Source: Rhizodiscina lignyota (taxonomy: Eukaryota; Ascomycota; Dothideomycetes; Aulographales; Rhizodiscinaceae). From it: DNA of 64,000 bases. Below the pieces are notes generated by a model that searched no databases, was not told the origin of the DNA, and worked only from the letters and a program-made list of their open reading frames with translations. A program made the position numbers and the translations under genes. Positions 1-64,000 of this stretch are shown in pieces. The DNA lies in contig ML978121.1 in NCBI GenBank assembly GCA_010015805.1, positions 3,286,001 through 3,350,000 on the forward strand, in the 5' to 3' direction. The first letter of the stretch is position 1, and each line of letters starts with the position of its first letter.

Positions 1-851
1 GTCCTGATCAAGTGCGGATATTCTAACTCTTTCATCAGTTTGAGCATTTCCACTTCCTTTCCAGCTTGGTCGTTAAGCTCTTCCTTATTCATTTGCGGTT
101 TCAATATCTTGACTGCAACGCGCGGGTGTCCCTCAGATTCGGCTAGATTAAACTGGAAGCCATTAGCTTATCTTTTACCACCATCAATTTACCCCCCCCC
201 CCCCAAAAGGTTTCATACAATAATATCATGTTGAAGATAATCTCGATGTATCCTGCGTTCCTTCACCTCGCTGAACTGTGTGCTGGCAGTGATGTTATCC
301 CTGGTATCTACGAATGGGAGGCGAGTGTTCTTAGAAAAACTGTACTCGAATTTCTCTTTCTGGAATACTGGTGCCAAGAATAGGTGTTGATAGCGCATGA
401 ATTGCTGGCCCCGGCCCGACGTCAATGAATCTAAGCTTAAAGTACCAAGGGGGTCGTTGGTACACTCAGATTCAGCAGTCGAAGTCTGATTTTCCTTGTC
501 CCATTTCAGGCTAATGGGTAGTGTGCTGTCATCTATTCCTCGTTTGTGGAACCAATGGATCAACTCCAGACTGCATTCAGCCAAGACGATGGTTGCGAAT
601 ATCTTGGTCGCCTTCCCGCAAATGAACTCCATCAGATCTCCAATCGTTGATTTCTTTTCGCACTGTTCTTTCGACTTGTATGACGCTTTCGATTCGAATG
701 ACTCTAAGACCTCCTTCACGGCTGGTTCTGACAGGACATCTCGCAAGCTCTTCTCTGGAATGATGCCAGGAGGAGGCAAGAGTCCATCGTCATCACATGA
801 TGGTTCAAGAATGTCCTGGATCTTGTCTCTCAATCGTTGCATTGGATCCAT
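1..851 (-). CDS. Protein kinase with long N-terminal domain, 3' end outside window
   Basis: The gene runs off the left edge. I read complement(join(<1..152,219..851)). Translation from the ATG at 851 (MDPMQRLRDKI) gives a domain of about 200 residues that lines up with the start of the kinase at 3242, so the two are paralogues. A 66-bp intron (153-218, donor GTATGA, acceptor CCAG, branch CTAAT) leads into kinase subdomains II-III: RVAVKIL, whose Lys is the expected ATP-binding residue, then a helix like EMLKLMKELEYPHLIR, including a candidate helix-C Glu. The activation loop and catalytic motifs lie beyond position 1. A run of 12 C at 192-203 lies inside the intron. The ORF stays open upstream of 851, but only through non-ATG codons. 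Kinase identity is clear; substrate is unknown. Confidence 0.72.
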
Positions 852-2115
852 ATCGGAATTGTTAGTGTTCCTACGACTAAATAACGTCGTTGTCGTTGTC
901 CACGACAGTGATCGGCCGAATACAGTGACTCGTGAGCCGCCGGTGGAATTTCTTCGTAGCCAGGGAAGGCTATTGAGTTCTTGATTCTGCTCTTGTTTGT
1001 CTTCACCATCAACTTCGGAGTGAAAAGGTCGTCCTGGCCTTTGCGTTGTCGGAACCACTTCTTTAACGCCTGCGATCCACGTTTAGTGTGAGACTCTTCA
1101 GGTTTCAGAACAAAGCAGAAGCCATATAGTCTAAGATAAGACGACTGAGGTGTACCTGTAGTTTAGAATAAACTCCATTGTCTCGCTCAGATGGAGGTCC
1201 CATTGTCTTTTGTCAAGAGAACCAAGCGTCTGTGGGTTTCTTGCCAACTCGGGTGGGCCACGTTGACATGTTGTTCTCGACTCATCTTGCTAGGGAGAAG
1301 ATGCAGGAGCTGGGAACAAGGGTGACGGCGAAGCTGCAGCACATGACGAGTGAATGGAGCAAACGAAGCAGTTGAACGATGTCGTTGGTCGTCAACCGAC
1401 TTCTTGGCACTGTCATTCACTGAGGACACAAAACCCAGCTCATCGAAACTCTTGAAACCAATATTGGCCTGGAAGCTCACCGGATCCACATATTTCTGCA
1501 GGCAATTACCACTCCGGGCCCACATTTTCGGTCGGCAAGTCGGTCTCTCATTGATCAAGTTAAGATGTAGATACTTGTGCAAGCAGCCGTTTGCGGCGAA
1601 ATTTAGACCTCGCAGTCACCGGTCAACCGAGTTCGGGCATTGCAGCTAGAATCCTAGTCGAAGGTTAACGCCAGCTACCACATGCACCAGTATTCATAGA
1701 GGGCTCCCCACCAACAGTCATCATACCTGTTCTGTGGCTGGCTGTCACGAAACACTTGACACTTGTCTCGGTTCAGTACATCTTTCGAGACGACCCGTCC
1801 TTCCCGAGAGCTTTTGAGCCGCAAGATACGGACCCTTGTTCTTTCTATTTCACTATTGACCTCCTAGATGGTCTGTTCAAAGCATGCTAAGCATATATGT
1901 GACATTGACTTCATGGTAATACTTTTATGGTCCAATCCTCCCTCAAGGATGTTTCACGATTGGCAATAGATACCGAGATGGAGCTCGACTTGGGAGTGTT
2001 GCCGTTGACTAGTTGTCCGTCGTGCGCGATGATTTAGTGAAACAGTTCAGGCATTTAACAGAGTTAACACTTCCCCTTCTCAAGAAAGGAACATGATAAT
2101 CTACCGTGTTGTCAA
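852..2115. other. Intergenic, no gene supported
   Basis: This is upstream sequence of the left-edge kinase. The longest frames (1187-1582 minus, 1350-1649 plus) overlap each other, match nothing I recognise and have no convincing splice context. They may be decayed coding sequence, but I cannot show it. Confidence 0.5.
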
Positions 2116-2500
2116 ATGTCTACATCCTCCCAAGATGCGGGCCAGGTGAAAAAAAGCCATTTTGTCTTCTGCGACGGCACATGGCAGGATGGCGTCGACA
2201 ACAAAAAGCCTTTGACAAACGTGACGACCCTTGCACGGTGCATCGAGAGAGTTTTCTTCTGACGGTTATCTCCAAATTGCTTATTATGACAACGATATCC
2301 GTAATGGAACAGCATACGGGCTCAACTCATTGACGGAGCCATTGGTAGAGGTGAAAACGAACCTCTTATCCAGATTTGAGAGCTGCTAACACTTGGCTTG
2401 TAGGTATATCCGGGAAGATTAGAAACTCCTACAGTGTTCTGTCGCATAATTATAATTTCGCAAATCAGAATGACGAGATCTTTCCTAAAAGAAGAACTTC
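2116..2500 (+). pseudogene. Broken DUF2235 (alpha/beta hydrolase-like) remnant
   Basis: The ATG at 2116 is followed by the family signature FVFCDGTWQDGV and by LTNVTTLARCIE, the N-terminal core of fungal DUF2235 proteins. Further recognisable pieces follow in order: IAYYDNDIRNGTAYG, then, across an apparent intron with a GCTAAC branch site, ISGKIRNSYSVLSHNY and NDEIF. The expected GFSRGA nucleophile elbow and the rest of the domain are missing. The copy is broken, with at least two disruptions including loss of the C-terminal part, and is probably not functional. DUF2235 proteins relate to bacterial Tle1-type phospholipases; the fungal function is unknown. It lies between two paralogous kinases, which suggests an unstable accessory locus. 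Confidence 0.72.
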
Positions 2501-3241
2501 AGTTTGAGGGAAACTAATTGCGCCGATCGCAAAATATTCACCTCAACTTCGGCAGCAAATTTATATCATTCCTCTTCCCTTTGTTACGGTGCCAGTGATC
2601 TCTTGCTGTGATAGAACTCTCATAGGGACTAAGAAGCTCAAGGGCCACGGGTGCAAATGACAGCAGCAAGTGGAGCAGCGCGACAGAGGCGGCGAGGGAA
2701 AGTTTGACCAGTTCTCCCGCACATTTGGCGGTTTTTGAACTCTGATCCATGAGACTTCAAGGCGTCCTTCAGCCTTCAGTGGCCGGCTGGCACCGCTCTT
2801 GATTTTGGTGTGGCTACAAGCAGACTTTATTCGTCATCAAAACAGGCAACAGTCGCTTCTTAGATGGTGTTACAAGCATCTCGAACCCGCTCCAATCGAA
2901 AATGAGAGCTCTACAAGGAGATGGACAATGGTGCGGGGTTTCCGGTCAACACAGCCTGCTTCTCAATGCCGTCAATACGAGTGGCCGGCTTTGGCAACGT
3001 ACATTATCCCAGCCGCTAGGCGAGCGGTCAAATACTGCCATTGGATATATACCAGTGCCTTTGGAAGGGATTGAATGGCTTAACTGCTTCTTCTGCTCTG
3101 CACCAAAGTGGCGTAAGAGAGCCTTATGAATTGATTACGATCCGAATGGTTAGTCGTCTCTTGCATGACCACTAGTACTATCTTTGGTTACCTTTAGATC
3201 AACATTCGCTGTGTTCCTAATCAAGGCGCGTGGAGTACACG
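2501..3241. other. Intergenic, no gene supported
   Basis: Short frames only. A plus-strand frame at 2902-3129 is open but unrecognised. It could be further decayed sequence of the DUF2235 remnant. The last 200 bp must hold the promoter of the kinase at 3242. Confidence 0.4.
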
Positions 3242-4816
3242 ATGTCTTTGTTCGAAAAGGTCAAGGATCGCGTGCTGGAATGCCCTCTACGTGGAAAGAA
3301 GTTTCTACCACTGGATGCCCTGGACGAGATGATCACCACAGAGGCGGTTAAGGCCAATCTCCGAAAACGTACTCGCTGGTTAAACAGTGGTCTACCCGGA
3401 AAAATAGTGCAGCAAACGAGAAAGATTTTTGCGATCCTCGTGCTCATGAAAGAGTCTCCTTTCATCAACGACTTCCTAGCCTTGTTTGAAGAAGGACTCA
3501 GGGATGAGCATCTCCCACTCAAAACGAGAAAGGAAGACGACAGCGTTCTGGTATCTGAGAGCGGTAGAGAGTTTCACTCGTTCCGGCATTGGAACCCCTT
3601 CAAAGTTAATGCCTTCCTCGAGAAGCAATGGATTGTTCAGGCGCCGGTGTTTGACCTCGAGGGCAATCATATTGTCCTCGATCCAGAGTGTGCTTTACCA
3701 TTACTCGAAAATTTCAAACAAATAGGTGGTGGGCAAGCTAGTGCAGTTTACAAGGCAGTGCTCCATAAAAATCATCAGAGATTCGCCGTGAGTATTATTT
3801 TCCCTACCCAATCTTACCGGAGCTAATTCCCGAAGACCCAAGGAACGGAAGTTCCAGTTGCCGTAAAAATGCTCAATTGTCTGGGCGAAAAGGAAGTAGA
3901 GAGCTTCAACCAAGAAAGGGACAACTTGGAAAGGGTCCAAAAGCTCCACCATGAACATCTCATCAAACACATCACAATCTGTCAGGGCAAGCCTCATTCC
4001 TTTGTTTTGTTTCCGCTGGCTGAAGGCGGAGCCCTCTCGGACTTCTGGAAGAATGAGGATTCTCGACCACGAAACACAGAGCTCTTCTCGTGGTCTTTCC
4101 GTCAAATGCTTGGCCTCTCCAGTGCCCTCCAAGCTCTTCACGAGTTGAATTGCCGCCACGGCGATCTTAAACCTGACAACATTCTCAACTTTAAGAATGG
4201 TCATGGGGAGGATGTCTTGGTGGTTGCAGACCTTGGCGTGTCGAAGATTCATGCAGTTGCAACCGACTTAAGAAAAGATCCAACGAGAACAACAGCTACC
4301 ACGCGCGCATACGAGAGCCCCGAGGTTTTCGAGTCTGACAGTGAGGACCTACCGAGGAGGCGCAGATTCGATATCTGGTCTATCGGCTGTATATTTTTAG
4401 AGTTTTCAATCTGGCTCCTGTACGATAACAAGGCAATCTCTTGCTTTGAACGAAACAGAGAAGCGCCAGACCACAGCTTCTACAAGCGCACGGAAGGGGG
4501 GCGGGCGATTGTCCATCCAAAGGTCTCTGAAGCTATGGAGGCTGTACGAGAGGATCCACGATGCAAAGGCGGGACTGCGCTGGAAGATCTGATCAATCTC
4601 ATTGATAAGCACCTTCTCCAGATCAAGGCGGAAAGCCGCTATTCCGCCCAACAGTTGCATGACAGGCTTCAAGCGATAGTCCAAGGAGCAGCGGACGACC
4701 CTTCGTACCTGTTTAGACAGGTTGATCCCCATCCGACTACACCAGTAGTTTTCCAACGTTCCGAGTCGCTCTCGGGCCAAGGAACTCGAATTATTGGTGA
4801 CACCAGTGCCCTGTAG
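3242..4816 (+). CDS. Protein kinase with long N-terminal domain
   Basis: I read join(3242..3787,3836..4816), 508 aa. ATG 3242 (MSLFEKVKDRV) is chosen because the longer frame opens with GTG and because the paralogue at 851 starts at the same place. The 48-bp intron has donor GTGAGT and a GCTAAT branch site. Residues 1-155 are an N-terminal domain with a conserved FRHWNPFKVNAFLEKQW block. The kinase domain follows: Gly-rich loop GGGQASAV (162-169), VAVK with K193, catalytic loop HGDLKPDN (290-297, HGD in place of HRD), DLG at 314-316 in place of DFG, an APE-like ESPEVF and DIWSIGCIFLEF. K, both D and N are present, so activity is plausible. Fungi often carry many such kinases near recognition genes; partner and substrate are unknown. 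Confidence 0.86.
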
Positions 4817-5587
4817 AACAACAATGGAATTTGAGACGGAGGGTTATCAAACAAGCCGAAAGTTTGACAGTCCCGAAAAGGCTTAGGGAGCCGGATTGGA
4901 CTCGACCTGAAATATAGCCACCGGAGAATCCTTGGAACTGGTTCGGGTTCTTCTGCAATAACGAGGCATTAAGGGCTCCAAGGAGGGCGGACCGTAATCT
5001 ATCGATTACCTACTTGCGCAGTCTCACATAAGGATACCTAACCATGAGCGGGAAGGACAATTAGCGTAGCGACACCAAAGTCAATGTAGACCAGTTATGG
5101 TTGGAGGGATGGAGTTGCGCAGGAAAATGCTGTCTCTACTGGTGAGGTTGGCCTGCAAAGCGGAGGTGTTATATATCCGTGCGCTAGCCTAATGAGGTTA
5201 CGATAGCGGCTGTGTCGCACATTCAGGGGCTAAAATGGAGGCGCCGTGATGATTAGTTTCGAACTTGCATCTGATGCTGTTAGCCTATGGATTATATCAC
5301 GTTCAATAGACCAACTAGTAAAAGGTTCTTGAATCCATGATACTGTTCGTGCAGTTCGATAGTGGTCCGAGAGCTTTGGGCTGAGAACTCATAGCCCTAA
5401 GCTGTGCCACGCAGCCACATACAACATGGAAGTGAAAGGGAAGAACTGCTGCATCTTGTGTGTTGGTTATCGTATGGGTAGGGGCCGTTACTCACGCAGT
5501 CGTGGCAGTGTATCGACGAGGCTGAAACATATATAAGTATATCAACCTCGATTCCTTCCAGCATTTCCACATCGGAGTTTGACGACG
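4817..5587. other. Intergenic with promoter of next gene
   Basis: No coding frame is supported. It holds the terminator side of the kinase and the promoter of the membrane protein gene, including the TATA-like site listed separately. Confidence 0.5.
5530..5537 (+). promoter_or_regulatory. TATA-like box
   Basis: TATATAAG about 50 bp before the ATG at 5588, in a plausible core-promoter position. No other element is assigned. Confidence 0.4.
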
Positions 5588-7111
5588 ATGGCTTCAACAC
5601 CACACTCGTCCCTATTCACTTATAGTATCTCTAAGCCATATCCATTCCGATGGTTCACCCCAGTGGTCGCAATCGGCTTTCTCGTCTTCGCTACGCTATT
5701 CTCCGTCATCAACTTCGTTTCCAACGGCTACAGTCTCACTGTTGTGCTTGTTTCAAATCCGAATGTAACGGTCACGAGTAACGACTGGTTTAAACGCTGG
5801 CCTTCCTTCCTGACGAGCAGAACTCAACCGACATGTCAACCCGTCAGTCTGCCAGTGGGGAGTCAAATATTTACGAACCAAACAGCTCTAACGTATACAA
5901 TCGCCGCTGTGTGGCTACCCGATCATGCTCCATCCGGCGGAGGGACCGTGTTACCGTCATTGGAATATCACAACAACGTGCTTGAGAACTGCTCCGTCAC
6001 AGCTGTTGAGATCGACCTTTCGGCCATGGACCGGAATGCAAACCAGTTCGGATACGCCGAATGGGGCGCAGTCGTACGATCGTTCATCACTTGTGCAGTG
6101 CAAGGCCGAAATCGCACAGCAATGCTGAACTTGACGCAAGAGTATGACTACATCCCCACAACGATCGGCTTCCCGCCACTCAACGACTCGTTTCTCGGCA
6201 CCAACTTCTTGGATAGAGACAAGCAGTCAAAGGCGTGCCTCTGGTGGGGCGAGTCGCTCCTCTCAACATACTACTGCGAGTTGTCCTGGCAAATGCAGCT
6301 CAATCGACAGAATCAAACCGACACCGGGGGATCGGCGATACGCAAAGGGACCATATCCTTCACGCCGAATGATAAATCAAGCTCGGATATTGAAAACTCT
6401 GGCTTCCTGGACATTGATTTTCGATTCATTGTGGACGAAGGCTCTGGGTTATACGATATAATCGCTCCCGGGAATTATTTCGAAAACAAAGACAGCGCAA
6501 CGGTTGCAGGCCTAGTTGCCCAAAAGGCGTATCCAAATATCTGGAAATCGGCGGATTCTCTCGCAAAATCAGCTCAATCTACCGTTCTGGTCGACTTGGG
6601 CCAAGCCTCTGAGGTGCCGAATATTCTAACGAATGCTTCCGCTCTGAGAGATTTCACTTCCGGGTTTCCTACCTCACTTCACGCAAACATGCTCCCTGGA
6701 CCTGCTACCAAGCCGTACGAGAGCCTCAAAGACACAACTGGCCCTCTCACAGTTACGCCATCAGTGATCAGTACCGAATACATCTGCCAGGTCCCACAAC
6801 GAAAGTCCGCAGGCATGCTAATTGTCGCTATATTCATAGCCGATCTGGTATTTCTTCAAGCGCTGTGGATCGTCTTCCGACTGGTCGTTGACCACTTCTT
6901 CCTCAGAAGGATACCAGGTGCAGGATACTGCGAGGGCTGCGCGCCGCAATCACGAGCCAAGTACAGCGCAGTATCACCGGATACTCCTGTAGCATATTCC
7001 AGCCAGATTGAATTAACTCCCTTGGCGAGGACGAGCACGATCGATACCAGGCTAGTTCGCAAGCATATGAGCGAACAGAGCTTACTCCGCCGAGAGAGTT
7101 CCCAAGGATAA
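5588..7111 (+). CDS. Two-pass fungal membrane protein, function unknown
   Basis: Single exon, 507 aa. The frame extends 9 bases upstream only to a TTG; ATG 5588 (MASTPHSSLF) is the first usable start. A hydrophobic segment at about residues 26-47 (WFTPVVAIGFLVFATLFSVI) and a second near 415-440 (AGMLIVAIFIADLVFLQALW) bracket about 360 residues rich in NxT/NxS sequons and scattered Cys, so the middle probably lies outside the cytosol. The C-terminal 70 residues are hydrophilic and probably cytosolic. The arrangement recalls two-TM proteins common in filamentous fungi and without known function. It has no intron and follows its own TATA box. Confidence 0.72.
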   Translation: MASTPHSSLFTYSISKPYPFRWFTPVVAIGFLVFATLFSVINFVSNGYSLTVVLVSNPNVTVTSNDWFKRWPSFLTSRTQPTCQPVSLPVGSQIFTNQTALTYTIAAVWLPDHAPSGGGTVLPSLEYHNNVLENCSVTAVEIDLSAMDRNANQFGYAEWGAVVRSFITCAVQGRNRTAMLNLTQEYDYIPTTIGFPPLNDSFLGTNFLDRDKQSKACLWWGESLLSTYYCELSWQMQLNRQNQTDTGGSAIRKGTISFTPNDKSSSDIENSGFLDIDFRFIVDEGSGLYDIIAPGNYFENKDSATVAGLVAQKAYPNIWKSADSLAKSAQSTVLVDLGQASEVPNILTNASALRDFTSGFPTSLHANMLPGPATKPYESLKDTTGPLTVTPSVISTEYICQVPQRKSAGMLIVAIFIADLVFLQALWIVFRLVVDHFFLRRIPGAGYCEGCAPQSRAKYSAVSPDTPVAYSSQIELTPLARTSTIDTRLVRKHMSEQSLLRRESSQG

Positions 7112-7423
7112 TTCGCCAGCGGCCGCCAGGCCATTTGCGAGAATTACAGACTGTCACATAAGCGCTTATACTCGCCGCCTCGATCGAGCGCTTCGGGTCG
7201 ACGTGAAGATGCGCCCAGCCATGTGTACCACTCGAAGCCACGCGGTAGCACAAGCGCGCTCTCCAGGAAGGGCGATTTGCGCCCGGATCCGCATATAAGA
7301 CTCCCCCACAGCCCTCCACCAGGGGCAAACGTGGTCACATCTCGAGTTGTGTCTTGAATCTGCTAAGCAGTTCTTTAATCGCCCAGTCTGCTACCCTCTT
7401 ATGAGTTCTCATAGACCCTTATC
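7112..7423. other. Intergenic, nothing seen
   Basis: About 310 bp between two plus-strand genes. No motif beyond ordinary promoter and terminator space. Confidence 0.4.
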
Positions 7424-8402
7424 ATGACAAAGCACAAATCAGCATTGCCAGCGCTCAAAGTACCCGCAACCCTCTGGCTCCAGTGCGGCGGCGACGGCCC
7501 CGCTCCGACATTTAAGCAGTTCGAGCAGATGGAGAAGGGGGATTGGTCCTTGTACGAGAAGGAACATGTTCCGAAGGAGAAGCGCGGATGTGGCTGGCGC
7601 GAGGACTTGACGTTGCTGTTCCCGATGGGCGTGCGAAGGCTCCAGATGGAGGCTGATAGGATAAAGGTTGTGAGTAGGGTGCAGAAGGCCTTCGCGGAGG
7701 AGGCGAAGAAGGACAAGGAGGAGAAGAAAGAGAAGGGAGAGGAGAAGAAGAAAAAGAGCGCCGAGGCAGAGGGCAAAGGAGAAGACGACGGCAAAAAGGC
7801 TATGCAGAAAGAAATCAGGAAGTTGAAGCAGCAGAACAAAACTCTTCGCGCCGCGCTTAATAAGGCCCTCTCTGATGACGAAGACGACGAAGAACCCTCA
7901 GGGGGTGAAGGCAAAAAACCAGGACCCAAATCTGAAGGTGAGTTTCAAACCACGCCCACCAGTGCAGTTTATATGACTGAATAACTTAGGAAGCGACAGC
8001 GGAGGCTCCGATACCACCACCTCCAGTTCCGGGTCTGGCTCCGATTCTGAAGGGCTCGTCGTCGAAAAGAAAAAGCGCAAAGACAAAAAGAGTGCGCATC
8101 CTTACGTAGTCGATCCTCACGTCGTCGTCGTGCCTCATGAAGGGAGCGCGCCGAGCTGGCGCCACGTCCCTGCGCCGCCGGGCGCGAAGATAAAGCGGAG
8201 GAAGAAGTTGATGCTTGCAAACCCGGAGGTGGAGGTTGTCGAGGTCGTAGAAGAAGTGGAGGATGAAGGGGTGAGTGATGCCCCTGCAATACTCTTTTTG
8301 GAAGGGAGTTATGTTGGCGATGTGCGCTCTATAAGCCAGCGGAGGCACAGGCGGATGGAGGAAGCGGCTGCTGGGCTGTGGATGAGTGGAGCAAATGGAT
8401 GA
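7424..8402 (+). CDS. Lys/Glu-rich protein with conserved N-terminal block, unknown
   Basis: Preferred model join(7424..7937,7990..8270,8340..8402), 285 aa. The first intron (52 bp, GTGAGT...TTAG) is clear. The second, 8271-8339, has a strong GTGAGT donor but a weak branch site; reading through it keeps the frame and gives 308 aa with an atypical hydrophobic insert. Residues 1-85 look globular (VPATLWLQCGGDGPAP, GWREDLTLLFPMG). Then comes a long Lys/Glu/Ala helix (about 90-150), acidic DDEDDEE and Ser-rich tracts, a basic KKKRKDKK patch that could be nuclear targeting, and a C-terminal EEAAAGLW motif. I do not recognise the family. A coiled-coil nuclear or nucleolar protein is an inference from composition. 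Confidence 0.66.
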
Positions 8403-8627
8403 TGTAGGCTGACGAGTGTAAGACAGGGGAGATAGTACTGTTCCGGAGAAGGGAAACGTTTTGGAAGTAGAAGCATCAAAGAAGTAAATGTGACTTGAAA
8501 GAAGGTCAAAGTGTTGGAGTTGAATTGTGATCAAGAGCTTCTTGCTTCGAAGAAGCTGAAAATGATCTGAGAGTGCGGTCAAACAAACAAGAGGCATTGG
8601 GTATCTTCTCTTCGTGCGTCTAAAATG

Positions 8628-10258
8628 TCATACGGAGATCGTCTTGAATACACTATTTCTCATGTCAGTTGGAGGTTTCTGAGGGATTCGAGTCGCAATG
8701 GAGGCTTACCCAAACCCGCTACTACCCGTAGCCATCACCGCTCCGGGTATTTGAGGATGCCAATGTCCCTCCTTGACTCCTTCCATATAATGCACGAACA
8801 GCAACTGTGGAGGTACATCTTGTACCCCTGCAGTGTCTCTGCTCTCCTCATCGTCGAGCTCAACAGCCAAATCCCAGAGCGTCAGAGTATTATCCCCCGA
8901 TGCTGCCATGATGATACTGTCATCTGTGGGATGCCACTCCAGGCACGTTATTTGCTCCTTGTGGAATGAGAACGAAGCAACTGCTGTGGATTTTGGATTC
9001 GCTACGCTGGCAGTCGCGCCCTTGGTTTTGTTCGCTGCACTCGGTTTCCATTGTCGTAGATCCCATACTGCCCATTCTCCATCGTCCTGACCAGAAGCAA
9101 GTAGATAGTCCGTTAGATGGCTCCAGCTCATGACGTTTACATCGGTGTCTGATACCTGGACGCTCAGTGCTGGCTTCTTGCTTTTACTTCGAGTGTCAAA
9201 AATCTTGACGCATCCGTCAGTCCCACATGATGCAAAGACGTTTGGCTCGCTGCGAGACCACTGTATTTCTTCTACGGAGCCGGCATGTCCAGTATACGGA
9301 GTTGAGTCGGTTGCGAAGCTACCAGCTTCGTGTCTGGTAGTCTTGAAGATGCTTCCGGAATTGTCGCCAGTCAAAAGGGTGCCAGACGCGTGAGCTTGGT
9401 GTGGCGACCAGTCGAGTGCATATCCCTCGACGTTCTTATGAGCTCGCATTGTAGAAACTGGTTTGTTCGCGGACGGAGGTATACTGGTCCCAGGCGTGTC
9501 GAAGGAGGTGAGGTGTGAGGTAATGTCGTGGATGAGCACTTGGCCATTTTCCAGCATAGACGCTGTGAGAGTAGTTGGAGGTTGTGAAGAGGATGCTTGT
9601 GGACATTGGTGTGCTCGTATACGATTTGTAGTGGACGAGAGCGGGATTGCTTTATGTTCCAATATAGGATCCGCATCTTCGTCTTCTGACTCTGACTCGG
9701 ATTCTGATCCCTCTTGATCTTTGTCCGTTCTCGAGAGGCCGCTCAGCTTCATCACCATGAGTTTGTTCTCCTTCTCCCTCCGCACCTCTGCCTGTGTGCC
9801 AGCCACAGCATACATTGTTGCGGGGTAAGATTTTCGATTATCTCCCAGGCCATCTCTTATTATGTCTAGTGACAGACATGGCCATTCGGAACTGAGGTTA
9901 TGCTGCATGTGGTAGGTGGAAGGGTCCGCTATGAGCGTCTCGCCAGCAGCGAGCTTGTGTCGGCCGGGTATGAATGTGTCTTGGTCTACGTCCATTGCAC
10001 CTGTCCATGTGTGAGTTTTGGTGTTCAAATTGACAATTGTTATGATGCGCACAGACCTTCACGCTCTTCAGCTTCTCGCTCCTCATCCGGCCGGCCGTCA
10101 ACGCCAGCCTCTAATATCTCGTCATCTTCACTTTCGAATTCATCTTCAAACTCGTCCTCGAACTCCAAAGCCTCTTCACCATTTTCCTGCAATGGCCGCT
10201 CTCCAGACTTGAGGGCGCCAGGGCTGTCTTCCGACTGGTCAGCTGGTCGTTTGCTCAT
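8628..10258 (-). CDS. RRB1: Ribosome assembly WD40 protein, Rrb1/GRWD1 family
   Basis: Model complement(join(8628..8652,8710..10000,10057..10258)), 505 aa. Rrb1 escorts ribosomal protein uL3 (Rpl3) in the nucleus for 60S assembly. The start MSKRPADQ leads into an acidic tract (residues about 25-55), then the CAF1C/RBBP4-like N-terminal segment (MQHNLSSEWPCLSLDI), a second acidic Ser/Glu/Asp stretch, and WD repeats including VWDLRQW and LTLWDLAV. A 57-bp intron separates the last eight codons (exon 3 encodes VFKTISV), which restores the family ending HWHPQIPG...GSGFGVFKTISV. The first intron has two possible donors in the same frame: GTCTGT at 10056 or GTGAAG at 10062. The gene diverges from SPG1. 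An RRPE-like A/T run at 10333-10342 fits ribosome-biogenesis control. Confidence 0.9.
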
Positions 10259-11161
10259 TTTGCCGGCGTGAGAAGGTTGATGAGATGTATTATGGGGTAT
10301 ATCACGGGCAATGAATCTATAACGCGCACATGGAAATTTTTTGACTGCGCGTCACTGCCACTTGCGAAATTTCGCGGGGCAGTTCCGAACTTCTGCCGAC
10401 TAAGCCACGAGGCTTGATAAGATAAGATTGTGGGCCGCCAGCCAAGGTTGGAGGAATGTACAAAGTGCGAAGTAGTGGATCTACGATCTGCAACCAATTG
10501 ATCTTTCACTAGGGAGTTATACACCCGTAGTTCACTATATGTCAAGTGGATCTATCTGGATCGAATCTCTAAGATAATACACTGAGGGCCGAGAGCTCCT
10601 GTGCCAAAGCATCTCACTCGCCCAGATCACGCTCGACTCGCGATGGGGCGTGCCACCCCAGTGATTCGCGCTAACGCGCCTTGCATTAGCGCCGATTTAG
10701 CGCGGTGCGACCTGAGTTTGCGGCGAGTGGCAGCACGGCGAGTTTACTGTGGGCGTGCACTGTATTTTCCGCTTCATTTCCATCAACACGCACGTAAAGT
10801 CGCAACTGGTCACCCACCGTCAACCTCGCTCGCTTCGCCGCTACATAAACAACGCCGCCCTCTGCTATGGGTCTCTCCCTCCTCCACCTAACACCGCTCT
10901 AGCCCGCGACTTAGCTTGCTCCCGTCAACGCGACCTCGGATCGATTGGCTGGCGCTTGCTGACCATCGACTGAGGCTTGCGCTCTCCTATATCGAGCACA
11001 CTTCGCGACTTCACGCACCTCTTGGAGCTTTCACTTGAAGTCGACCTTGCATTTGATCTTGCGCTTCAATTCCACCTCTTGCACGCATAGGCGCAATCGG
11101 CGGCCCGCAGCCTCTCCATCTCAACTTCTATCAAGCACAACATTCCCACAATATCGCAACC
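10259..11161. promoter_or_regulatory. Divergent promoter region RRB1 / SPG1
   Basis: About 900 bp between two divergent starts, without a supported gene. Near RRB1 are GATGAG (10279-10284), a PAC-like core, and GAAATTTTTT (10333-10342), RRPE-like; both element types mark yeast ribosome-biogenesis promoters. The SPG1-proximal 300 bp is pyrimidine-rich, as in fungal 5' leaders. Element calls rest on short matches and are tentative. Confidence 0.4.
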
Positions 11162-12309
11162 ATGGAGATGGACCTCGACTCCGCCGCCTCCTCCTCTCAC
11201 GGAGAGCAGGACATCACCATCGTGAACGAGCAGTACCGCCGCAGCATTGGCCCGAACGATGACAGCATGGACGCTACCATCACTCCTGGCACTGCATACA
11301 CCAGCAACGGCCATCACGAACACCGCCCTCAGACTTCCTACTCCGACACTACCGGCGCGTTCTCTCGCTCCTATGCCTCTCACAGCGACGTCGAGAATGG
11401 CTATGCCGGCGGCAAGTCCACTTCGCGCCCCAGCTCGGGGCTCGGCATGCACGGCGACGGCCAGAACTACACTGCTCAACAGCAGATGTTGTTGCAGCAG
11501 GCTGAGGCCCAGCGCACAAAGGAGTCTGTCGTCCTCAAGGTCGGCATGGTTGGCGACGCTCAGATTGGCAAGACGAGCTTGATGGTCAAGTACGTGGAGG
11601 GAAGTTGGGACGAGGACTACATCCAGACACTTGGTAAGTTGGTACTCTGGCTCCTGCAGTGAACGTGTACTACTCTTAGCCTATTTGTTGTTGAAGGTGA
11701 CGAGTACGTTGTCGTTGATGATCCTAAAGGTGTGAACTTCATGGAGAAGACCATCACTATCCGCAATACCGAGGTCACCTTCTCCATCTGGGATCTCGGC
11801 GGCCAGCGCGAGTTCGTCAACATGCTGCCGCTCGTGTGCAACGACGCCGTCGCCATCCTCTTCATGTTCGACCTCACGCGCAAGAGCACGCTCAACAGCG
11901 TCAAGGAGTGGTACCGTCAGGGCCGTGGCTTCAACAAGACTGCCATCCCCTTCCTCGTTGGCACCAAATACGACCACTTCATCAACTTCCCGCGCGAGGA
12001 GCAGGAGGAGATCTCTCACCAGGTACGTGACTCCACTGCCACAGTGACCTCCGTGTGTGCATGCTAACGTCGCTGTCCAGGCGAAGCGTTTCGCTAAGGC
12101 TATGAAGGCCTCTCTCATCTTCAGCAGCACGTCGCACAGCATCAACGTGCAGAAGGTCAGTCCGCTTTCGCCCTCAAACCAATTGAACCATCTTTCTGAC
12201 AACGTCGTAGATCTTCAAGATCGTGCTGTCCAAGGCCTTCGACCTCCGCTGCACCATCCCGGAGATCGAGCACGTCGGCGAGCCTCTCTTACTCTATCAG
12301 TCTGTCTAA
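11162..12309 (+). CDS. SPG1: Septation GTPase Spg1/Tem1
   Basis: Model join(11162..11633,11730..12022,12081..12155,12211..12309), 312 aa. Spg1 is the Ras-like switch that starts the septation initiation network at the spindle pole body and signals septum formation. Residues 1-120 are a low-complexity Ser/Gly/Gln extension. The GTPase domain follows: P-loop [19 protein letters not shown] switch [10 protein letters not shown] switch II (Gly-Gly-Gln typical of Spg1/Tem1), GTKYDHF as the NKxD equivalent and [11 protein letters not shown] as the SAK region. The protein ends [15 protein letters not shown], as in Spg1, without a prenylation motif. Introns are 96, 58 and 55 bp; the second has GCTAAC. 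The N-terminal extension is long compared with yeast Spg1 but occurs in filamentous fungi. Confidence 0.94.
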
Positions 12310-13098
12310 CTTGCGCACCCCCCCTCTACTTGTACCATCTTACTGCTCCTGCTGATAGTGCGGCGGAACCAATCTCCAAGAACGCGGAGGAGGGCTGGGA
12401 AGCGTTGAGAAACGATAGGCAGTGGCGTAACTGGTCACGCAAGTACAAGTACGTCCGCTGTGGTAGTACCTAGTCCCAGAGAGGCTAGCTTCTTTCCGAA
12501 TTGCGGAAACACGGTGATGATTTCAATGACTTTCACGGGACATGCACGGTTTGAATACCTCGGAATCATAGCAAGCGCGTCTGGCGCTTGCAATGGCCCA
12601 ATTTAGGGCTTAGATAAACGGAACTTCTTCACAGATTCAAATTGTTACTGCTTCAACGTGATTGATGGTGGTGGAGACGTTGACTATCCTGTTCGAAGGG
12701 CCCCAATCGAACCTTCGATATTGCTGCGAAGCCATTCGGGGATGCGTGTCTGGTTGACATGGAGTTGTCAATACTCAGTCATCAAAATTAAACCCGAAGC
12801 CCACAATGCGGATCTTCTATGAAGTCGTAAGCCAGAGTCGGACAAACCTACAGCGATAATGGAATCTTCCGAGCAGAGAGCAAAGGCCTAGAAACAGTCG
12901 TAAGATACATGGCGAGAGAGTCCAGGCATTTCAACAGTTTGTCGTACAGCACCATACACTTCAATGACATCCAGACTATCGGTGTATGAGTTTGCAGCTT
13001 GCGCATGGGATAACTATAAAGTTGGTATCGTGTGTCTCCAAACGTCTGATATCACAATATGCATGAACGAAAGGGAATATATGCTGTACAGCGCACAA
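12310..13098. other. Intergenic between convergent genes
   Basis: The SPG1 3' flank meets the 3' flank of the WD40 gene. Frames here are short; the open frame overlapping the SPG1 end is a shadow. No element recognised. Confidence 0.5.
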
Positions 13099-16000
13099 TC
13101 AAGCCGGTGACCCACACCGTGTGCAAACCAAATGATGGCCGCCATGTACCACCCTGGCCCGGAAACTCACGCTCCCGCACCTCTTGCACTTCAATTCGCC
13201 TTCGCCTTCGCTGTGGCCTTCGCCTTTCTTCTTTTTGGGATCGCCCGCGCCGTCCTCCGCGCCACTGGTCCCGCCGCTTGCTTCCCCACTGCTCTCTCTT
13301 TCGCTGCTCAGCTGGCTCACCGCGCTGAGTGATGGCATCAACTCCGTCCCTGGAGTTGGCGGGTGTGACGACGGCTTGAGTAGGTGTCCACCGCCGAAGC
13401 TTGTTGGCTGGCCGGTGGCCGGATCAGGGACATCGGCGGATGGGGAGGCGGTACGGCTGCCCGATGTGTTCCAGAAGATGTACGAATGGCCAGATTGGAG
13501 CCACAAAGGATTAGAGTCGCCTTTCACCGGTTGTGGACGCTGCTCTGCGCCATCACCGCCGTTGCCGTTTGTGGAATTTAGGTCTTCGTGACTCACCATC
13601 TCCGGTGACTCTGTGAGTGTGAGGGGGACAGAAGTGGCGAGCGGTGATAGCGCCGTTGGCGTCGTGGCATCGGAGCTCATTAAGCTAGCTGACAGTGGTG
13701 CAGGCTCGAACCCTCTGCCACCACGCATCTGCGGTGATGTCGGCGTCGGTGCGGTGATGCTGAGATCTGGGGAGCTCATGATCGTGGGCGGCGGCGTGCC
13801 AGAACGGTTTATGCTCAATGCGTTGCGGAGGCTGCTTTTACTCTCGACTTGCCCGAGGGCGCTGGTTGACACACTTCCATTACCGAATGACTTCCGCGGA
13901 CTCATGCTACGATTTCGATTCCCCTTGGCGACTGCCGCACGCAAGGCGAGGGAGCTGGTCTCCAGGCTCCCTGTACTCGCAGCTGCAGATCCCGTGCCGG
14001 CGATGCTCTGTCGCCAGCTAAGAATCCGCTCACCAGGAGGCTGTGTTGTCGTGCTGTTAGCTCTTGAACGGCTGCTTGCCACGCTGCCTGCGACGCTATT
14101 TCGACTTGCGACTGTTGCAGAGCGACCGATTCGGCCACCGCCAACGCTGCTCGTTAGACGACGCGAGGTGCGGGAGAATACGGAGGCCGCGTCGCTCCAT
14201 AAGTCAGACTTGCGTTTGCCGTATGCGCAGTCCTGTCTGAAGACTTTGATGTTCCCTGCATAATCAGCGGTAACAATGATGTTTCCACCCATGTGCGCCG
14301 TCCTGGCCAGATACGCGGGGCTTTCTTCTGCACGCTTGAACGTACCATTGCCTTCGGCAGTAGCAGGCGTTGGTTGAACACTGCTGTCCCCATTGCGATC
14401 TGGAGGTTCACCACTTGGTGCAGGGCCAGAAGCATTGGATCCTGTTCTTATCGATTCAGAGCGTGAGATCAGCGTGACCGGGGGTGGGTTGCAGAGATCG
14501 AACACCGGGTCTTCACTTGCGCTGAGTACCATACGTGTCTTCCTTGGTGCCAGGATTGCTCCCGTCGTCATAGTGTTGTGGGCTTCAAATACCTCCATAG
14601 GTCTTTGCTTCTCCCCTTCCTGTGTCGCACCAGTGCTCCATATGTACGTTTTGCGATCTTCCGATCCGCTGATAACAAATCGCGAGTCGTCGGAGAAGCT
14701 GGCGCGTATTTGCGACGCCATGTTCTTGTGGCCCTTGAACTTCATTTCTAGGCTCTTGTCCCGGAAGTTGTAGAGCCGTATTCGTGAGTCGTTACTTGAT
14801 ATAAGCAACTTGACGTCTCGTCTTAAGCTGCTTGTCGGTGAGTAAGGAAGGTTGTGTCCGCTACCCTTACTCGAGCTGCTTCCAAACCGATCGTCTCCCC
14901 AATTGGTGGCCTGGATACTTGTGATTTTTGCTGGTTTCGCATTGCGTCCGGAGGACTTGATATTGATCTGAGTTTTAAACTTCAGCCCATCGGTATCATA
15001 GAAGGAACATGTACCACCCATTGTCCCAGCAATGGCGGTCTTGCCATCTGGAGTGAATGCGACGGCAGTGATGATTTCCGTCAGCTGATTCCAGTATGCC
15101 ACAGACTTATCCGGAATGCTCCATAATCTCAGTTTCGTGTCGAGGCTCCCCGCAAGAAAGAAGCGGTCATCGCGCGGATGGAACTGGATACTGGGGCAGT
15201 ACTCGGCGTGTTTGAAAGTGACCAGACATTCGTTCCGAGAAACGTGCCATAATCTCACGGTCTTGTCAAAGGATGACGAGAGCAAGAAGTTGTTCTTGCT
15301 CCAGCTAATGTCGATGACCGTGGATGTGTGCCCCTCATACTCTCGCAGCGGGTTCCTTCTGAAGACTGGTGCGCTCAGGTGTTGAGCAGCGTTTCCATCA
15401 GTATTCCCGTTGGCTGCCTCCTCGTCTTTCTCATGCATTCGCCTCTCCTCGCGTGACGAAAGAACGCCCCAGACGCGCACAATCTTGTCCTGGCCCGCGG
15501 CCGCGAGATATTTCCCGTCCTTGCTAAACTCCAATGCCCAAATCGCATCGGTTCCGGAGTCAGCGTCAGACTTTATCCTGCCCAGGCCACTTTTCGCAGA
15601 GTCCACTGTCGCAACGTTCCCAAGATCGCTGCTCTTTGTTCTCTCTATAATGGTGTCGCCACCAGCGCTCTTCGGTCGTATTCGCCCCTTCCTCAGCTCT
15701 TGCGCAAGAAAGACTCGGTCAAAGTCCCTGTCCTTCTTGAACTTCGCCCTGAACTTGATATATCCAGGCGGTTGAGGGTGTCTCGGGCTGAAGCCAACAT
15801 TATCCGCCGAGTGGGAGAACAACTGAGCGTCCATCCCCTCGGGTCTGAAGTCCGCAGTCTCATCGTCGTCTTCGTCAATCGCAAGGTCGCTCCGATTTTT
15901 CGATTTATTGGGCGCGAGGATGCGGCTCAGGAACGACACACCTTTTCTGATTTTCAAATTGCGGAGTCAGCCGGAGGAAAGGATTACCCAGACCCAAATA

Positions 16001-16425
16001 AGAGAGTGACATGAGATGGGGGCGATATTGGAGTGTACGCGGCATTGGAATGGAAATGACTTCGCAAACTACGCACTTCTTCTCCTGTTTGCTTGATGTG
16101 GACGTTTCTGTCCATTGCCGTTGCAGCGAATCCTTCGCGTCAGGCGCGGCAGACTCGTTCGTCGGGACCGGCGCAATTGTTGGCGAGGGTTCTGTAGGGG
16201 ACCGAAGTTTCTGAGATGATGATTGGAGCGTGGTCGTGCGTTGTATCATCTATGAAATGCGCAGGAGGATCAGTGGCAGCCCGACAAAGTATCAAGTTCA
16301 GGATGACCTACCTGCGGCTTCTTCTCCTCAGTGTCTGCTCCTTCCGCACCTTGCTCTCCAGACTCGCGCTTCGCGGTCGGTACCTGGCTTTGAGCCTGCG
16401 AGCTATTGCTCAGGAATGATCTCAT
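13099..16425 (-). CDS. WD40 protein, WDR44/Dgr2-like
   Basis: Model complement(join(13099..15946,16077..16249,16312..16425)), 1044 aa. The long third exon lacks an ATG at its front. Two upstream exons supply the start MRSFLSNSSQ, and the frame joins across introns of 62 and 130 bp to give KKKGVSFLSRIL, a motif typical of this family. Next come a conserved GYIKFRAKFKKDRDFDRVFLAQEL block, then about seven WD repeats (residues about 220-560) with DKIVRVWGV, FDKTVRLWHV, LDTKLRLWSI and EDRKTYIW. A long Ser/Pro-rich disordered tail follows. The end is a small Cys cluster, CKRC...CTRC, probably a zinc ribbon. WDR44 binds Rab11 in animals; Dgr2 in yeast is poorly characterised, so the role here is inferred. 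Confidence 0.85.
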
Positions 16426-17413
16426 GATTGTGTGTATCTCTCTTCTTCAAGTTTCGTTTGGTGGAGGTTCAAGTTCGTGGTGAAATGGCGCGTTGTGACC
16501 ATCACGCGTGCATTGTACAGTGTTATTTCGGAGTCGCCGGCGTTGCGCGCATTTCGCCCTGAGGGCTCGGCTCTATGTTCGCATGAAAGTGTTGCACTGT
16601 CTTCAGCTTCGGGATAGGGGTTCTATGTGTTCGAGGTAAGCTCGGGCTGGTATGGCTCGTATTTAGGGTGTCGCGCAAGTCGCGGATCTAAGGAGAGGTG
16701 TCCATCGAGGGCGGACTTTAGCATGCGACTGGATGCGATTGCCCGCGCTTGGTATTTTTTGGTTATAAGGAAAGTTTCCAAGGCGCAATGAGTGTGGGAC
16801 TGGTGTTCAAGGCCCCAAGCGATCGGTAATAATAGAATGCTTGAGCTGGTGGTGCCTTGGAGCGTGCAGTGAGATCGGCATGAGGAGAACGTCACTCTGC
16901 GCTTCCCGATAAATTTAAGGTTGGCCGTTAACGGCAATCGTCCCATCCACATTTCTGGCAGCAGACACAGCGACAATCCAGCACAACGAAAGAACAATAA
17001 GAAAGGCTCTTACTATCACTCGCATTACTGGTTTCCCTCGAATATTGTCCTGAACTTCTCACATTGGGGTTGTTTTACTGTTATCTACGATTCTCTCTAT
17101 GCTAAACAACCGTGCGTAGGAGCTCAGCATGCGAGTCATTCCTCAGCGTCGGCAGATAGCCAAACATCGAGCACGCAATGGTACAGGGTGATGTATGCTT
17201 CAATTGCGTGCAGACCATTATCCTAATGCCTAACCAACACTAACGCATTTACAAAGACTCCGAGTCTCGTTGTGGTATCCTTTTGCCGTCTCATGAGTTG
17301 AATGTGAAATGGAACCAATATCGTACTCCCGTCTTCATCCGGATGAGAGAAGAATGATGAACGCCGCCCAACCATGCACGTTACAGAGGAAATTGAAATG
17401 ATATGCAAACCAC
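16426..17413. other. Intergenic, promoter of WD40 gene
   Basis: About 1 kb between two minus-strand genes. No coding frame supported. It holds the WD40 gene promoter and the 3' flank of the ribonucleotide reductase gene. Confidence 0.5.
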
Positions 17414-18843
17414 CTAAAAGTCCTCATTGAAGTTGAAATCGCCGCCGTTGAGCTTCGGAGATTCAGGCTTTGATGTTGCCTCACTCTTGTCACCGTCCTG
17501 CTTCTTAACGCTAGCCATGACGCCGGCTTTCTGGTAGTCGCCAACACGCTTCTCAAAAAAGTTCGTCTTGCCTGCCAGGGAGATGTTCTCCATGAAGTCG
17601 AAGGGGTTGGTGGCGTGGTAAACCTTGCTCAAGCCCAGCGCAAGGAGCAGGCGGTCGGCAACAAACTCAATGTACTGGCACATGAGATCCGAGTTCATGC
17701 CGAGCAGCTTTACTGGCAATGCTTCTGTCAGGAACTCTTGCTCTATTGTGACGGCCTCTGTGACGATCTTCTTGACTGCCTCTTCCGATGGCTTGCTCTT
17801 AATGTGGGAGTACAACAGGCAGGCGAAGTCTGTATGCATGCCCTCGTCACGAGAGATGAGTTCATTCGAGAAGGTAAGGCCAGGCATGAGTCCACGTTTC
17901 TTCAGCCAGAAGATGGAAGCGAAAGAGCCACTGAAGAAGACTCCTTCGACGACAGCGAACGCAACCAGACGCATCGCGAATGTTGAATTATCGTCAGTTA
18001 TCCAACGCAGAGCCCAATCAGCCTTCTTTCGGATACATGGGACTATGGTGTGTTAGTGGACATTATGAACCGTCATGGGAACAGACGTACTGTTATCGAT
18101 GGCATTGAAGAGGTAATTTCTTTGCTTCGGTTCACTTATATAAGTGTCGATCAGCAGCGAGTATGTTTCCGAATGGATGTTCTCCATCATGATCTGGAAG
18201 CCATAGAAGCAGCGCGCCTCTGGTATCTGCACCTCGCCGCTGAATCTCTCCACCAGATTCTCGTTGACGATACCATCCGACGCGGCAAAGAAGGCAAGGA
18301 TGTGGGAGACGAAGAATCGCTCGTCGTTGTTGAGGCGTCTGTTCCAGTCGTGAAGGTCCTTCGACAAGTCGATCTCCTCAGCAGTCCAGAACGATGCTTC
18401 AGCCTTCTTGTACATCTGCCATATCTATACAAGTGGTTAGCGCTTGGACCCACTTTACGCGTTCTTCGTGACGCGTCGAGGATTGAAATAACAAACCTCG
18501 TGATACTTTATTGGGAAGAGAACGAAGCGTTGAGGATTCTCTTGCAGCAATGGCTCATCTGCCTCTTCTTCCTTGATCGTTGATGCGACATTCGGCTTCG
18601 ACACGCACACCTCTGGTTCGGGGACATCGAACTCGGGAATCCCCACGATAGGGACAGCGACCTCGCAGTTCTCCTTGTTCGCAGGGCTGAAGTCAAGCTT
18701 CTTTGCAGGTGAGTCGTTCATCTTGAGGCCCTCAATGGCAGCTGCAGCCTGGATAGAAGAGTACCAGTCAGTACAAAGCGCGTCTGATGCGCGTGGCGAC
18801 GACGGCAACGAACCTTTTTCGACGGCGTGATTTGGGTAGTCAT
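17414..18843 (-). CDS. RNR2: Ribonucleoside-diphosphate reductase small subunit (R2)
   Basis: Model complement(join(17414..18042,18091..18424,18497..18748,18814..18843)), 414 aa. The protein carries the diferric-tyrosyl radical cofactor that lets class Ia ribonucleotide reductase turn NDPs into dNTPs. Iron ligands visible by alignment to mouse R2 are D144, E175, H178 (ENIHSE), E238 ([10 protein letters not shown]), E272 and H275 (DEGMH); the radical Tyr is Y182 in YSLLIDTYI. The C-terminus FNFNEDF matches the acidic/aromatic peptide that docks onto the large subunit. Exon 1 encodes only ten residues ([10 protein letters not shown]). Introns are 65, 72 and 48 bp. ACGCGT boxes lie upstream and in intron 2, pointing to G1/S control by MBF. 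Confidence 0.96.
18457..18476. promoter_or_regulatory. Two ACGCGT (MCB) motifs inside RNR2 intron
   Basis: ACGCGT at 18457-18462 and 18471-18476, both within the intron 18425-18496 and 8 bp apart. MCB boxes bind MBF (Mbp1-Swi6) in fungi. The intronic position is unusual and the function is inferred. Confidence 0.4.
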
Positions 18844-18892
18844 TGTGTGGTAGAACGTTCAATTGCTAAGCAATGCAGTGCTCGCAAGATGA

Positions 18893-18976
18893 ACGCGTGG
18901 AGGGGGGATGTAGTGGTTAAGAGAGTGGTGTAGAGAGCTGTTGTTTGGGAAAATAGAGATGTACCTGCAGACGCGT
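18893..18976. promoter_or_regulatory. Two ACGCGT (MCB) motifs upstream of RNR2
   Basis: ACGCGT at 18893-18898 and 18971-18976, about 50 and 130 bp before the ATG at 18843. MBF drives S-phase genes, including ribonucleotide reductase, through this palindrome, so the placement fits a known regulatory logic. Confidence 0.65.
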
Positions 18977-19740
18977 CGTTTTTAATGGGTGGGCGGTATC
19001 ACGTGCGCGGACGTGAACGGACGTGACGCCATTGCGCTTTCGGCGCGTCGCGAGGCAGCAAAGCGCGTTTTCTCGTATTCCCAGCCATCTTCACAACATC
19101 CCGCGCCCCTGTTTAAGGAACTTGTACGGAGAGGTATGTTACATGTATGCATGGTTTGTTCAATTAAGACCCATTTAAATATGTCCGCGGTATCAAGCTT
19201 ATTAGCCTACGCGTGAAGGTTGAGCTTTCATTTAATTATTCGCGGAAGGTCAACTTGCAACTTGCGACTTGCGCACACAGACTGGACTTTGCCTCAATTC
19301 ATTAAATTTTGTCTACTCCTAGCTTGCGCACGAAGGTCCAGCTTTGATTGAACTACTCTGTATAACAGATTGCGATCATGGAGCCACCCGTCTTGTACTG
19401 CTGAGAGATCCTCTTGCTGGTACGGACGTTCTGAGGCTTTAGTGGCGCTAAATATAGCTAACCTAAAGTAGTAAGTAGCCCTCAAGCTAAGCTAATCGCT
19501 GTGAGCCCTAGTACTATTTGGTGGCCTAGGCCTCTATGGAGTCACAGAGTATGATCACAATCTACTGTGTGTGCGGCCGCTCAATGCGCTAGTCAGAAAA
19601 CCAAGGTATTTCAACTACAATACGGAATGCAAATGCATACAAAGGAAAGCCATTTCATGGGAATCGTGTCTTTCAGGATATCTCCCATAGTCGTCCTGTC
19701 TTCTCCTTGCGATCGTCCACTCATCGCAATCTTTTTATCA
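18977..19740. other. Intergenic with two diverged copies of a short repeat
   Basis: No gene supported. Two related tracts of about 30 bp start near 19212 and 19329. They differ mainly by C/T and G/A changes and share GAAGGT, AGCTTT and ATT blocks. This may be an old duplication altered by RIP-like mutation; the copies are too short for a family call. Confidence 0.35.
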
Positions 19741-20862
19741 TCATTTACGGGTTCGTCGAAATTCAGCTATTGTCTCTATCGAAAGCTTTTCCCCGATCTG
19801 ATACATCGCATCTCTCCATGCTTGATCGTCTTTGTAGAACCGCTTGCCTTCTTCTGTGCGCTGCCACTTCTCAAGCTCGATTGCGGCGTCGGTGCCGGTG
19901 CGCCTGTCGATTCCAACAGCCTCGCATATGGTGGGCCAAAACTCTGCAACACAATCCGAACGTCCCATAAAACTAACTTCGTGGCACTCCTCCACCTCCT
20001 GTTTGAGTGGCCCATGCAATCCGCCGCAAATGACCGGCTCGCCGTCGAAGTCGATAGAGCTTGGCCATCTGTATCCCGCCAGTTTCAAGTAGACGTCTTC
20101 CTTGCAATACGCCTCAAGGTATGGCTCATATTCCCACTTTTGTCCTTTTCCCTCACTTGCAGATTCAACCCGAGTAACCGAGGGAGACGCATCACGAGTC
20201 AAGAGCCCGGCTTTGTTTAGGACAACCAAGAGTTGGGTAAGTGGTTTTTCGTCAACCTTCATACGACCACCCCAAGTAGCAATGTGTTCAATATGTCCTT
20301 CAAGCCACTTGATGTTCATTATTGTCAAGTCCTCAAAGCTCTTCGGGTAGCGAGGGTCCTCGGGCAGGATATCGGTATACTTGATACCAGTATGCTCACC
20401 GATGTCGTAGTCTGTGCTGCTTTCATTGCTCTTTTGATCAATGTTAGCGTTTCGGCGACGAACATAAAGACTGCTGTATGTCTTACGTTATGAAATAGGT
20501 CTACGTCCTCCATTTGGACAAAAGAATTAATCTTGACAGTATCCCATAGCGGAATGGCTCGCAAATCTGGCTGACACTGGGGACCTAGGCCTGATGGGCT
20601 ATTCAGGTCTCCCAACCTCGATGAACTGAGGTACAATGATATCACTTTCTTGCTGGAGGGCTCTCTAGATGCTCTATCGGATCCACACTGGCAGTTAAGG
20701 ACTTGTGCTGAGGGAGATTGGTGAGAATATATAGCCGACGGGGTAGGAACTTCTGAGGTGACTGGAAGACCAAAGCAAACATTTTCGAAGCTTAGCCTGT
20801 CAAGGCCCCGGCGTGACAGCTTGTTGAAATCATACGATCCAGGGCTTTCCGGTGATTAGAAC
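19741..20862 (-). CDS. Unknown protein, 5' end unresolved
   Basis: Exons 19741-20430 and 20487 upward are joined across a 56-bp intron (donor GTAAGA, acceptor AAAAG) with continuous frame. The minimal ATG model starts at 20513 (MEDVDLFHN) and gives 238 aa. The same frame stays open upstream to about 20862 with no ATG, reading a Ser/Pro-rich stretch, so an earlier exon with the true start may exist. The globular part contains GIKYTDILPEDPRYPKSFED, IATWGGRM, YEPYLEAYCKEDVYLKLAGY and WPTICEAVGIDRRTG. I recognise no domain, signal peptide or membrane segment. Codon pattern and the clean intron support a real gene; function is unknown. Confidence 0.6.
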
Positions 20863-21298
20863 AAGGAACCGAAGCTAGCACGACGTCGTTAAGAGGCGCT
20901 GCGTACTACTGTGCCACAACTAACCCCTCCGCATTCGATTGTACGACTCTGAGGCTTCGAAGCTGATTCAGGAATACACTAACTTAGACAAGACCCAATC
21001 GCAGTACAAGAATGGATCTAAATAAACTGCGATGGTGACGGTTCGCAAGAAGATATTAACACAGGTGACCGAAGAATCGCTAAAGGAGAAGGCCACGCGA
21101 CCAAAAACCTTCAGAGAACGCCAACATAATGCGAACGGCAAGGGACATTGACAAGATCAACGTGATACATCAACCGCAGATACTCTTTATCTGTGACAGT
21201 GCGCTGGTGTCTATCGCCTGTGTAACGATGCCAGTGCGTTACTTCCCAGTGTCTCTATGCTCTTTCAGCTCTGATCTCGGTTAGGCTTCCAGTGGATT
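20863..21298. other. Intergenic, no gene assigned
   Basis: It may contain the missing first exon of the unknown gene below it, but no start could be fixed. Nothing else seen. Confidence 0.35.
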
Positions 21299-22865
21299 CT
21301 ACATCGCCTCCAGTTTAGCCAGGCTCTCTTTGATCAACCCGTCGATCCTCTCAATCGGTTCGTACTTCTTGTACGACGTCGCCAGCTTCGCCCCCGTCTC
21401 CTTGTAACTCGGTGTCAATATAATTTTATCGACTGCTTCCTGGATCTCATTCGGGGGGACAGCTGTCTTCCCGATATAGATACCGATGCCGGACCACTCA
21501 GCGATTGGCCCGGTATGCTGTTTATCTTGGGCCTCGCCGGCAAGGACCATTGGGACACCGTTGCGTAGAGCATGCTGTACGGTGCCATAGCCGGCACTGC
21601 TCACCAAAACGTCGACCTGCAAGCAAAATCAGCATGTTGAAATGCACTAGATGTTGTCGGGGTCAAGACTGGAGGTAGAAAATGGAAGTGAGACTTACGT
21701 GTGGTAGGAACTCATTCATTGGAATGAATTTCGCCACGCGAGCATTTGAGGGGATTTCGAAGTTGAGGGTACTCGGATCAAAGTTGACAAGGGCAGCGAC
21801 CACGAAGACATCATCACGGTTCCGAAACGCCTCTATAGTAGGTAGAACCAAGCTCGTCGGGTCGAAGTCCATGCTGCTGGCTGACGCAGCGATAATGGTC
21901 TTGCCAGATTTCTTCGCTTCGAGGACGTCGTCCCACCATACTGGCAGAGATTGGTTCTCAACCCCAACTGTTGTGGTCATGCCGATGAATTCGACACGAT
22001 GATCCCAGTCAGGCCTGTCATATTCAAACTCTGGAATCGCCATGGCCAACCAAATATCGTTGAAGTCAGAAATAAGATCACCCCATCTGCCAGGAGAGGC
22101 TATCGCTCCGAGTTGTTGATACACCTTGCCAACCTCATACTTCAAGGTCCTGAACATATACTCTTTATCTTGTTCCTGTTGGGCGGCCCAATGTTTCTCA
22201 AACGCATCTGGTCCTGTGTCCGGATTCTTTCCCGAACGGAACGGGTACGTGTAATTGCTTGCGCGGAGGATAGGATGAATACCTATCGCCATATCGACAT
22301 GCGGGCGAAAGCCAGGCGCACCGAGGTAAGATGGACCACCCGCGAGAAACGAGGAATCATGGAGGTAAATCGTCCGGATGTCGTTCAAATCTCGTAGGGT
22401 CCGTTGGAAGGTTCGGCGCCAGCCTGCGAGTGCCTTAGCGAAGATGACATTGATCGCAAACGTCTCCCTCTCCTCCTCGTCTTCGATCTCCATCATCTTC
22501 GCCATATCCTCGGGCGCCATCAACTCGGTCTGATGTCCTTCCAGCTGGACATACTTAGCGCCAGTTCTTTCGACTTGATCCTTGAATGCTTCGTTCGACA
22601 TGAAAGTCACTGGGTAGCCGAGTTTGACGAGACCTTCTGCGAGTGTGGCCACTTTCTCAACGTGAGACCAGGCAGGCATAGCAGCCATAAGAACGGGTGG
22701 CTTTCCAGACGGGTTGCTTGCGGGACATTTGCCGGCATCTTTGCTACTGAAGATGTTCGAAAGTGTTTGCTGGGTTCGTGCGCTCCATCCAGAGAGGCCT
22801 TGGACGAAAGCAAAAACTATCAGAGGAAGAGCACTAAGAACAAGAAATAGGTTAAGGCGCAACAT
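21299..22865 (-). CDS. UDP-glycosyltransferase-like protein (GT1 / MGT type)
   Basis: Model complement(join(21299..21616,21700..22865)) with the exon edge within a base or two of 21699; 494 aa. An N-terminal hydrophobic helix (residues about 2-25, LRLNLFLVLSALPLIVFAFVQ) suggests an ER anchor or signal. A Rossmann-type N-domain follows (MPAWSHVEKVATLAEGLVKLGYP). The C-domain, split by an intron of about 83 bp, ends with VDVLVSSAGYGTVQHALRNG and GVPMVLAGEAQDKQ, the UDP-sugar binding signature region in diverged form: the usual HCG is SAG and the usual terminal DQ is DK. Such enzymes glycosylate sterols, lipids or secondary metabolites; the acceptor is unknown. The frame extends 18 bases upstream of ATG 22865 only to a TTG. 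Confidence 0.82.
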
Positions 22866-25046
22866 ATTGACCGCTGTGGTCAATCGAGAGGCAACACCGA
22901 AAGAATAGGAAAAGAGAGTGAGAATGCTTATGAAGATTTGGGTTTTGGAGGTATGTACTTATTTTTGAAAATGTGCATCGCTTATCTTGATACTCCCTTT
23001 CAGCGCGGCGAACTACTCTTCATCGTGCCGGAGAAATGTTCGAGTAAATTTTAGGAAGAGCCTCTACCGAGTAATCAGCAGCTACCTGCTGCCCTTTCCA
23101 TGCGTGGAGATTGGCATACTGGTTATGGGATCCATGGACTAATGGCATCCTTGTGGGAGAAGTGAAGACGAGGCGCTGAGCTGAGCTCGAAACAATATCT
23201 AAAAGGGGACTCTGCTCAAATCCTTAAGGCTTGGATAACTGGCCGAAGCCATAATGTCAGCCAAACGATCCATGCTTCGGCCCGCGCCAGCTGAATTCTC
23301 GACCGTCGGGCTCTTGTCCTGTTCCTTGAGAGGCTTAGGTACGTACCACATCCTGAACGCCTTGAGTCTACGTACCGCAAGGGTGAATACGGAATGATTT
23401 CAGTTTATTTTGCGTCAACCTGAGCGGAGTGTCTTCCGCCAAGGGTAAAACACCACTGTAGACGACCACGCCGTGGTCAGCATTGCGCACGCTTGCTGGT
23501 GGCTTGCGGGGTTCATTTACATACCTACTCATAGGCGTAGAAATGATTTGTCGAAATAACGTATTGGGAGTGCTCAAACTCATCGTACGACGGACCACGT
23601 GGCCCACGCTCACCACCGCGGCCGCCCCTGGTGCTGCTGTACTTACTGTTGTAGGTGCCGAAGGATTTTGAGACTGCAACGTGGAAGTTGCCAAAAGTCT
23701 GCAGAGGGCCTGTGAGGTATCGTTGGCGATAATAGCTTAGTCATAGCTGCTTGACCAGAGACATTGAAAGCTGAGTGTTTCCCGAGTTCAAACGTGGTAT
23801 TATTCGTTTTTGAAGAGTCGCTACGCACATGTAAGCCGCCTGTCAGATTAATCCACTCGCATCTCATACCCTTTTGAAGAAACGCAAAAGATCAGGTCAG
23901 AGATTTAGCGAGGCACCGAACGGCAGCCAACATATGTATAGCCTCTGTGCAGCAGAAATATCATGAAGATTTGATGGCGATTGGCGACCAGCGGCAGACG
24001 GTGTTAGAGATCTTACGTTTGACAAAGCAATTTATCAGGAACAAGAACAACGCACGAGTACCAAAATCATTCAGCACTAACCGCTCACGTAGACCGCAGA
24101 CCGCTCCAGCAACCGGACTCTATAGAATATAGATTGTGGCATAGCTATCACGGAAATGAGAATGAACACACACGGTTTGATCTGCCCTCTAACTATTTTG
24201 GGCTATAGTTAATCTCTTCTCTTCCTCCTCATCGGATCGTAAGGCGGTCAAGGGGCGGCTTTATGCGAGTCACGACCTTCTACTAGATCCATCTCGAATC
24301 TCGCCTAAGATGTTGTCCAGACCTCCATCTTCTTGGACCGCAGATGTCCATTAACTTCGTTTTGTTAAAGAAGCAGCCATGTCCTCAGCCTTGAAGATTG
24401 CGTCCTATTCAGGGTATTTCGACTTTTGGAAGTAGGGGTCTTACATAAGTTCAGGGCGGATGGCCTATCAAGCCGAAGTTTGCGACGTGAGAAGAGACGA
24501 CGACATGTCTCGACCCTTCAGGGACGATGTATGTCTTCACAGACTATTGAGTCTGACGCGCGCAAAGATTGGGTCTAGCACAATGCTTTTATCACTTCTG
24601 TTGCGCTGGCCGGCTTGGATTTCAAGAACAAGGACTGATATCTCCCCGCACGGACTCACCGTTCCCCCATGTGAGCTCTTTCAGCCAGACAATGTACTGA
24701 TAGTATATCATGAAAGTCAGCTACTTCTCGAAATCCTGCTAACTCTAGCCTATTCTACTAGAGCAGCACAGGAAGTTGTTAGTCTAGAAGAAAGTCCAGT
24801 AGAATCATGTGTTATCGAGATCGCGTAGTCATTGCTCATACCAGGTTCAAGAAGCATTTCCCCCTCAAGGCTGGATGTAAACGAGTGTTCCTCCTCAAAG
24901 CTACCGAGAACATCTCGAAAAACCTGTTTCAATGTCTTCAGTGTTGAGTATTGTTTCTTAGTAATACGAAGCTCCACCGAGCATTAGTTCTGTGAAAACA
25001 AGAGAGTGTACAGGCTTTTATCTGACATCTCGTAGCCATTGCCTAA
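22866..25046. other. Intergenic, only unsupported short frames
   Basis: About 2.2 kb. The frame at 23368-23694 (minus) starts with TTG; 24460-24828 (plus) has an ATG but looks random; 24750-24977 (minus) reads smoothly yet has no ATG and follows a stop. Any of these could be a decayed gene. None is annotated. Confidence 0.45.
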
Positions 25047-26429
25047 CTATTTTAGCTCCTTCCATGCTTCCACGCTCCACCAGTCATCAAAAATATCAGC
25101 TCCTTTGTTGACCCATTTGTATACAAATCCGGCGTCCTGTACCTCACTCTCAAGCTTGCGAGCAGCCATCCGCTTTTCTTCTTCTTCGGCGGAAGGACAA
25201 AACCTGAGTGGACATATGGTTAATTCGAAGCGGCGCATGTTTGGGAGTGACTGGCTATCGACGACCTTTGCAAATGCCAGAAGTGGCTCTTCATGGTCTC
25301 GTCCACAATAGTCCACTTTGAAAGTTTCAAGACTTGCGGGAAGCAACTGGATGATACTCTGACTGGTCACCTTGACAGTTGCACTGCCAGTCGCAGCAGA
25401 GCTGCGGCCAAAGATTGTCGGACCCCGGACAACTAAGTGCTTGAGCTTATCGAGGACGCGAAGCCCACCAGCAGTGACGAAATGAACCTGATACAGTGTA
25501 TTTACATGTAGAGACTCGAGGGTAGTTGCATGAGCAGCGGCCAATTTAGTAAGAGTGAAAGGGGCCAAAGAGCTATCGCCACTCTTGTTGTGCGGTGGAA
25601 TTTCGATATATTCGAGACGGGTCAGAGCCTTGCATGACGACACGAGAAGGTCGATAAAGCCGGGCTGCTTGGTCCCAATCCAGCTGATTGTCTGCACCGC
25701 CGACGATCGCGGAAGGCATGTCCACAGAGACAGATCTAAATCAGGTTTGTCGCCGAGGTCTACGCACATGAAAGTAGAAAGGTTTGGCATGGAGAAGAGA
25801 ATTGTCAGTCCCTGCAGGTCGATGGGAGATTTGTCGCTAGCTATCAGCCTTATACTTTTGAGCTTCGACATGCTATGTCCGACTTTCGCTACCAGCTCGA
25901 TTAGAGATAGCGGGTAGTGAATTTCATCGTTGTGAAGTTTGTCGGGGGCGAGCTCATTGAGTTTTAGCTCCTCGAGATTTGGAGTGCGCGCCAGTAGGGT
26001 GTGGATCTCGGCAACTTCGCAAGGATATAGGTCGGTATGAGGCATTTCGCTTAAATCGAGCGGAATGCGACTTGTGACAGTGGTCGGGAGCGCCAGTTGC
26101 TCTTTGCTAAGAGGAGCCTGCTCGAGCATTTTCTTGTAGAGCGTCATATCTTCTTCAGATAATGTTGTAGGAAATTGAGGCGGGAGCCACTGGCGGAGGT
26201 TAAGAGAGCGGACCAGAAGCCCAAGCTCAGGATTCTCGAGAAGAGTCCGCGCGAAGGGCCAAAATGGTTTGGGTTGATACATATCAAAGTTTTGATACCT
26301 CTTGTAGAGTTCTGGAGTGACCCATTGGTTAACTCCACGTGATACGAATGACAGCGCCTTAAGATCTTTCTCATCCTGGAGCCGCTCGAAGATGAGGGGG
26401 AAAATGTCGCTCGGAACGTTTGGCAACAT
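25047..26429 (-). CDS. F-box protein
   Basis: Single exon, 460 aa from ATG 26429. The frame is open back to another ATG at 26597 (516 aa), but the F-box begins directly at the inner start, so I prefer it. The F-box (about residues 2-42, LPNVPSDIFPLIFERL...ALSFVSRGVNQWVTPELYKRY) would bind Skp1 in an SCF ubiquitin ligase. The rest has leucine-rich character (LEELKLNELAP, LKSIRLIAS, NLSTFMCVDL, LKHLVVRG, LETFKVDYCG), as in substrate-binding LRR-like arms of fungal F-box proteins. The C-terminus is Lys/Glu/Trp-rich (KWVNKGADIFDDWW). The substrate is unknown. A second F-box gene lies 2.6 kb away. Confidence 0.82.
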   Translation of the reverse strand: MLPNVPSDIFPLIFERLQDEKDLKALSFVSRGVNQWVTPELYKRYQNFDMYQPKPFWPFARTLLENPELGLLVRSLNLRQWLPPQFPTTLSEEDMTLYKKMLEQAPLSKEQLALPTTVTSRIPLDLSEMPHTDLYPCEVAEIHTLLARTPNLEELKLNELAPDKLHNDEIHYPLSLIELVAKVGHSMSKLKSIRLIASDKSPIDLQGLTILFSMPNLSTFMCVDLGDKPDLDLSLWTCLPRSSAVQTISWIGTKQPGFIDLLVSSCKALTRLEYIEIPPHNKSGDSSLAPFTLTKLAAAHATTLESLHVNTLYQVHFVTAGGLRVLDKLKHLVVRGPTIFGRSSAATGSATVKVTSQSIIQLLPASLETFKVDYCGRDHEEPLLAFAKVVDSQSLPNMRRFELTICPLRFCPSAEEEEKRMAARKLESEVQDAGFVYKWVNKGADIFDDWWSVEAWKELK

Positions 26430-26632
26430 CCTGGGATCGATAGTTGTATTAAAGCAGTGGACTGCTGTGTGATTCCGAAGGCATGTAGCGATGTGGGACA
26501 GTTGAAAGGTCGCAGCCGGAGTAGAAGTATTTATAGGCAGCCTCTCACAATTTTGGTAGGGGTATTCGCAAGCAAAGCTTCGACTTTTGTGAATCATGGA
26601 AGTGAATGACGAGCGCTAACCGAAGCATTGCT

Positions 26633-27310
26633 TCAGAAGGCGCTGAGGCCATGCCACCACATGTAGCAACCAACTGCAAGCAAGCTTGGTACTGCGTAAC
26701 CTAATTGCATTTCGATCACACTCCAGACCCACAATGTCCCCACTGGAGGCGCCCTCTTCATCACAGCGTAATATCCATGCTTGTTGCCAGAGAAGACCAA
26801 GTAGCACCCTGCGACCACTGAGGTTCCCATGAACAGGACTTGTTTCCCGATCGCAAGGTATCGATTCGAGGGTGTTCCGTGAAGCATGTACACCAGTAAC
26901 ATTAATATCGGCACTGCGACTGCCCACCGTGCGGCGATCTCCTTCCACTCAATTTCTTGCCGGTATTGATTGTACACTAGGACGTCGAGGGTAAAATGAA
27001 GCATCGAGAGGCTTGAGCCGTACAGCACTGCGTCACCGAATGCACCTAACGGCTCGTCGCTCATGAACTCCCAGTCACCATCCTTGTCTCTTACAGGGCC
27101 GCGCCTCTCTTCAGGAGGCTTATCTTTATCAAGTTCAGCTTGCCGTTCGTCTGCGAGCTCGAAGAGCGTCTTGCCGTCAGGGCGCTTTCGTGTCGGTAGC
27201 TCCATTGCGATGTCATCGATCGTCTGTATTTTATCCGGATCTTTGGACTTGCCGCTGCGTTCAGCAGCCCGGCGCTCTTTTCGGTTCTTTGGCTGTTGAG
27301 TCGATGCCAT
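26633..27310 (-). CDS. Conserved four-pass membrane protein (DUF7719-like)
   Basis: Single exon, 225 aa from ATG 27310 (MASTQQPKNRKERRAAERSGK). The N-terminal 95 residues are basic and hydrophilic and include the conserved-looking DWEFMSDEPLGAFGDAVLY. Four hydrophobic segments follow: near GDAVLYGSSLSMLHFTLDVLV, WAVAVPILMLLVYML, VLFMGTSVVAGCYLVF and YAVPSLLAVGCYMWW. This resembles a conserved fungal membrane family that I recall as DUF7719; the name is from memory and unverified. It is divergent from GPI12 across 173 bp, so the two may be co-regulated. An ER location is plausible from the neighbour and topology only. Confidence 0.72.
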   Translation of the reverse strand: MASTQQPKNRKERRAAERSGKSKDPDKIQTIDDIAMELPTRKRPDGKTLFELADERQAELDKDKPPEERRGPVRDKDGDWEFMSDEPLGAFGDAVLYGSSLSMLHFTLDVLVYNQYRQEIEWKEIAARWAVAVPILMLLVYMLHGTPSNRYLAIGKQVLFMGTSVVAGCYLVFSGNKHGYYAVMKRAPPVGTLWVWSVIEMQLGYAVPSLLAVGCYMWWHGLSAF

Positions 27311-27483
27311 CTCGAGGGTTTGAACGCGTAGATAGTGAAGAAGACGCGTGAGCAGCTGAAGTGACGTCTGAATTTTTGCGGCTCTGCGGAGGAGCTCAAC
27401 CCCCCTGTCGATCACCTCCGAACTCCACCCATCATGTATTTCTTGGACCTCTGCAACTCATCTTCTTCTCGCAGTTTCCGAAG

Positions 27484-28372
27484 ATGCACTGGCTCTCTAT
27501 AGCCTCAATCCCCCTTCTTGTCTTCGGCCTATGGCTCTACACAGCGCAACTGTCGCGTGGCTTCCCTGCGATTCGCGGAAAGCGGATATGCTTCCTTATA
27601 GCGCATCCAGACGATGAAGCCATGTTCTTTGCGCCTACAGTGCTTGCATTAACCAAACCAGAGCTGGGAAATCATGTCAAGATTCTGTGTCTGAGCAGTG
27701 GTATGTTTCTTTTTCTCGTATAGTTAGGAAAGCATTCTCACCACCACAGGCGACGCAAATGGCTTGGGCGAAACGCGCAAAAAAGAGCTCATCACCAGTG
27801 GCCTAATGCTCGGCCTACGCTCCTCCGATGACATCTTCGTCTTCGAAGACCGTAACTTTCCAGACTCAATGTCTGTGACCTGGAATCCACGTCTCATTTC
27901 GAACCTTTTAACCACGACATTCGCACCGAAGATGGCCTCAATAGCTGCCACGAGCGCACCGCAGACCACGGTTGACATTGTCATAACCTTCGACGAGCAT
28001 GGCATCTCGCACCATCCGAACCATCGCTCATTATATCACGGCGCTACTACGTTCATCAAGTCTCTTATGCACCGACACACGGGCTGGGAGTGTCCGATTG
28101 CCCTCTATACACTCACCTCTGTCAACATTGTGCGTAAATACAGCAGCGTGTTAGATGCGCCGGCTACCATCTTCAACTTGATATTCAGAAAAAAGGAGCA
28201 GAGCGCCTTTCCGACTCCACTTCTGTACGTCAGCGGCCTACGAGAATATGTTGCAGCTAGGAGTGCAATGGTGCGCGGTCATAAGAGTCAGATGGTGTGG
28301 TTTCGCTGGGGTTGGATCGCACTAGGGAGATATATGATCTTGAACGATCTGAAGAAAGAAAAGGTCTTATGA
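27484..28372 (+). CDS. GPI12: GlcNAc-PI de-N-acetylase, PIG-L/Gpi12
   Basis: Model join(27484..27700,27750..28372), 279 aa. The enzyme removes the acetyl group from GlcNAc-phosphatidylinositol at the ER membrane, the second step of GPI-anchor synthesis. An N-terminal membrane helix is present (residues 3-22, WLSIASIPLLVFGLWLYTAQ). The zinc-binding AHPDDE motif is at 40-45 with the downstream HHPNHRSLYHG motif, and ITFDEHGISHHPNH carries the catalytic His region. The 49-bp intron interrupts the codon for the Gly in SSGDANGLG, a hallmark stretch of the family. The length matches yeast Gpi12 (about 300 aa). Confidence 0.94.
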
Positions 28373-28705
28373 ATACTGCGAGGTATTATTGATCATTGGT
28401 CATTCCATGTCCTGCATTATCACTATGATCACGAAGGTCCAGAGCTATCCCGAAGGCCCATCAATTCAGCATGCAATCCCTTCATGGCGGCCAAGTCCAA
28501 TGACTTCGCAGTGTCTCGGTAATGCATATCACCCTCAACCTTGATTCAGGCATTGCATGTACCGAGATGTTGTCTCTGTTAACTTCGCTTCACATGCTTC
28601 CTTGTATCGGGATGAAACATTTCCCGGCTTCGACAGTGGCATTCCCCAATGGCCAATGCCATCCGTCATGCTCTGGCTCCGAGCTCACGAAATGGTCTAG
28701 ATCCT
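28373..28705. other. 3' flank with open frame that may belong to the F-box gene
   Basis: The minus-strand frame 28590-28805 overlaps this stretch. It reads plausibly as protein (FLPEGAHGSLCVLRINLEPL) in a different frame from the end of the F-box model to its right. It may be a real C-terminus reached by an unrecognised intron or a shifted frame. Confidence 0.35.
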
Positions 28706-30229
28706 CTATCTGCAATGGTTCCAGGTTGATGCGTAGCACACAGAGGCTCCCGTGCGCGCCTTCTGGGAGAAACAAGTACATCGTCTCTCCATCCTTTCTA
28801 AGCAAGAATACCTCACTTTTATTACCCTTCCTAGTCGTCCCGTTGAGAGCTTGAAGCGTCGTAGCCGCGGTAGAGCGACTGGCACACTTCTGAGGAAGTC
28901 CGCGAGCCAGCCAAGGTGTTTGTTCGCTATGTAGCTCTCAGTGTCCGCCGCTCGCAGATTGCTATCGTTGGGGAAATTTCCGTTCCATTGTAGGATCAGA
29001 GTGGACAGCTAGACTTTCATCAGCTAACGAACAGGATACGATTTTCTAACTAGCGTGCTACTTACGTCAAGGGCCTCCGGTGTAGCTAGGAGGTGGTTCT
29101 GCAGTCCCAATAGTGCTGTTGAAGAGGTGTCTGCAGGCCAAAAACACACCGCATCGGTGGCAAGGTGTTTGAGCTGCTTGAAGCTCGAGAGATCTAGAAC
29201 TGTCCTGTCGTGGGTTACACGATTAGGGTCGGCCTTCCAAAAGGCGGATATCGAAACCTCTAGCGTCAAATACACCAGCGAATCTTTTACTTCCTTAAAG
29301 GCCTCAACTAGCTCCTGGGGCGAGAGAGGCTCGGCTGTTCGCCGTCCTCCAGCAAGGTGATGAAGATGTCGCGAATTCATCTTTTGTAGAGGTGCTACGA
29401 CACGGAGGTCTTTGAGAGCCTTTGGGATCGATAGCAACTGCCGGAGGATACCGATTTCGATATCGTAGATTCCAGGTCCATTTCTTTTGCCAATGGCCAA
29501 CCCAAGGACCTTTACATTTGACGATTTGGGCCGCACGTCTTTCCAATCCAGTTTTTGGAGCGTAAGCACTCCAGACGCCTCGATCGTAGTAACTGATGGG
29601 ATTGACATCAAGTCCACGATTTCTGTTACTGTGGCTGAACCCTCGAGAATAACTGTGTGGAGCACTCCGATATCCAAGCACGTCGCAAAATCCATTCGCC
29701 GATCCAACCCGATGAAGCCGGAAGCCGACTCTTTCGCTATATGCGTTGGGTCATCGCGTTTCTCTTCATCGCTACGATAAAATCGATCCAGTGTAAGACG
29801 CAGAACTTTCAGGCCAGGCAATTTCGCAAGCATTGTCTCGAGTTCAAGATGCCAGGCAGGGTCCATGAGTTCACAAATGCAAAAGTTGAACTCGCGAACC
29901 CTTCTCGCGAGAAGGGGTCGCTCTAGAAGAGCTGTCTTGAAAGGTTCAAAGGCATTCACGGTCGGCTCGCCCCTCATCTCCCTCCTCACTTCAAAGTGGA
30001 CATCACGGACAAGCCACTCTTGAGCGAGATGACAGAGCCTGCTGTGGACGAGGCAGAGATTGTGGAGTGTTTTGTAATGACGTTTATCGTAAAGGATCCT
30101 AAAGATTTCGTGGAGACAATCCTCATTGAGGTCGAGAAGAGTCGTGGCTGTGCCTGACGATGATTTGATGGCTGTTGCCGACGTTGGTCTGACGGCCGTC
30201 ATCGGCAATGTCTTGATCCAAATTACCAT
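28706..30229 (-). CDS. F-box protein, C-terminus uncertain
   Basis: Model complement(join(28706..29008,29066..30229)), 488 aa. Exon 1 starts at ATG 30229 (an in-frame ATG nine codons later is also possible) and carries an F-box-like segment at about residues 32-75 (LLDLNEDCLHEIFRIL...LCLVHSRLCHLAQEWLVRDV), followed by leucine-rich repeats-like sequence. A 57-bp intron (GTAAGT...TCTAG) joins in phase to LSTLILQWNGNFPND. After about 28800 the exon-2 frame looks poor, while another frame reads well down to 28590, so the last 40 residues are doubtful. Predicted role: SCF substrate adaptor. It resembles the F-box gene at 25047 in layout, not closely in sequence. Confidence 0.7.
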
Positions 30230-30525
30230 CGAAATTAGAGGGTTCTCAAAGAGTAGGCATAAGAGCTATCAAGGAAGAAGATTCGTTATTGAAGCGTTTC
30301 AAGAAAGAGTGGGTTTAAGAGAGGGCTTATATATTAACCCCTAGGTGTTTGAGAGACTAGTGCGGCTACGAAGAGCCGTCATAACTACAGCGACAGACAT
30401 TGACGCCCAACAAACTCAGCAAATGACGCCAGCTTGCAAATCTGCACAGAATGTTCATAAACGAGCGAGAGACGGCCTTCAAGGAATCGAGAAACATTGC
30501 GAGATCGTGTCACAAAGCCGGCGCT

Positions 30526-31248
30526 TCAGATATAGTCATTCTGCGCATACCAGTCTCCCCGGCCCTCAGGAATCAAGTCCAGTATCATCCACACTGCGGT
30601 GAATAAATCACCGCCACGCTCCGGGAACCGCTCCTGGTCTTCGTTCTCCTTGTCAAAGTGGGCATTCACAGTGTACACGTGTCTGACAATGCCCTCCTTC
30701 TCCTTTTTAAAGACACTCATTGACGGAACATCCTTGAAGTCGGGCATCCACGGCGGGTGCTCCAAGTGCATGTCATTATTGAATGTGCTCTCTAGGCTGG
30801 ACAGGATGCGCAGATTGTGCCACCCGCGTTTACGCGCCCACGCACGCAGCTTGCGAATATCGCCCTTGCCAATGATCGCGAGGTTGGCGCGCTGCTCAAT
30901 GTGCTTGGCAGCGCCATTGATGCTGTCGATGGCGCAGCTGCACATGGAACAGGCTTCTTCGGCGTCTTCGCCAAACATCATGTGGTAGATGATGAGGCTG
31001 CGGCCGTCCGCGGCGAGATCGGCTAGCGTCGTCTTGGTGAATGGGCCATCTTCGTTGAGGTCGCGTGGTCCTTCGATGAAGGTATATTCCTTCATGGGAG
31101 CACCTGGTGGAAGAGCTCGACGCATCTCAGCGACGCGCTCGACTTGATTGCGGAGGTCCCACTCGGCTTTGAGGAGATCGGCACGAGCCTGCTTGTACTC
31201 CTCGCTGGCACCAGCGGGATAGCGTTCGATGTGAATTGGACCAGGCAT
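30526..31248 (-). CDS. DUF899 thioredoxin-like protein
   Basis: Single exon, 240 aa, ATG 31248 (MPGPIHIERYPAGASEEYKQAR). It matches the DUF899 family (PF05988), mostly bacterial proteins with a thioredoxin-like fold and a presumed dithiol-disulfide role. Seen here: WDLRNQVERVAEMRRALPPG, EYTFIEGPRDL, LIIYHMMFGEDAEEACSMCS with a C-x2-C pair, and a C-terminal WMILDLIPEGRGD. Full length for the family. The absence of introns and the largely bacterial distribution fit an old transfer from bacteria, though single-exon genes are not rare here. Substrate unknown; probably soluble. Confidence 0.85.
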   Translation of the reverse strand: MPGPIHIERYPAGASEEYKQARADLLKAEWDLRNQVERVAEMRRALPPGAPMKEYTFIEGPRDLNEDGPFTKTTLADLAADGRSLIIYHMMFGEDAEEACSMCSCAIDSINGAAKHIEQRANLAIIGKGDIRKLRAWARKRGWHNLRILSSLESTFNNDMHLEHPPWMPDFKDVPSMSVFKKEKEGIVRHVYTVNAHFDKENEDQERFPERGGDLFTAVWMILDLIPEGRGDWYAQNDYI

Positions 31249-32500
31249 CTCGGCTGAAGCAAAGTATTATTCTTCTGATGATACTGATAAACTGATTCTG
31301 AATAGAGAATTGGGAGCGAGGACTGGAGCGTTTGATTGTGCTATGCGCTGATGAGCAGCTGGAGGTCAACCCTGTACCATATTTATAGAGCAATTGAGAA
31401 GCAAGAAGGTATGAGAGATCAGTAATCTGAAATCAATTGCGCCTCGTATCTAAGGCTGCAATGCGTATCACGGAACCTTTTCAGTGGTATGGATGCACTT
31501 GTTAGAGTGCAGGAGCCCGAGATATGTGGGAGAACGTCGTAGGTGCAGTTCGGTTTCAAGTGACGGTGAGAGCGCCACACAAACTCTGAAGATCAAGCTG
31601 GTGCCTATTCTGAGCTTGGAAACTAGGCATTGAGTCAATTGATTCAGGACGCCAATTTGCAGAGCAATTGAAGTGTCGAGAAGCCTTGCATGATTTTAAC
31701 TTTAACCCCGCGTACGGCGCGCGCCACTGACGCGAAATCACGGGGTTCTGCCTAATCTCTTCGCATTTCCACGGATTCATAAATCCTTTCACATTCGGGA
31801 CGCTGAACTCGCTGATATCGACATGAGCTCGATGTCCCTGTATCACATTTCGCTATGCATAATGGATGAGCAGCTTAGACGGCTTCGCTAGTGATGTGAT
31901 CTGTCCTTGCTTGAGCCCCATGCGGCTGCAGGATTCGAATAATATGCCACAGGCGTGTGCGGCCGCTGATACTGTCTTTCATTTCGATGGCTGTGGAAGA
32001 GATAGTCTAACCTACTATGAAGTTTAAAGCTAATTGACCTCGGTATGTGTCTTACCTGGCTGTCAATAACTCTAGGTATCACTCGTTCGGTATTTTGTCA
32101 CCCCCTGAGCATGGTTCCGCCAGCCTGATTCTTCTGATTTCCACGACGAAATTTCCCCTCCAGACAGCTTCTATGGCAGAAAGTTGTGTCTTTCAAAAGA
32201 CACAGCTCATAGCTCACCTTTTGCCTCTTAAGGATGCAATGTCGATCGCTGATACTTAGACCGACCGTGTGCGGCCGCGCGTACATATCAAGCGTACATC
32301 AATACGTTACATGAATGTGCCGATTTCCTAGTCAAGAGAGAATATTCCCATCGAGTCTCTTGCACGTCGCAATTTGTACTGGTTCTCCCCAGGTTTATTT
32401 TCTTTTAGTATCTCTGAATTTTTTTTACCTACATCGGGTAAACTCTCGACTTCGTGCTCTCAAGCAAACTCTAAGAATCGGTCGAACTACCGTGCCTGGC
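31249..32500. other. Intergenic, promoter of CorA-like gene
   Basis: No gene supported. Frame 32315-32500 upstream of the CorA-like ATG opens with a non-ATG codon and is probably 5' leader. Two NotI-like GCGGCCGC sites occur (about 31958 and 32273); no meaning assigned. Confidence 0.45.
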
Positions 32501-33882
32501 ATGGAGTCGTGGAGTCAATACTATGAGAAAATTGGAGCATCACAACTCCCTGTCGATATCAAATATGAATATGACGAAGAGGCACCGGAGATTCTTGTCC
32601 GGGAGGTCCTCTGCGACCAGCAGTCGAACTCATACGAGGCGAAATCACGCATAATTGCTGGAACGGACATTGGTGTATGGCTTCAGAATGAAAACCAAGA
32701 CAAGAATGATAATCGGATTATACCAGCTTTACAGCTCGTCTGGGTCAATTGGTGTAATAATTCGCTCATGCATATTCGGAAAGATTGGGAGGAACAGATA
32801 CTCAACAGCTTTAATCTGACAGCCGCAAAGCATTATGCTGGAGTGACGCGATACTCTTTCGCAAGGTTTGAGGAACGAACAGGGTCTTCAGACAGCACGA
32901 AGAGCTACTTGGTTAGATCACCTCTCCTTTGCCTGATTTGGTCGTACGACAAGAGTCTGGGAAGGAACCGCGGCATATTCGTGGCAGACCCTTGGCTTCG
33001 CCACCAAATGTCCCACCTGCTAGAGTGTGTCAACGGTTCCACTCTGCACCACCCAATGTTTCTCGCCGAAGTTGCCTCCATGGTTCTCAATTCACATCAT
33101 GACTTTTGGCTCTCAGCTGCAGAGCGAGATATCCGACCAGCGGAGGCACGAACCGGATTTGGCGGGGCAATGAGAAAACATCCTCCTGCCCAGAAGGCGC
33201 TTAGCGAGTTATCAGCGCAAATGAGTGGAGTAAAGGTGAACCTAGCTGCGAGCGATGTTGGATTGGCATTCAATAAGAGATTAAATCGCTTCATCTGGGA
33301 AAACTTACAAGACTACAGCAATGCTCCAGATGGATCGCCGCAACTTGCGGCATTTGACGCGGGCAAGAAAGCGCTGATGGCTAGCTGTGAAGCGACGAAG
33401 GATCGACTGGACTGCGTTCATGATAGGCTGGACGAGTACGTCAAGAGAGCAGATAATCAGCTCACAGCAGTACGGCCACCGCTCCGTAGAGAAGTGAAAA
33501 CCATTGACATATACTCCAGCTCTTTCACCTGATAACCCAGGAAGACACAAAAGCTAGTCTCGCAATCGCTCAAGAGTCCAAGGCTCTGGCTGAGGCAGCA
33601 AAGCGCGACTCAGACTCCATGAAATCTTTATCATTAGTCTCGATGATCTTCCTCCCTAGCACTGCAGTTGCATCGATCTTCGCCATGCCTTTCTTTGACT
33701 GGGATCGCAATGGTGTTAATGACAATTTTTGGATATACTGGGTCACGGTGATTCCTCTCACGATTTTAACGCTGCTCATCTGGCAGCTTTGGATCCGGAG
33801 GCAGAACCTGATAAGGAAAGCCGAATATTTGAAGGGGTCAGAAGGTGGTGATCTAGAGAAGGACGACAAGATTTCCGCTTAG
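32501..33882 (+). CDS. CorA-like membrane protein
   Basis: Model join(32501..33469,33541..33882), 436 aa; ATG 32501 (MESWSQYYEKIG) is the first ATG after a leader that is open only through non-ATG codons. The 71-bp intron restores the helix QLTA-EDTKASLAIAQESKALAEAAKRDS. The helical stalk is followed by two transmembrane helices, LVSMIFLPSTAVASIFAMPF (about 355-375) and WIYWVTVIPLTILTLLIWQLW (about 388-410), the CorA (PF01544) C-terminal topology. The GMN selectivity motif of true Mg2+ channels is replaced by AMPFF after TM1, as in many fungal CorA-like proteins, so Mg2+ transport cannot be assumed. The N-terminal 250 residues are diverged. Confidence 0.8.
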
Positions 33883-35104
33883 GCTTCCATTTATACCCGG
33901 TAATAGCTCTTGATGTATTTTTGAGATGCTACGTTTGCACTGCCCTTGCATTCTAATTTTCGGCGAAAGTTATTTAGAATAGTGTCCATCATGAGAAGCA
34001 GACGAGAAGTGCAGTCTCGACATGTTTGACTTGAGGTAGCCGTGGAAATGGCAACCCTTGGAGAAAGCAGATGCAGGTGTTGTACTCCCACACACCTGAT
34101 CCCAGTTGCTCGCACAACTCAACAAGACGTTTGTGCGGCTGATGCCGAATCAGCAAATTAGTATGCTTCGTAATTTTGATGGTAGATATTAGAATTGTTT
34201 TTTGGTGCCCACGGTCGAGTTTCTGAATTGACACCGATTGCTGTCGATCTGTCGCCTGGAACACTTAAAAATCTAGAAAACGGACCGAGAGCCTCGCTGT
34301 TCCGATGAGAATCGCCTCCCAAAATGCCGAAGAATCAAATAGATCCAAGTTTGTCCTTTATGTTCCGTGAGAGACAACGTCGCCGCTGTACATCAACAGT
34401 TTTGCCACACATTGTGGTTAGCGTGTTCGCTGTTGCCTGAGCATCACGAAGCTGTATTTCGGAGAGCACTGAATCACGCCAGAAAATGAACGGGCCTACG
34501 TCGACAAGGCTCTTCGAGGCTGTGTCTCACGCAATTGGCTACTCGCAATTACATGTGTCGGTCTGGCAAGACGTCGTTTGTCCGAGATCCCATGGCATCT
34601 AAACACGGAAGATGACGAGCGGTCCAAATAGAGGTTCAACTGAGAGCAAAGATAAGACCACTGCAGATGCAGAAGATACAAAGCCATTTCTGTCCTCGAG
34701 GGCGAATATCTAGGCATGGGATTTGTAAATAGAAAGCTCGCAAAGTTTCGTATCCCTGAGACATACAGGTAGAGTACCCCTGCGCTAGTCCGAATGTGGA
34801 ACTCGCCTCAAAACTGGCCTTGACGTCTTGGATGTTTTTTTCGATCCTACATACACTTCTGTACAAGAAAATGACTCGGTATAATCACATGCACTGGCAG
34901 TGCTTTGAAAGCGTAGGATCCCACGGAGGGTTGATCCATTCCCATTCGTCAGTCGGGAATGCGACGCTATCGTTTCGAAGTTATGCATGGTGCATCTTCT
35001 AGCCTGGCGACGCATCGTGAGGCGCAGCACATAACCATCACCCGTGAAGATGAGTACATATTCACATTTTCCTCGCGTATTCTCTTCAACTCTCGCTAGG
35101 CATC
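33883..35104. other. Intergenic, no gene supported
   Basis: About 1.2 kb with only short overlapping frames and no convincing splice structure. It holds the promoter of the Helo-like/Rho-like fusion. Confidence 0.5.
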
Positions 35105-37301
35105 ATGGGAGCGGTAGGTATTGCTCTGCCAGTAGCGTCTCTTGTAGTGCAATGCACACAGACAGCAAACGCGTGCAACGATGTCAAAGAGAGATACCAA
35201 TCCGCACCAACAACCGTTGTAAGCATTATCGCCGAATGCAATTCCATCCAGCCTTCACTTCCGGAGATCGAAAGCTTCGCGGAGCGAGCGCTTCCCTACC
35301 TGGATTCAGAACGCCAACAGCGATTTCAGTCTTCCGTGTGTAGCCTTTGCGAAGGCTGTATAACCGCTCTCACCTCGATCGACGAATGCTTGAAAGGTTC
35401 CGAAGAGATTTCTAGCAATGGCGGTATCATTATTCCACCGGTGCGTCGATTGAGTAGGAGGGGGAAAGGACGAACGGCATGGAACGAGAGAGAGCTTCTG
35501 GTGTTGCTAGACCGTCTTCGGGGCTATCAGACTAATCTCATATTGTCGCTCTCCCTGTTGAGGCTGTGAGATACCAAGAACTCTTGGGCTGGCTATGCTC
35601 ACGCTGATGGATCAACAGAGAATCAGATGAGAATCTTCGGCAGCTGATCGAAGTGCAAGGTAGCATGCTGGTCGCGATGCACTCGCGATTCATGCGATCC
35701 AACCTACACTCCTCGAGTCAGATGGATACCAATACAGAGCGTAAAGACGCCCGGAGATCGATATACGGAAACCGAAGCACATTGTCTCTTTTCGATGATG
35801 AAGCGATCACTGCTCATCTCGTGCGCACAAGAGCTGAAGACTCCTCGAGCGCTCCCGACTTGAGCGCCAGACTCTCTACCCTCGCCAATTCCAATGCGAA
35901 CAATTCCCAGACGAGCCTACATACAGGCCTGTATGTTGCTAACCCTTCTTGATTAAGCATCGACTCCACCCGCAGTAGCATCGTCTCCGAAACATCGTTC
36001 CTATTTGACGCCGAGGCTTTGAACTTGCGTGCATATCGAGCAGTGTTTCGGAAGCGAGTCAAGAAGCTGGTTGGTGCACCGGTAGGAAATATTCTGATGG
36101 CCGGTGTAGAGTCATTAGAATGGTGCTCGGATTGGACGGTCTCTGCATATTATGCAGCGCTTGACTATCTGGGCGACGTTGCTGCAGAGACGATTCTCGA
36201 CGCGGAAGACCAGTCCATTTATTACTCGATATTGGAAGATGACATTCCTGATCGCGTAAAATCCTCTGATCCAGCGCGGCCGTCGACCGCAATGTACGGA
36301 TCTCTTAATAGGCGACTTGACAATCATGGAGCGCCGTACCCTAAGGTACAAAATCGGGTTGTGCCGGTGGAAATAGCAATGATGATATCAATGGGCAGAA
36401 TGCCAACATTCAAAGGTGTTCCTAAAATCAAGTACGTAACCGTGAAATCACATCCGGTTAATTGTCCTGAAAAACTCATGACCGCAGATGTACCGTCATA
36501 GGCGAGGGCAGCTCTCCCAAAACAAGATTACTCTGGTCGTTCATACATGGCAAACCTCCGGAGGCTTATACCCCGAGGACATTCAAGGACTCTGCACTAA
36601 CAATTAGGTAAGGCGGTCCAATTTGCTTCACAACCGGAGCACACACCTACTAATCTCTTCACCAGGTTGAAGTCCACCAGAGAAGGGGACTGGTGGGAGG
36701 ATCGGCGGGTTCGGATGAGCCTGTTCGACACTTCTGGCCTGGAGGAATATGATAAGCTTCGCCGAATGCACTACGAAAACACTGATGTTTTCTTGATTGT
36801 GACTCCGGCCAATGCAACTCCGGCCGCCACGGCAACGACAGGTGCTAGAGGTCGGCATGCATCAATGGACAATGCGACGAAATGGGAGTATGATATTCGA
36901 AGCCGCTATTACAACACCCCGTACTTGATTGTTCGGGCCAAAGATCCAGCGAACGATCCAACGCAGCCATCATCGAGCGATGAAGGGAATAACAGAAAGA
37001 GCTCGGAATCCGAATCCCCTTGGAAAAATCCCGGACCTCTTTCTCTTGGAGCGGTCAAGATAGTACAATGTGATCTTGGAAGCGGCGAGGATATCATGAC
37101 AGTTTTTCGTGAGGTATGTATTTGAGGATAGCCGTCGCAGTGATTTTGCTACTCACTTCCACATCGCAGGCCATTGTAGCGGCCTTGAACTTCAAAGCTG
37201 ATAAGGCATCTGTGAGAAGCATGCTGAGGAACGTAAGGCAAAGCAGAATGCTACGTCAGCTGATTCAAGGCCGAAGAATCATCGAGACAGATGAGGGTTG
37301 A
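35105..37301 (+). CDS. Helo-like N-terminal domain fused to degenerate Rho-type GTPase domain
   Basis: Model join(35105..35565,35619..35930,35976..36431,36488..36607,36666..37113,37170..37301), 642 aa; every junction keeps frame and total length divides by three. Residues 1-105 (MGAVGIALPVASLVVQCTQT, then amphipathic helices) resemble the fungal STAND N-terminal Helo-like domain (PF17111). A linker of about 300 residues contains SETSFLFDAEALN...AYRAVF. From about 408 a Rho-like domain begins: KCTVIGEGSSPKT where GDGAVGKT is expected (P replaces the G before K), AYTPRTF switch I, FDTSGLEEYDKLRRMHY switch II, DVFLIVTPA, RAKDP (about 541-545) where TKxDL is expected, and CDLGSGEDI where the SAL motif is expected. 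No C-terminal CAAX box. Likely a pseudo-GTPase or atypical switch in programmed-death or recognition signalling (inference). Confidence 0.78.
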
Positions 37302-37896
37302 CATTGCAGACCGAAAGGCAAACTTCGTACGGAGTACTCCTGGATATTTCGGTGTCGTCGAAATTCAAAAGGTTGGGAACATCGCTGCGCGTTGAACTAA
37401 GAGATGGAGTACACTTGAACAGCAACAGTAATGAGAAGAGATTTGATGGAAAGATCTTTACAATAGTTCGGTGGATTTGACATCAATTTCTTTCTACTTC
37501 TTTCTGCCTATTATAGCTTAAGCATAGCAGATTGACCAACGAATTGAAACAAGAAGAGCAACTAAGGCTGAAATTTCATAAGCATATTAAATCAGTTAAG
37601 GTGCTTAGACTTCTTTATGAATCTTCTTGGTGATGTTCAAGGTGGTACCTTGAGAGGTTTTTGAGGCGTCGATTTGAAGGAAGTGTTGGGACGGCGCCGA
37701 AGATTATCCGGCGCCAAGTCTTGAAATAAAACACCACACTTAGATTAGTACGTAATAAATTTGTTACCATAAGGCTGAAGGCGGTGAGTGAAAAGTTCTG
37801 CCGGCCGTCTCCAAAATTTCCATAGTCGGCACCAAAGTTGTTCGGTAGTCATCACCGCTGTTCTTCAAGTCGCCCATACGGCGCAGGCAAATCGCA
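37302..37896. other. Intergenic, AT-rich, short GC hairpin
   Basis: No gene. GGCGCC...CGGCGCC around 37693-37716 can pair as a short hairpin in an otherwise AT-rich stretch. It ends at the RLP24 start. Confidence 0.4.
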
Positions 37897-38607
37897 ATGA
37901 GGTCTGTTGTACACGACTGCGTTACTTTCACTTGAAGCTGATATCCTACAGGATCGAGACTTGTACCTTCTGTTCTCGCCCAGTCTACCCCTCCAAAGGT
38001 ACGCGATATCCCTCGAAGCATGCTTCAGATCAGCAATTTAACCAGTGATGTCTTTTCAGGTATCACATTCGTCCGCAACGACGCGAAACTCTTCCGCTTC
38101 TGCCGCTCGAAATGCCACAAGAACTTCAAGATGCACCGCAACCCGCGCAAGCTCGGCTGGACGAAGGCGTTCAGGCGCGCGCATGGCAAGGAAATGGTCG
38201 TCGACTCCACACTGCAGTTCGCGGCGCGGCGCAACGTGCCCGTGCGATACGATCGTGACAGGGTGGCCACGACGCTCAAGGCGATGCAGAGAGTTGCGGA
38301 GATTAGATCGAAGAGGGAGAGGCAGTTCTACAAGGAGCGCATGAAGGGTAACAAAGAGAAACAGCGGGCAGCGAATCGCAAGTTGGTGGAGGAGAATCAG
38401 CACCTGTTGCCTCCGGAGGAGAGAGATGTTGTACCGGAGCATATCTTGGCACAGCAGGAGCTCGAGGCGGCGAAGATGGATGCAGAGGTCGATGTCCAGG
38501 AGGAGGAGGAGCAGCTTGTGGAGAAGAGGCCGAAGAGCATACTGAAGCAAAAGAAGCAACGGCTAATTGTTGGCCATGGGCCGGAGAATATGGACGTGGA
38601 CGAGTGA
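37897..38607 (+). CDS. RLP24: 60S ribosome biogenesis factor Rlp24
   Basis: Model join(37897..37901,37952..37998,38060..38607), 199 aa. Rlp24 (eL24-like) is a placeholder on nuclear pre-60S particles, later swapped for Rpl24 after Drg1 extracts it in the cytoplasm. Exon 1 is only ATGAG. The frame [25 protein letters not shown] emerges across introns of 50 bp (donor GTCTGT, non-consensus) and 61 bp. Zinc ligands are C6, C9, C32 and C36. [27 protein letters not shown] is the conserved core. The C-terminal half is a charged helix with EEEEQ and a basic KKQRL end, which in yeast recruits Drg1. Length matches yeast Rlp24 (199 aa). Confidence 0.95.
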
Positions 38608-39782
38608 ACGAAATCTGGCTTGCGAGCATTTGCATGGGCAATTAGAGTATTGCATGGCGTTTGGCGCTCGACAATATCCTTCAATCATGGCGAAGAGCTA
38701 CGGTTCTCTAGGAACCCCTCTTGAAATTTCTCGGCAGCATAGAGCGCTCAGGTCCCAGTAGGTCCGCTGCTAAGCTGTATGGTCTAGTTCACGAATGGGA
38801 TATTCGCAATGCACACCGGGCTCAGGAACGCAGTAGATGGCCCTGGGCTCTCAGATCAACGGGTCCCAAGTGTAACACATGAACAAAGAAACTAAATATC
38901 GGAAGACCATCAGATGATCGCAAAAGAAGTCAAGAATGCGATCTTGCGCTAGCCACATATCTCAGTGCTACAGTAGTTACATGTGACGCAGGCACGGTGC
39001 ATTCGATGACCGTGGCTGTGCCAAAAATTGCGACTTCAAAGTCCTGAAACGTTCACCACCAACTCCTCACTTGCCGGAAACCAGACCAGATGCGGGCGGG
39101 TAAGAGCGGGCACCCATCCTGTTGGTATGCGCTGTAATCAGAATGAGATGTCATCGTTGGTTCCTGGAATCAGCTTCTTCTTGCGAACCCGAATGGCCTC
39201 AGGGTCAGGCTTCCTGGTGAAGCACCATCTTAAAATTTGATAATGTGAAGCCTATGAATGTGTCTCAAGAACGATAGATCCGCAATTTATTGTTTTGCTC
39301 TCCTGTCATCTCTTTTGATTCATCCCCTCGCGTTTCTTGGAGAATGCTCGTCCAATTGGACAGCCTTACAAACCCAACCACCCCACGGCTTCATCATGCA
39401 TAAGCTGCGCCCCTGCCTCGCCAAATATAAGCTGACAGTAGTCAGGTTCGACGAAACGAGCACTCCAGACGCATTCTACTGTAGGTATGTGTATCATTAG
39501 TATGGCACTAAACCAGGCATGGCATTCCCTCTCGACCAGTTAATCCAGAGGCATTCCAGCCCTTGCAGCTGAGACGCCCTTGAAGCCTAATCCCAAGGCC
39601 ATAAGATGCTCGCGGTCGGGACGATCTGGAGACTTTTTGGAGGCCACAAGCTCACAGCTCACCATCATGCGAATGGAAAGGGTTCCTTTCACACGCACGA
39701 CACGTTGATGATCGACAAAGCTGATTATTTGAACAATATCTCATAACATCTAAATCTCTATCATACGATTCTCTCCTTCAAT
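38608..39782. other. Intergenic, no gene supported
   Basis: About 1.2 kb with short random frames only. The last part is the promoter of the small membrane protein. Confidence 0.5.
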
Positions 39783-40358
39783 ATGGAATCTTTCTTTTCG
39801 TCACCAGTCTACTATCCTCTCCCTTCTCGTACCCTCTCCACCATCAACACCGCTTCTCGCTCCTCCACTTCGAGTCAAACGGAGACAGAACCCCTGATGG
39901 CCCACGCCCCAGACTTCGCTTACACCGACGGCGAATTTGCTTCCGTGGCATGTCTGGCGGACATTGACAACGCTATCATAACCACTGCCAGCCCATATGC
40001 ACGACGGCAATCCTCACGATCTCTTCCTCCATCATATGACGACCCATACGACGAACTTGATTTAGAGCAGAAGTCTAAGCACACACTGCCACGGCTCAGA
40101 TCGAGAGGATGGTACCAAAGAACACTATGGCACCTGTCGAACAAGCCGATGGAATCTTGGATGGCTTTTGCAGCGGTGATGTTGGCGCTGGTCGCGCTGG
40201 TCGCGCTGATCTTTTTGGTGTTCGTGTTGGCGATGCAGTCGACGGGACATATGGGTGCCGTCTACAAGTCTGTAGACAGGAGCATCACTTCTTTCCACAG
40301 TGGTGTCATGAATGTGATGTGCGTACTAGCGGGACCGGACTGTCCAACCGAGCTATGA
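39783..40358 (+). CDS. Single-pass membrane protein with PPxY motif
   Basis: Single exon, 191 aa, ATG 39783. Residues 1-120 are hydrophilic and Ser/Thr-rich, with LPPSYDDPY at about 81-89: PPSY is a PPxY motif that can bind WW domains of Rsp5/Nedd4-type ubiquitin ligases. A membrane helix follows (about 126-152, WMAFAAVMLALVALVALIFLVFVLAM), then a 40-residue tail with two Cys. No signal peptide, so the long N-terminal part is probably cytosolic. I do not recognise the family. The motif suggests an arrestin-like or self-adaptor role in ubiquitin-dependent sorting (inference). Confidence 0.65.
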   Translation: MESFFSSPVYYPLPSRTLSTINTASRSSTSSQTETEPLMAHAPDFAYTDGEFASVACLADIDNAIITTASPYARRQSSRSLPPSYDDPYDELDLEQKSKHTLPRLRSRGWYQRTLWHLSNKPMESWMAFAAVMLALVALVALIFLVFVLAMQSTGHMGAVYKSVDRSITSFHSGVMNVMCVLAGPDCPTEL

Positions 40359-40638
40359 TGTGTCGGGTTATGACCGCATGAGATGATTGTTATGCACCTG
40401 GGATCCTTTCGGCGTTTGCTGGACGGTGTCGAGCATGGATTTATTAGATACCAGAAGTTTTATTGTAGCATCTCTCGATATGGCTTCAATCGATTCCCGA
40501 TAACGAAAATTGAACCGACTTTGGTCTTCGTAGTCCGTGTCTGCTGAACGGTCGTATAGTGCTGCTCAGGTTGAAGTGCTTCTTCTGTATTTCCATTTCA
40601 CGCAGAAGGAGTTGCTCTTTGTCTTTCCGGCCATATAG

Positions 40639-41778
40639 TCATTCAACCGCAGGCGGCTCCGTCAATTTCAATTCGCCAGCGTCCGCGGTATCTTTGCCAG
40701 CCCAGATATCCTTTGTGAATCTGACGGTCTTGGTGAAGATTTGTCTCCTTGTGCGCTTCTCTTCCTCATTCAACCAGCTCTCTGGCATCTGGGTCCAACC
40801 ATGCTTCATGTCCGGGTATCGTTCAACTTTCAAATCATCTCCACGTCCACCGTCTTGAACTTTCTTAACCCACGTCTCGCTTTGTTCGGCAAGCGAGTCC
40901 AGACCAGACAGCACGAGGAGCATGCGTGCCTTCGCGTGCAAGCCCTCAAGATCTGCGAGACCAGGAGAGGCACGAGGCTCAGCAGCCTTATTGCGTGGGA
41001 GGTATGTTGGGGCGAGGAGATCCGAAAGCTCGGAAAAGAAGCCGTGCGACATGTGAAGCCCAACTGGACAAGTTCGTTCGGACGGGAGCTGGCGCGCGTC
41101 GAGAGAAGGGTAGTAGAGAAGGAGCGGTACTCTCGCCGGAAAGTCATTTGGAATAGCACTCGGCCAGGCAGGACTGTTTTCCGTTTTGCCAATCGAGAGC
41201 GCCATATTGAGCGCCAAATTGCCTCCGCTGCTGAATCCTGAGATTGCTATACGTTGCCGGTCAAGTCGTACCTTCATGGGTATCTCGACTGTGCCATCTG
41301 TGTGCTTGTAATTCTCCTTGACTTTCGCTGCCACCGCGTCGCGTAGCACATGATACCCCTTGAAGGTCTCGTCGAGGACGGACCGGAGCACGTCTTCGGC
41401 GTCCTCGATGGCGGCGGGGTACTTTTCGATAGGACCAAGACGGTAATCGACGGTGATGACTGCGGCGCGGAGCTCTCTTGCCATCTTCGCGCAGAAAGGT
41501 GCTTGTTCGAGAGTCGAGCCTAGATAGAAGCCGCCGCCGTGAAAGTCGATGACCACGGGGAGGCTAGAGGCCTCGTCAGGGGTCAAGTCGGTCGGAACGA
41601 AGACGTAGTTGGGAATCAGAGCCTTTCCACGAGATGGTAGGCTCAGCATGAACGGATGAGGGCCTTCGGGGGAGGTCAAGTGGATGATCTGAGATGGGAC
41701 GTATCGTGGAAGCTTAACCAGGGCGGAGCGCCAGAGGACGCCGAAAGGTTCTGAGAAGACGCTGTTGTCTGTCGACAT
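40639..41778 (-). CDS. Alpha/beta hydrolase, HSL-type esterase
   Basis: Single exon, 379 aa, ATG 41778 (MSTDNSVFSEPFG). The hormone-sensitive-lipase-type fold (alpha/beta hydrolase 3) is clear: oxyanion HGGG at 80-83 (VVIDFHGGGFYLGS), DYRLGPIEKYPAAIEDAEDV, nucleophile S183 in GFSSG, acid D294 (VLSGLDSL) and His H326 (KHGW). All triad residues are present, so an active esterase or lipase is likely; the substrate is unknown. No signal peptide, so probably intracellular. Length is normal for the family. Confidence 0.9.
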   Translation of the reverse strand: MSTDNSVFSEPFGVLWRSALVKLPRYVPSQIIHLTSPEGPHPFMLSLPSRGKALIPNYVFVPTDLTPDEASSLPVVIDFHGGGFYLGSTLEQAPFCAKMARELRAAVITVDYRLGPIEKYPAAIEDAEDVLRSVLDETFKGYHVLRDAVAAKVKENYKHTDGTVEIPMKVRLDRQRIAISGFSSGGNLALNMALSIGKTENSPAWPSAIPNDFPARVPLLLYYPSLDARQLPSERTCPVGLHMSHGFFSELSDLLAPTYLPRNKAAEPRASPGLADLEGLHAKARMLLVLSGLDSLAEQSETWVKKVQDGGRGDDLKVERYPDMKHGWTQMPESWLNEEEKRTRRQIFTKTVRFTKDIWAGKDTADAGELKLTEPPAVE

Positions 41779-44770
41779 TTTGGCGTTGAAGGTAGAGTAA
41801 GTCAGTTGTTTGATTTCTGGTCTTCATCGTGAGAGCAATTGGAGGGTGATGGGGATTATAAGCTATATTTCCACGTTTCCAGCGAGACGCGTCGGTGGGG
41901 GTTTCCTCAAATGGAAGAGCGAAGGATGCCACAATGCGATGCGGGAGAAAGTTCGGTCCCATGTCGCTCGCATCCGAAAGCCAATGACAGCGTGGGCGAC
42001 GTCATGGAGTGCCATCTCCGGCAAGCGACGATGCACTGCGCCTCCGCAAAACTTTCGCTTTGAGAGTCTCTGGGTGCGAAACATTCAAATCTCACACGCC
42101 ACACCTTAGCTGAATGGTCCGTGATCATCGCGTATCTGCTTTTATTCTGCAAAACGGCCATGAACGACCATCTCAGAGCGCGACCTTCTAGTTCTTCTTC
42201 TGTATCTGGCGCATTTCACGACCCGATTCCCGGGGATAAGGGAGAGAGATAGTGCACTTCGGATGCACCCATCTCGCGCGAGAGACTGCATACTATCAGA
42301 AAGAAATGCTCGAGTTTTTCCGCAAATCTGCATAGGAGGACGTTGCGAACTCAGCGCGCAATGTGACCGCGGAATCCAAATCAGTAGCCGCCCTCGCAAG
42401 CAGGTGGTGAGGGCTGGAGCTCAGATTACAAACCTTCCATGTGTTGGGATGTCTTACTAAAGTGTATTCCTAACATTCAGTTCGTATTAAGATACATCCC
42501 TATAATTTCATTTTCTCTTCTGCGCAGCCTCCTGTTCAACTTTGCTTCATGTCTATGTCGCTTAGATGATATTTGACCGTCTGTTACGGTCGGCTTCGAC
42601 TCCTTCCGGGGGGCGGACCATTAGTGGACCAAAGTTGTGTGGCTATCCTTTCGTATGTACTGTAGCTTACTTGTATTGCGTGGACTTGCCCCTGGAAGTA
42701 TGGAACCGACCACTCGGCGACGCCCGAATACGATGTTTACTCGATGTTCGATTTTTGAGCGCGAAAAGAGGACTCGACGTCTAAAATAAGTCGCATACCG
42801 CTAACTAGAGCATACGCATTTCATACGACAACGTACTAGCTTAACTGAGTCTCAACGTCGAAGCAAAAAGTGATCCGAGCAATTCTTGCTGGATCAACGG
42901 TGAGAGCAGCCCGCGGTCTCAGATTGGAATCGAAAAGCATCGACCGGGCCGCATGGAGCTTGGTCAAAATGCTGCGCAGGGCGGACAAATGTTTGGGAGT
43001 TAGAAGTCTTTCGAAGAAGTCTAAGATTTCTCTTCCATTACTCCTGAGAGAATATTCATCCAGCAGGCAATAGCAATGTTCCTCGGCTCTTCCTTGACAA
43101 TAGTCGAGGTTCGAAAGTCTATGTTGCTATCCCAAAGCGAGCGTCGACAGGCTTTTAGAACCCCTTAGCTTGTCCAGTGGATGCGTTATAAAGGCGATAA
43201 CTGGTGCCATAGAAGCCATGTTTGTATGGCCTTCCTCTCAGCGCCCCATGTTGCTCGAGCCTTTGCCGCGGCACGGTCGAAACAGCTGAAAAGAGGATAT
43301 GGAACTTCGGAGGTAGTTGCGTAGGAAACCAGAATAGCCGGAATGATGCTAATATGTCGTTGATGCCATTTATGTTTGAGCCAAAAGTTCAGAATACGAC
43401 TAGACTTTAGGTTTTACTCAGAGGGTAAAAAGCAATTGCAAAAACCGGTAGACAAGAGAAAAGGGCGCCGAGTCAACAAAAAAGTAGCGACTGGAAGTCT
43501 CCGAGAGCTCAAGGCTCGACCAGAGGATGACTACAGCAAAGTGTTCGGTCAAAGTTTGATCTTCTAAATTTAAAAAAGGCTTATGCAAATGGAGTTCCAG
43601 TAGCGGGTGTTTGATAAAAGAGTAACATTCCTCCATCAAGCCTAGGCGCATGGTGTTGAGCTGCGCATTTGAAAGCTGAGTCTAGATTCTGAGCACTGCA
43701 AGTCTGCAAACACAGTTGTGGCCGCTGTTGAGTTAGTGGAAGCTGGCCAACCACACGAACGAGTGAACCAATTTCGTGGTAGCCAACCAAGTCAATCTAG
43801 CCACCGCACATCTTCGCTGGGAAGAGATTGATGACTGGGCATGGCGAGGAGAAAGAAAGATGCAGGCGAGAAAGCGTGGCGAAAGGAGACGGAGGTTTTC
43901 GTACTTGTATCGTAGCCTGGTAAATATTCGGTAAATTCTAAGCGCATCCCGAGAAAGGGCCGAAATGAATCGAAAAGGAGACGATATGTCACTACGTGCT
44001 AGCAACAACGTACATCCTCTTCGAAACTATGGAACTCCTCGGCCTTTCACGGTCATCACAGCAGTTGATAGTCTCAGTCAGCAAGGAGAACAAGTTAGGG
44101 ACAAAAGATGCGGGGACGCAAAAACTTCGCCATCGCAATGATTTCGAGCCTGCCACGAATCGCTTTCAGCATTTATAGCGATTCTCTATGTAAAATTTCT
44201 GAAGTGGTTCCGAATTAAGCTATCAAGGTGACAAAGCACCAGGTCGACTGTGCTCATATCTCGTTACGAAAACTGACGGTCATCGGTAGGACAGCAATAG
44301 CATGGCCACCAGTTGTACATCAGAAAAGCCCATATCTGAAAACTCCAACGATATAGAAGGTCTCGGAGTTTATCACATGTGGAGTAGCACTTTAGGAACG
44401 TCTCTACGTATTTCCAAATGATGGACTGCGAAGCAGAGGAGCATTCCAAGGATGGCGGAAAGACGGGACGGTCGCGGGCTTGAGCCACAAGGTTGTTTGA
44501 GAACGCCACGCAGCAGCCTGTTGTGGTCTCGATATGCATCCTCGGCCCGTGGTAGGACCCATTGGCGACGAAGATCGAAAATCATGCATCTCCTGCAATG
44601 CACAGCACAGCATCCTTGCAGCCGCAACGAGGAGATAGGAACCCTGCCGATGCGGCTCTGCGGACGCTCAGCTGAGGCCTCAGGCAGCATAAAAAGGCTG
44701 ACAGGTGGTGGCGATTGCGATGCAGATCGTACACGCTTTCCTCGTATAGCGAGGCATCTCAGAATACGAT
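41779..44770. other. 3-kb gene-poor stretch
   Basis: Read on both strands. The only frames are short, mutually overlapping and unrecognised (for example a 105-codon ATG frame at 44373-44690, minus). No terminal repeats, transposase motif or tRNA was seen. The right end contains the promoter of the TauD-like gene. Confidence 0.5.
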
Positions 44771-46329
44771 ATGGCCAACATTGCTATCGCCGCTGCTCCG
44801 TCAAACTTAGTAACCCCTGCATCATCCCACCAGACGTTGGGTGGCTTGCGCAAGAGGTACTTGGAAGACGCGCGTCATGCTATTGGACGCGACGAGGCCC
44901 CAAAGTCCAAACGAACAGCTATAGAGACGACCCCAGGCCCTGATATCCAATGGAACCCATCTTTTGAGACGTATCAGGCGCGAGTGGAAGCTCTATCGAA
45001 GCTGGATATCGAGCGACCAACCACTTTGCCAGGTGGATTCCCGGAATCTATAGAATCGTCACGTGTGTGGACAGGTGCAGACTTTGGAGACGAGGCAAAG
45101 TTCGTAATGCGTCTTGATGAAGCGCAAGTACTTGAGATCGACAGAGCATTGTCGTACTTCAAAAGTACTTTGAAAAGAGTAATTGTGGATAGTACTAGGC
45201 TGATTTGTCTGAACAGCTCGGCGACCAAGATTGGGTCTAGATGAAGTGTCGCGGCAAATGTTCCCATTACCAACGCTCAAACTCAAACTCAAGAACATTA
45301 GCAGAAATCTCCACTTCGGTATTGGATTTTCGGTGATTCGCGGTCTTGATCCGCGAAGATACTCCGCTTTCGACAATGTAATCATCTATTTGGGCATCAC
45401 ATCTTACGTTGCTGAGCAGAGAGGCTGTCAGGACTCGGAAGGCAACATGTTGAGTAAGCTTTGATGCGCTTATACACAAGCAAAAAGTGATGATTTCTGA
45501 CCTATCACAAGTTCACATCAAAGATCTGGGAGACGAAAGACCAAACTCTGAGTTGCGACAGGCTCCCTATGCACGCAATGCACAGGTGCGGAGATTGGGA
45601 AAGAGAGAAAGGTGCTCTTGAGCTAATACTCTGCAGCCTTTTCACACTGACGTGTGCGATATCCTCGCCATGTATGTCCAGAATCAAGCTCCAGAGGGAG
45701 GCGAAAGCCATCTTGCATCCTGCGGGAAGATCTACAACGACATCGCCCGCACCAGACCGGATGTTATTCATACACTAGCGGAGCCCAACTGGATCTTTGA
45801 CAAGTAATCTTTCGCGTCGAGAACCATCTTCCAAGAATGAAAGGCTGACAGAAGTTCAAGACACCAAAAACCAGCGTATTGGAATAGAAGACAGTTACTT
45901 TTCAATTTCAAAGACCATGGACCTGGTTTTTGCTTCTCCCGACGACCTATCACAGGGTCCCCAGCGTCTCCACGAAGTCCTGGAGTGCCGCCGATGACCG
46001 AAGTGCAAGCCGAAGCTCTTGATATGGTGCACTTCACCGCAGTCGAGCATAAGTTGACAATGCAGTTGCAACGTGGAGATATCCAACTCATCAATAACCT
46101 TGCCGTTTTCCATGCCCGCAGTGGATTTAGGGACACGCCGATGCAGAAGCGGCACATCATGCGCTTGTGGCTGCGAAACGAGGAATTGGCCTGGCAGACA
46201 CCCGAAGGCTTGCAAAGGACGTGGTTCGAGAAGTACGGTGACTCGGAGCGCAGGAAGATTGCCAAATGGAATGCATACGCGGGGGCGACGCGGGAGAGGA
46301 TCCTGTCCCGAAGCCACAGTTGCTCATAA
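44771..46329 (+). CDS. TauD/TfdA-like Fe(II)/2-oxoglutarate dioxygenase
   Basis: Model join(44771..45164,45217..45453,45512..45585,45637..45803,45852..46329), 449 aa. Four introns of 48-58 bp were placed by splice signals and frame. Conserved blocks: LPTLKLKLKNISRNLHFGIGFSVIRGL; VIIYLGITSYVAEQRGCQD; metal motif H-x-D at H238/D240 (PFHTDVCDI); SRRPITGSP; RGDIQLINNLAVFHAR with distal H378; and RHIMRLWLRNEEL with the 2-oxoglutarate-binding Arg. The iron triad H-x-D...H is complete, so it is probably active. Homologues in fungi are annotated as taurine catabolism-like or clavaminate synthase-like; the substrate is not known. N-terminal 80 residues are variable. No organelle signal seen. Confidence 0.86.
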
Positions 46330-47534
46330 CGATGCTGTTAATTGGGTTAAGAATGCTGATTGTAGCGTTACAGAATGATGATGGATATCAAATTGTCACA
46401 GCTCGCCTGTTTAAATGCGTGTTGCAGTTGGGCGCTGATGTGCCATGGTCGTCTCGAAGATTGTAGGGTGACCAAGGGCCGATCCCGAGCATGAAGCGAT
46501 CCATTGGATCTGATCCTGCATCTGTCCCTGGTGGTGACAGGGGCTGTTGCAATGTATCGATCTGCAGAGTCCTGGTTGGCGAACTTGGGTTGTAGCCGCC
46601 TGGGCCTTCACAACAAGGTACAGTTTCTGAGATGCCTAGCAGCAAGTAGTCCCGATAGTCTGATCCTCTTTGATGCAGGTGGGACTCGCTTTGATGCACC
46701 GAGCAACTGCTTTGCAACCACGACATCGTTGGAAGATCGACGGTGCGCTCTCGAGATCGTGATGTACCCGGAAGCGTTTGACTCTCCTCACTGTTCTTCT
46801 CTTAGCATGATTCCGAATCGCCTACAAAGCAAGACATACAATTGAATTTGCGACTCCTCTCCCGTTACATCTGTTCCCAAAGTTTGTTGGGTAGCACTAA
46901 CATGAAAACTGCGCGGCCGTAGATCGGCCGATGCCGGCCTCGAGAGCATCTGGTGCGAACTGTTACCTGTACGGTAATGACAATGCTCGTGCTGTTGCCG
47001 TGTATCGCAGCCTGACGCCGGCATCTTCGGACTATGCTTCGCGACTATGGTATCTTGAGCCATGATGAATTAAAACTTTGTTGGTTTGGCAGGCGCCGGA
47101 AGCGTTGGACGGCGGATGAGGAACGGATGACTGACGATGAGTACATTGTGAATGTCGGGGACATATACATATACCGCAGACATTCAACAGGAGTCAATGT
47201 CTTCTCTGGCCGAGTGCCATTTTGGGTAAGTCGGGGAAGGTATTTGCCACACGCAGTATTCACGTGTACGGCCCCCTTGTCCAGCACGAGTTCGAAGCGG
47301 CTCCCCTGTGATTGCCCAGAGCCGCGCTTCGAACCACTGGCCGTTGTTAAAAGCAGTTAGCGCCAGTGGAAACACGTATTCCGCCCACAAAGCGTTGATC
47401 TTGCCTGAGACAGGAAAACGGCGAGCTTCAGACGATACGAAATTATCACGAGACAGTGAGACGCTCTGATGGAAGAAAATGGCCAGATTTCAAACAGAAC
47501 AACTTTTGAAAATGCGATATGCTTGTCATGATCG
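46330..47534. other. Intergenic between convergent genes
   Basis: No gene supported. It contains the imperfect inverted repeat at 47290-47334 listed separately. Confidence 0.5.
47290..47334. repeat. Imperfect inverted repeat / hairpin
   Basis: GTTCGAAGCGGCTC (47290-47303) faces GAGCCGCGCTTCGAAC (47319-47334). The arms pair over 14 bp with a two-base bulge and a 15-base loop. It sits about 200 bp beyond the stop of the minus-strand acetyltransferase gene, so it might aid 3'-end formation or be an operator-like palindrome. Confidence 0.45.
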
Positions 47535-48362
47535 TCAATTAATTACTGAGATGCTCTGGAAAGATCTTCCTTCGCTTATAAGTTGCGCAATCGTAGGCTC
47601 CGGCCACGCGCTTCTCGAATATACGTTCTGAGGAATATAGGCAAGAGCCGTAACTTCAATGTACTCTTCCTCATGTGGCACCTGGACTCTAACTTGGTCA
47701 AATTCACGGAATCCCAGTCGCTGGTAAAGTCGTCGGCCCATTGGACTTGCAAAGACAGAAGTAGCCATGCCTCTGTCGGAAGCTATTTTAACGCCGCAGT
47801 TACAGAGCGCACTTCCAGCACCAAGTCTTTGGTATTTGGGATGCGTGGCAAGTATTTGAAGATGAATATGATGTCTCCCGAAAACATCGTCGAACTTCTC
47901 TTTCTTTGCGCTACTCATAGCTTGTCTCCAGGCTTGCATGCGCTGCTGGTTGCCGTCCCGTCTCTTCTGTGTCCCACGAGAGGGAATATTATTTGACGAT
48001 AACGTACAGTCAGCACATGTGGTTCCGATATTTGAGACTTCCCAGACAGCGAAAGCAATTGGCCGAGGTGGATATTCTTCACACTCTCCACACAAGTCCG
48101 CTATCAGGACTTGCCACTGAGCAGGGCTGTTCAGGAATTCCGAATATTTGGCGCGCGTGAATGATCTTGTATCGGCAGGAAAACTAGGCGACAGTGGGTA
48201 TCTGTAGTTCCATTGAGGGTCCATCGGCATTGCGGCCAGCGCAATGTCCAGCATGGGCTCAAGGTCCGCCGTCGTTGCCTTGCGAACAGAGATCTCATGG
48301 CCTGAGGTTCGAGAAGCGGGTAATGAGATGCTGACTGAGTGAGAAATACGTAAAGAGGGCAT
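47535..48362 (-). CDS. GNAT family N-acetyltransferase
   Basis: Single exon, 275 aa, ATG 48362 (MPSLRISHSVSISLP). GNAT motifs: ISVRKATTADLEPMLDIALAAM at the front, then motif A HLQILATHPKYQRLGAGSAL (the acetyl-CoA pyrophosphate loop, normally Q/RxxGxG/A, here QRLGAG), and motif B MGRRLYQRLGFREFDQV. A 60-residue insert between strands is polar and contains a CADC pair. The acceptor is unknown; fungal relatives act on small molecules or are uncharacterised. No targeting signal seen. Confidence 0.85.
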   Translation of the reverse strand: MPSLRISHSVSISLPASRTSGHEISVRKATTADLEPMLDIALAAMPMDPQWNYRYPLSPSFPADTRSFTRAKYSEFLNSPAQWQVLIADLCGECEEYPPRPIAFAVWEVSNIGTTCADCTLSSNNIPSRGTQKRRDGNQQRMQAWRQAMSSAKKEKFDDVFGRHHIHLQILATHPKYQRLGAGSALCNCGVKIASDRGMATSVFASPMGRRLYQRLGFREFDQVRVQVPHEEEYIEVTALAYIPQNVYSRSAWPEPTIAQLISEGRSFQSISVIN

Positions 48363-49016
48363 AACAACTTCTGAATGAGATCATGCAAACAGTGAACGGA
48401 GGCAAATTGCTTAAAGGGCGCAGATCTGTCGCGGTTAATGGAAAGCCGGTCAAGGCATATTTGTAGCGAGCGAAATGTCAAAAGGTCTTACGCACTCTCA
48501 GCTCTCGTATGTATACGAACGCTCAAGTGAAATCTGCCCACACGAAAGTGTTGTGGCAAATCTTGGACAAATTGGGTAGTCGGCGAGAGTGAGAAAAAGG
48601 GCACGCCGCGTCGCCAGCCCCCTTTGTGCCCAGCGCCGAGGCCAACAGAGATCGACGCCGCCGACGTAGCTTGCAGCCAGAAAGGCTCAGCCGCCCGCGA
48701 CAACGCCATCCAACGGCCAGCACCCTCCTGTTCGTCATCAAGTCACTCGCATGCCATTGTCGTTTCAGGAACCGGAGAGAGGATACGCCCCAATGTCTCA
48801 GCTGATGTCCCCAGGAACGCTGCGGATAATGCGCGGTGGCAACATCTGGCTTCTGCAGGGCACATACATGTATCGACATCCGGGGATGTCGATGCGTGAG
48901 ATGCTGCAAGCTTTGCCAGATCTAAAGTCGAGCAGTCGGCAACCAATTCCATCCTTGAAATGAAACAGTTCAAATTGTAAAAGATTTGCGATCACTCCTA
49001 CCCTTCCTTGTTCGAA
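48363..49016. other. Divergent promoter region GNAT / zinc-cluster factor
   Basis: About 650 bp between divergent starts. No supported gene: overlapping frames on both strands (48523-48909 minus, 48751-48963 plus) look like chance. Confidence 0.45.
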
Positions 49017-51030
49017 ATGGATCCTAACAATCTTTATTCCAACGTCCCGGAGTCTTTTCCTTTCGGGAATGGGAATTTTGACTTCCAATTTGGTAACGTC
49101 GGTATTCCTCTCCATCTTTTCTCTTCTATTGCCAATAATTCTGTAGGAATATCAGTCTCTCCTAGAGCCGTGGCCGGTCGGAACCACTGGAGGACCTCTC
49201 GACGGTATCGAAGCATCAAGTATTGATGAGGTCCGGATATTTCAACCCAATCTATATTCGGACAGCTTCTCTTTCAGCTTCAATAGTCCCGTTCTCCAAC
49301 ATCTTAATACTTCTGCTCAGCATGCCTTCAACATCACCGGAATCCTCGCACCGGACAAGCCGCAATATGCTCCAAGTGCCCCGCCAACTCCAGTTACATC
49401 CGGCTCAACTCTCGAGCGCTGTGAACCTAATGCAGACTTGCTTGAAACGGTCCTCTTAGAGACAAAGTCCCCTACACCAGCCTTCGAGCAAGCTCCTCCA
49501 AGGAATCTCAGCAAGTACAAAGTGAACAAGTGCAGGAAGGAGAGAAACTCTCAAATATGCTTGAAAAAAGGCTCCCACATGCCGATCAAGGGCGTCAAGG
49601 GTGCAACTGGAGGATTCGTTTTCGGGAATCCAAATCGGACCAGGAGACGTCCGGATGAAGCGGAGCGGCTTGCGATCGCTTCGACTCGGAGACGAGGTGC
49701 CTGTAGACGATGCAAGAAGTTGAAAACCAAATGTGTTTTCCAAGAAGACGCACCATATATGTGCGAGGGGTGCTCAAAACCTTCCATTGTGAAGCTGCCA
49801 TGCTTCTTGGAGCATTTGATTGACGCCCAGCTGTTTCGACCTCGAGCTTCAACTGGCCACCCTCTCGAAACACTCAACAGGAGCGTGTATTCTTTGGAAG
49901 ACTTGGATTCAAGGACAGGTGGCACGTATCTAGTCCAACTCACTCAGGGAGTTGGTGAAATAATCCTTCCAATACATGTAGCAGAATTCGTACCTCGGAG
50001 CGGGGACAAGACTGAGCAAGTGTGGAAAGACCGCGACGGCACGACTAAAAAGATTATGATGCGGCCGTACTGCATTGCGAATCTCGAGCATGCCAAACTC
50101 AGTATGTTGGAATACATCAGTCGGTCTCGGGACAGATATATCAAGCATCTGAAAGGCGGAAACGAGATTACATTTGCTGTCATCGAGGAAGCTCGGAAGT
50201 TTGCGGCGCTTCACGAGGTGTGTGTCCAAGAGCAAATTTGAAGAGAAATTGCTGATAAAGTCCAAGGACTCCACGGTCCGCAAGGCACTTGATCTAGTCG
50301 CCGCGAGCCGGATAATTGAGCGTGACTGGCATATCGACCAAGGCACAGCAATCATTGACGTCGTATCCGACCCGGCAAGTCCATGGTACGAGAAAAGACC
50401 TATTACCCCAATGATGGACTGCCAGCTCGACCAGCTCGTCATCCAAGGCTTCCTTCAACCCTTGCGGGAGGACCTGCTGAAGGAACTCAAAGAGAACATC
50501 GACACTGCTCGGCGAGAGAAATTCTTCGAGATTTTCTTGACCATCTTCATCCTGCTCGCAAACGCTGAGCAGCTTCTCGCACATTCGCGCCGCAACGCTG
50601 TCAGACATGGTGCTCCTGGCCGTTACAATTCTCCAGAACGAGCGATGATGTACTTCCACGCGTGCAAGATGATGATTGCGCATTTCCATTATGCATGTAA
50701 TCATGCTATGGCATCATCCTTCGACTGGCGCTCACCCAATGCTCATGAAATAGCGAAGCTAGGCACCGAGCAGGCCACCTTTATGAACAAGATACAGGTT
50801 AATGCTCGGAACGAAGGTAAATCTCTGTTTTCTCTCAGTCTTATGTCCTGTTCAACATAATCACTGACATGACTGTTCATACAGGAAGACGTCTGCTCGA
50901 TCTCCGTGCTGGACACAACTTTGAGACCCCATCATACTGGACTCATCAGATGTTCTTCGAAAACTGGAGTCCTGGCCTTGAGAAAGAGGAGATGGAGTAC
51001 ATCAAGGTTATGCCACCAACATGTGCATAG
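49017..51030 (+). CDS. Zn2Cys6-type transcription factor-like protein
   Basis: Model join(49017..49092,49166..50217,50261..50816,50885..51030), 609 aa. Intron 1 has another possible acceptor at 49146, but only 49165 keeps frame with donor 49093. Residues 1-195 are Ser/Pro-rich and disordered. The zinc cluster is C205, C208, C215, C225, C228 and C238 (ACRRCKKLKTKC...CEGC...PCF), spacing CX2CX6CX9CX2CX9C, preceded by a basic RRRPDEAERLAIASTRRRG stretch. It lies in mid-protein instead of at the N-terminus. The remaining 370 residues are helical (FLQPLREDLLKELKENID, FEIFLTIFILLANAEQLL) and resemble the regulatory half of filamentous-fungal C6 proteins with central clusters. Targets unknown; presumably nuclear. 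Confidence 0.82.
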
Positions 51031-51368
51031 GCTTCTTAGTGTGGAGGTTTGAGCTTTAAGCCTGATGTCCTGTTTGAATACGAACCTACCCTTTGCATGT
51101 TTGCAACATACGATTGGATTGAATGTGCAGTCGAACTGTTACGTACGATCCCGGTTCCACGCAGTCAAAACTTGGCGATCGGAACAAACCCAAGGATGAT
51201 GGCATGGAGCGAAGAGGTTTCGCAAGTTGTCATGCGGCTGATAGATGATTTGGTTGGCAGACCCAGATAGTGAAGCAGATAAGTCCTTGCACAATGCCGT
51301 GGCCAATATTTGGTATGCGGCGAATGTTGTAACTTGAGGTAACTAAAATGGGTATCTGAATTATCAAA
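51031..51368. other. Intergenic with open frame after the zinc-cluster gene
   Basis: The frame 51049-51270 (74 codons, no ATG) is protein-like (LFEYEPTLCMFATYDWIECAVELL). It would join in frame to the last exon of the factor across only 33 bp starting GTTATG and ending TTAG, too short for a normal intron. It may be a former C-terminal extension. Confidence 0.35.
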
Positions 51369-53842
51369 TCATATCAGTGTAATTTCTTCTGCTGGCTGCG
51401 TATGTCCCAACCAGGATTGAGGAAGACAGTCCCTTTCAGCGACGCAAAGCCCCACACCGATCCTCTCGTATGTGCCAGGGACCGTCGCTGAATTCTCAAC
51501 TACGAGAAGATAATATCCTACTCCAGTTTGCCCCGTCTCTCGGCCTGAAGCATCTTCTCTGAATACTGGTATCGAATGCAAGACGAGACAAAGACACTCG
51601 CCGTTGTCTTCCGGCTCCCAGTCTTTGTCGTCGAAGTGAATGTGGCCGGGCAAGTCTACGTGAGGCTTCCCAGACGGTCGAACTGTCATCTCACAAATGT
51701 TGAATGTTGGCAGGTTATCCAGAGGCTCAACGAACTCAGTTGGCGTCCACCAGTGCCTTGTTTTGAGTTCTCGCATACTATTCCAGTATTCGTCGTTGTC
51801 TCTACGCTTGTTGATGCGAGCGGGCCACATGTGTGCAGCAACTCTGATCATTGTCCGTGTGATCGACAGGTCCTGGGTTCTGTCTGCCCACTCAAGGACA
51901 TGTGGTCGAGCGTTGTCGTACTCACTGATGAAGGTTGCAAATTCGACAGGTCCTTTCCAGGCTGCCCAGCTCCATGATGGTGCTACGTGATCAGTTAGCG
52001 ATAATTCAATAGCCGACATCAGCTCACTGTGGCAATACCTCCTGATGCAGGTTGCCTTCTAAGGTCGTCCGATGACGCGTACCAGAACAGATATCGGGCG
52101 ATGTCCTCTATCCATAGGCCGGCACAGTAGGTTAGTCTGGTTCGCGCTTCAAACAACTTGGCGAGACCAAGGATTGCAATCAACTTGTCACTCTCCTCCG
52201 TTAGATCTGCAACATTGTATCGAGATACTACTCGGTTCCAGAAACGGTATTGCGCCTCAACGACAGGTGTACCTATGCCAATGCCCGTCGCATCCTTCAA
52301 CTTATCCCAGGTCAAGTAGGCAATGGCTCGGAGAGACCGAAGTTGACGTGAGGACGCCGTCAGGGAGTTCGCCAATGTTGTCTCTCGATTGAGGCGGTCA
52401 AAGATTGCTCGCTTGGAATGTACTCCCGTGTCTCCGAGGATCTCATGGGAGGATGTCTCAGGGTAGAGACCGTGCTGGCATTCGAAATACAGCTTCTGAT
52501 GAGCGAAATGTATGATGCGACGAGACAAGAGACTCTCCTGTACCACCCATCCACGATGGTACCACTTACTAATCTCTAATTCCTTGTTGAACCCGCTCAA
52601 GCTCATCGGTGGCTCAGGGCAAGCTATTCCAGAGACTCCGATATCCCCGATTCTTCGGCCCTTCTCATTGCACGGAATCCTGAGAAAGTTTTCGCCACAT
52701 GCACCCGCGGGAGCGGCGAAAATATCAGGATCTGGGCGATGGAATAGACCCTCGTCACTGCTTTGGGCAGAAGTTGCAGCGATTGTGCATACTGCATTCT
52801 GAAATATTCGACCCATGTTCTGCGACTCTCTTCTCCAGTCGTCCGGATCGTCTTGAACAATGCAGAGCGCATCTACCCACAAATAGCGCATGCCCAAGTT
52901 CTGGGTTACAAGTATGGCATCCTGGACTGTCTGAGGCAGGCTATTTCCAGGTATTTCTTCGCGGAATTGCCCTAGTGTGTCACGAGTTGTCCTCAGTGCT
53001 TTTTTCGTAGGATCGCTCAGTGCTGATCCCCAACAATAGCTCAAGGTTACGTACGGGCGTCTTTCTCCGCTTGATATGAAGAGAAGCGGCCTCGCGCCAG
53101 GCTCTGTGCCCACGTCAATCACGCGGGTCGGAAGCAAAGCAGGCCGTGAACTGTCGTCGATTTTAGCACCCGAAAGCGCGAGCCGACAGCTCAGGTGGTT
53201 CTCCATGCAGTTCTTTAGCCATGCTCTGCCGCGCTTAAACGCGAGTTGTGAATTTGGTGGTACTATTGGCCGCCCAGGAAGGCGAGACTTGGCTGCGGGA
53301 GGAGAGTCTGCACGTTTGTCATCAGTTTTAGCGGGGAATAGAACGGAGATGCTGTGGGTACCTTTAGTCGCAAAAACTCTAAGAACTCCTGTATATACAG
53401 CAGAACCCGAAGCCTCCGAAGCGTGATAGTTGCCTGCAGCAGTCCGATCAAGGGAAACGATAATGCACGTCAACCGAGCGGGCGGATGAGCTTCGCCAAG
53501 TTTGGTTCTCCTCTCACGTTCGGCAGCAACGCTCGAGTATCTCGGTTGTGCAGCACGGTCTAGGACGCCGTCGAGGACGACGCCCTGGAGGAACACTCTC
53601 CTCCCCTTGACCCACTCTGCCAGCGCCTTATGATTCCCATCGCGGTCTACAGCAACGGCATCCAAGATGGCTTTGCAGAAGCGGCAATCGCGGCATGTCC
53701 TCAAAACTTCGTGAAGAGTCGGACCGTAACAATAGCCTTTCTCTAGCTTATCTAAATCAATGTCCATGCAATAGTTGCAAAGGCCTGATTCAGCTGTTCC
53801 ATGCTCTTTTGCTTGTAAATCCTCTGTAGAAATTGGCGACAT
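51369..53842 (-). CDS. HET-domain protein
   Basis: Model complement(join(51369..51982,52039..53842)), 805 aa. HET domains (PF06985) trigger programmed cell death in fungal allorecognition. Residues 22-56 hold a Cys-rich head (CNYC...CRDCRFC) that may bind zinc. The HET core at about 264-410 has YVTLSYCWGS, SLPQTVQDAILVTQNLGMRYLWVDALCIVQDD, and RIFQNAVCTIAATSA. A second signature RGWVVQESLLSRRIIHF follows. The 56-bp intron (GTATTG...CGTAG, branch GCTAAC) joins to APSWSWAAWKGPVEF, the usual post-HET motif. The C-terminus is family-typical and lacks NACHT, WD or ankyrin partners, so the partner may be encoded elsewhere. It looks intact. Confidence 0.92.
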
Positions 53843-54978
53843 GATTAAGAAAAGCCACCGTCAGCTCCGCTAATCATTCGTCTGACACATTACCATTTGG
53901 CTGGGTTATATCATCACGCCTCTTGTGGCGATGCTCAGGGTCCGACGGTCAAGAAATGGCGCTTGGATCGGTGATCCAATCCAGCTTAAGCATTTCGGTC
54001 GAAGACTTCAAGAACGGTGTTGTAATATGATGGTGATGAAAAGCTTCATCTGCCCGGCGAAGTTATAGCAATGTATTGGCCTCGAAAGCGAAGCGACATC
54101 TCTCGTGTTTCCAGCTCGTACAGAAATAGCAGGCGGAATTTCGGCTATTCTTTGGCAGTTCCCGTATCCTAATTCTCCCACTTCCGAAGTTTTCCCGTAT
54201 GTACATAATACGTATTTCCTTCTCACGCGTTATGAGTGAATTCCGCGGATATTTACATCAATGCTCAAGCAACATGTGCGAATAAGTGTTCGATTCTCTA
54301 GGTTGAGCGAATTGAAGCCCGGACAACACACGGGCATCAGCGGTCATGAACCGCTCCTCCCTGACAAGCTGTACACCATGAGGACGAGCAGCTCCTGCAC
54401 TTCGAGGTGAGCGAGACTATCTCTGAAAGCTCGATTGTGCGTCCTTTAGAGTGTATTAAAGAACAGCGAACCATAAACAAACTCTTACACGCTTTACTAA
54501 TTACAGAGGCTACACACTGCTGCTGTTCAGTGTCTTGAAAGCGGCAGAAAACTTTTTGTCACCATGAAGTGCTTCTTACCCTCACGTATGAGACGACTAT
54601 CTCCCGTCCTTCTACCTGAGAAGCAGGTAAACTTTGATCTCTCATGTTTTGAGTTGTTCTAAATGATCATCGAGTCGTAGCAGACGGAGAAGAATTATAG
54701 CAGTATATAGAGTGCTTGTTACATTGTTTATTTGGAGCCGGGGTTCCGAGTGTAGATTCCTTTCTTGCTGGAGCCTTCGAATTTCTGAATTGCACCTTCC
54801 TTCAAGTTGCGGCTGCTCTCGATCCAGTTTATGACGCCCTCATTTATGTTGTAACAACTTCTCTTCCTTTCCTTCATTCCCGCATAATCCCACATACTTT
54901 TATAGCCTGAAATCCTACACAGTATCTCGCTGCCTTGCTTCTCAATAACCTAATTACTTCAACCTTTATAATAACCTA
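53843..54978. other. Intergenic, divergent promoters HET / GH17
   Basis: No gene supported. A TATAATAA sits just before the GH17 start (54968-54975) and a TATATAG near 54703-54709. The 1.1-kb spacing is long for this window and suits regulated expression. Confidence 0.45.
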
Positions 54979-56781
54979 ATGCCTGCAAAGTTTCTTTGGG
55001 CCCTCGCGGCCATCCCCTCAGTCCTTTCCGCTACAATTCAAGGCTTTAACTATGGCTCACAAGGCATGAACCAAGAAACATTCGTACAGCGCTTCCAGCT
55101 TGCTCAAAATCTGGATAACACGGGGAGTCGTTTCAGCGCTGCTAGGCTGTACACCATGATTGAAGACGGAACAGTGAACACACCCATCTCTGCCTTTGCA
55201 GCTGCCATTGCTACCAAGACAAGGCTACTGCTGGGAATATGGTGCTCTGCAGGCCAAGCCGCCGTCACAAACGAGATCGATGCATTTGTTAGTGCACTCC
55301 AACAGTACGGTAGCGACCTCACCGACCTCCTTGATGGCATCTCTGTGGGCAGCGAAGACCTCTACCGCATCTCTCCTACCGGATTAGAGAATCATTCTGA
55401 CCCCGGTGCGGACCCTGACACCTTGGTCGAATACATCAATCAGCTCAAGGCAGCTATTGCAGGCACTAGTGCTGCGGGTGTGCCGATCGGACACGTTGAC
55501 ACATGGACTGCTTGGGTAAACAATAGTAACCAAGCGGTTGTCGTCGCATGCGACTGGATTGGCGTTGACGGGTATCCCTACTGGCAGACGGTGAACGACA
55601 ATGACATATCAAACGCTAAGCAGTTGTTCTTTGACTCGTACGATGCCACTGTCGATGCCGCAAGCGGCAAACCAGTCTGGGTCACGGAGACGGGCTGGGC
55701 TGTTGATGGGCCTACCGAGAACGCGGCCGTCGCTAATATCGCAAACGCGAAGCGATACTGGGACGAAGTTGGGTGCGCGCTGTTTGGAAAAACAAATGTG
55801 TGGTGGTACACCTTGGAAGACGCAGGAGCTGTACCCTCCTTCGGCATCGTTGGCTCCAGTCTCACAAATCCTCCGCTTTTCGACCTGACCTGTCCCAATG
55901 GCACATCAGGCAAATCTGTCCCCTCGTCGAGCGCGCCACCAGTGTCATCTGTGTCGTCTGCAACGACTCCCCCCTTCACAATTACGAACGCCTCTGCGAC
56001 TCCTGCAACGGCACCACTACCTATTCCGTCGAACGGCCTCAACAATATCACAACGGGCAACTCTTCCGGACTGGTGACCAAAGTTCCCGCTACGACGCTC
56101 GTCTACACCTACAGCACAACGACATGTCCTGTGAGCTACTCGACCTACACGACCAATGGAAAGGTCACCTCAACTCCGATTACTCTGGCAACCTACACCA
56201 TTGTCGGGACGCAGTCATACGTCGCTAGCAAAACGACCACACTGAAGACCTCCACGAAACCCTCGTCCGCCTCAATCAGCGACGCTTGTCCGACAACTCT
56301 GACCAAAGACTATGAATTCCCGCACCTCATCGTCCCGGTCGACAGCTCAAATCCGGATACAGCACTCGGCAACTCCTACAACGGCAAGGTATCAGGCACC
56401 ATCTCTTCTATATTCAACTTCGACATCCCGCCTGGAGATTCCGACAAGACCTGCACGCTGTTGTTCCTTCTTCCATCTCAAGATGACTTGACGACGTCAT
56501 CATTTACGCTCTCGGGTAGCGGAGGCATTAGCATCTCACAGGTTGCGCCAGCCACGGAGGGCAGCACTTACAACTCCGTCACCAAGAACGGTGGCGTCGG
56601 AAGCGTGGATACAGTGACTCCGGGTTCAAGCTATGTAGTTTCGAGCGGAAGCTGTTCGGCATTGGCTGGACAGAAGGTGGCATACCTCCTTAGTGCAACA
56701 GGAAGTCTGGCATGCTCGTGGTTTGAGGATTCGGGAAGCGACAGCTCTAGTCCGATCGGGCTGTTTATGAATGTATGCTAG
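54979..56781 (+). CDS. Secreted GH17 beta-1,3-glucanase with But2 C-terminal domain
   Basis: Single exon, 600 aa. A signal peptide (residues 1-18, MPAKFLWALAAIPSVLSA) precedes a GH17 catalytic domain (about 20-310). Catalytic residues by family position are E126 (GISVGSEDLYR, acid/base) and E237 (VWVTETGW, nucleophile), so it is probably an active endo-1,3-beta-glucanase or transglycosylase acting on cell-wall glucan. A Thr/Ser-rich linker (about 310-430), likely O-glycosylated, with TYTT and NxS/T sequons, leads to a C-terminal But2-like domain (PF09792, about 445-600): EFPHLIVPVDSSNPDTALGNSYNG and SIFNFDIP. No GPI signal is seen, so it is secreted or wall-bound. The single-ORF fusion is explicit in the frame. 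Confidence 0.88.
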   Translation: MPAKFLWALAAIPSVLSATIQGFNYGSQGMNQETFVQRFQLAQNLDNTGSRFSAARLYTMIEDGTVNTPISAFAAAIATKTRLLLGIWCSAGQAAVTNEIDAFVSALQQYGSDLTDLLDGISVGSEDLYRISPTGLENHSDPGADPDTLVEYINQLKAAIAGTSAAGVPIGHVDTWTAWVNNSNQAVVVACDWIGVDGYPYWQTVNDNDISNAKQLFFDSYDATVDAASGKPVWVTETGWAVDGPTENAAVANIANAKRYWDEVGCALFGKTNVWWYTLEDAGAVPSFGIVGSSLTNPPLFDLTCPNGTSGKSVPSSSAPPVSSVSSATTPPFTITNASATPATAPLPIPSNGLNNITTGNSSGLVTKVPATTLVYTYSTTTCPVSYSTYTTNGKVTSTPITLATYTIVGTQSYVASKTTTLKTSTKPSSASISDACPTTLTKDYEFPHLIVPVDSSNPDTALGNSYNGKVSGTISSIFNFDIPPGDSDKTCTLLFLLPSQDDLTTSSFTLSGSGGISISQVAPATEGSTYNSVTKNGGVGSVDTVTPGSSYVVSSGSCSALAGQKVAYLLSATGSLACSWFEDSGSDSSSPIGLFMNVC

Positions 56782-57095
56782 AGACAAGGAGAGCAACGGT
56801 TTGACTAGATTGTAGTAGTACGAAAGCAATGGAAGTATCTCATCATTGCCATTCTCTTACACTAATCATTCCTCGGTCTCTTGACGTGTAGAAAATCTCT
56901 GCAATTCACAGTTGAAAGCATCGAAGACAAGTTTAGCAAAAGAACGCAAGCAGATTGTCAACGAAGGAGTCGGTATTTATGTTAGTGTGAATTTGACAGC
57001 GCAACATGTTGCGGAGACTATACCTCACAAGAGTCCGGAGCTCCTTGAAGCGTCTATCAATAATATCCCTGCATTTCATGCATTCGCGCACCCAA
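56782..57095. other. Intergenic between convergent genes
   Basis: About 310 bp separating the GH17 and splicing-protein stop codons. Nothing notable. Confidence 0.4.
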
Positions 57096-58397
57096 TCATC
57101 TCGACTTCACCCAGTCGGCGCGCAGTTCTGTCTCCTCACTTTCTCCGTCTACTATTTTGCCACGGTCCCATTCCCTTCCTTCTCCATTCTTTGCCCACTC
57201 GGCGCGCAGTTCTGTCTCCCCAGTTTCCCCATCTACCACTTTCCCACGGTCCCATTCCCTTCCCTCTCCCTTCTTCGCCCACGTGACATCCTCATCCTCC
57301 ATCTCCTTGCCTTTTCCGCCCTTTTCCCATTTCTTCACCTCTGCTTCGGAGAAGCCCGCTGCTCTCAGTCTCTCAGCTCCCTGCGCCTTCCATTGAGCCT
57401 GGTCCCTTAATCTCTCTAAAGCAAGGTCCCAATCATCCTGCTCGTGATCCGAATCCGGCTGAACATCAGCTGAAGGGTCATATGAAGCGGCAAAGCGTGC
57501 ATCCATAGCCGAAGAAGACGTTCCAGCACCACGACCGCGACGGCGCGGCTGTGGGTACGCTCGAGGGGGTAGTGGTCCTACGATGGCCTCGAGTGGGTCG
57601 GAGTCTGAGCCTTGATCGGCTCCTAAGGTGGCGGATGAGCGCTCACCATGAGATTGATTTCTGGCTGATTCAGATTTTTTCTTATCCTCCTTCCTTTCAT
57701 GGGAGGGAGAGCGCCTCCTCCGATGCTCTTTTCGATGTGAGTGTTTCGATGATGGAAGAGGTGATCGTGACCGGCTGGTTGATCTATGCCTTTTGCGTGG
57801 CCTGCGCGGATTCGTCGTGTTTGGGTAATCATCCTCAGAGAAGCTGGGTTCTCTGTGGGTCCTCATGACGGGTCGGATGGGTCGTACGTGCGAGATCTTT
57901 TGTCGGCGTCGCTCATTGTCTTCATCCCCAGAATCATAATCTTCCCTCTTCATGCGCTTCGAGTGTCTATCGTCCCGATGTCTATCATCCCGATGTCTAT
58001 GCTCTGACCGAACCTCCTCTCGCCTTCTGCGATGCCGCCGCTCGCGCCCATCTTCCGAGTCGCTCTCCTCCTGACGCCTCCTCTTTGATGGACGGTCCTC
58101 CTCTCTCTTGTCACGTCTTCGCTCATCCCCTCGTCTGTTTTCACCGCTGTTCTCCTTGCGCAATTCCCTGAGTCTTGCCCGTGAGTCGCTTTGCTCTTTT
58201 TCCTTTAGCGCCGTATTGTGACTGTCGGTATCTTTCAAAATGTTCCGGAGAAACTTCAGGTTCGGTTTTGGTGCGTGAGATGTCGGCCTCTTCGGCAGGA
58301 AAGCAGACAGGCCAACGAATGAGTAGTCTTTCGACTTCGCTTTGGCGTCCTTTTTCAAGAGACTTGCGACGTAATCGTCGGAGAGGTCGTCTGCCAT
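57096..58397 (-). CDS. RS/RD-rich splicing-associated protein (fungal PRPF38B-like)
   Basis: Single exon, 433 aa from ATG 58397 (MADDLSDDYVASLLKKDAKA). The open frame continues upstream to 58565, but the conserved domain starts here. Residues 1-85 are the conserved part: SFVGLSAFLPKRP, APKPNLKFLRNILKDTDSHN, ARLRELRK. Residues 90-270 are dense Arg/Asp/Ser/Glu/His repeats (RDDRHRDDRHSKR, RSTSRSRSPLPSS), typical of spliceosome proteins. Fungal homologues are usually annotated pre-mRNA-splicing factor 38B; the name is from memory. The C-terminus has a 31-residue tandem duplication, WAKKGEGREWDRGKVVDGETGETELRAE followed by a near copy. Nuclear location is likely. It diverges from SOS7. Confidence 0.78.
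   Translation of the reverse strand: MADDLSDDYVASLLKKDAKAKSKDYSFVGLSAFLPKRPTSHAPKPNLKFLRNILKDTDSHNTALKEKEQSDSRARLRELRKENSGENRRGDERRRDKREEDRPSKRRRQEESDSEDGRERRHRRRREEVRSEHRHRDDRHRDDRHSKRMKREDYDSGDEDNERRRQKISHVRPIRPVMRTHREPSFSEDDYPNTTNPRRPRKRHRSTSRSRSPLPSSKHSHRKEHRRRRSPSHERKEDKKKSESARNQSHGERSSATLGADQGSDSDPLEAIVGPLPPRAYPQPRRRGRGAGTSSSAMDARFAASYDPSADVQPDSDHEQDDWDLALERLRDQAQWKAQGAERLRAAGFSEAEVKKWEKGGKGKEMEDEDVTWAKKGEGREWDRGKVVDGETGETELRAEWAKNGEGREWDRGKIVDGESEETELRADWVKSR
57125..57280 (-). repeat. Tandem duplication of C-terminal coding unit
   Basis: Two adjacent units of about 93 bp near the 3' end of the splicing-protein gene encode WAK(K/N)GEGREWDRGK(V/I)VDGE repeats. The unit is a multiple of three, so frame is kept. 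The copies differ by few bases, so the duplication is recent or held by selection. Confidence 0.7.
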
Positions 58398-58747
58398 TGT
58401 AAAAGACAGCTTCTCGTTGGAAGCAGAGGGAGTTCTGAGATTTAACCCATACTTAAGAAGAAATATTCCAGTATATCCAACACTCCCCAGAGGTGTGTAA
58501 GAGGCGTGGAGGTTGCGAATGAGAATCCGTAACTTCCAATGGAACTCGCTTCCAATCGACGGCAAACTTCATGAATGGCGTTTTGTTTCGCCGCCCCGTT
58601 CCCCGCGATCCGCGCTGGGTGCGCGCTGGTCTTGCGCTTTCCCGCTTCGAGGCAAATCTAAACATCAACGTCAACAATCGAACAACTTCACGTCTATCCA
58701 TGCTTCCACGCTACACGTCGCTATTATAAACATTTACTATCGTAATC
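58398..58747. promoter_or_regulatory. Divergent promoter region, splicing protein / SOS7
   Basis: About 350 bp shared between divergent starts. No further elements recognised. Confidence 0.4.
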
Positions 58748-59700
58748 ATGTCAGTAAATGATCATTCGCCCTCGGAATTGCTGTCGCGACTCGATGCCAC
58801 GGAAAACCTCTCTATTCTCCGCATTCGCGACTCTATCTTCGAGGACTCCACTTCAAGCCCGAACAAGCGCAACTCCGACATCTCGACAACGGAGGATGGA
58901 TATGAGAATGCCACTCCTGCGTCACTAGAGGCAGATTTGGCACACTATAGGGTATTTCTTTCACATTACGCATGCATGTGCCTTACACAACCATTGAAAT
59001 TATTCGGCGCATCGCGACATAGTAGCTTACGGAAACACAGGACCTCTTCTCCAAGCTTCGCTTCTCCTACATCGAGCAAGTCACCAAGGAGAAATTTCTA
59101 CGCGCCATTACATTCTCAACTCCGCTGTTCATCGACCCAGCGGATAATGCGCTGCTCGAACAACAGCTCGCGGAGCAGAAGGCGGCCCTTCAGCAGCAGA
59201 AAGCCGACGTCGCGACTCAAATCAAGCAACTCGAGGATAAAGCCAAGCAGCTAGTAGCGCGATATGATGCGCTGCACGCGCAGCGAGAAGAACTGGAGAC
59301 CCTACCGACGCAAGTCGCCCAGTTAGAAGAGGAGGTTAAACTACTCAGGGAAAGCGAGGCGTCGGAATCACGCGACGTGCATGATGCAGCTAAGGAGCCG
59401 CATCTGAGCCTCCCACTTGAGGAAACGCGTGAGCTCCTTGTACGGAAAGAGGCGGAAATCGACGCGCTCGACATGGAGCTGGAGACCCTGCGTCGCCAGG
59501 TGCCGCAGGCGGGATCCGAGTTGGAAAAGCTAGGGAAGGAACTGCGGCCCCTGGAGGCGCAAAAGATGGGCGCTGTCACGGCGGCAAGGGAAGCTAGAAA
59601 GAGGAGGGAGGGCGGCGGGATGGATGAGTTGGAGGGCAAGGGGAGATGGTGGGGTGCATGTGGTAGGGGGTTGGAGTCGTGGTTGCAGCTCGAGGGCTGA
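58748..59700 (+). CDS. SOS7: Kinetochore protein Sos7-like
   Basis: Model join(58748..58951,59041..59700), 287 aa. The 89-bp intron joins HYR to DLFSKLRFSYIEQVTKEKFL, the signature of the Sos7 family (fission yeast; binds Mis12/Spc7 at the kinetochore). Residues 1-65 are polar. The segment 66-95 is the signature helix. About residues 105-265 form a long coiled coil (LEQQLAEQKAALQQQKADVATQIKQLEDKAKQL, EELETLPTQVAQLEEEV, LRRQVPQAGSELEKLGKEL), followed by a basic, Gly-rich end. Length is close to the family norm. A coiled-coil match alone would be weak; the signature helix makes the call reasonable. Confidence 0.82.
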
Positions 59701-60222
59701 AATCTGTGCGCCTCAGACTGAGGTGTCAGCGAGTATTATGCGGGCGCAAATGACGACTATTGACATTCAAGGACTGAGCAGTGCGCTGGAGCAATGGACG
59801 GACGCAACGACATCGGGACGCGCCGGTCCTCGCCCTGGTATAAGGCTGGAGACTGAATGTTAGTTTAAGGTTACGCCGCGAGGATTACGCACGTCTCGGC
59901 AGAGTTTCCAGGCAGTTGCATGTGCGCGACGAAGCAGGAGCTTGCGAGAAATCGCATGAGAAGTGCAGAAACGAAATCTCCGTTCATGCGGAAGTCTAAA
60001 TCGGCAGGCTACAATGGGACACGCAAGAGCAGACAGCGAGGGAATGATATGTTATACTTTCAAGATCGCCGATCCGATAACACAAGCGCGTGCGCGTCGA
60101 AATACGTGACCATGGAGTTGGGTTCACGGCCAAGACCTTATCGTCAGGGTCAGCACGTTTTCCTCCCAGTGACTAATCCTCTCAACCCCTCATCCTCATC
60201 GTGGACATCCAAGTTGACTGAG
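59701..60222. other. Intergenic, no gene supported
   Basis: The plus frame 59920-60303 has an ATG but a composition like random frames and no recognisable domain. Nothing else seen. Confidence 0.45.
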
Positions 60223-60651
60223 TCAATAGAGGTCTCCGATGCTGGGCATGGCCGTGAGGATATGCAGATGCTCGAAGTAGCGCCGGATACCCTGCGTCGG
60301 TAGACTGAGCGCAATACGTAGGGCGCAAGAACAAAACGAATTCCTCAATTGATGAATTGGCAGTTCGTACCGGACAGGCTCGACCAAATGGCTTGATAAT
60401 GATGGAAGAAATTCAAATATCGGGAGATAATTTTCTATCTGCGATTTCGGCCTCAGGCATTGGCTCAAGCTTCCTCTTTTGCGTCCGCGGAGGGTTACAC
60501 TGATATAGGGTTCTGCTTTATATAATGGCCTTATAAAGCTTGACACGCCCCGATCGACGATCAATCCCTCAGTATTTGAGTATCCCCAACTTTGTGTTGT
60601 ACGATCTACCACGAAGATGAAGACCAATATGGAAATGATCCCCTTCAACAT
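60223..60651 (-). CDS. Possible small secreted protein, weak
   Basis: 142-codon frame from the ATG at 60651 (MLKGIISILVFIFVVDRTTQ), an N-terminal hydrophobic stretch followed by 120 residues with three Cys. The signal-like start and size fit small secreted proteins, but codon pattern and lack of homology make chance likely. No intron or conserved motif supports it. Confidence 0.2.
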   Translation of the reverse strand: MLKGIISILVFIFVVDRTTQSWGYSNTEGLIVDRGVSSFIRPLYKAEPYISVTLRGRKRGSLSQCLRPKSQIENYLPIFEFLPSLSSHLVEPVRYELPIHQLRNSFCSCALRIALSLPTQGIRRYFEHLHILTAMPSIGDLY

Positions 60652-63600
60652 GATACATTCCTTCGCATCTTGTCGTTCTAGGCTGCCCAATTACTTAAGC
60701 CATAAGTCGGCGGTGGCTGCATCGATTTGTCTATTTTTCAAGATGAGATGTTCTATCTACATCTAAAAACTTTGTCGATCGTATGATTTGCGTTTTCCCA
60801 CGTGTCTGTCAGATCCACAAAAACCCGCCGAAGGTACAGAAGTAGTAAGGGAATCGTGATGTGTGGAGAACTACCTGAACTATTTCCACCTGCATACAGG
60901 CTACATGAGTGTGGCGAAGTTCGACAGAATTGAATTATTGGGGTCGATGTTTGAGATGCGCTCCAATTTCCTGGTAGCGAATGTTCCCTCTGTACGGAAC
61001 TTTCCGTATGTAGTACGGCAGTTGAAGTTCGGGGAAAGTTGCCACCTGAGCATAAACTCCTCTGAGATCCTTTACCTCACTCGGCCCGAGCAACAATCCC
61101 CGAGTTAAAGCAACGAACAAGATCCATTCGTTTGAGAGCCGAACGAGATCCTCAGGCTTGAGCAGCGAATGTTCATAAAACAAAGCCCCTCATTCGGTGT
61201 GGCTTGGGCGAGTCATCTTTTATCATCGTAGCCGATCTTCATTGAAGCTGTCCATTTGCTGTGACCGGGTTTACCCTGAGGCAGCACACAGTACCAAACG
61301 TTCTAGACACAATGGAGAAAGAATAGTTTTCCGCATAATGCAAATAATGAGACCGTTGAAGTAGATCCGTAGATCCCGAGCCTAAGGAGCTGAGCCCGAG
61401 ACGGCGCGAAGACGGACTGCCATTCCGACCAAACAAGACGCCAGGAGCGTGTGTTCAACGGGACCGGCCCGTCAGCGTGCGCGCTAAAATGTCTCAAAAG
61501 ACCTAACCGCAAGAGCAGGCTCGAGGCAGGTGATCAGCGCTCATGTCGGAGTACATTTTGAGTATAGGATAATATGGGGGGCATTTGGACCCTGCATGCG
61601 GCTCATTAAGCCACATGCAGTCGAGGCACAAGAGAGCAGCGAATTTCGCGGCTAATTTGGCGAATGAGGAGGGTAGCGCCCCGGGTGTGGGAAATGATCC
61701 CTGGATCCAAGCCTGCGACAGGCCAGGCCGGCAGGAGTCGAGACAACGGCGGCCATTGTCCGTCGTGGAAGTGGTGACAGATGTCGAGTCAGCGCAAGGT
61801 AGTACTGTCGCGGGGAGATAGGCCGAACACTGGCGCCGTGGCAATTCGGCAGGTGCGTTGAGACAGATCTGAGGTTGAGTGAGTTGTCTCTTCTTCAACG
61901 GGCAGGTAACGCGCGGCTTGGGGCCCAGAGAGGCCTTATTTCCGTGTGCGTAGGTAAGAGATCTGGATATTAGCTAAGTGACAAGATTGCCGATGCAATC
62001 TGGTGACAATCGCCACCGCGCCCTTCACAACGCGCTCCAGAGACGGAAGGTGGGGTGCGAGTCATTCAGAGACAAAGATTAGGATTTGGACGATATAGTA
62101 TGTGCTAGTTTGGAAAAGAATCCGCAAAACATCTGATCGGAAGGACGTTCTTGAGGCTCGAAGACGACGAGTCGCACAACCACGATGATTGAGAATGACA
62201 GATTCGCGACGGAGCAGAAATTCGAATATGGTTAGAGAGCGCACCGTTCTCTAGCCCTTCTTGGCCGGGAATACACTGCCGTGATGCGTAAAGATTGGTA
62301 GTCTGTGCCTTATTGCGGGCACTAAAATCTGACTTAGCAGCGTACAGAAAGCAGGCTTCTCGACGGCCATCAACGTCGAATTGATCGTGGCACGAGACAT
62401 GCAGCATCACCACGGTAACATCCCCCTTCTTTTGGGGGCTGACGAGCGCTTTCGGGAAATATCGTCTGCATCACAAGCGTTTCGAGTGGGCGAGAGGCAT
62501 GAATCTCGCTCAAGCGACGCTCCTGCAGCAGATCAGCCGTCGATACAGCAGCGATGGACACGGCGAACTCCAGAAGCCCATGCTGCAGAGGCGAAAAGGC
62601 AGTGGGCGAGCGTGTGAGCGTCTTGTGAAATCGCGCCCTGGTCTTTTGGCCCCACGATGGGGGCGACAGCAGTGCTGTGTTATTGGCACGCCGAGAGCTC
62701 GACGCCGGGCCGTTAGAACAACGACATGAACCCGACCCCCTCCATCACCACCTACCCTGCTATCCAGGTAACCGCTTTTGTGGCGCCGTCCAGAGAGCTT
62801 CCACTCTCGTGGAGCCTCTCCATTCTCCAATGGCGCACGACCATCCACCGCCTTTTTGATGCCCGCTGTGCTGCCGCCCCATTCGTCTCTACCCGAACTG
62901 CCGCTCGTATCTGATGCACATCTGGAGTTGGACGACCGTCTTGCACTCTTCGGCGCGCCCTCCGCCCGCGCCTCTGTGCAATTGGCGGATGCTAATCCGA
63001 CACAATGCGCTGTGCCCTCTCCCGAACCCGATGTAGCGACGAAGGGCACGCGTGCTGGCCGATTGTGGCCGTTTGCAAGTTGCGCCCCGAAAAGCACTTC
63101 GCAATCGCATGTACTCACGCACCCTGCTGCTCTTCTGGGACTGGCCGCTCTTTGTCACAGCCAGCGACAAGCGAGGCGTGCAAGGTCGTGCTCCTGCGAG
63201 ATGCGCCGTCAACTCAATTCCTGCTCGACGCGGCACAAGGCTGATAGGGGTGCTGCCACTCTGGTCTGCCTGCGAAATGTACGGCGGCTCGAAAGACTTC
63301 AGCCGAGACCTGTGTCCTGGGATGTCGTGGATGTACGTACCAGGGAGCGAGGGGAGTGCCATGGTCGGGGGACCAGACAGCAGCCATGGACATCAGAGGA
63401 GGCCGAAACGCAGCCGGGTGCGCACGAGGCAGTTTGAGCGCGTGCGAGCATGGGAGCGCGCGCGACGAGTGCTGTTGCCGTATGTACTGTGCTCCCTGAG
63501 GGGAGGTATCCGGGCGGGCATTGCGTGTGCATGATGGCGAACGGGCGGCGCATGGAGGGCATGGAGCACCAAAGGCCCTCATACGACGGAGGGCGAGTAC

Positions 63601-64000
63601 ATGTCGACCGCAAATCTCCTGTACCGCGCACGTTACGGAGTAGCGCGAGCAGCAGCCTCCCCGTATTCGCCATTACTTACACGCTCCACTGCGCTGTGGC
63701 CGGGCATCCCCAGCATGGCAGCCCTGCGCATCACCATCTGCTCTCCCGCGTGCCTCGTAGGGTTGAGCTGGCATCTCGAAAGTCTCTAACGCTGCCACTA
63801 AAGGTACATCACAGCATCTGCTTCGTGCGGCACGTCTGCGAAGCAGAGCAATGCCGCTTCATTCCCATTTTGCCCCTTCGTCTCGCCTTAACCTTCATGT
63901 GCATCTCGTGCCCTTGCTCGCTCAGTCAGTCACCGTCCTGGTTGTCGCTGCAACTGCCTACTCCCGCCTTGTCCGCTCGCCTATGAAGCCTTTCCTGGGG
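60652..64000. other. Gene-free right end, GC-rich after about 61.9 kb
   Basis: No gene supported. From about 62.5 kb the sequence is GC-rich with open frames on both strands that overlap (62510-63118 minus, 62778-63437 plus), typical of base composition, not of coding. The pyrimidine-rich last 300 bp look like the leader or promoter of a gene beyond the window, probably on the plus strand. Confidence 0.45.

Follow-up and report, generated by a model that had tools for sequence, protein, structure and literature searches.

A six-exon fungal gene that probably encodes a large protein with a Cdc42/Rac-derived pseudoGTPase domain

A 64-kb window, the whole stretch of DNA analyzed here, contains a six-exon gene whose product is probably a large intracellular signaling protein with a C-terminal pseudoGTPase domain derived from Cdc42/Rac. 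We favor this reading because the residues corresponding to G15 (phosphate binding), T35 (Mg and gamma-phosphate sensing), Q61 (hydrolysis), and D118 and A159 (guanine recognition) are all replaced, and the domain is likely a non-cycling one. The protein looks like an inactive-enzyme scaffold joined to a front part predicted to be helical, and our verdict, as far as sequence can assign a class, is that it belongs to a known kind, the large atypical Rho proteins or pseudoGTPases. It combines, in one natural protein, a change at G15, the position of a nucleotide-free laboratory mutant, with a change at the position of Q61L, the laboratory constitutively active Rho mutant. The protein allows a clear test of whether a nucleotide-dead Rho fold can scaffold signaling in fungal polarity or defense. 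The pseudoGTPases described so far are relatively few (PMC5593906, in part). The features of the gene and the other genes that bear on its interpretation are listed in Table 1.

Table 1. Exons and introns of the six-exon gene, its neighbors and a second small GTPase gene (positions in the 64-kb window)
Feature	Positions	Strand	Remarks
Exon 1	35105..35565	+	Residues 1-153 and part of 154; predicted helical bundle (AlphaFold2 single-sequence model)
Intron 1	35566..35618	+	GTGAGA...CAG, 53 nt
Exon 2	35619..35930	+	Residues 154-258; helical region ends, Ser-rich linker begins
Intron 2	35931..35975	+	GTATGT...CAG, 45 nt
Exon 3	35976..36431	+	Residues 258-410; middle region without family or PDB match
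Intron 3	36432..36487	+	GTACGT...CAG, 56 nt
Exon 4	36488..36607	+	Residues 410-450; first strand of the Rho domain, P-loop GEGSSPKT, switch I
Intron 4	36608..36665	+	GTAAGG...CAG, branch-like motif CTACTAAT, 58 nt
Exon 5	36666..37113	+	Residues 450-599; switch II DTSGLEEYDKLR, AKDP at G4 (Cdc42 TQID), CDL at G5 (SAL)
Intron 5	37114..37169	+	GTATGT...CAG, 56 nt
Exon 6	37170..37301	+	Residues 600-642 and the stop codon; final helix of the Rho domain; tail basic and amphipathic, lacking a CAAX box
Neighboring ORF, unassigned	32315-33529	+	Beside the six-exon gene
L24e-family ribosomal protein ORF	37942-38604	+	Beside the six-exon gene; Pfam
Small GTPase, presumably Spg1/Tem1-like	about 11057-12400	+	Pfam Ras/Roc match to first exon

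The Rho-like domain and its nucleotide site

The original prediction had placed a Rho-family domain at the C terminus, and residues about 408 to 610 indeed form a Rho domain of the Cdc42/Rac type. A Pfam scan of the whole protein matched Ras (PF00071) at residues 410-495 above the cut-off (E = 8e-9; 35.7 versus 21.6 bits), and a phmmer search of the PDB returned 231 sequences at E <= 0.1, led by Cdc42 (E = 8.1e-20). Among the best 60 of these 231 matches, 56 are named Cdc42/G25K or Rac1, and the remaining 4 carry generic GTP-binding names. Residues 408-503 match Cdc42 on their own (E = 1.3e-13), and the second half of the domain on its own scores 21.3 bits against Ras, just under the cut-off of 21.6. 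The Roc profile also exceeds its cut-off (30.9 versus 27 bits in the Pfam scan), and NCBIfam small_GTP falls below its own (27 versus 42.5 bits). We rejected a Roc-type protein because Roc scores under Ras and the listed PDB matches are Cdc42/Rac; a conflict-system GTPase was rejected on the available text of PMC7159879, which mentions AP-GTPases and no Rho fusion.

The entire G domain aligns with Cdc42/Rac from strand 1 to the last helix, with about 37% identity outside the pocket. It differs from these proteins in its longer hairpin between strands 2 and 3 (a nine-residue insertion), in a low-complexity insertion after strand 4, in a Rho-insert region of similar length but of low-complexity, Ser/Asn-rich composition, and in the roughly 400 residues that stand in front of it. 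The C-terminal tail, about 30 residues long, is both basic and amphipathic. Its last four residues are TDEG, and the CAAX cysteine box is missing, as predicted.

The nucleotide site is altered throughout. The P-loop reads GEGSSPKT (residues 415-422), G4 reads AKDP (541-544), and CDL occupies the SAL site (585-587), all three as originally described. The accompanying claim of a degraded nucleotide site holds for the residue losses that it named, but it overlooked two switch-region changes, T35R (switch I) and Q61L (switch II), which, as judged from the alignment, are more telling for switching and hydrolysis than the changes in the P-loop, G4 and G5. The alignment to Cdc42 has no gaps between strand 1 and the end of switch I, nor within switch II, and it maps G15P to residue 420, T35R to residue 440 and Q61L to residue 475. 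Compared with wild-type Cdc42, the site keeps G10, G12, K16, T17, Y32, P34, D57, T58 and G60. It carries the changes D11E, A13S, V14S, G15P, C18R, F28P, V33T, T35R, A59S, Q61L, T115A, Q116K, D118P, L119A, S158D, A159L and L160G, the alignment near 118 and 159 being less certain than over the first 83 positions because the fungal protein is one residue short beside G4. The top PDB match, 1nf3, has Leu at position 61 in its aligned row, like the fungal protein.

We quantified these changes over 26 positions that we take to be the nucleotide and Mg contacts of Cdc42. Nine of the 26 match wild-type Cdc42, compared with 58 of the 158 other aligned positions (37%), so the pocket is kept no better than the rest of the domain. 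At nine positions that we assume to be invariant across the Ras superfamily, four residues are kept (G10, K16, D57 and G60) and five differ from Cdc42/Rac (G15P, T35R, Q61L, D118P and A159L); the G1 to G5 motifs are accordingly not intact (G15P, T35R, Q61L, D118P, S158D/A159L). The second small GTPase of the window, presumably Spg1/Tem1-like and matching Rab22A and Sec4 best in the PDB, served as a control. It is farther from Cdc42 overall than the Rho-like domain (12/25 contacts and 36/157 other positions identical), yet its G motifs are largely intact, with 8/9 invariant positions kept and a Ser at A159 as the exception. As aligned, the contrast between the two proteins lies in the nine invariant positions, and their contact identities (12/25 versus 9/26) are not far apart.

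The surfaces that meet partners are also changed. Four switch I effector positions differ in the alignment to Cdc42 (T35R, V36T, D38K and Y40S), and 6 of the 13 switch II positions from 62 to 74 are identical (E62, Y64, D65, L67, R68 and Y72). The binding of Cdc42 partners is not assured, because of the changed switch I effector positions and this 6/13 identity. In the preferred reading, the Rho-like domain would hold one fixed shape, nucleotide-free or at least non-cycling, and would act as a binding module that needs no nucleotide. The switch II face of the domain, which is partly kept, might dock Rho regulators, among them GEFs, GDIs or the effectors that serve the endogenous Cdc42/Rac. The helical N terminus and the middle region would localize or oligomerize the protein, and the basic amphipathic tail could stand in for prenylation in membrane contact. 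It is doubtful, though conceivable by analogy, that G15P makes the protein a natural GEF trap or decoy, an idea that arises because G15 is the site at which Rac1 G15A loses nucleotide and gains tight GEF binding. That mutant binds neither GDP nor GTP and has a high affinity for GEFs (PMC3253119, in part).

Known pseudoGTPases provide the closest frame for such a protein. They are defined as GTPase folds without one or more G motifs, and those that bind no nucleotide and have degraded G motifs include the pG1 and pG2 domains of p190RhoGAP, CENP-M and the fungal dynein LIC (PMC5593906, in part). Degenerate septins form a further group (PMC10731463, in part). Unlike the class i pseudoGTPases, as far as PMC5593906 describes them, the fungal domain is recognizably Cdc42/Rac in its sequence. 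RhoBTB proteins are likewise large and atypical Rho-related proteins (RhoBTB3 has 611 residues) with altered G motifs and extra domains, but their BTB and BACK extension follows the GTPase domain, whereas the extension of the fungal protein precedes it (PMC4931677, in part). The Big Ras GTPase TBRG-1 is another large fungal Ras-superfamily protein with a poor G4; by description only, it has G1, G2, G3 and G5 (PMC8146680, in part), whereas in the six-exon protein G1, G2 and G5 are altered, as is the catalytic Gln of G3. By the mark of the Big Ras GTPases in the text available, conserved G1, G2, G3 and G5, the six-exon protein does not look like a member.

The best-surviving alternative to a non-cycling module is a non-canonical nucleotide-binding GTPase or ATPase, similar to RGK proteins or RhoBTB3, that still cycles or stays loaded. 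Residual nucleotide binding is conceivable because K16, T17, D57 and G60 are kept, and both precedents lend it weight: RhoBTB3, a large Rho-related protein whose G4 and G5 are altered, both binds and hydrolyzes ATP (PMC4931677, in part), and RGK proteins stay active despite divergent motifs (PMC5593906, in part). However, the fungal domain has five key changes together, including a proline in the P-loop and an arginine at T35, and we consider such an enzyme unlikely.

The N-terminal half and a possible immune receptor

The N terminus had been predicted to be a STAND-type Helo-like domain. Pfam models, PF17111 (now named PigL_N) included, gave no match to residues 1-190, 1-97 or 1-58 at E up to 10, a limit that is nominal since the HMMER filters remove most matches above about 0.1. 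A control search with PF17111 matched 0/14 control genomes and 0/3 virus records and gives no calibration. A phmmer search of the PDB with the N terminus found no relative at E up to 10. An AlphaFold2 single-sequence model of exon 1 alone has helices at residues 7-30, 36-46, 49-61, 68-105 and 128-152 (mean pLDDT 65.3, pTM 0.57; the five models range from 36.7 to 65.3). Foldseek compared this model with the PDB and returned 668 matches at E <= 10, none of them at E <= 0.001; the best was IncA (E = 0.095), and no HeLo or MLKL entry appears among the best 50 of the 668. The proposed Helo-like identity thus gained neither an HMM match nor a significant fold match, although the single-sequence model, at pLDDT 65, lacks the confidence needed to exclude it.

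The hydrophobic start and the helical pattern resemble the front ends of many fungal proteins and are a lead only. HeLo, Goodbye-like and MLKL-like domains are described as having a four-helix core (PMC9815663, in part), with which the helical model can be reconciled, and a remote relation is conceivable. Residues 181-270 are rich in serine (18/90), and the middle region that follows (residues about 270-405) is matched by neither a Pfam model nor a PDB sequence and yields an unreliable structure model (pLDDT 39).

The original prediction further proposed a receptor for death or recognition whose GTPase fold occupies the switch position usual for NACHT/NB-ARC. In such a receptor, a signal received by the Rho-like domain would release the helical N terminus to attack the membrane. 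We regard this receptor as improbable and the idea itself as speculation. The N terminus does open with a hydrophobic stretch, its predicted helical bundle fits the HeLo/MLKL four-helix core (PMC9815663, in part), and some 15 kb separate the six-exon gene from a HET gene. The protein shares with HeLo-like (PF17111/PigL_N) effectors and NLRs its predicted helical N terminus, its fungal origin and the HET gene in the window (PMC9815663 and PMC4986451, both in part), but it differs from them in having no profile match, no NACHT/NB-ARC and no Pfam-reported repeats. The Pfam and NCBIfam scans of the protein give only Ras, Roc and small_GTP, with neither NACHT nor NB-ARC, and the Pfam scan gives no C-terminal repeat sensor (ANK, TPR, WD40 or HEAT); the C-terminal end consists of the Rho-like domain and its short tail, with no repeats there. 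Against the receptor also stand the N terminus, with no Pfam match, PDB sequence relative or Foldseek match at E <= 0.001 and with HeLo/MLKL missing from the best 50 Foldseek matches, and the logic of the switch, since one without a nucleotide pocket cannot be nucleotide-switched.

The surroundings of the gene also bear on the receptor. We scanned with Pfam 28 of the 34 stop-to-stop ORFs of at least 200 residues in the window, keeping the best 25 families for 3 of the 28. Of the six remaining ORFs, five are on the strand opposite a scanned ORF and overlap it, and the sixth is at 7986-8627 (-). NACHT and NB-ARC are absent from the families listed for these 28/34 ORFs, and no NLR partner of the kind that PMC9815663 (in part) places beside HeLo-like effectors was seen among them. 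The claim that Helo-like domains usually sit on NACHT or NB-ARC switches agrees with surveys in which the HeLo-like domains of fungal NLRs are almost always on NACHT types (PMC4986451 and PMC12258605, both in part), but the contrast drawn with the six-exon protein counts only if its N terminus is HeLo-like. Switchless HeLo-like proteins also occur beside NLR genes (PMC9815663, in part). We consider it very improbable that the protein acts in cell death or allorecognition with a nucleotide-free Rho pseudoGTPase in the position of the NACHT/NB-ARC switch. Such a domain would monitor Rho regulators, for instance through capture of active GEFs, or of effectors tampering with Cdc42/Rac signaling, and would set a HeLo/MLKL-like bundle free. 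If the front part were truly a HeLo bundle, the protein would represent a new type of switch in fungal immunity.

The gene model, its relatives and its surroundings

We built the gene model by reading both strands at 34000-38600 and testing splice sites. The six exons join, as predicted, into one open frame with five GT...CAG introns, giving a CDS of 1929 nt that encodes 642 residues and ends in a stop codon. Of the six frames through each exon, only the coding one lacks internal stops, and the start codon has an A at -3. A codon-usage model was trained on 14 other ORFs of the window, with stops excluded and the ORFs themselves scored leave-one-out. The coding frame ranks first of six in 4/6 exons and second in exons 1 and 6, with stops left out of the score. 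The joined CDS scores 0.005 bits per codon, which exceeds 4 of the 14 other ORFs (range -0.036 to 0.158), and it is equaled or exceeded by 12 of 171 control stretches, each 100 codons long, from the opposite strand (mean -0.098, 95th percentile 0.014). Codon usage thus appears weakly gene-like and adds modest support to the gene model. On these data the predicted gene is very probably real, and its unbroken frame across all six exons suggests that the protein is under selection.

It is highly improbable that two adjacent genes were misjoined, a helical protein from exons 1 and 2 and a Rho-like protein that begins at Met299 in exon 3. With intron 2 unspliced, the first frame stops at 35952, and an ATG at 36097 in exon 3 could begin a second product. 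However, intron 2 has a GTATGT donor, a CAG acceptor and a preserved frame, exon 3 is open in the joined frame before Met299, and two genes would leave only about 145 nt between them. Least probable of all is a decaying pseudogene from a fungal Rac/Cdc42 fusion gene, for which the lost pocket residues, low-complexity linkers, weakly gene-like codon usage and the failure to find relatives in the virus, prokaryote and phage collections speak, and against which stand 642 codons over six exons without a stop or frameshift and a domain core 37% identical to Cdc42 (58/158 non-pocket positions).

Our relative searches covered viruses, prokaryotes and phages and have no bearing on the spread of the gene among fungi. 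The middle-plus-Rho part, the N terminus and the Rho domain had no relative in a viral contig collection, the Rho domain had none in a collection of prokaryote genome contigs, and the whole protein had none in phage records. A PADLOC scan of the whole protein returned nothing, and a tblastn search of the 64-kb window for a paralog gave only the gene's own exons below E = 1. Among the open-access papers searched, we found no filamentous-fungus protein in which a Cdc42/Rac-derived pseudoGTPase follows a long N-terminal extension and no account of a fusion between a HeLo-like domain and Rho, Ras or a GTPase. Unnamed relatives in fungal databases are expected.

We infer that the window derives from a filamentous ascomycete, as indicated by the HET gene, a Pfam match to the kinetochore protein Sos7, the Spg1/Tem1-like GTPase and the short GT-AG introns. 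The HET (heterokaryon incompatibility) domain gene is located at 52022-53860 (-) (Pfam E = 4.9e-31). The ORFs at 25050-26615 (-) and 29027-30265 (-) look by eye like F-box/LRR-type proteins; Pfam matches the former weakly to LRR_15 (E = 0.017) and does not match the latter. The ORFs at 216-1082 (-) and 3221-4813 (+) share a similar N-terminal region (36/132 identical; E = 0.002 in a two-sequence comparison, a weak likeness), and in the latter, beyond a stop or intron located at roughly 3824-3826, Pfam identifies a protein kinase domain (E = 7e-24). The ORF at 54949-56778 (+) combines a part similar to glycoside hydrolase family 17 (E = 5.3e-4, below the cut-off) with a But2 C-terminal domain (E = 5.4e-43). 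A DUF899 protein is encoded at 30529-31266 (-) (E = 8e-42); Pfam describes this family as bacterial, and the gene possibly arrived by horizontal transfer.
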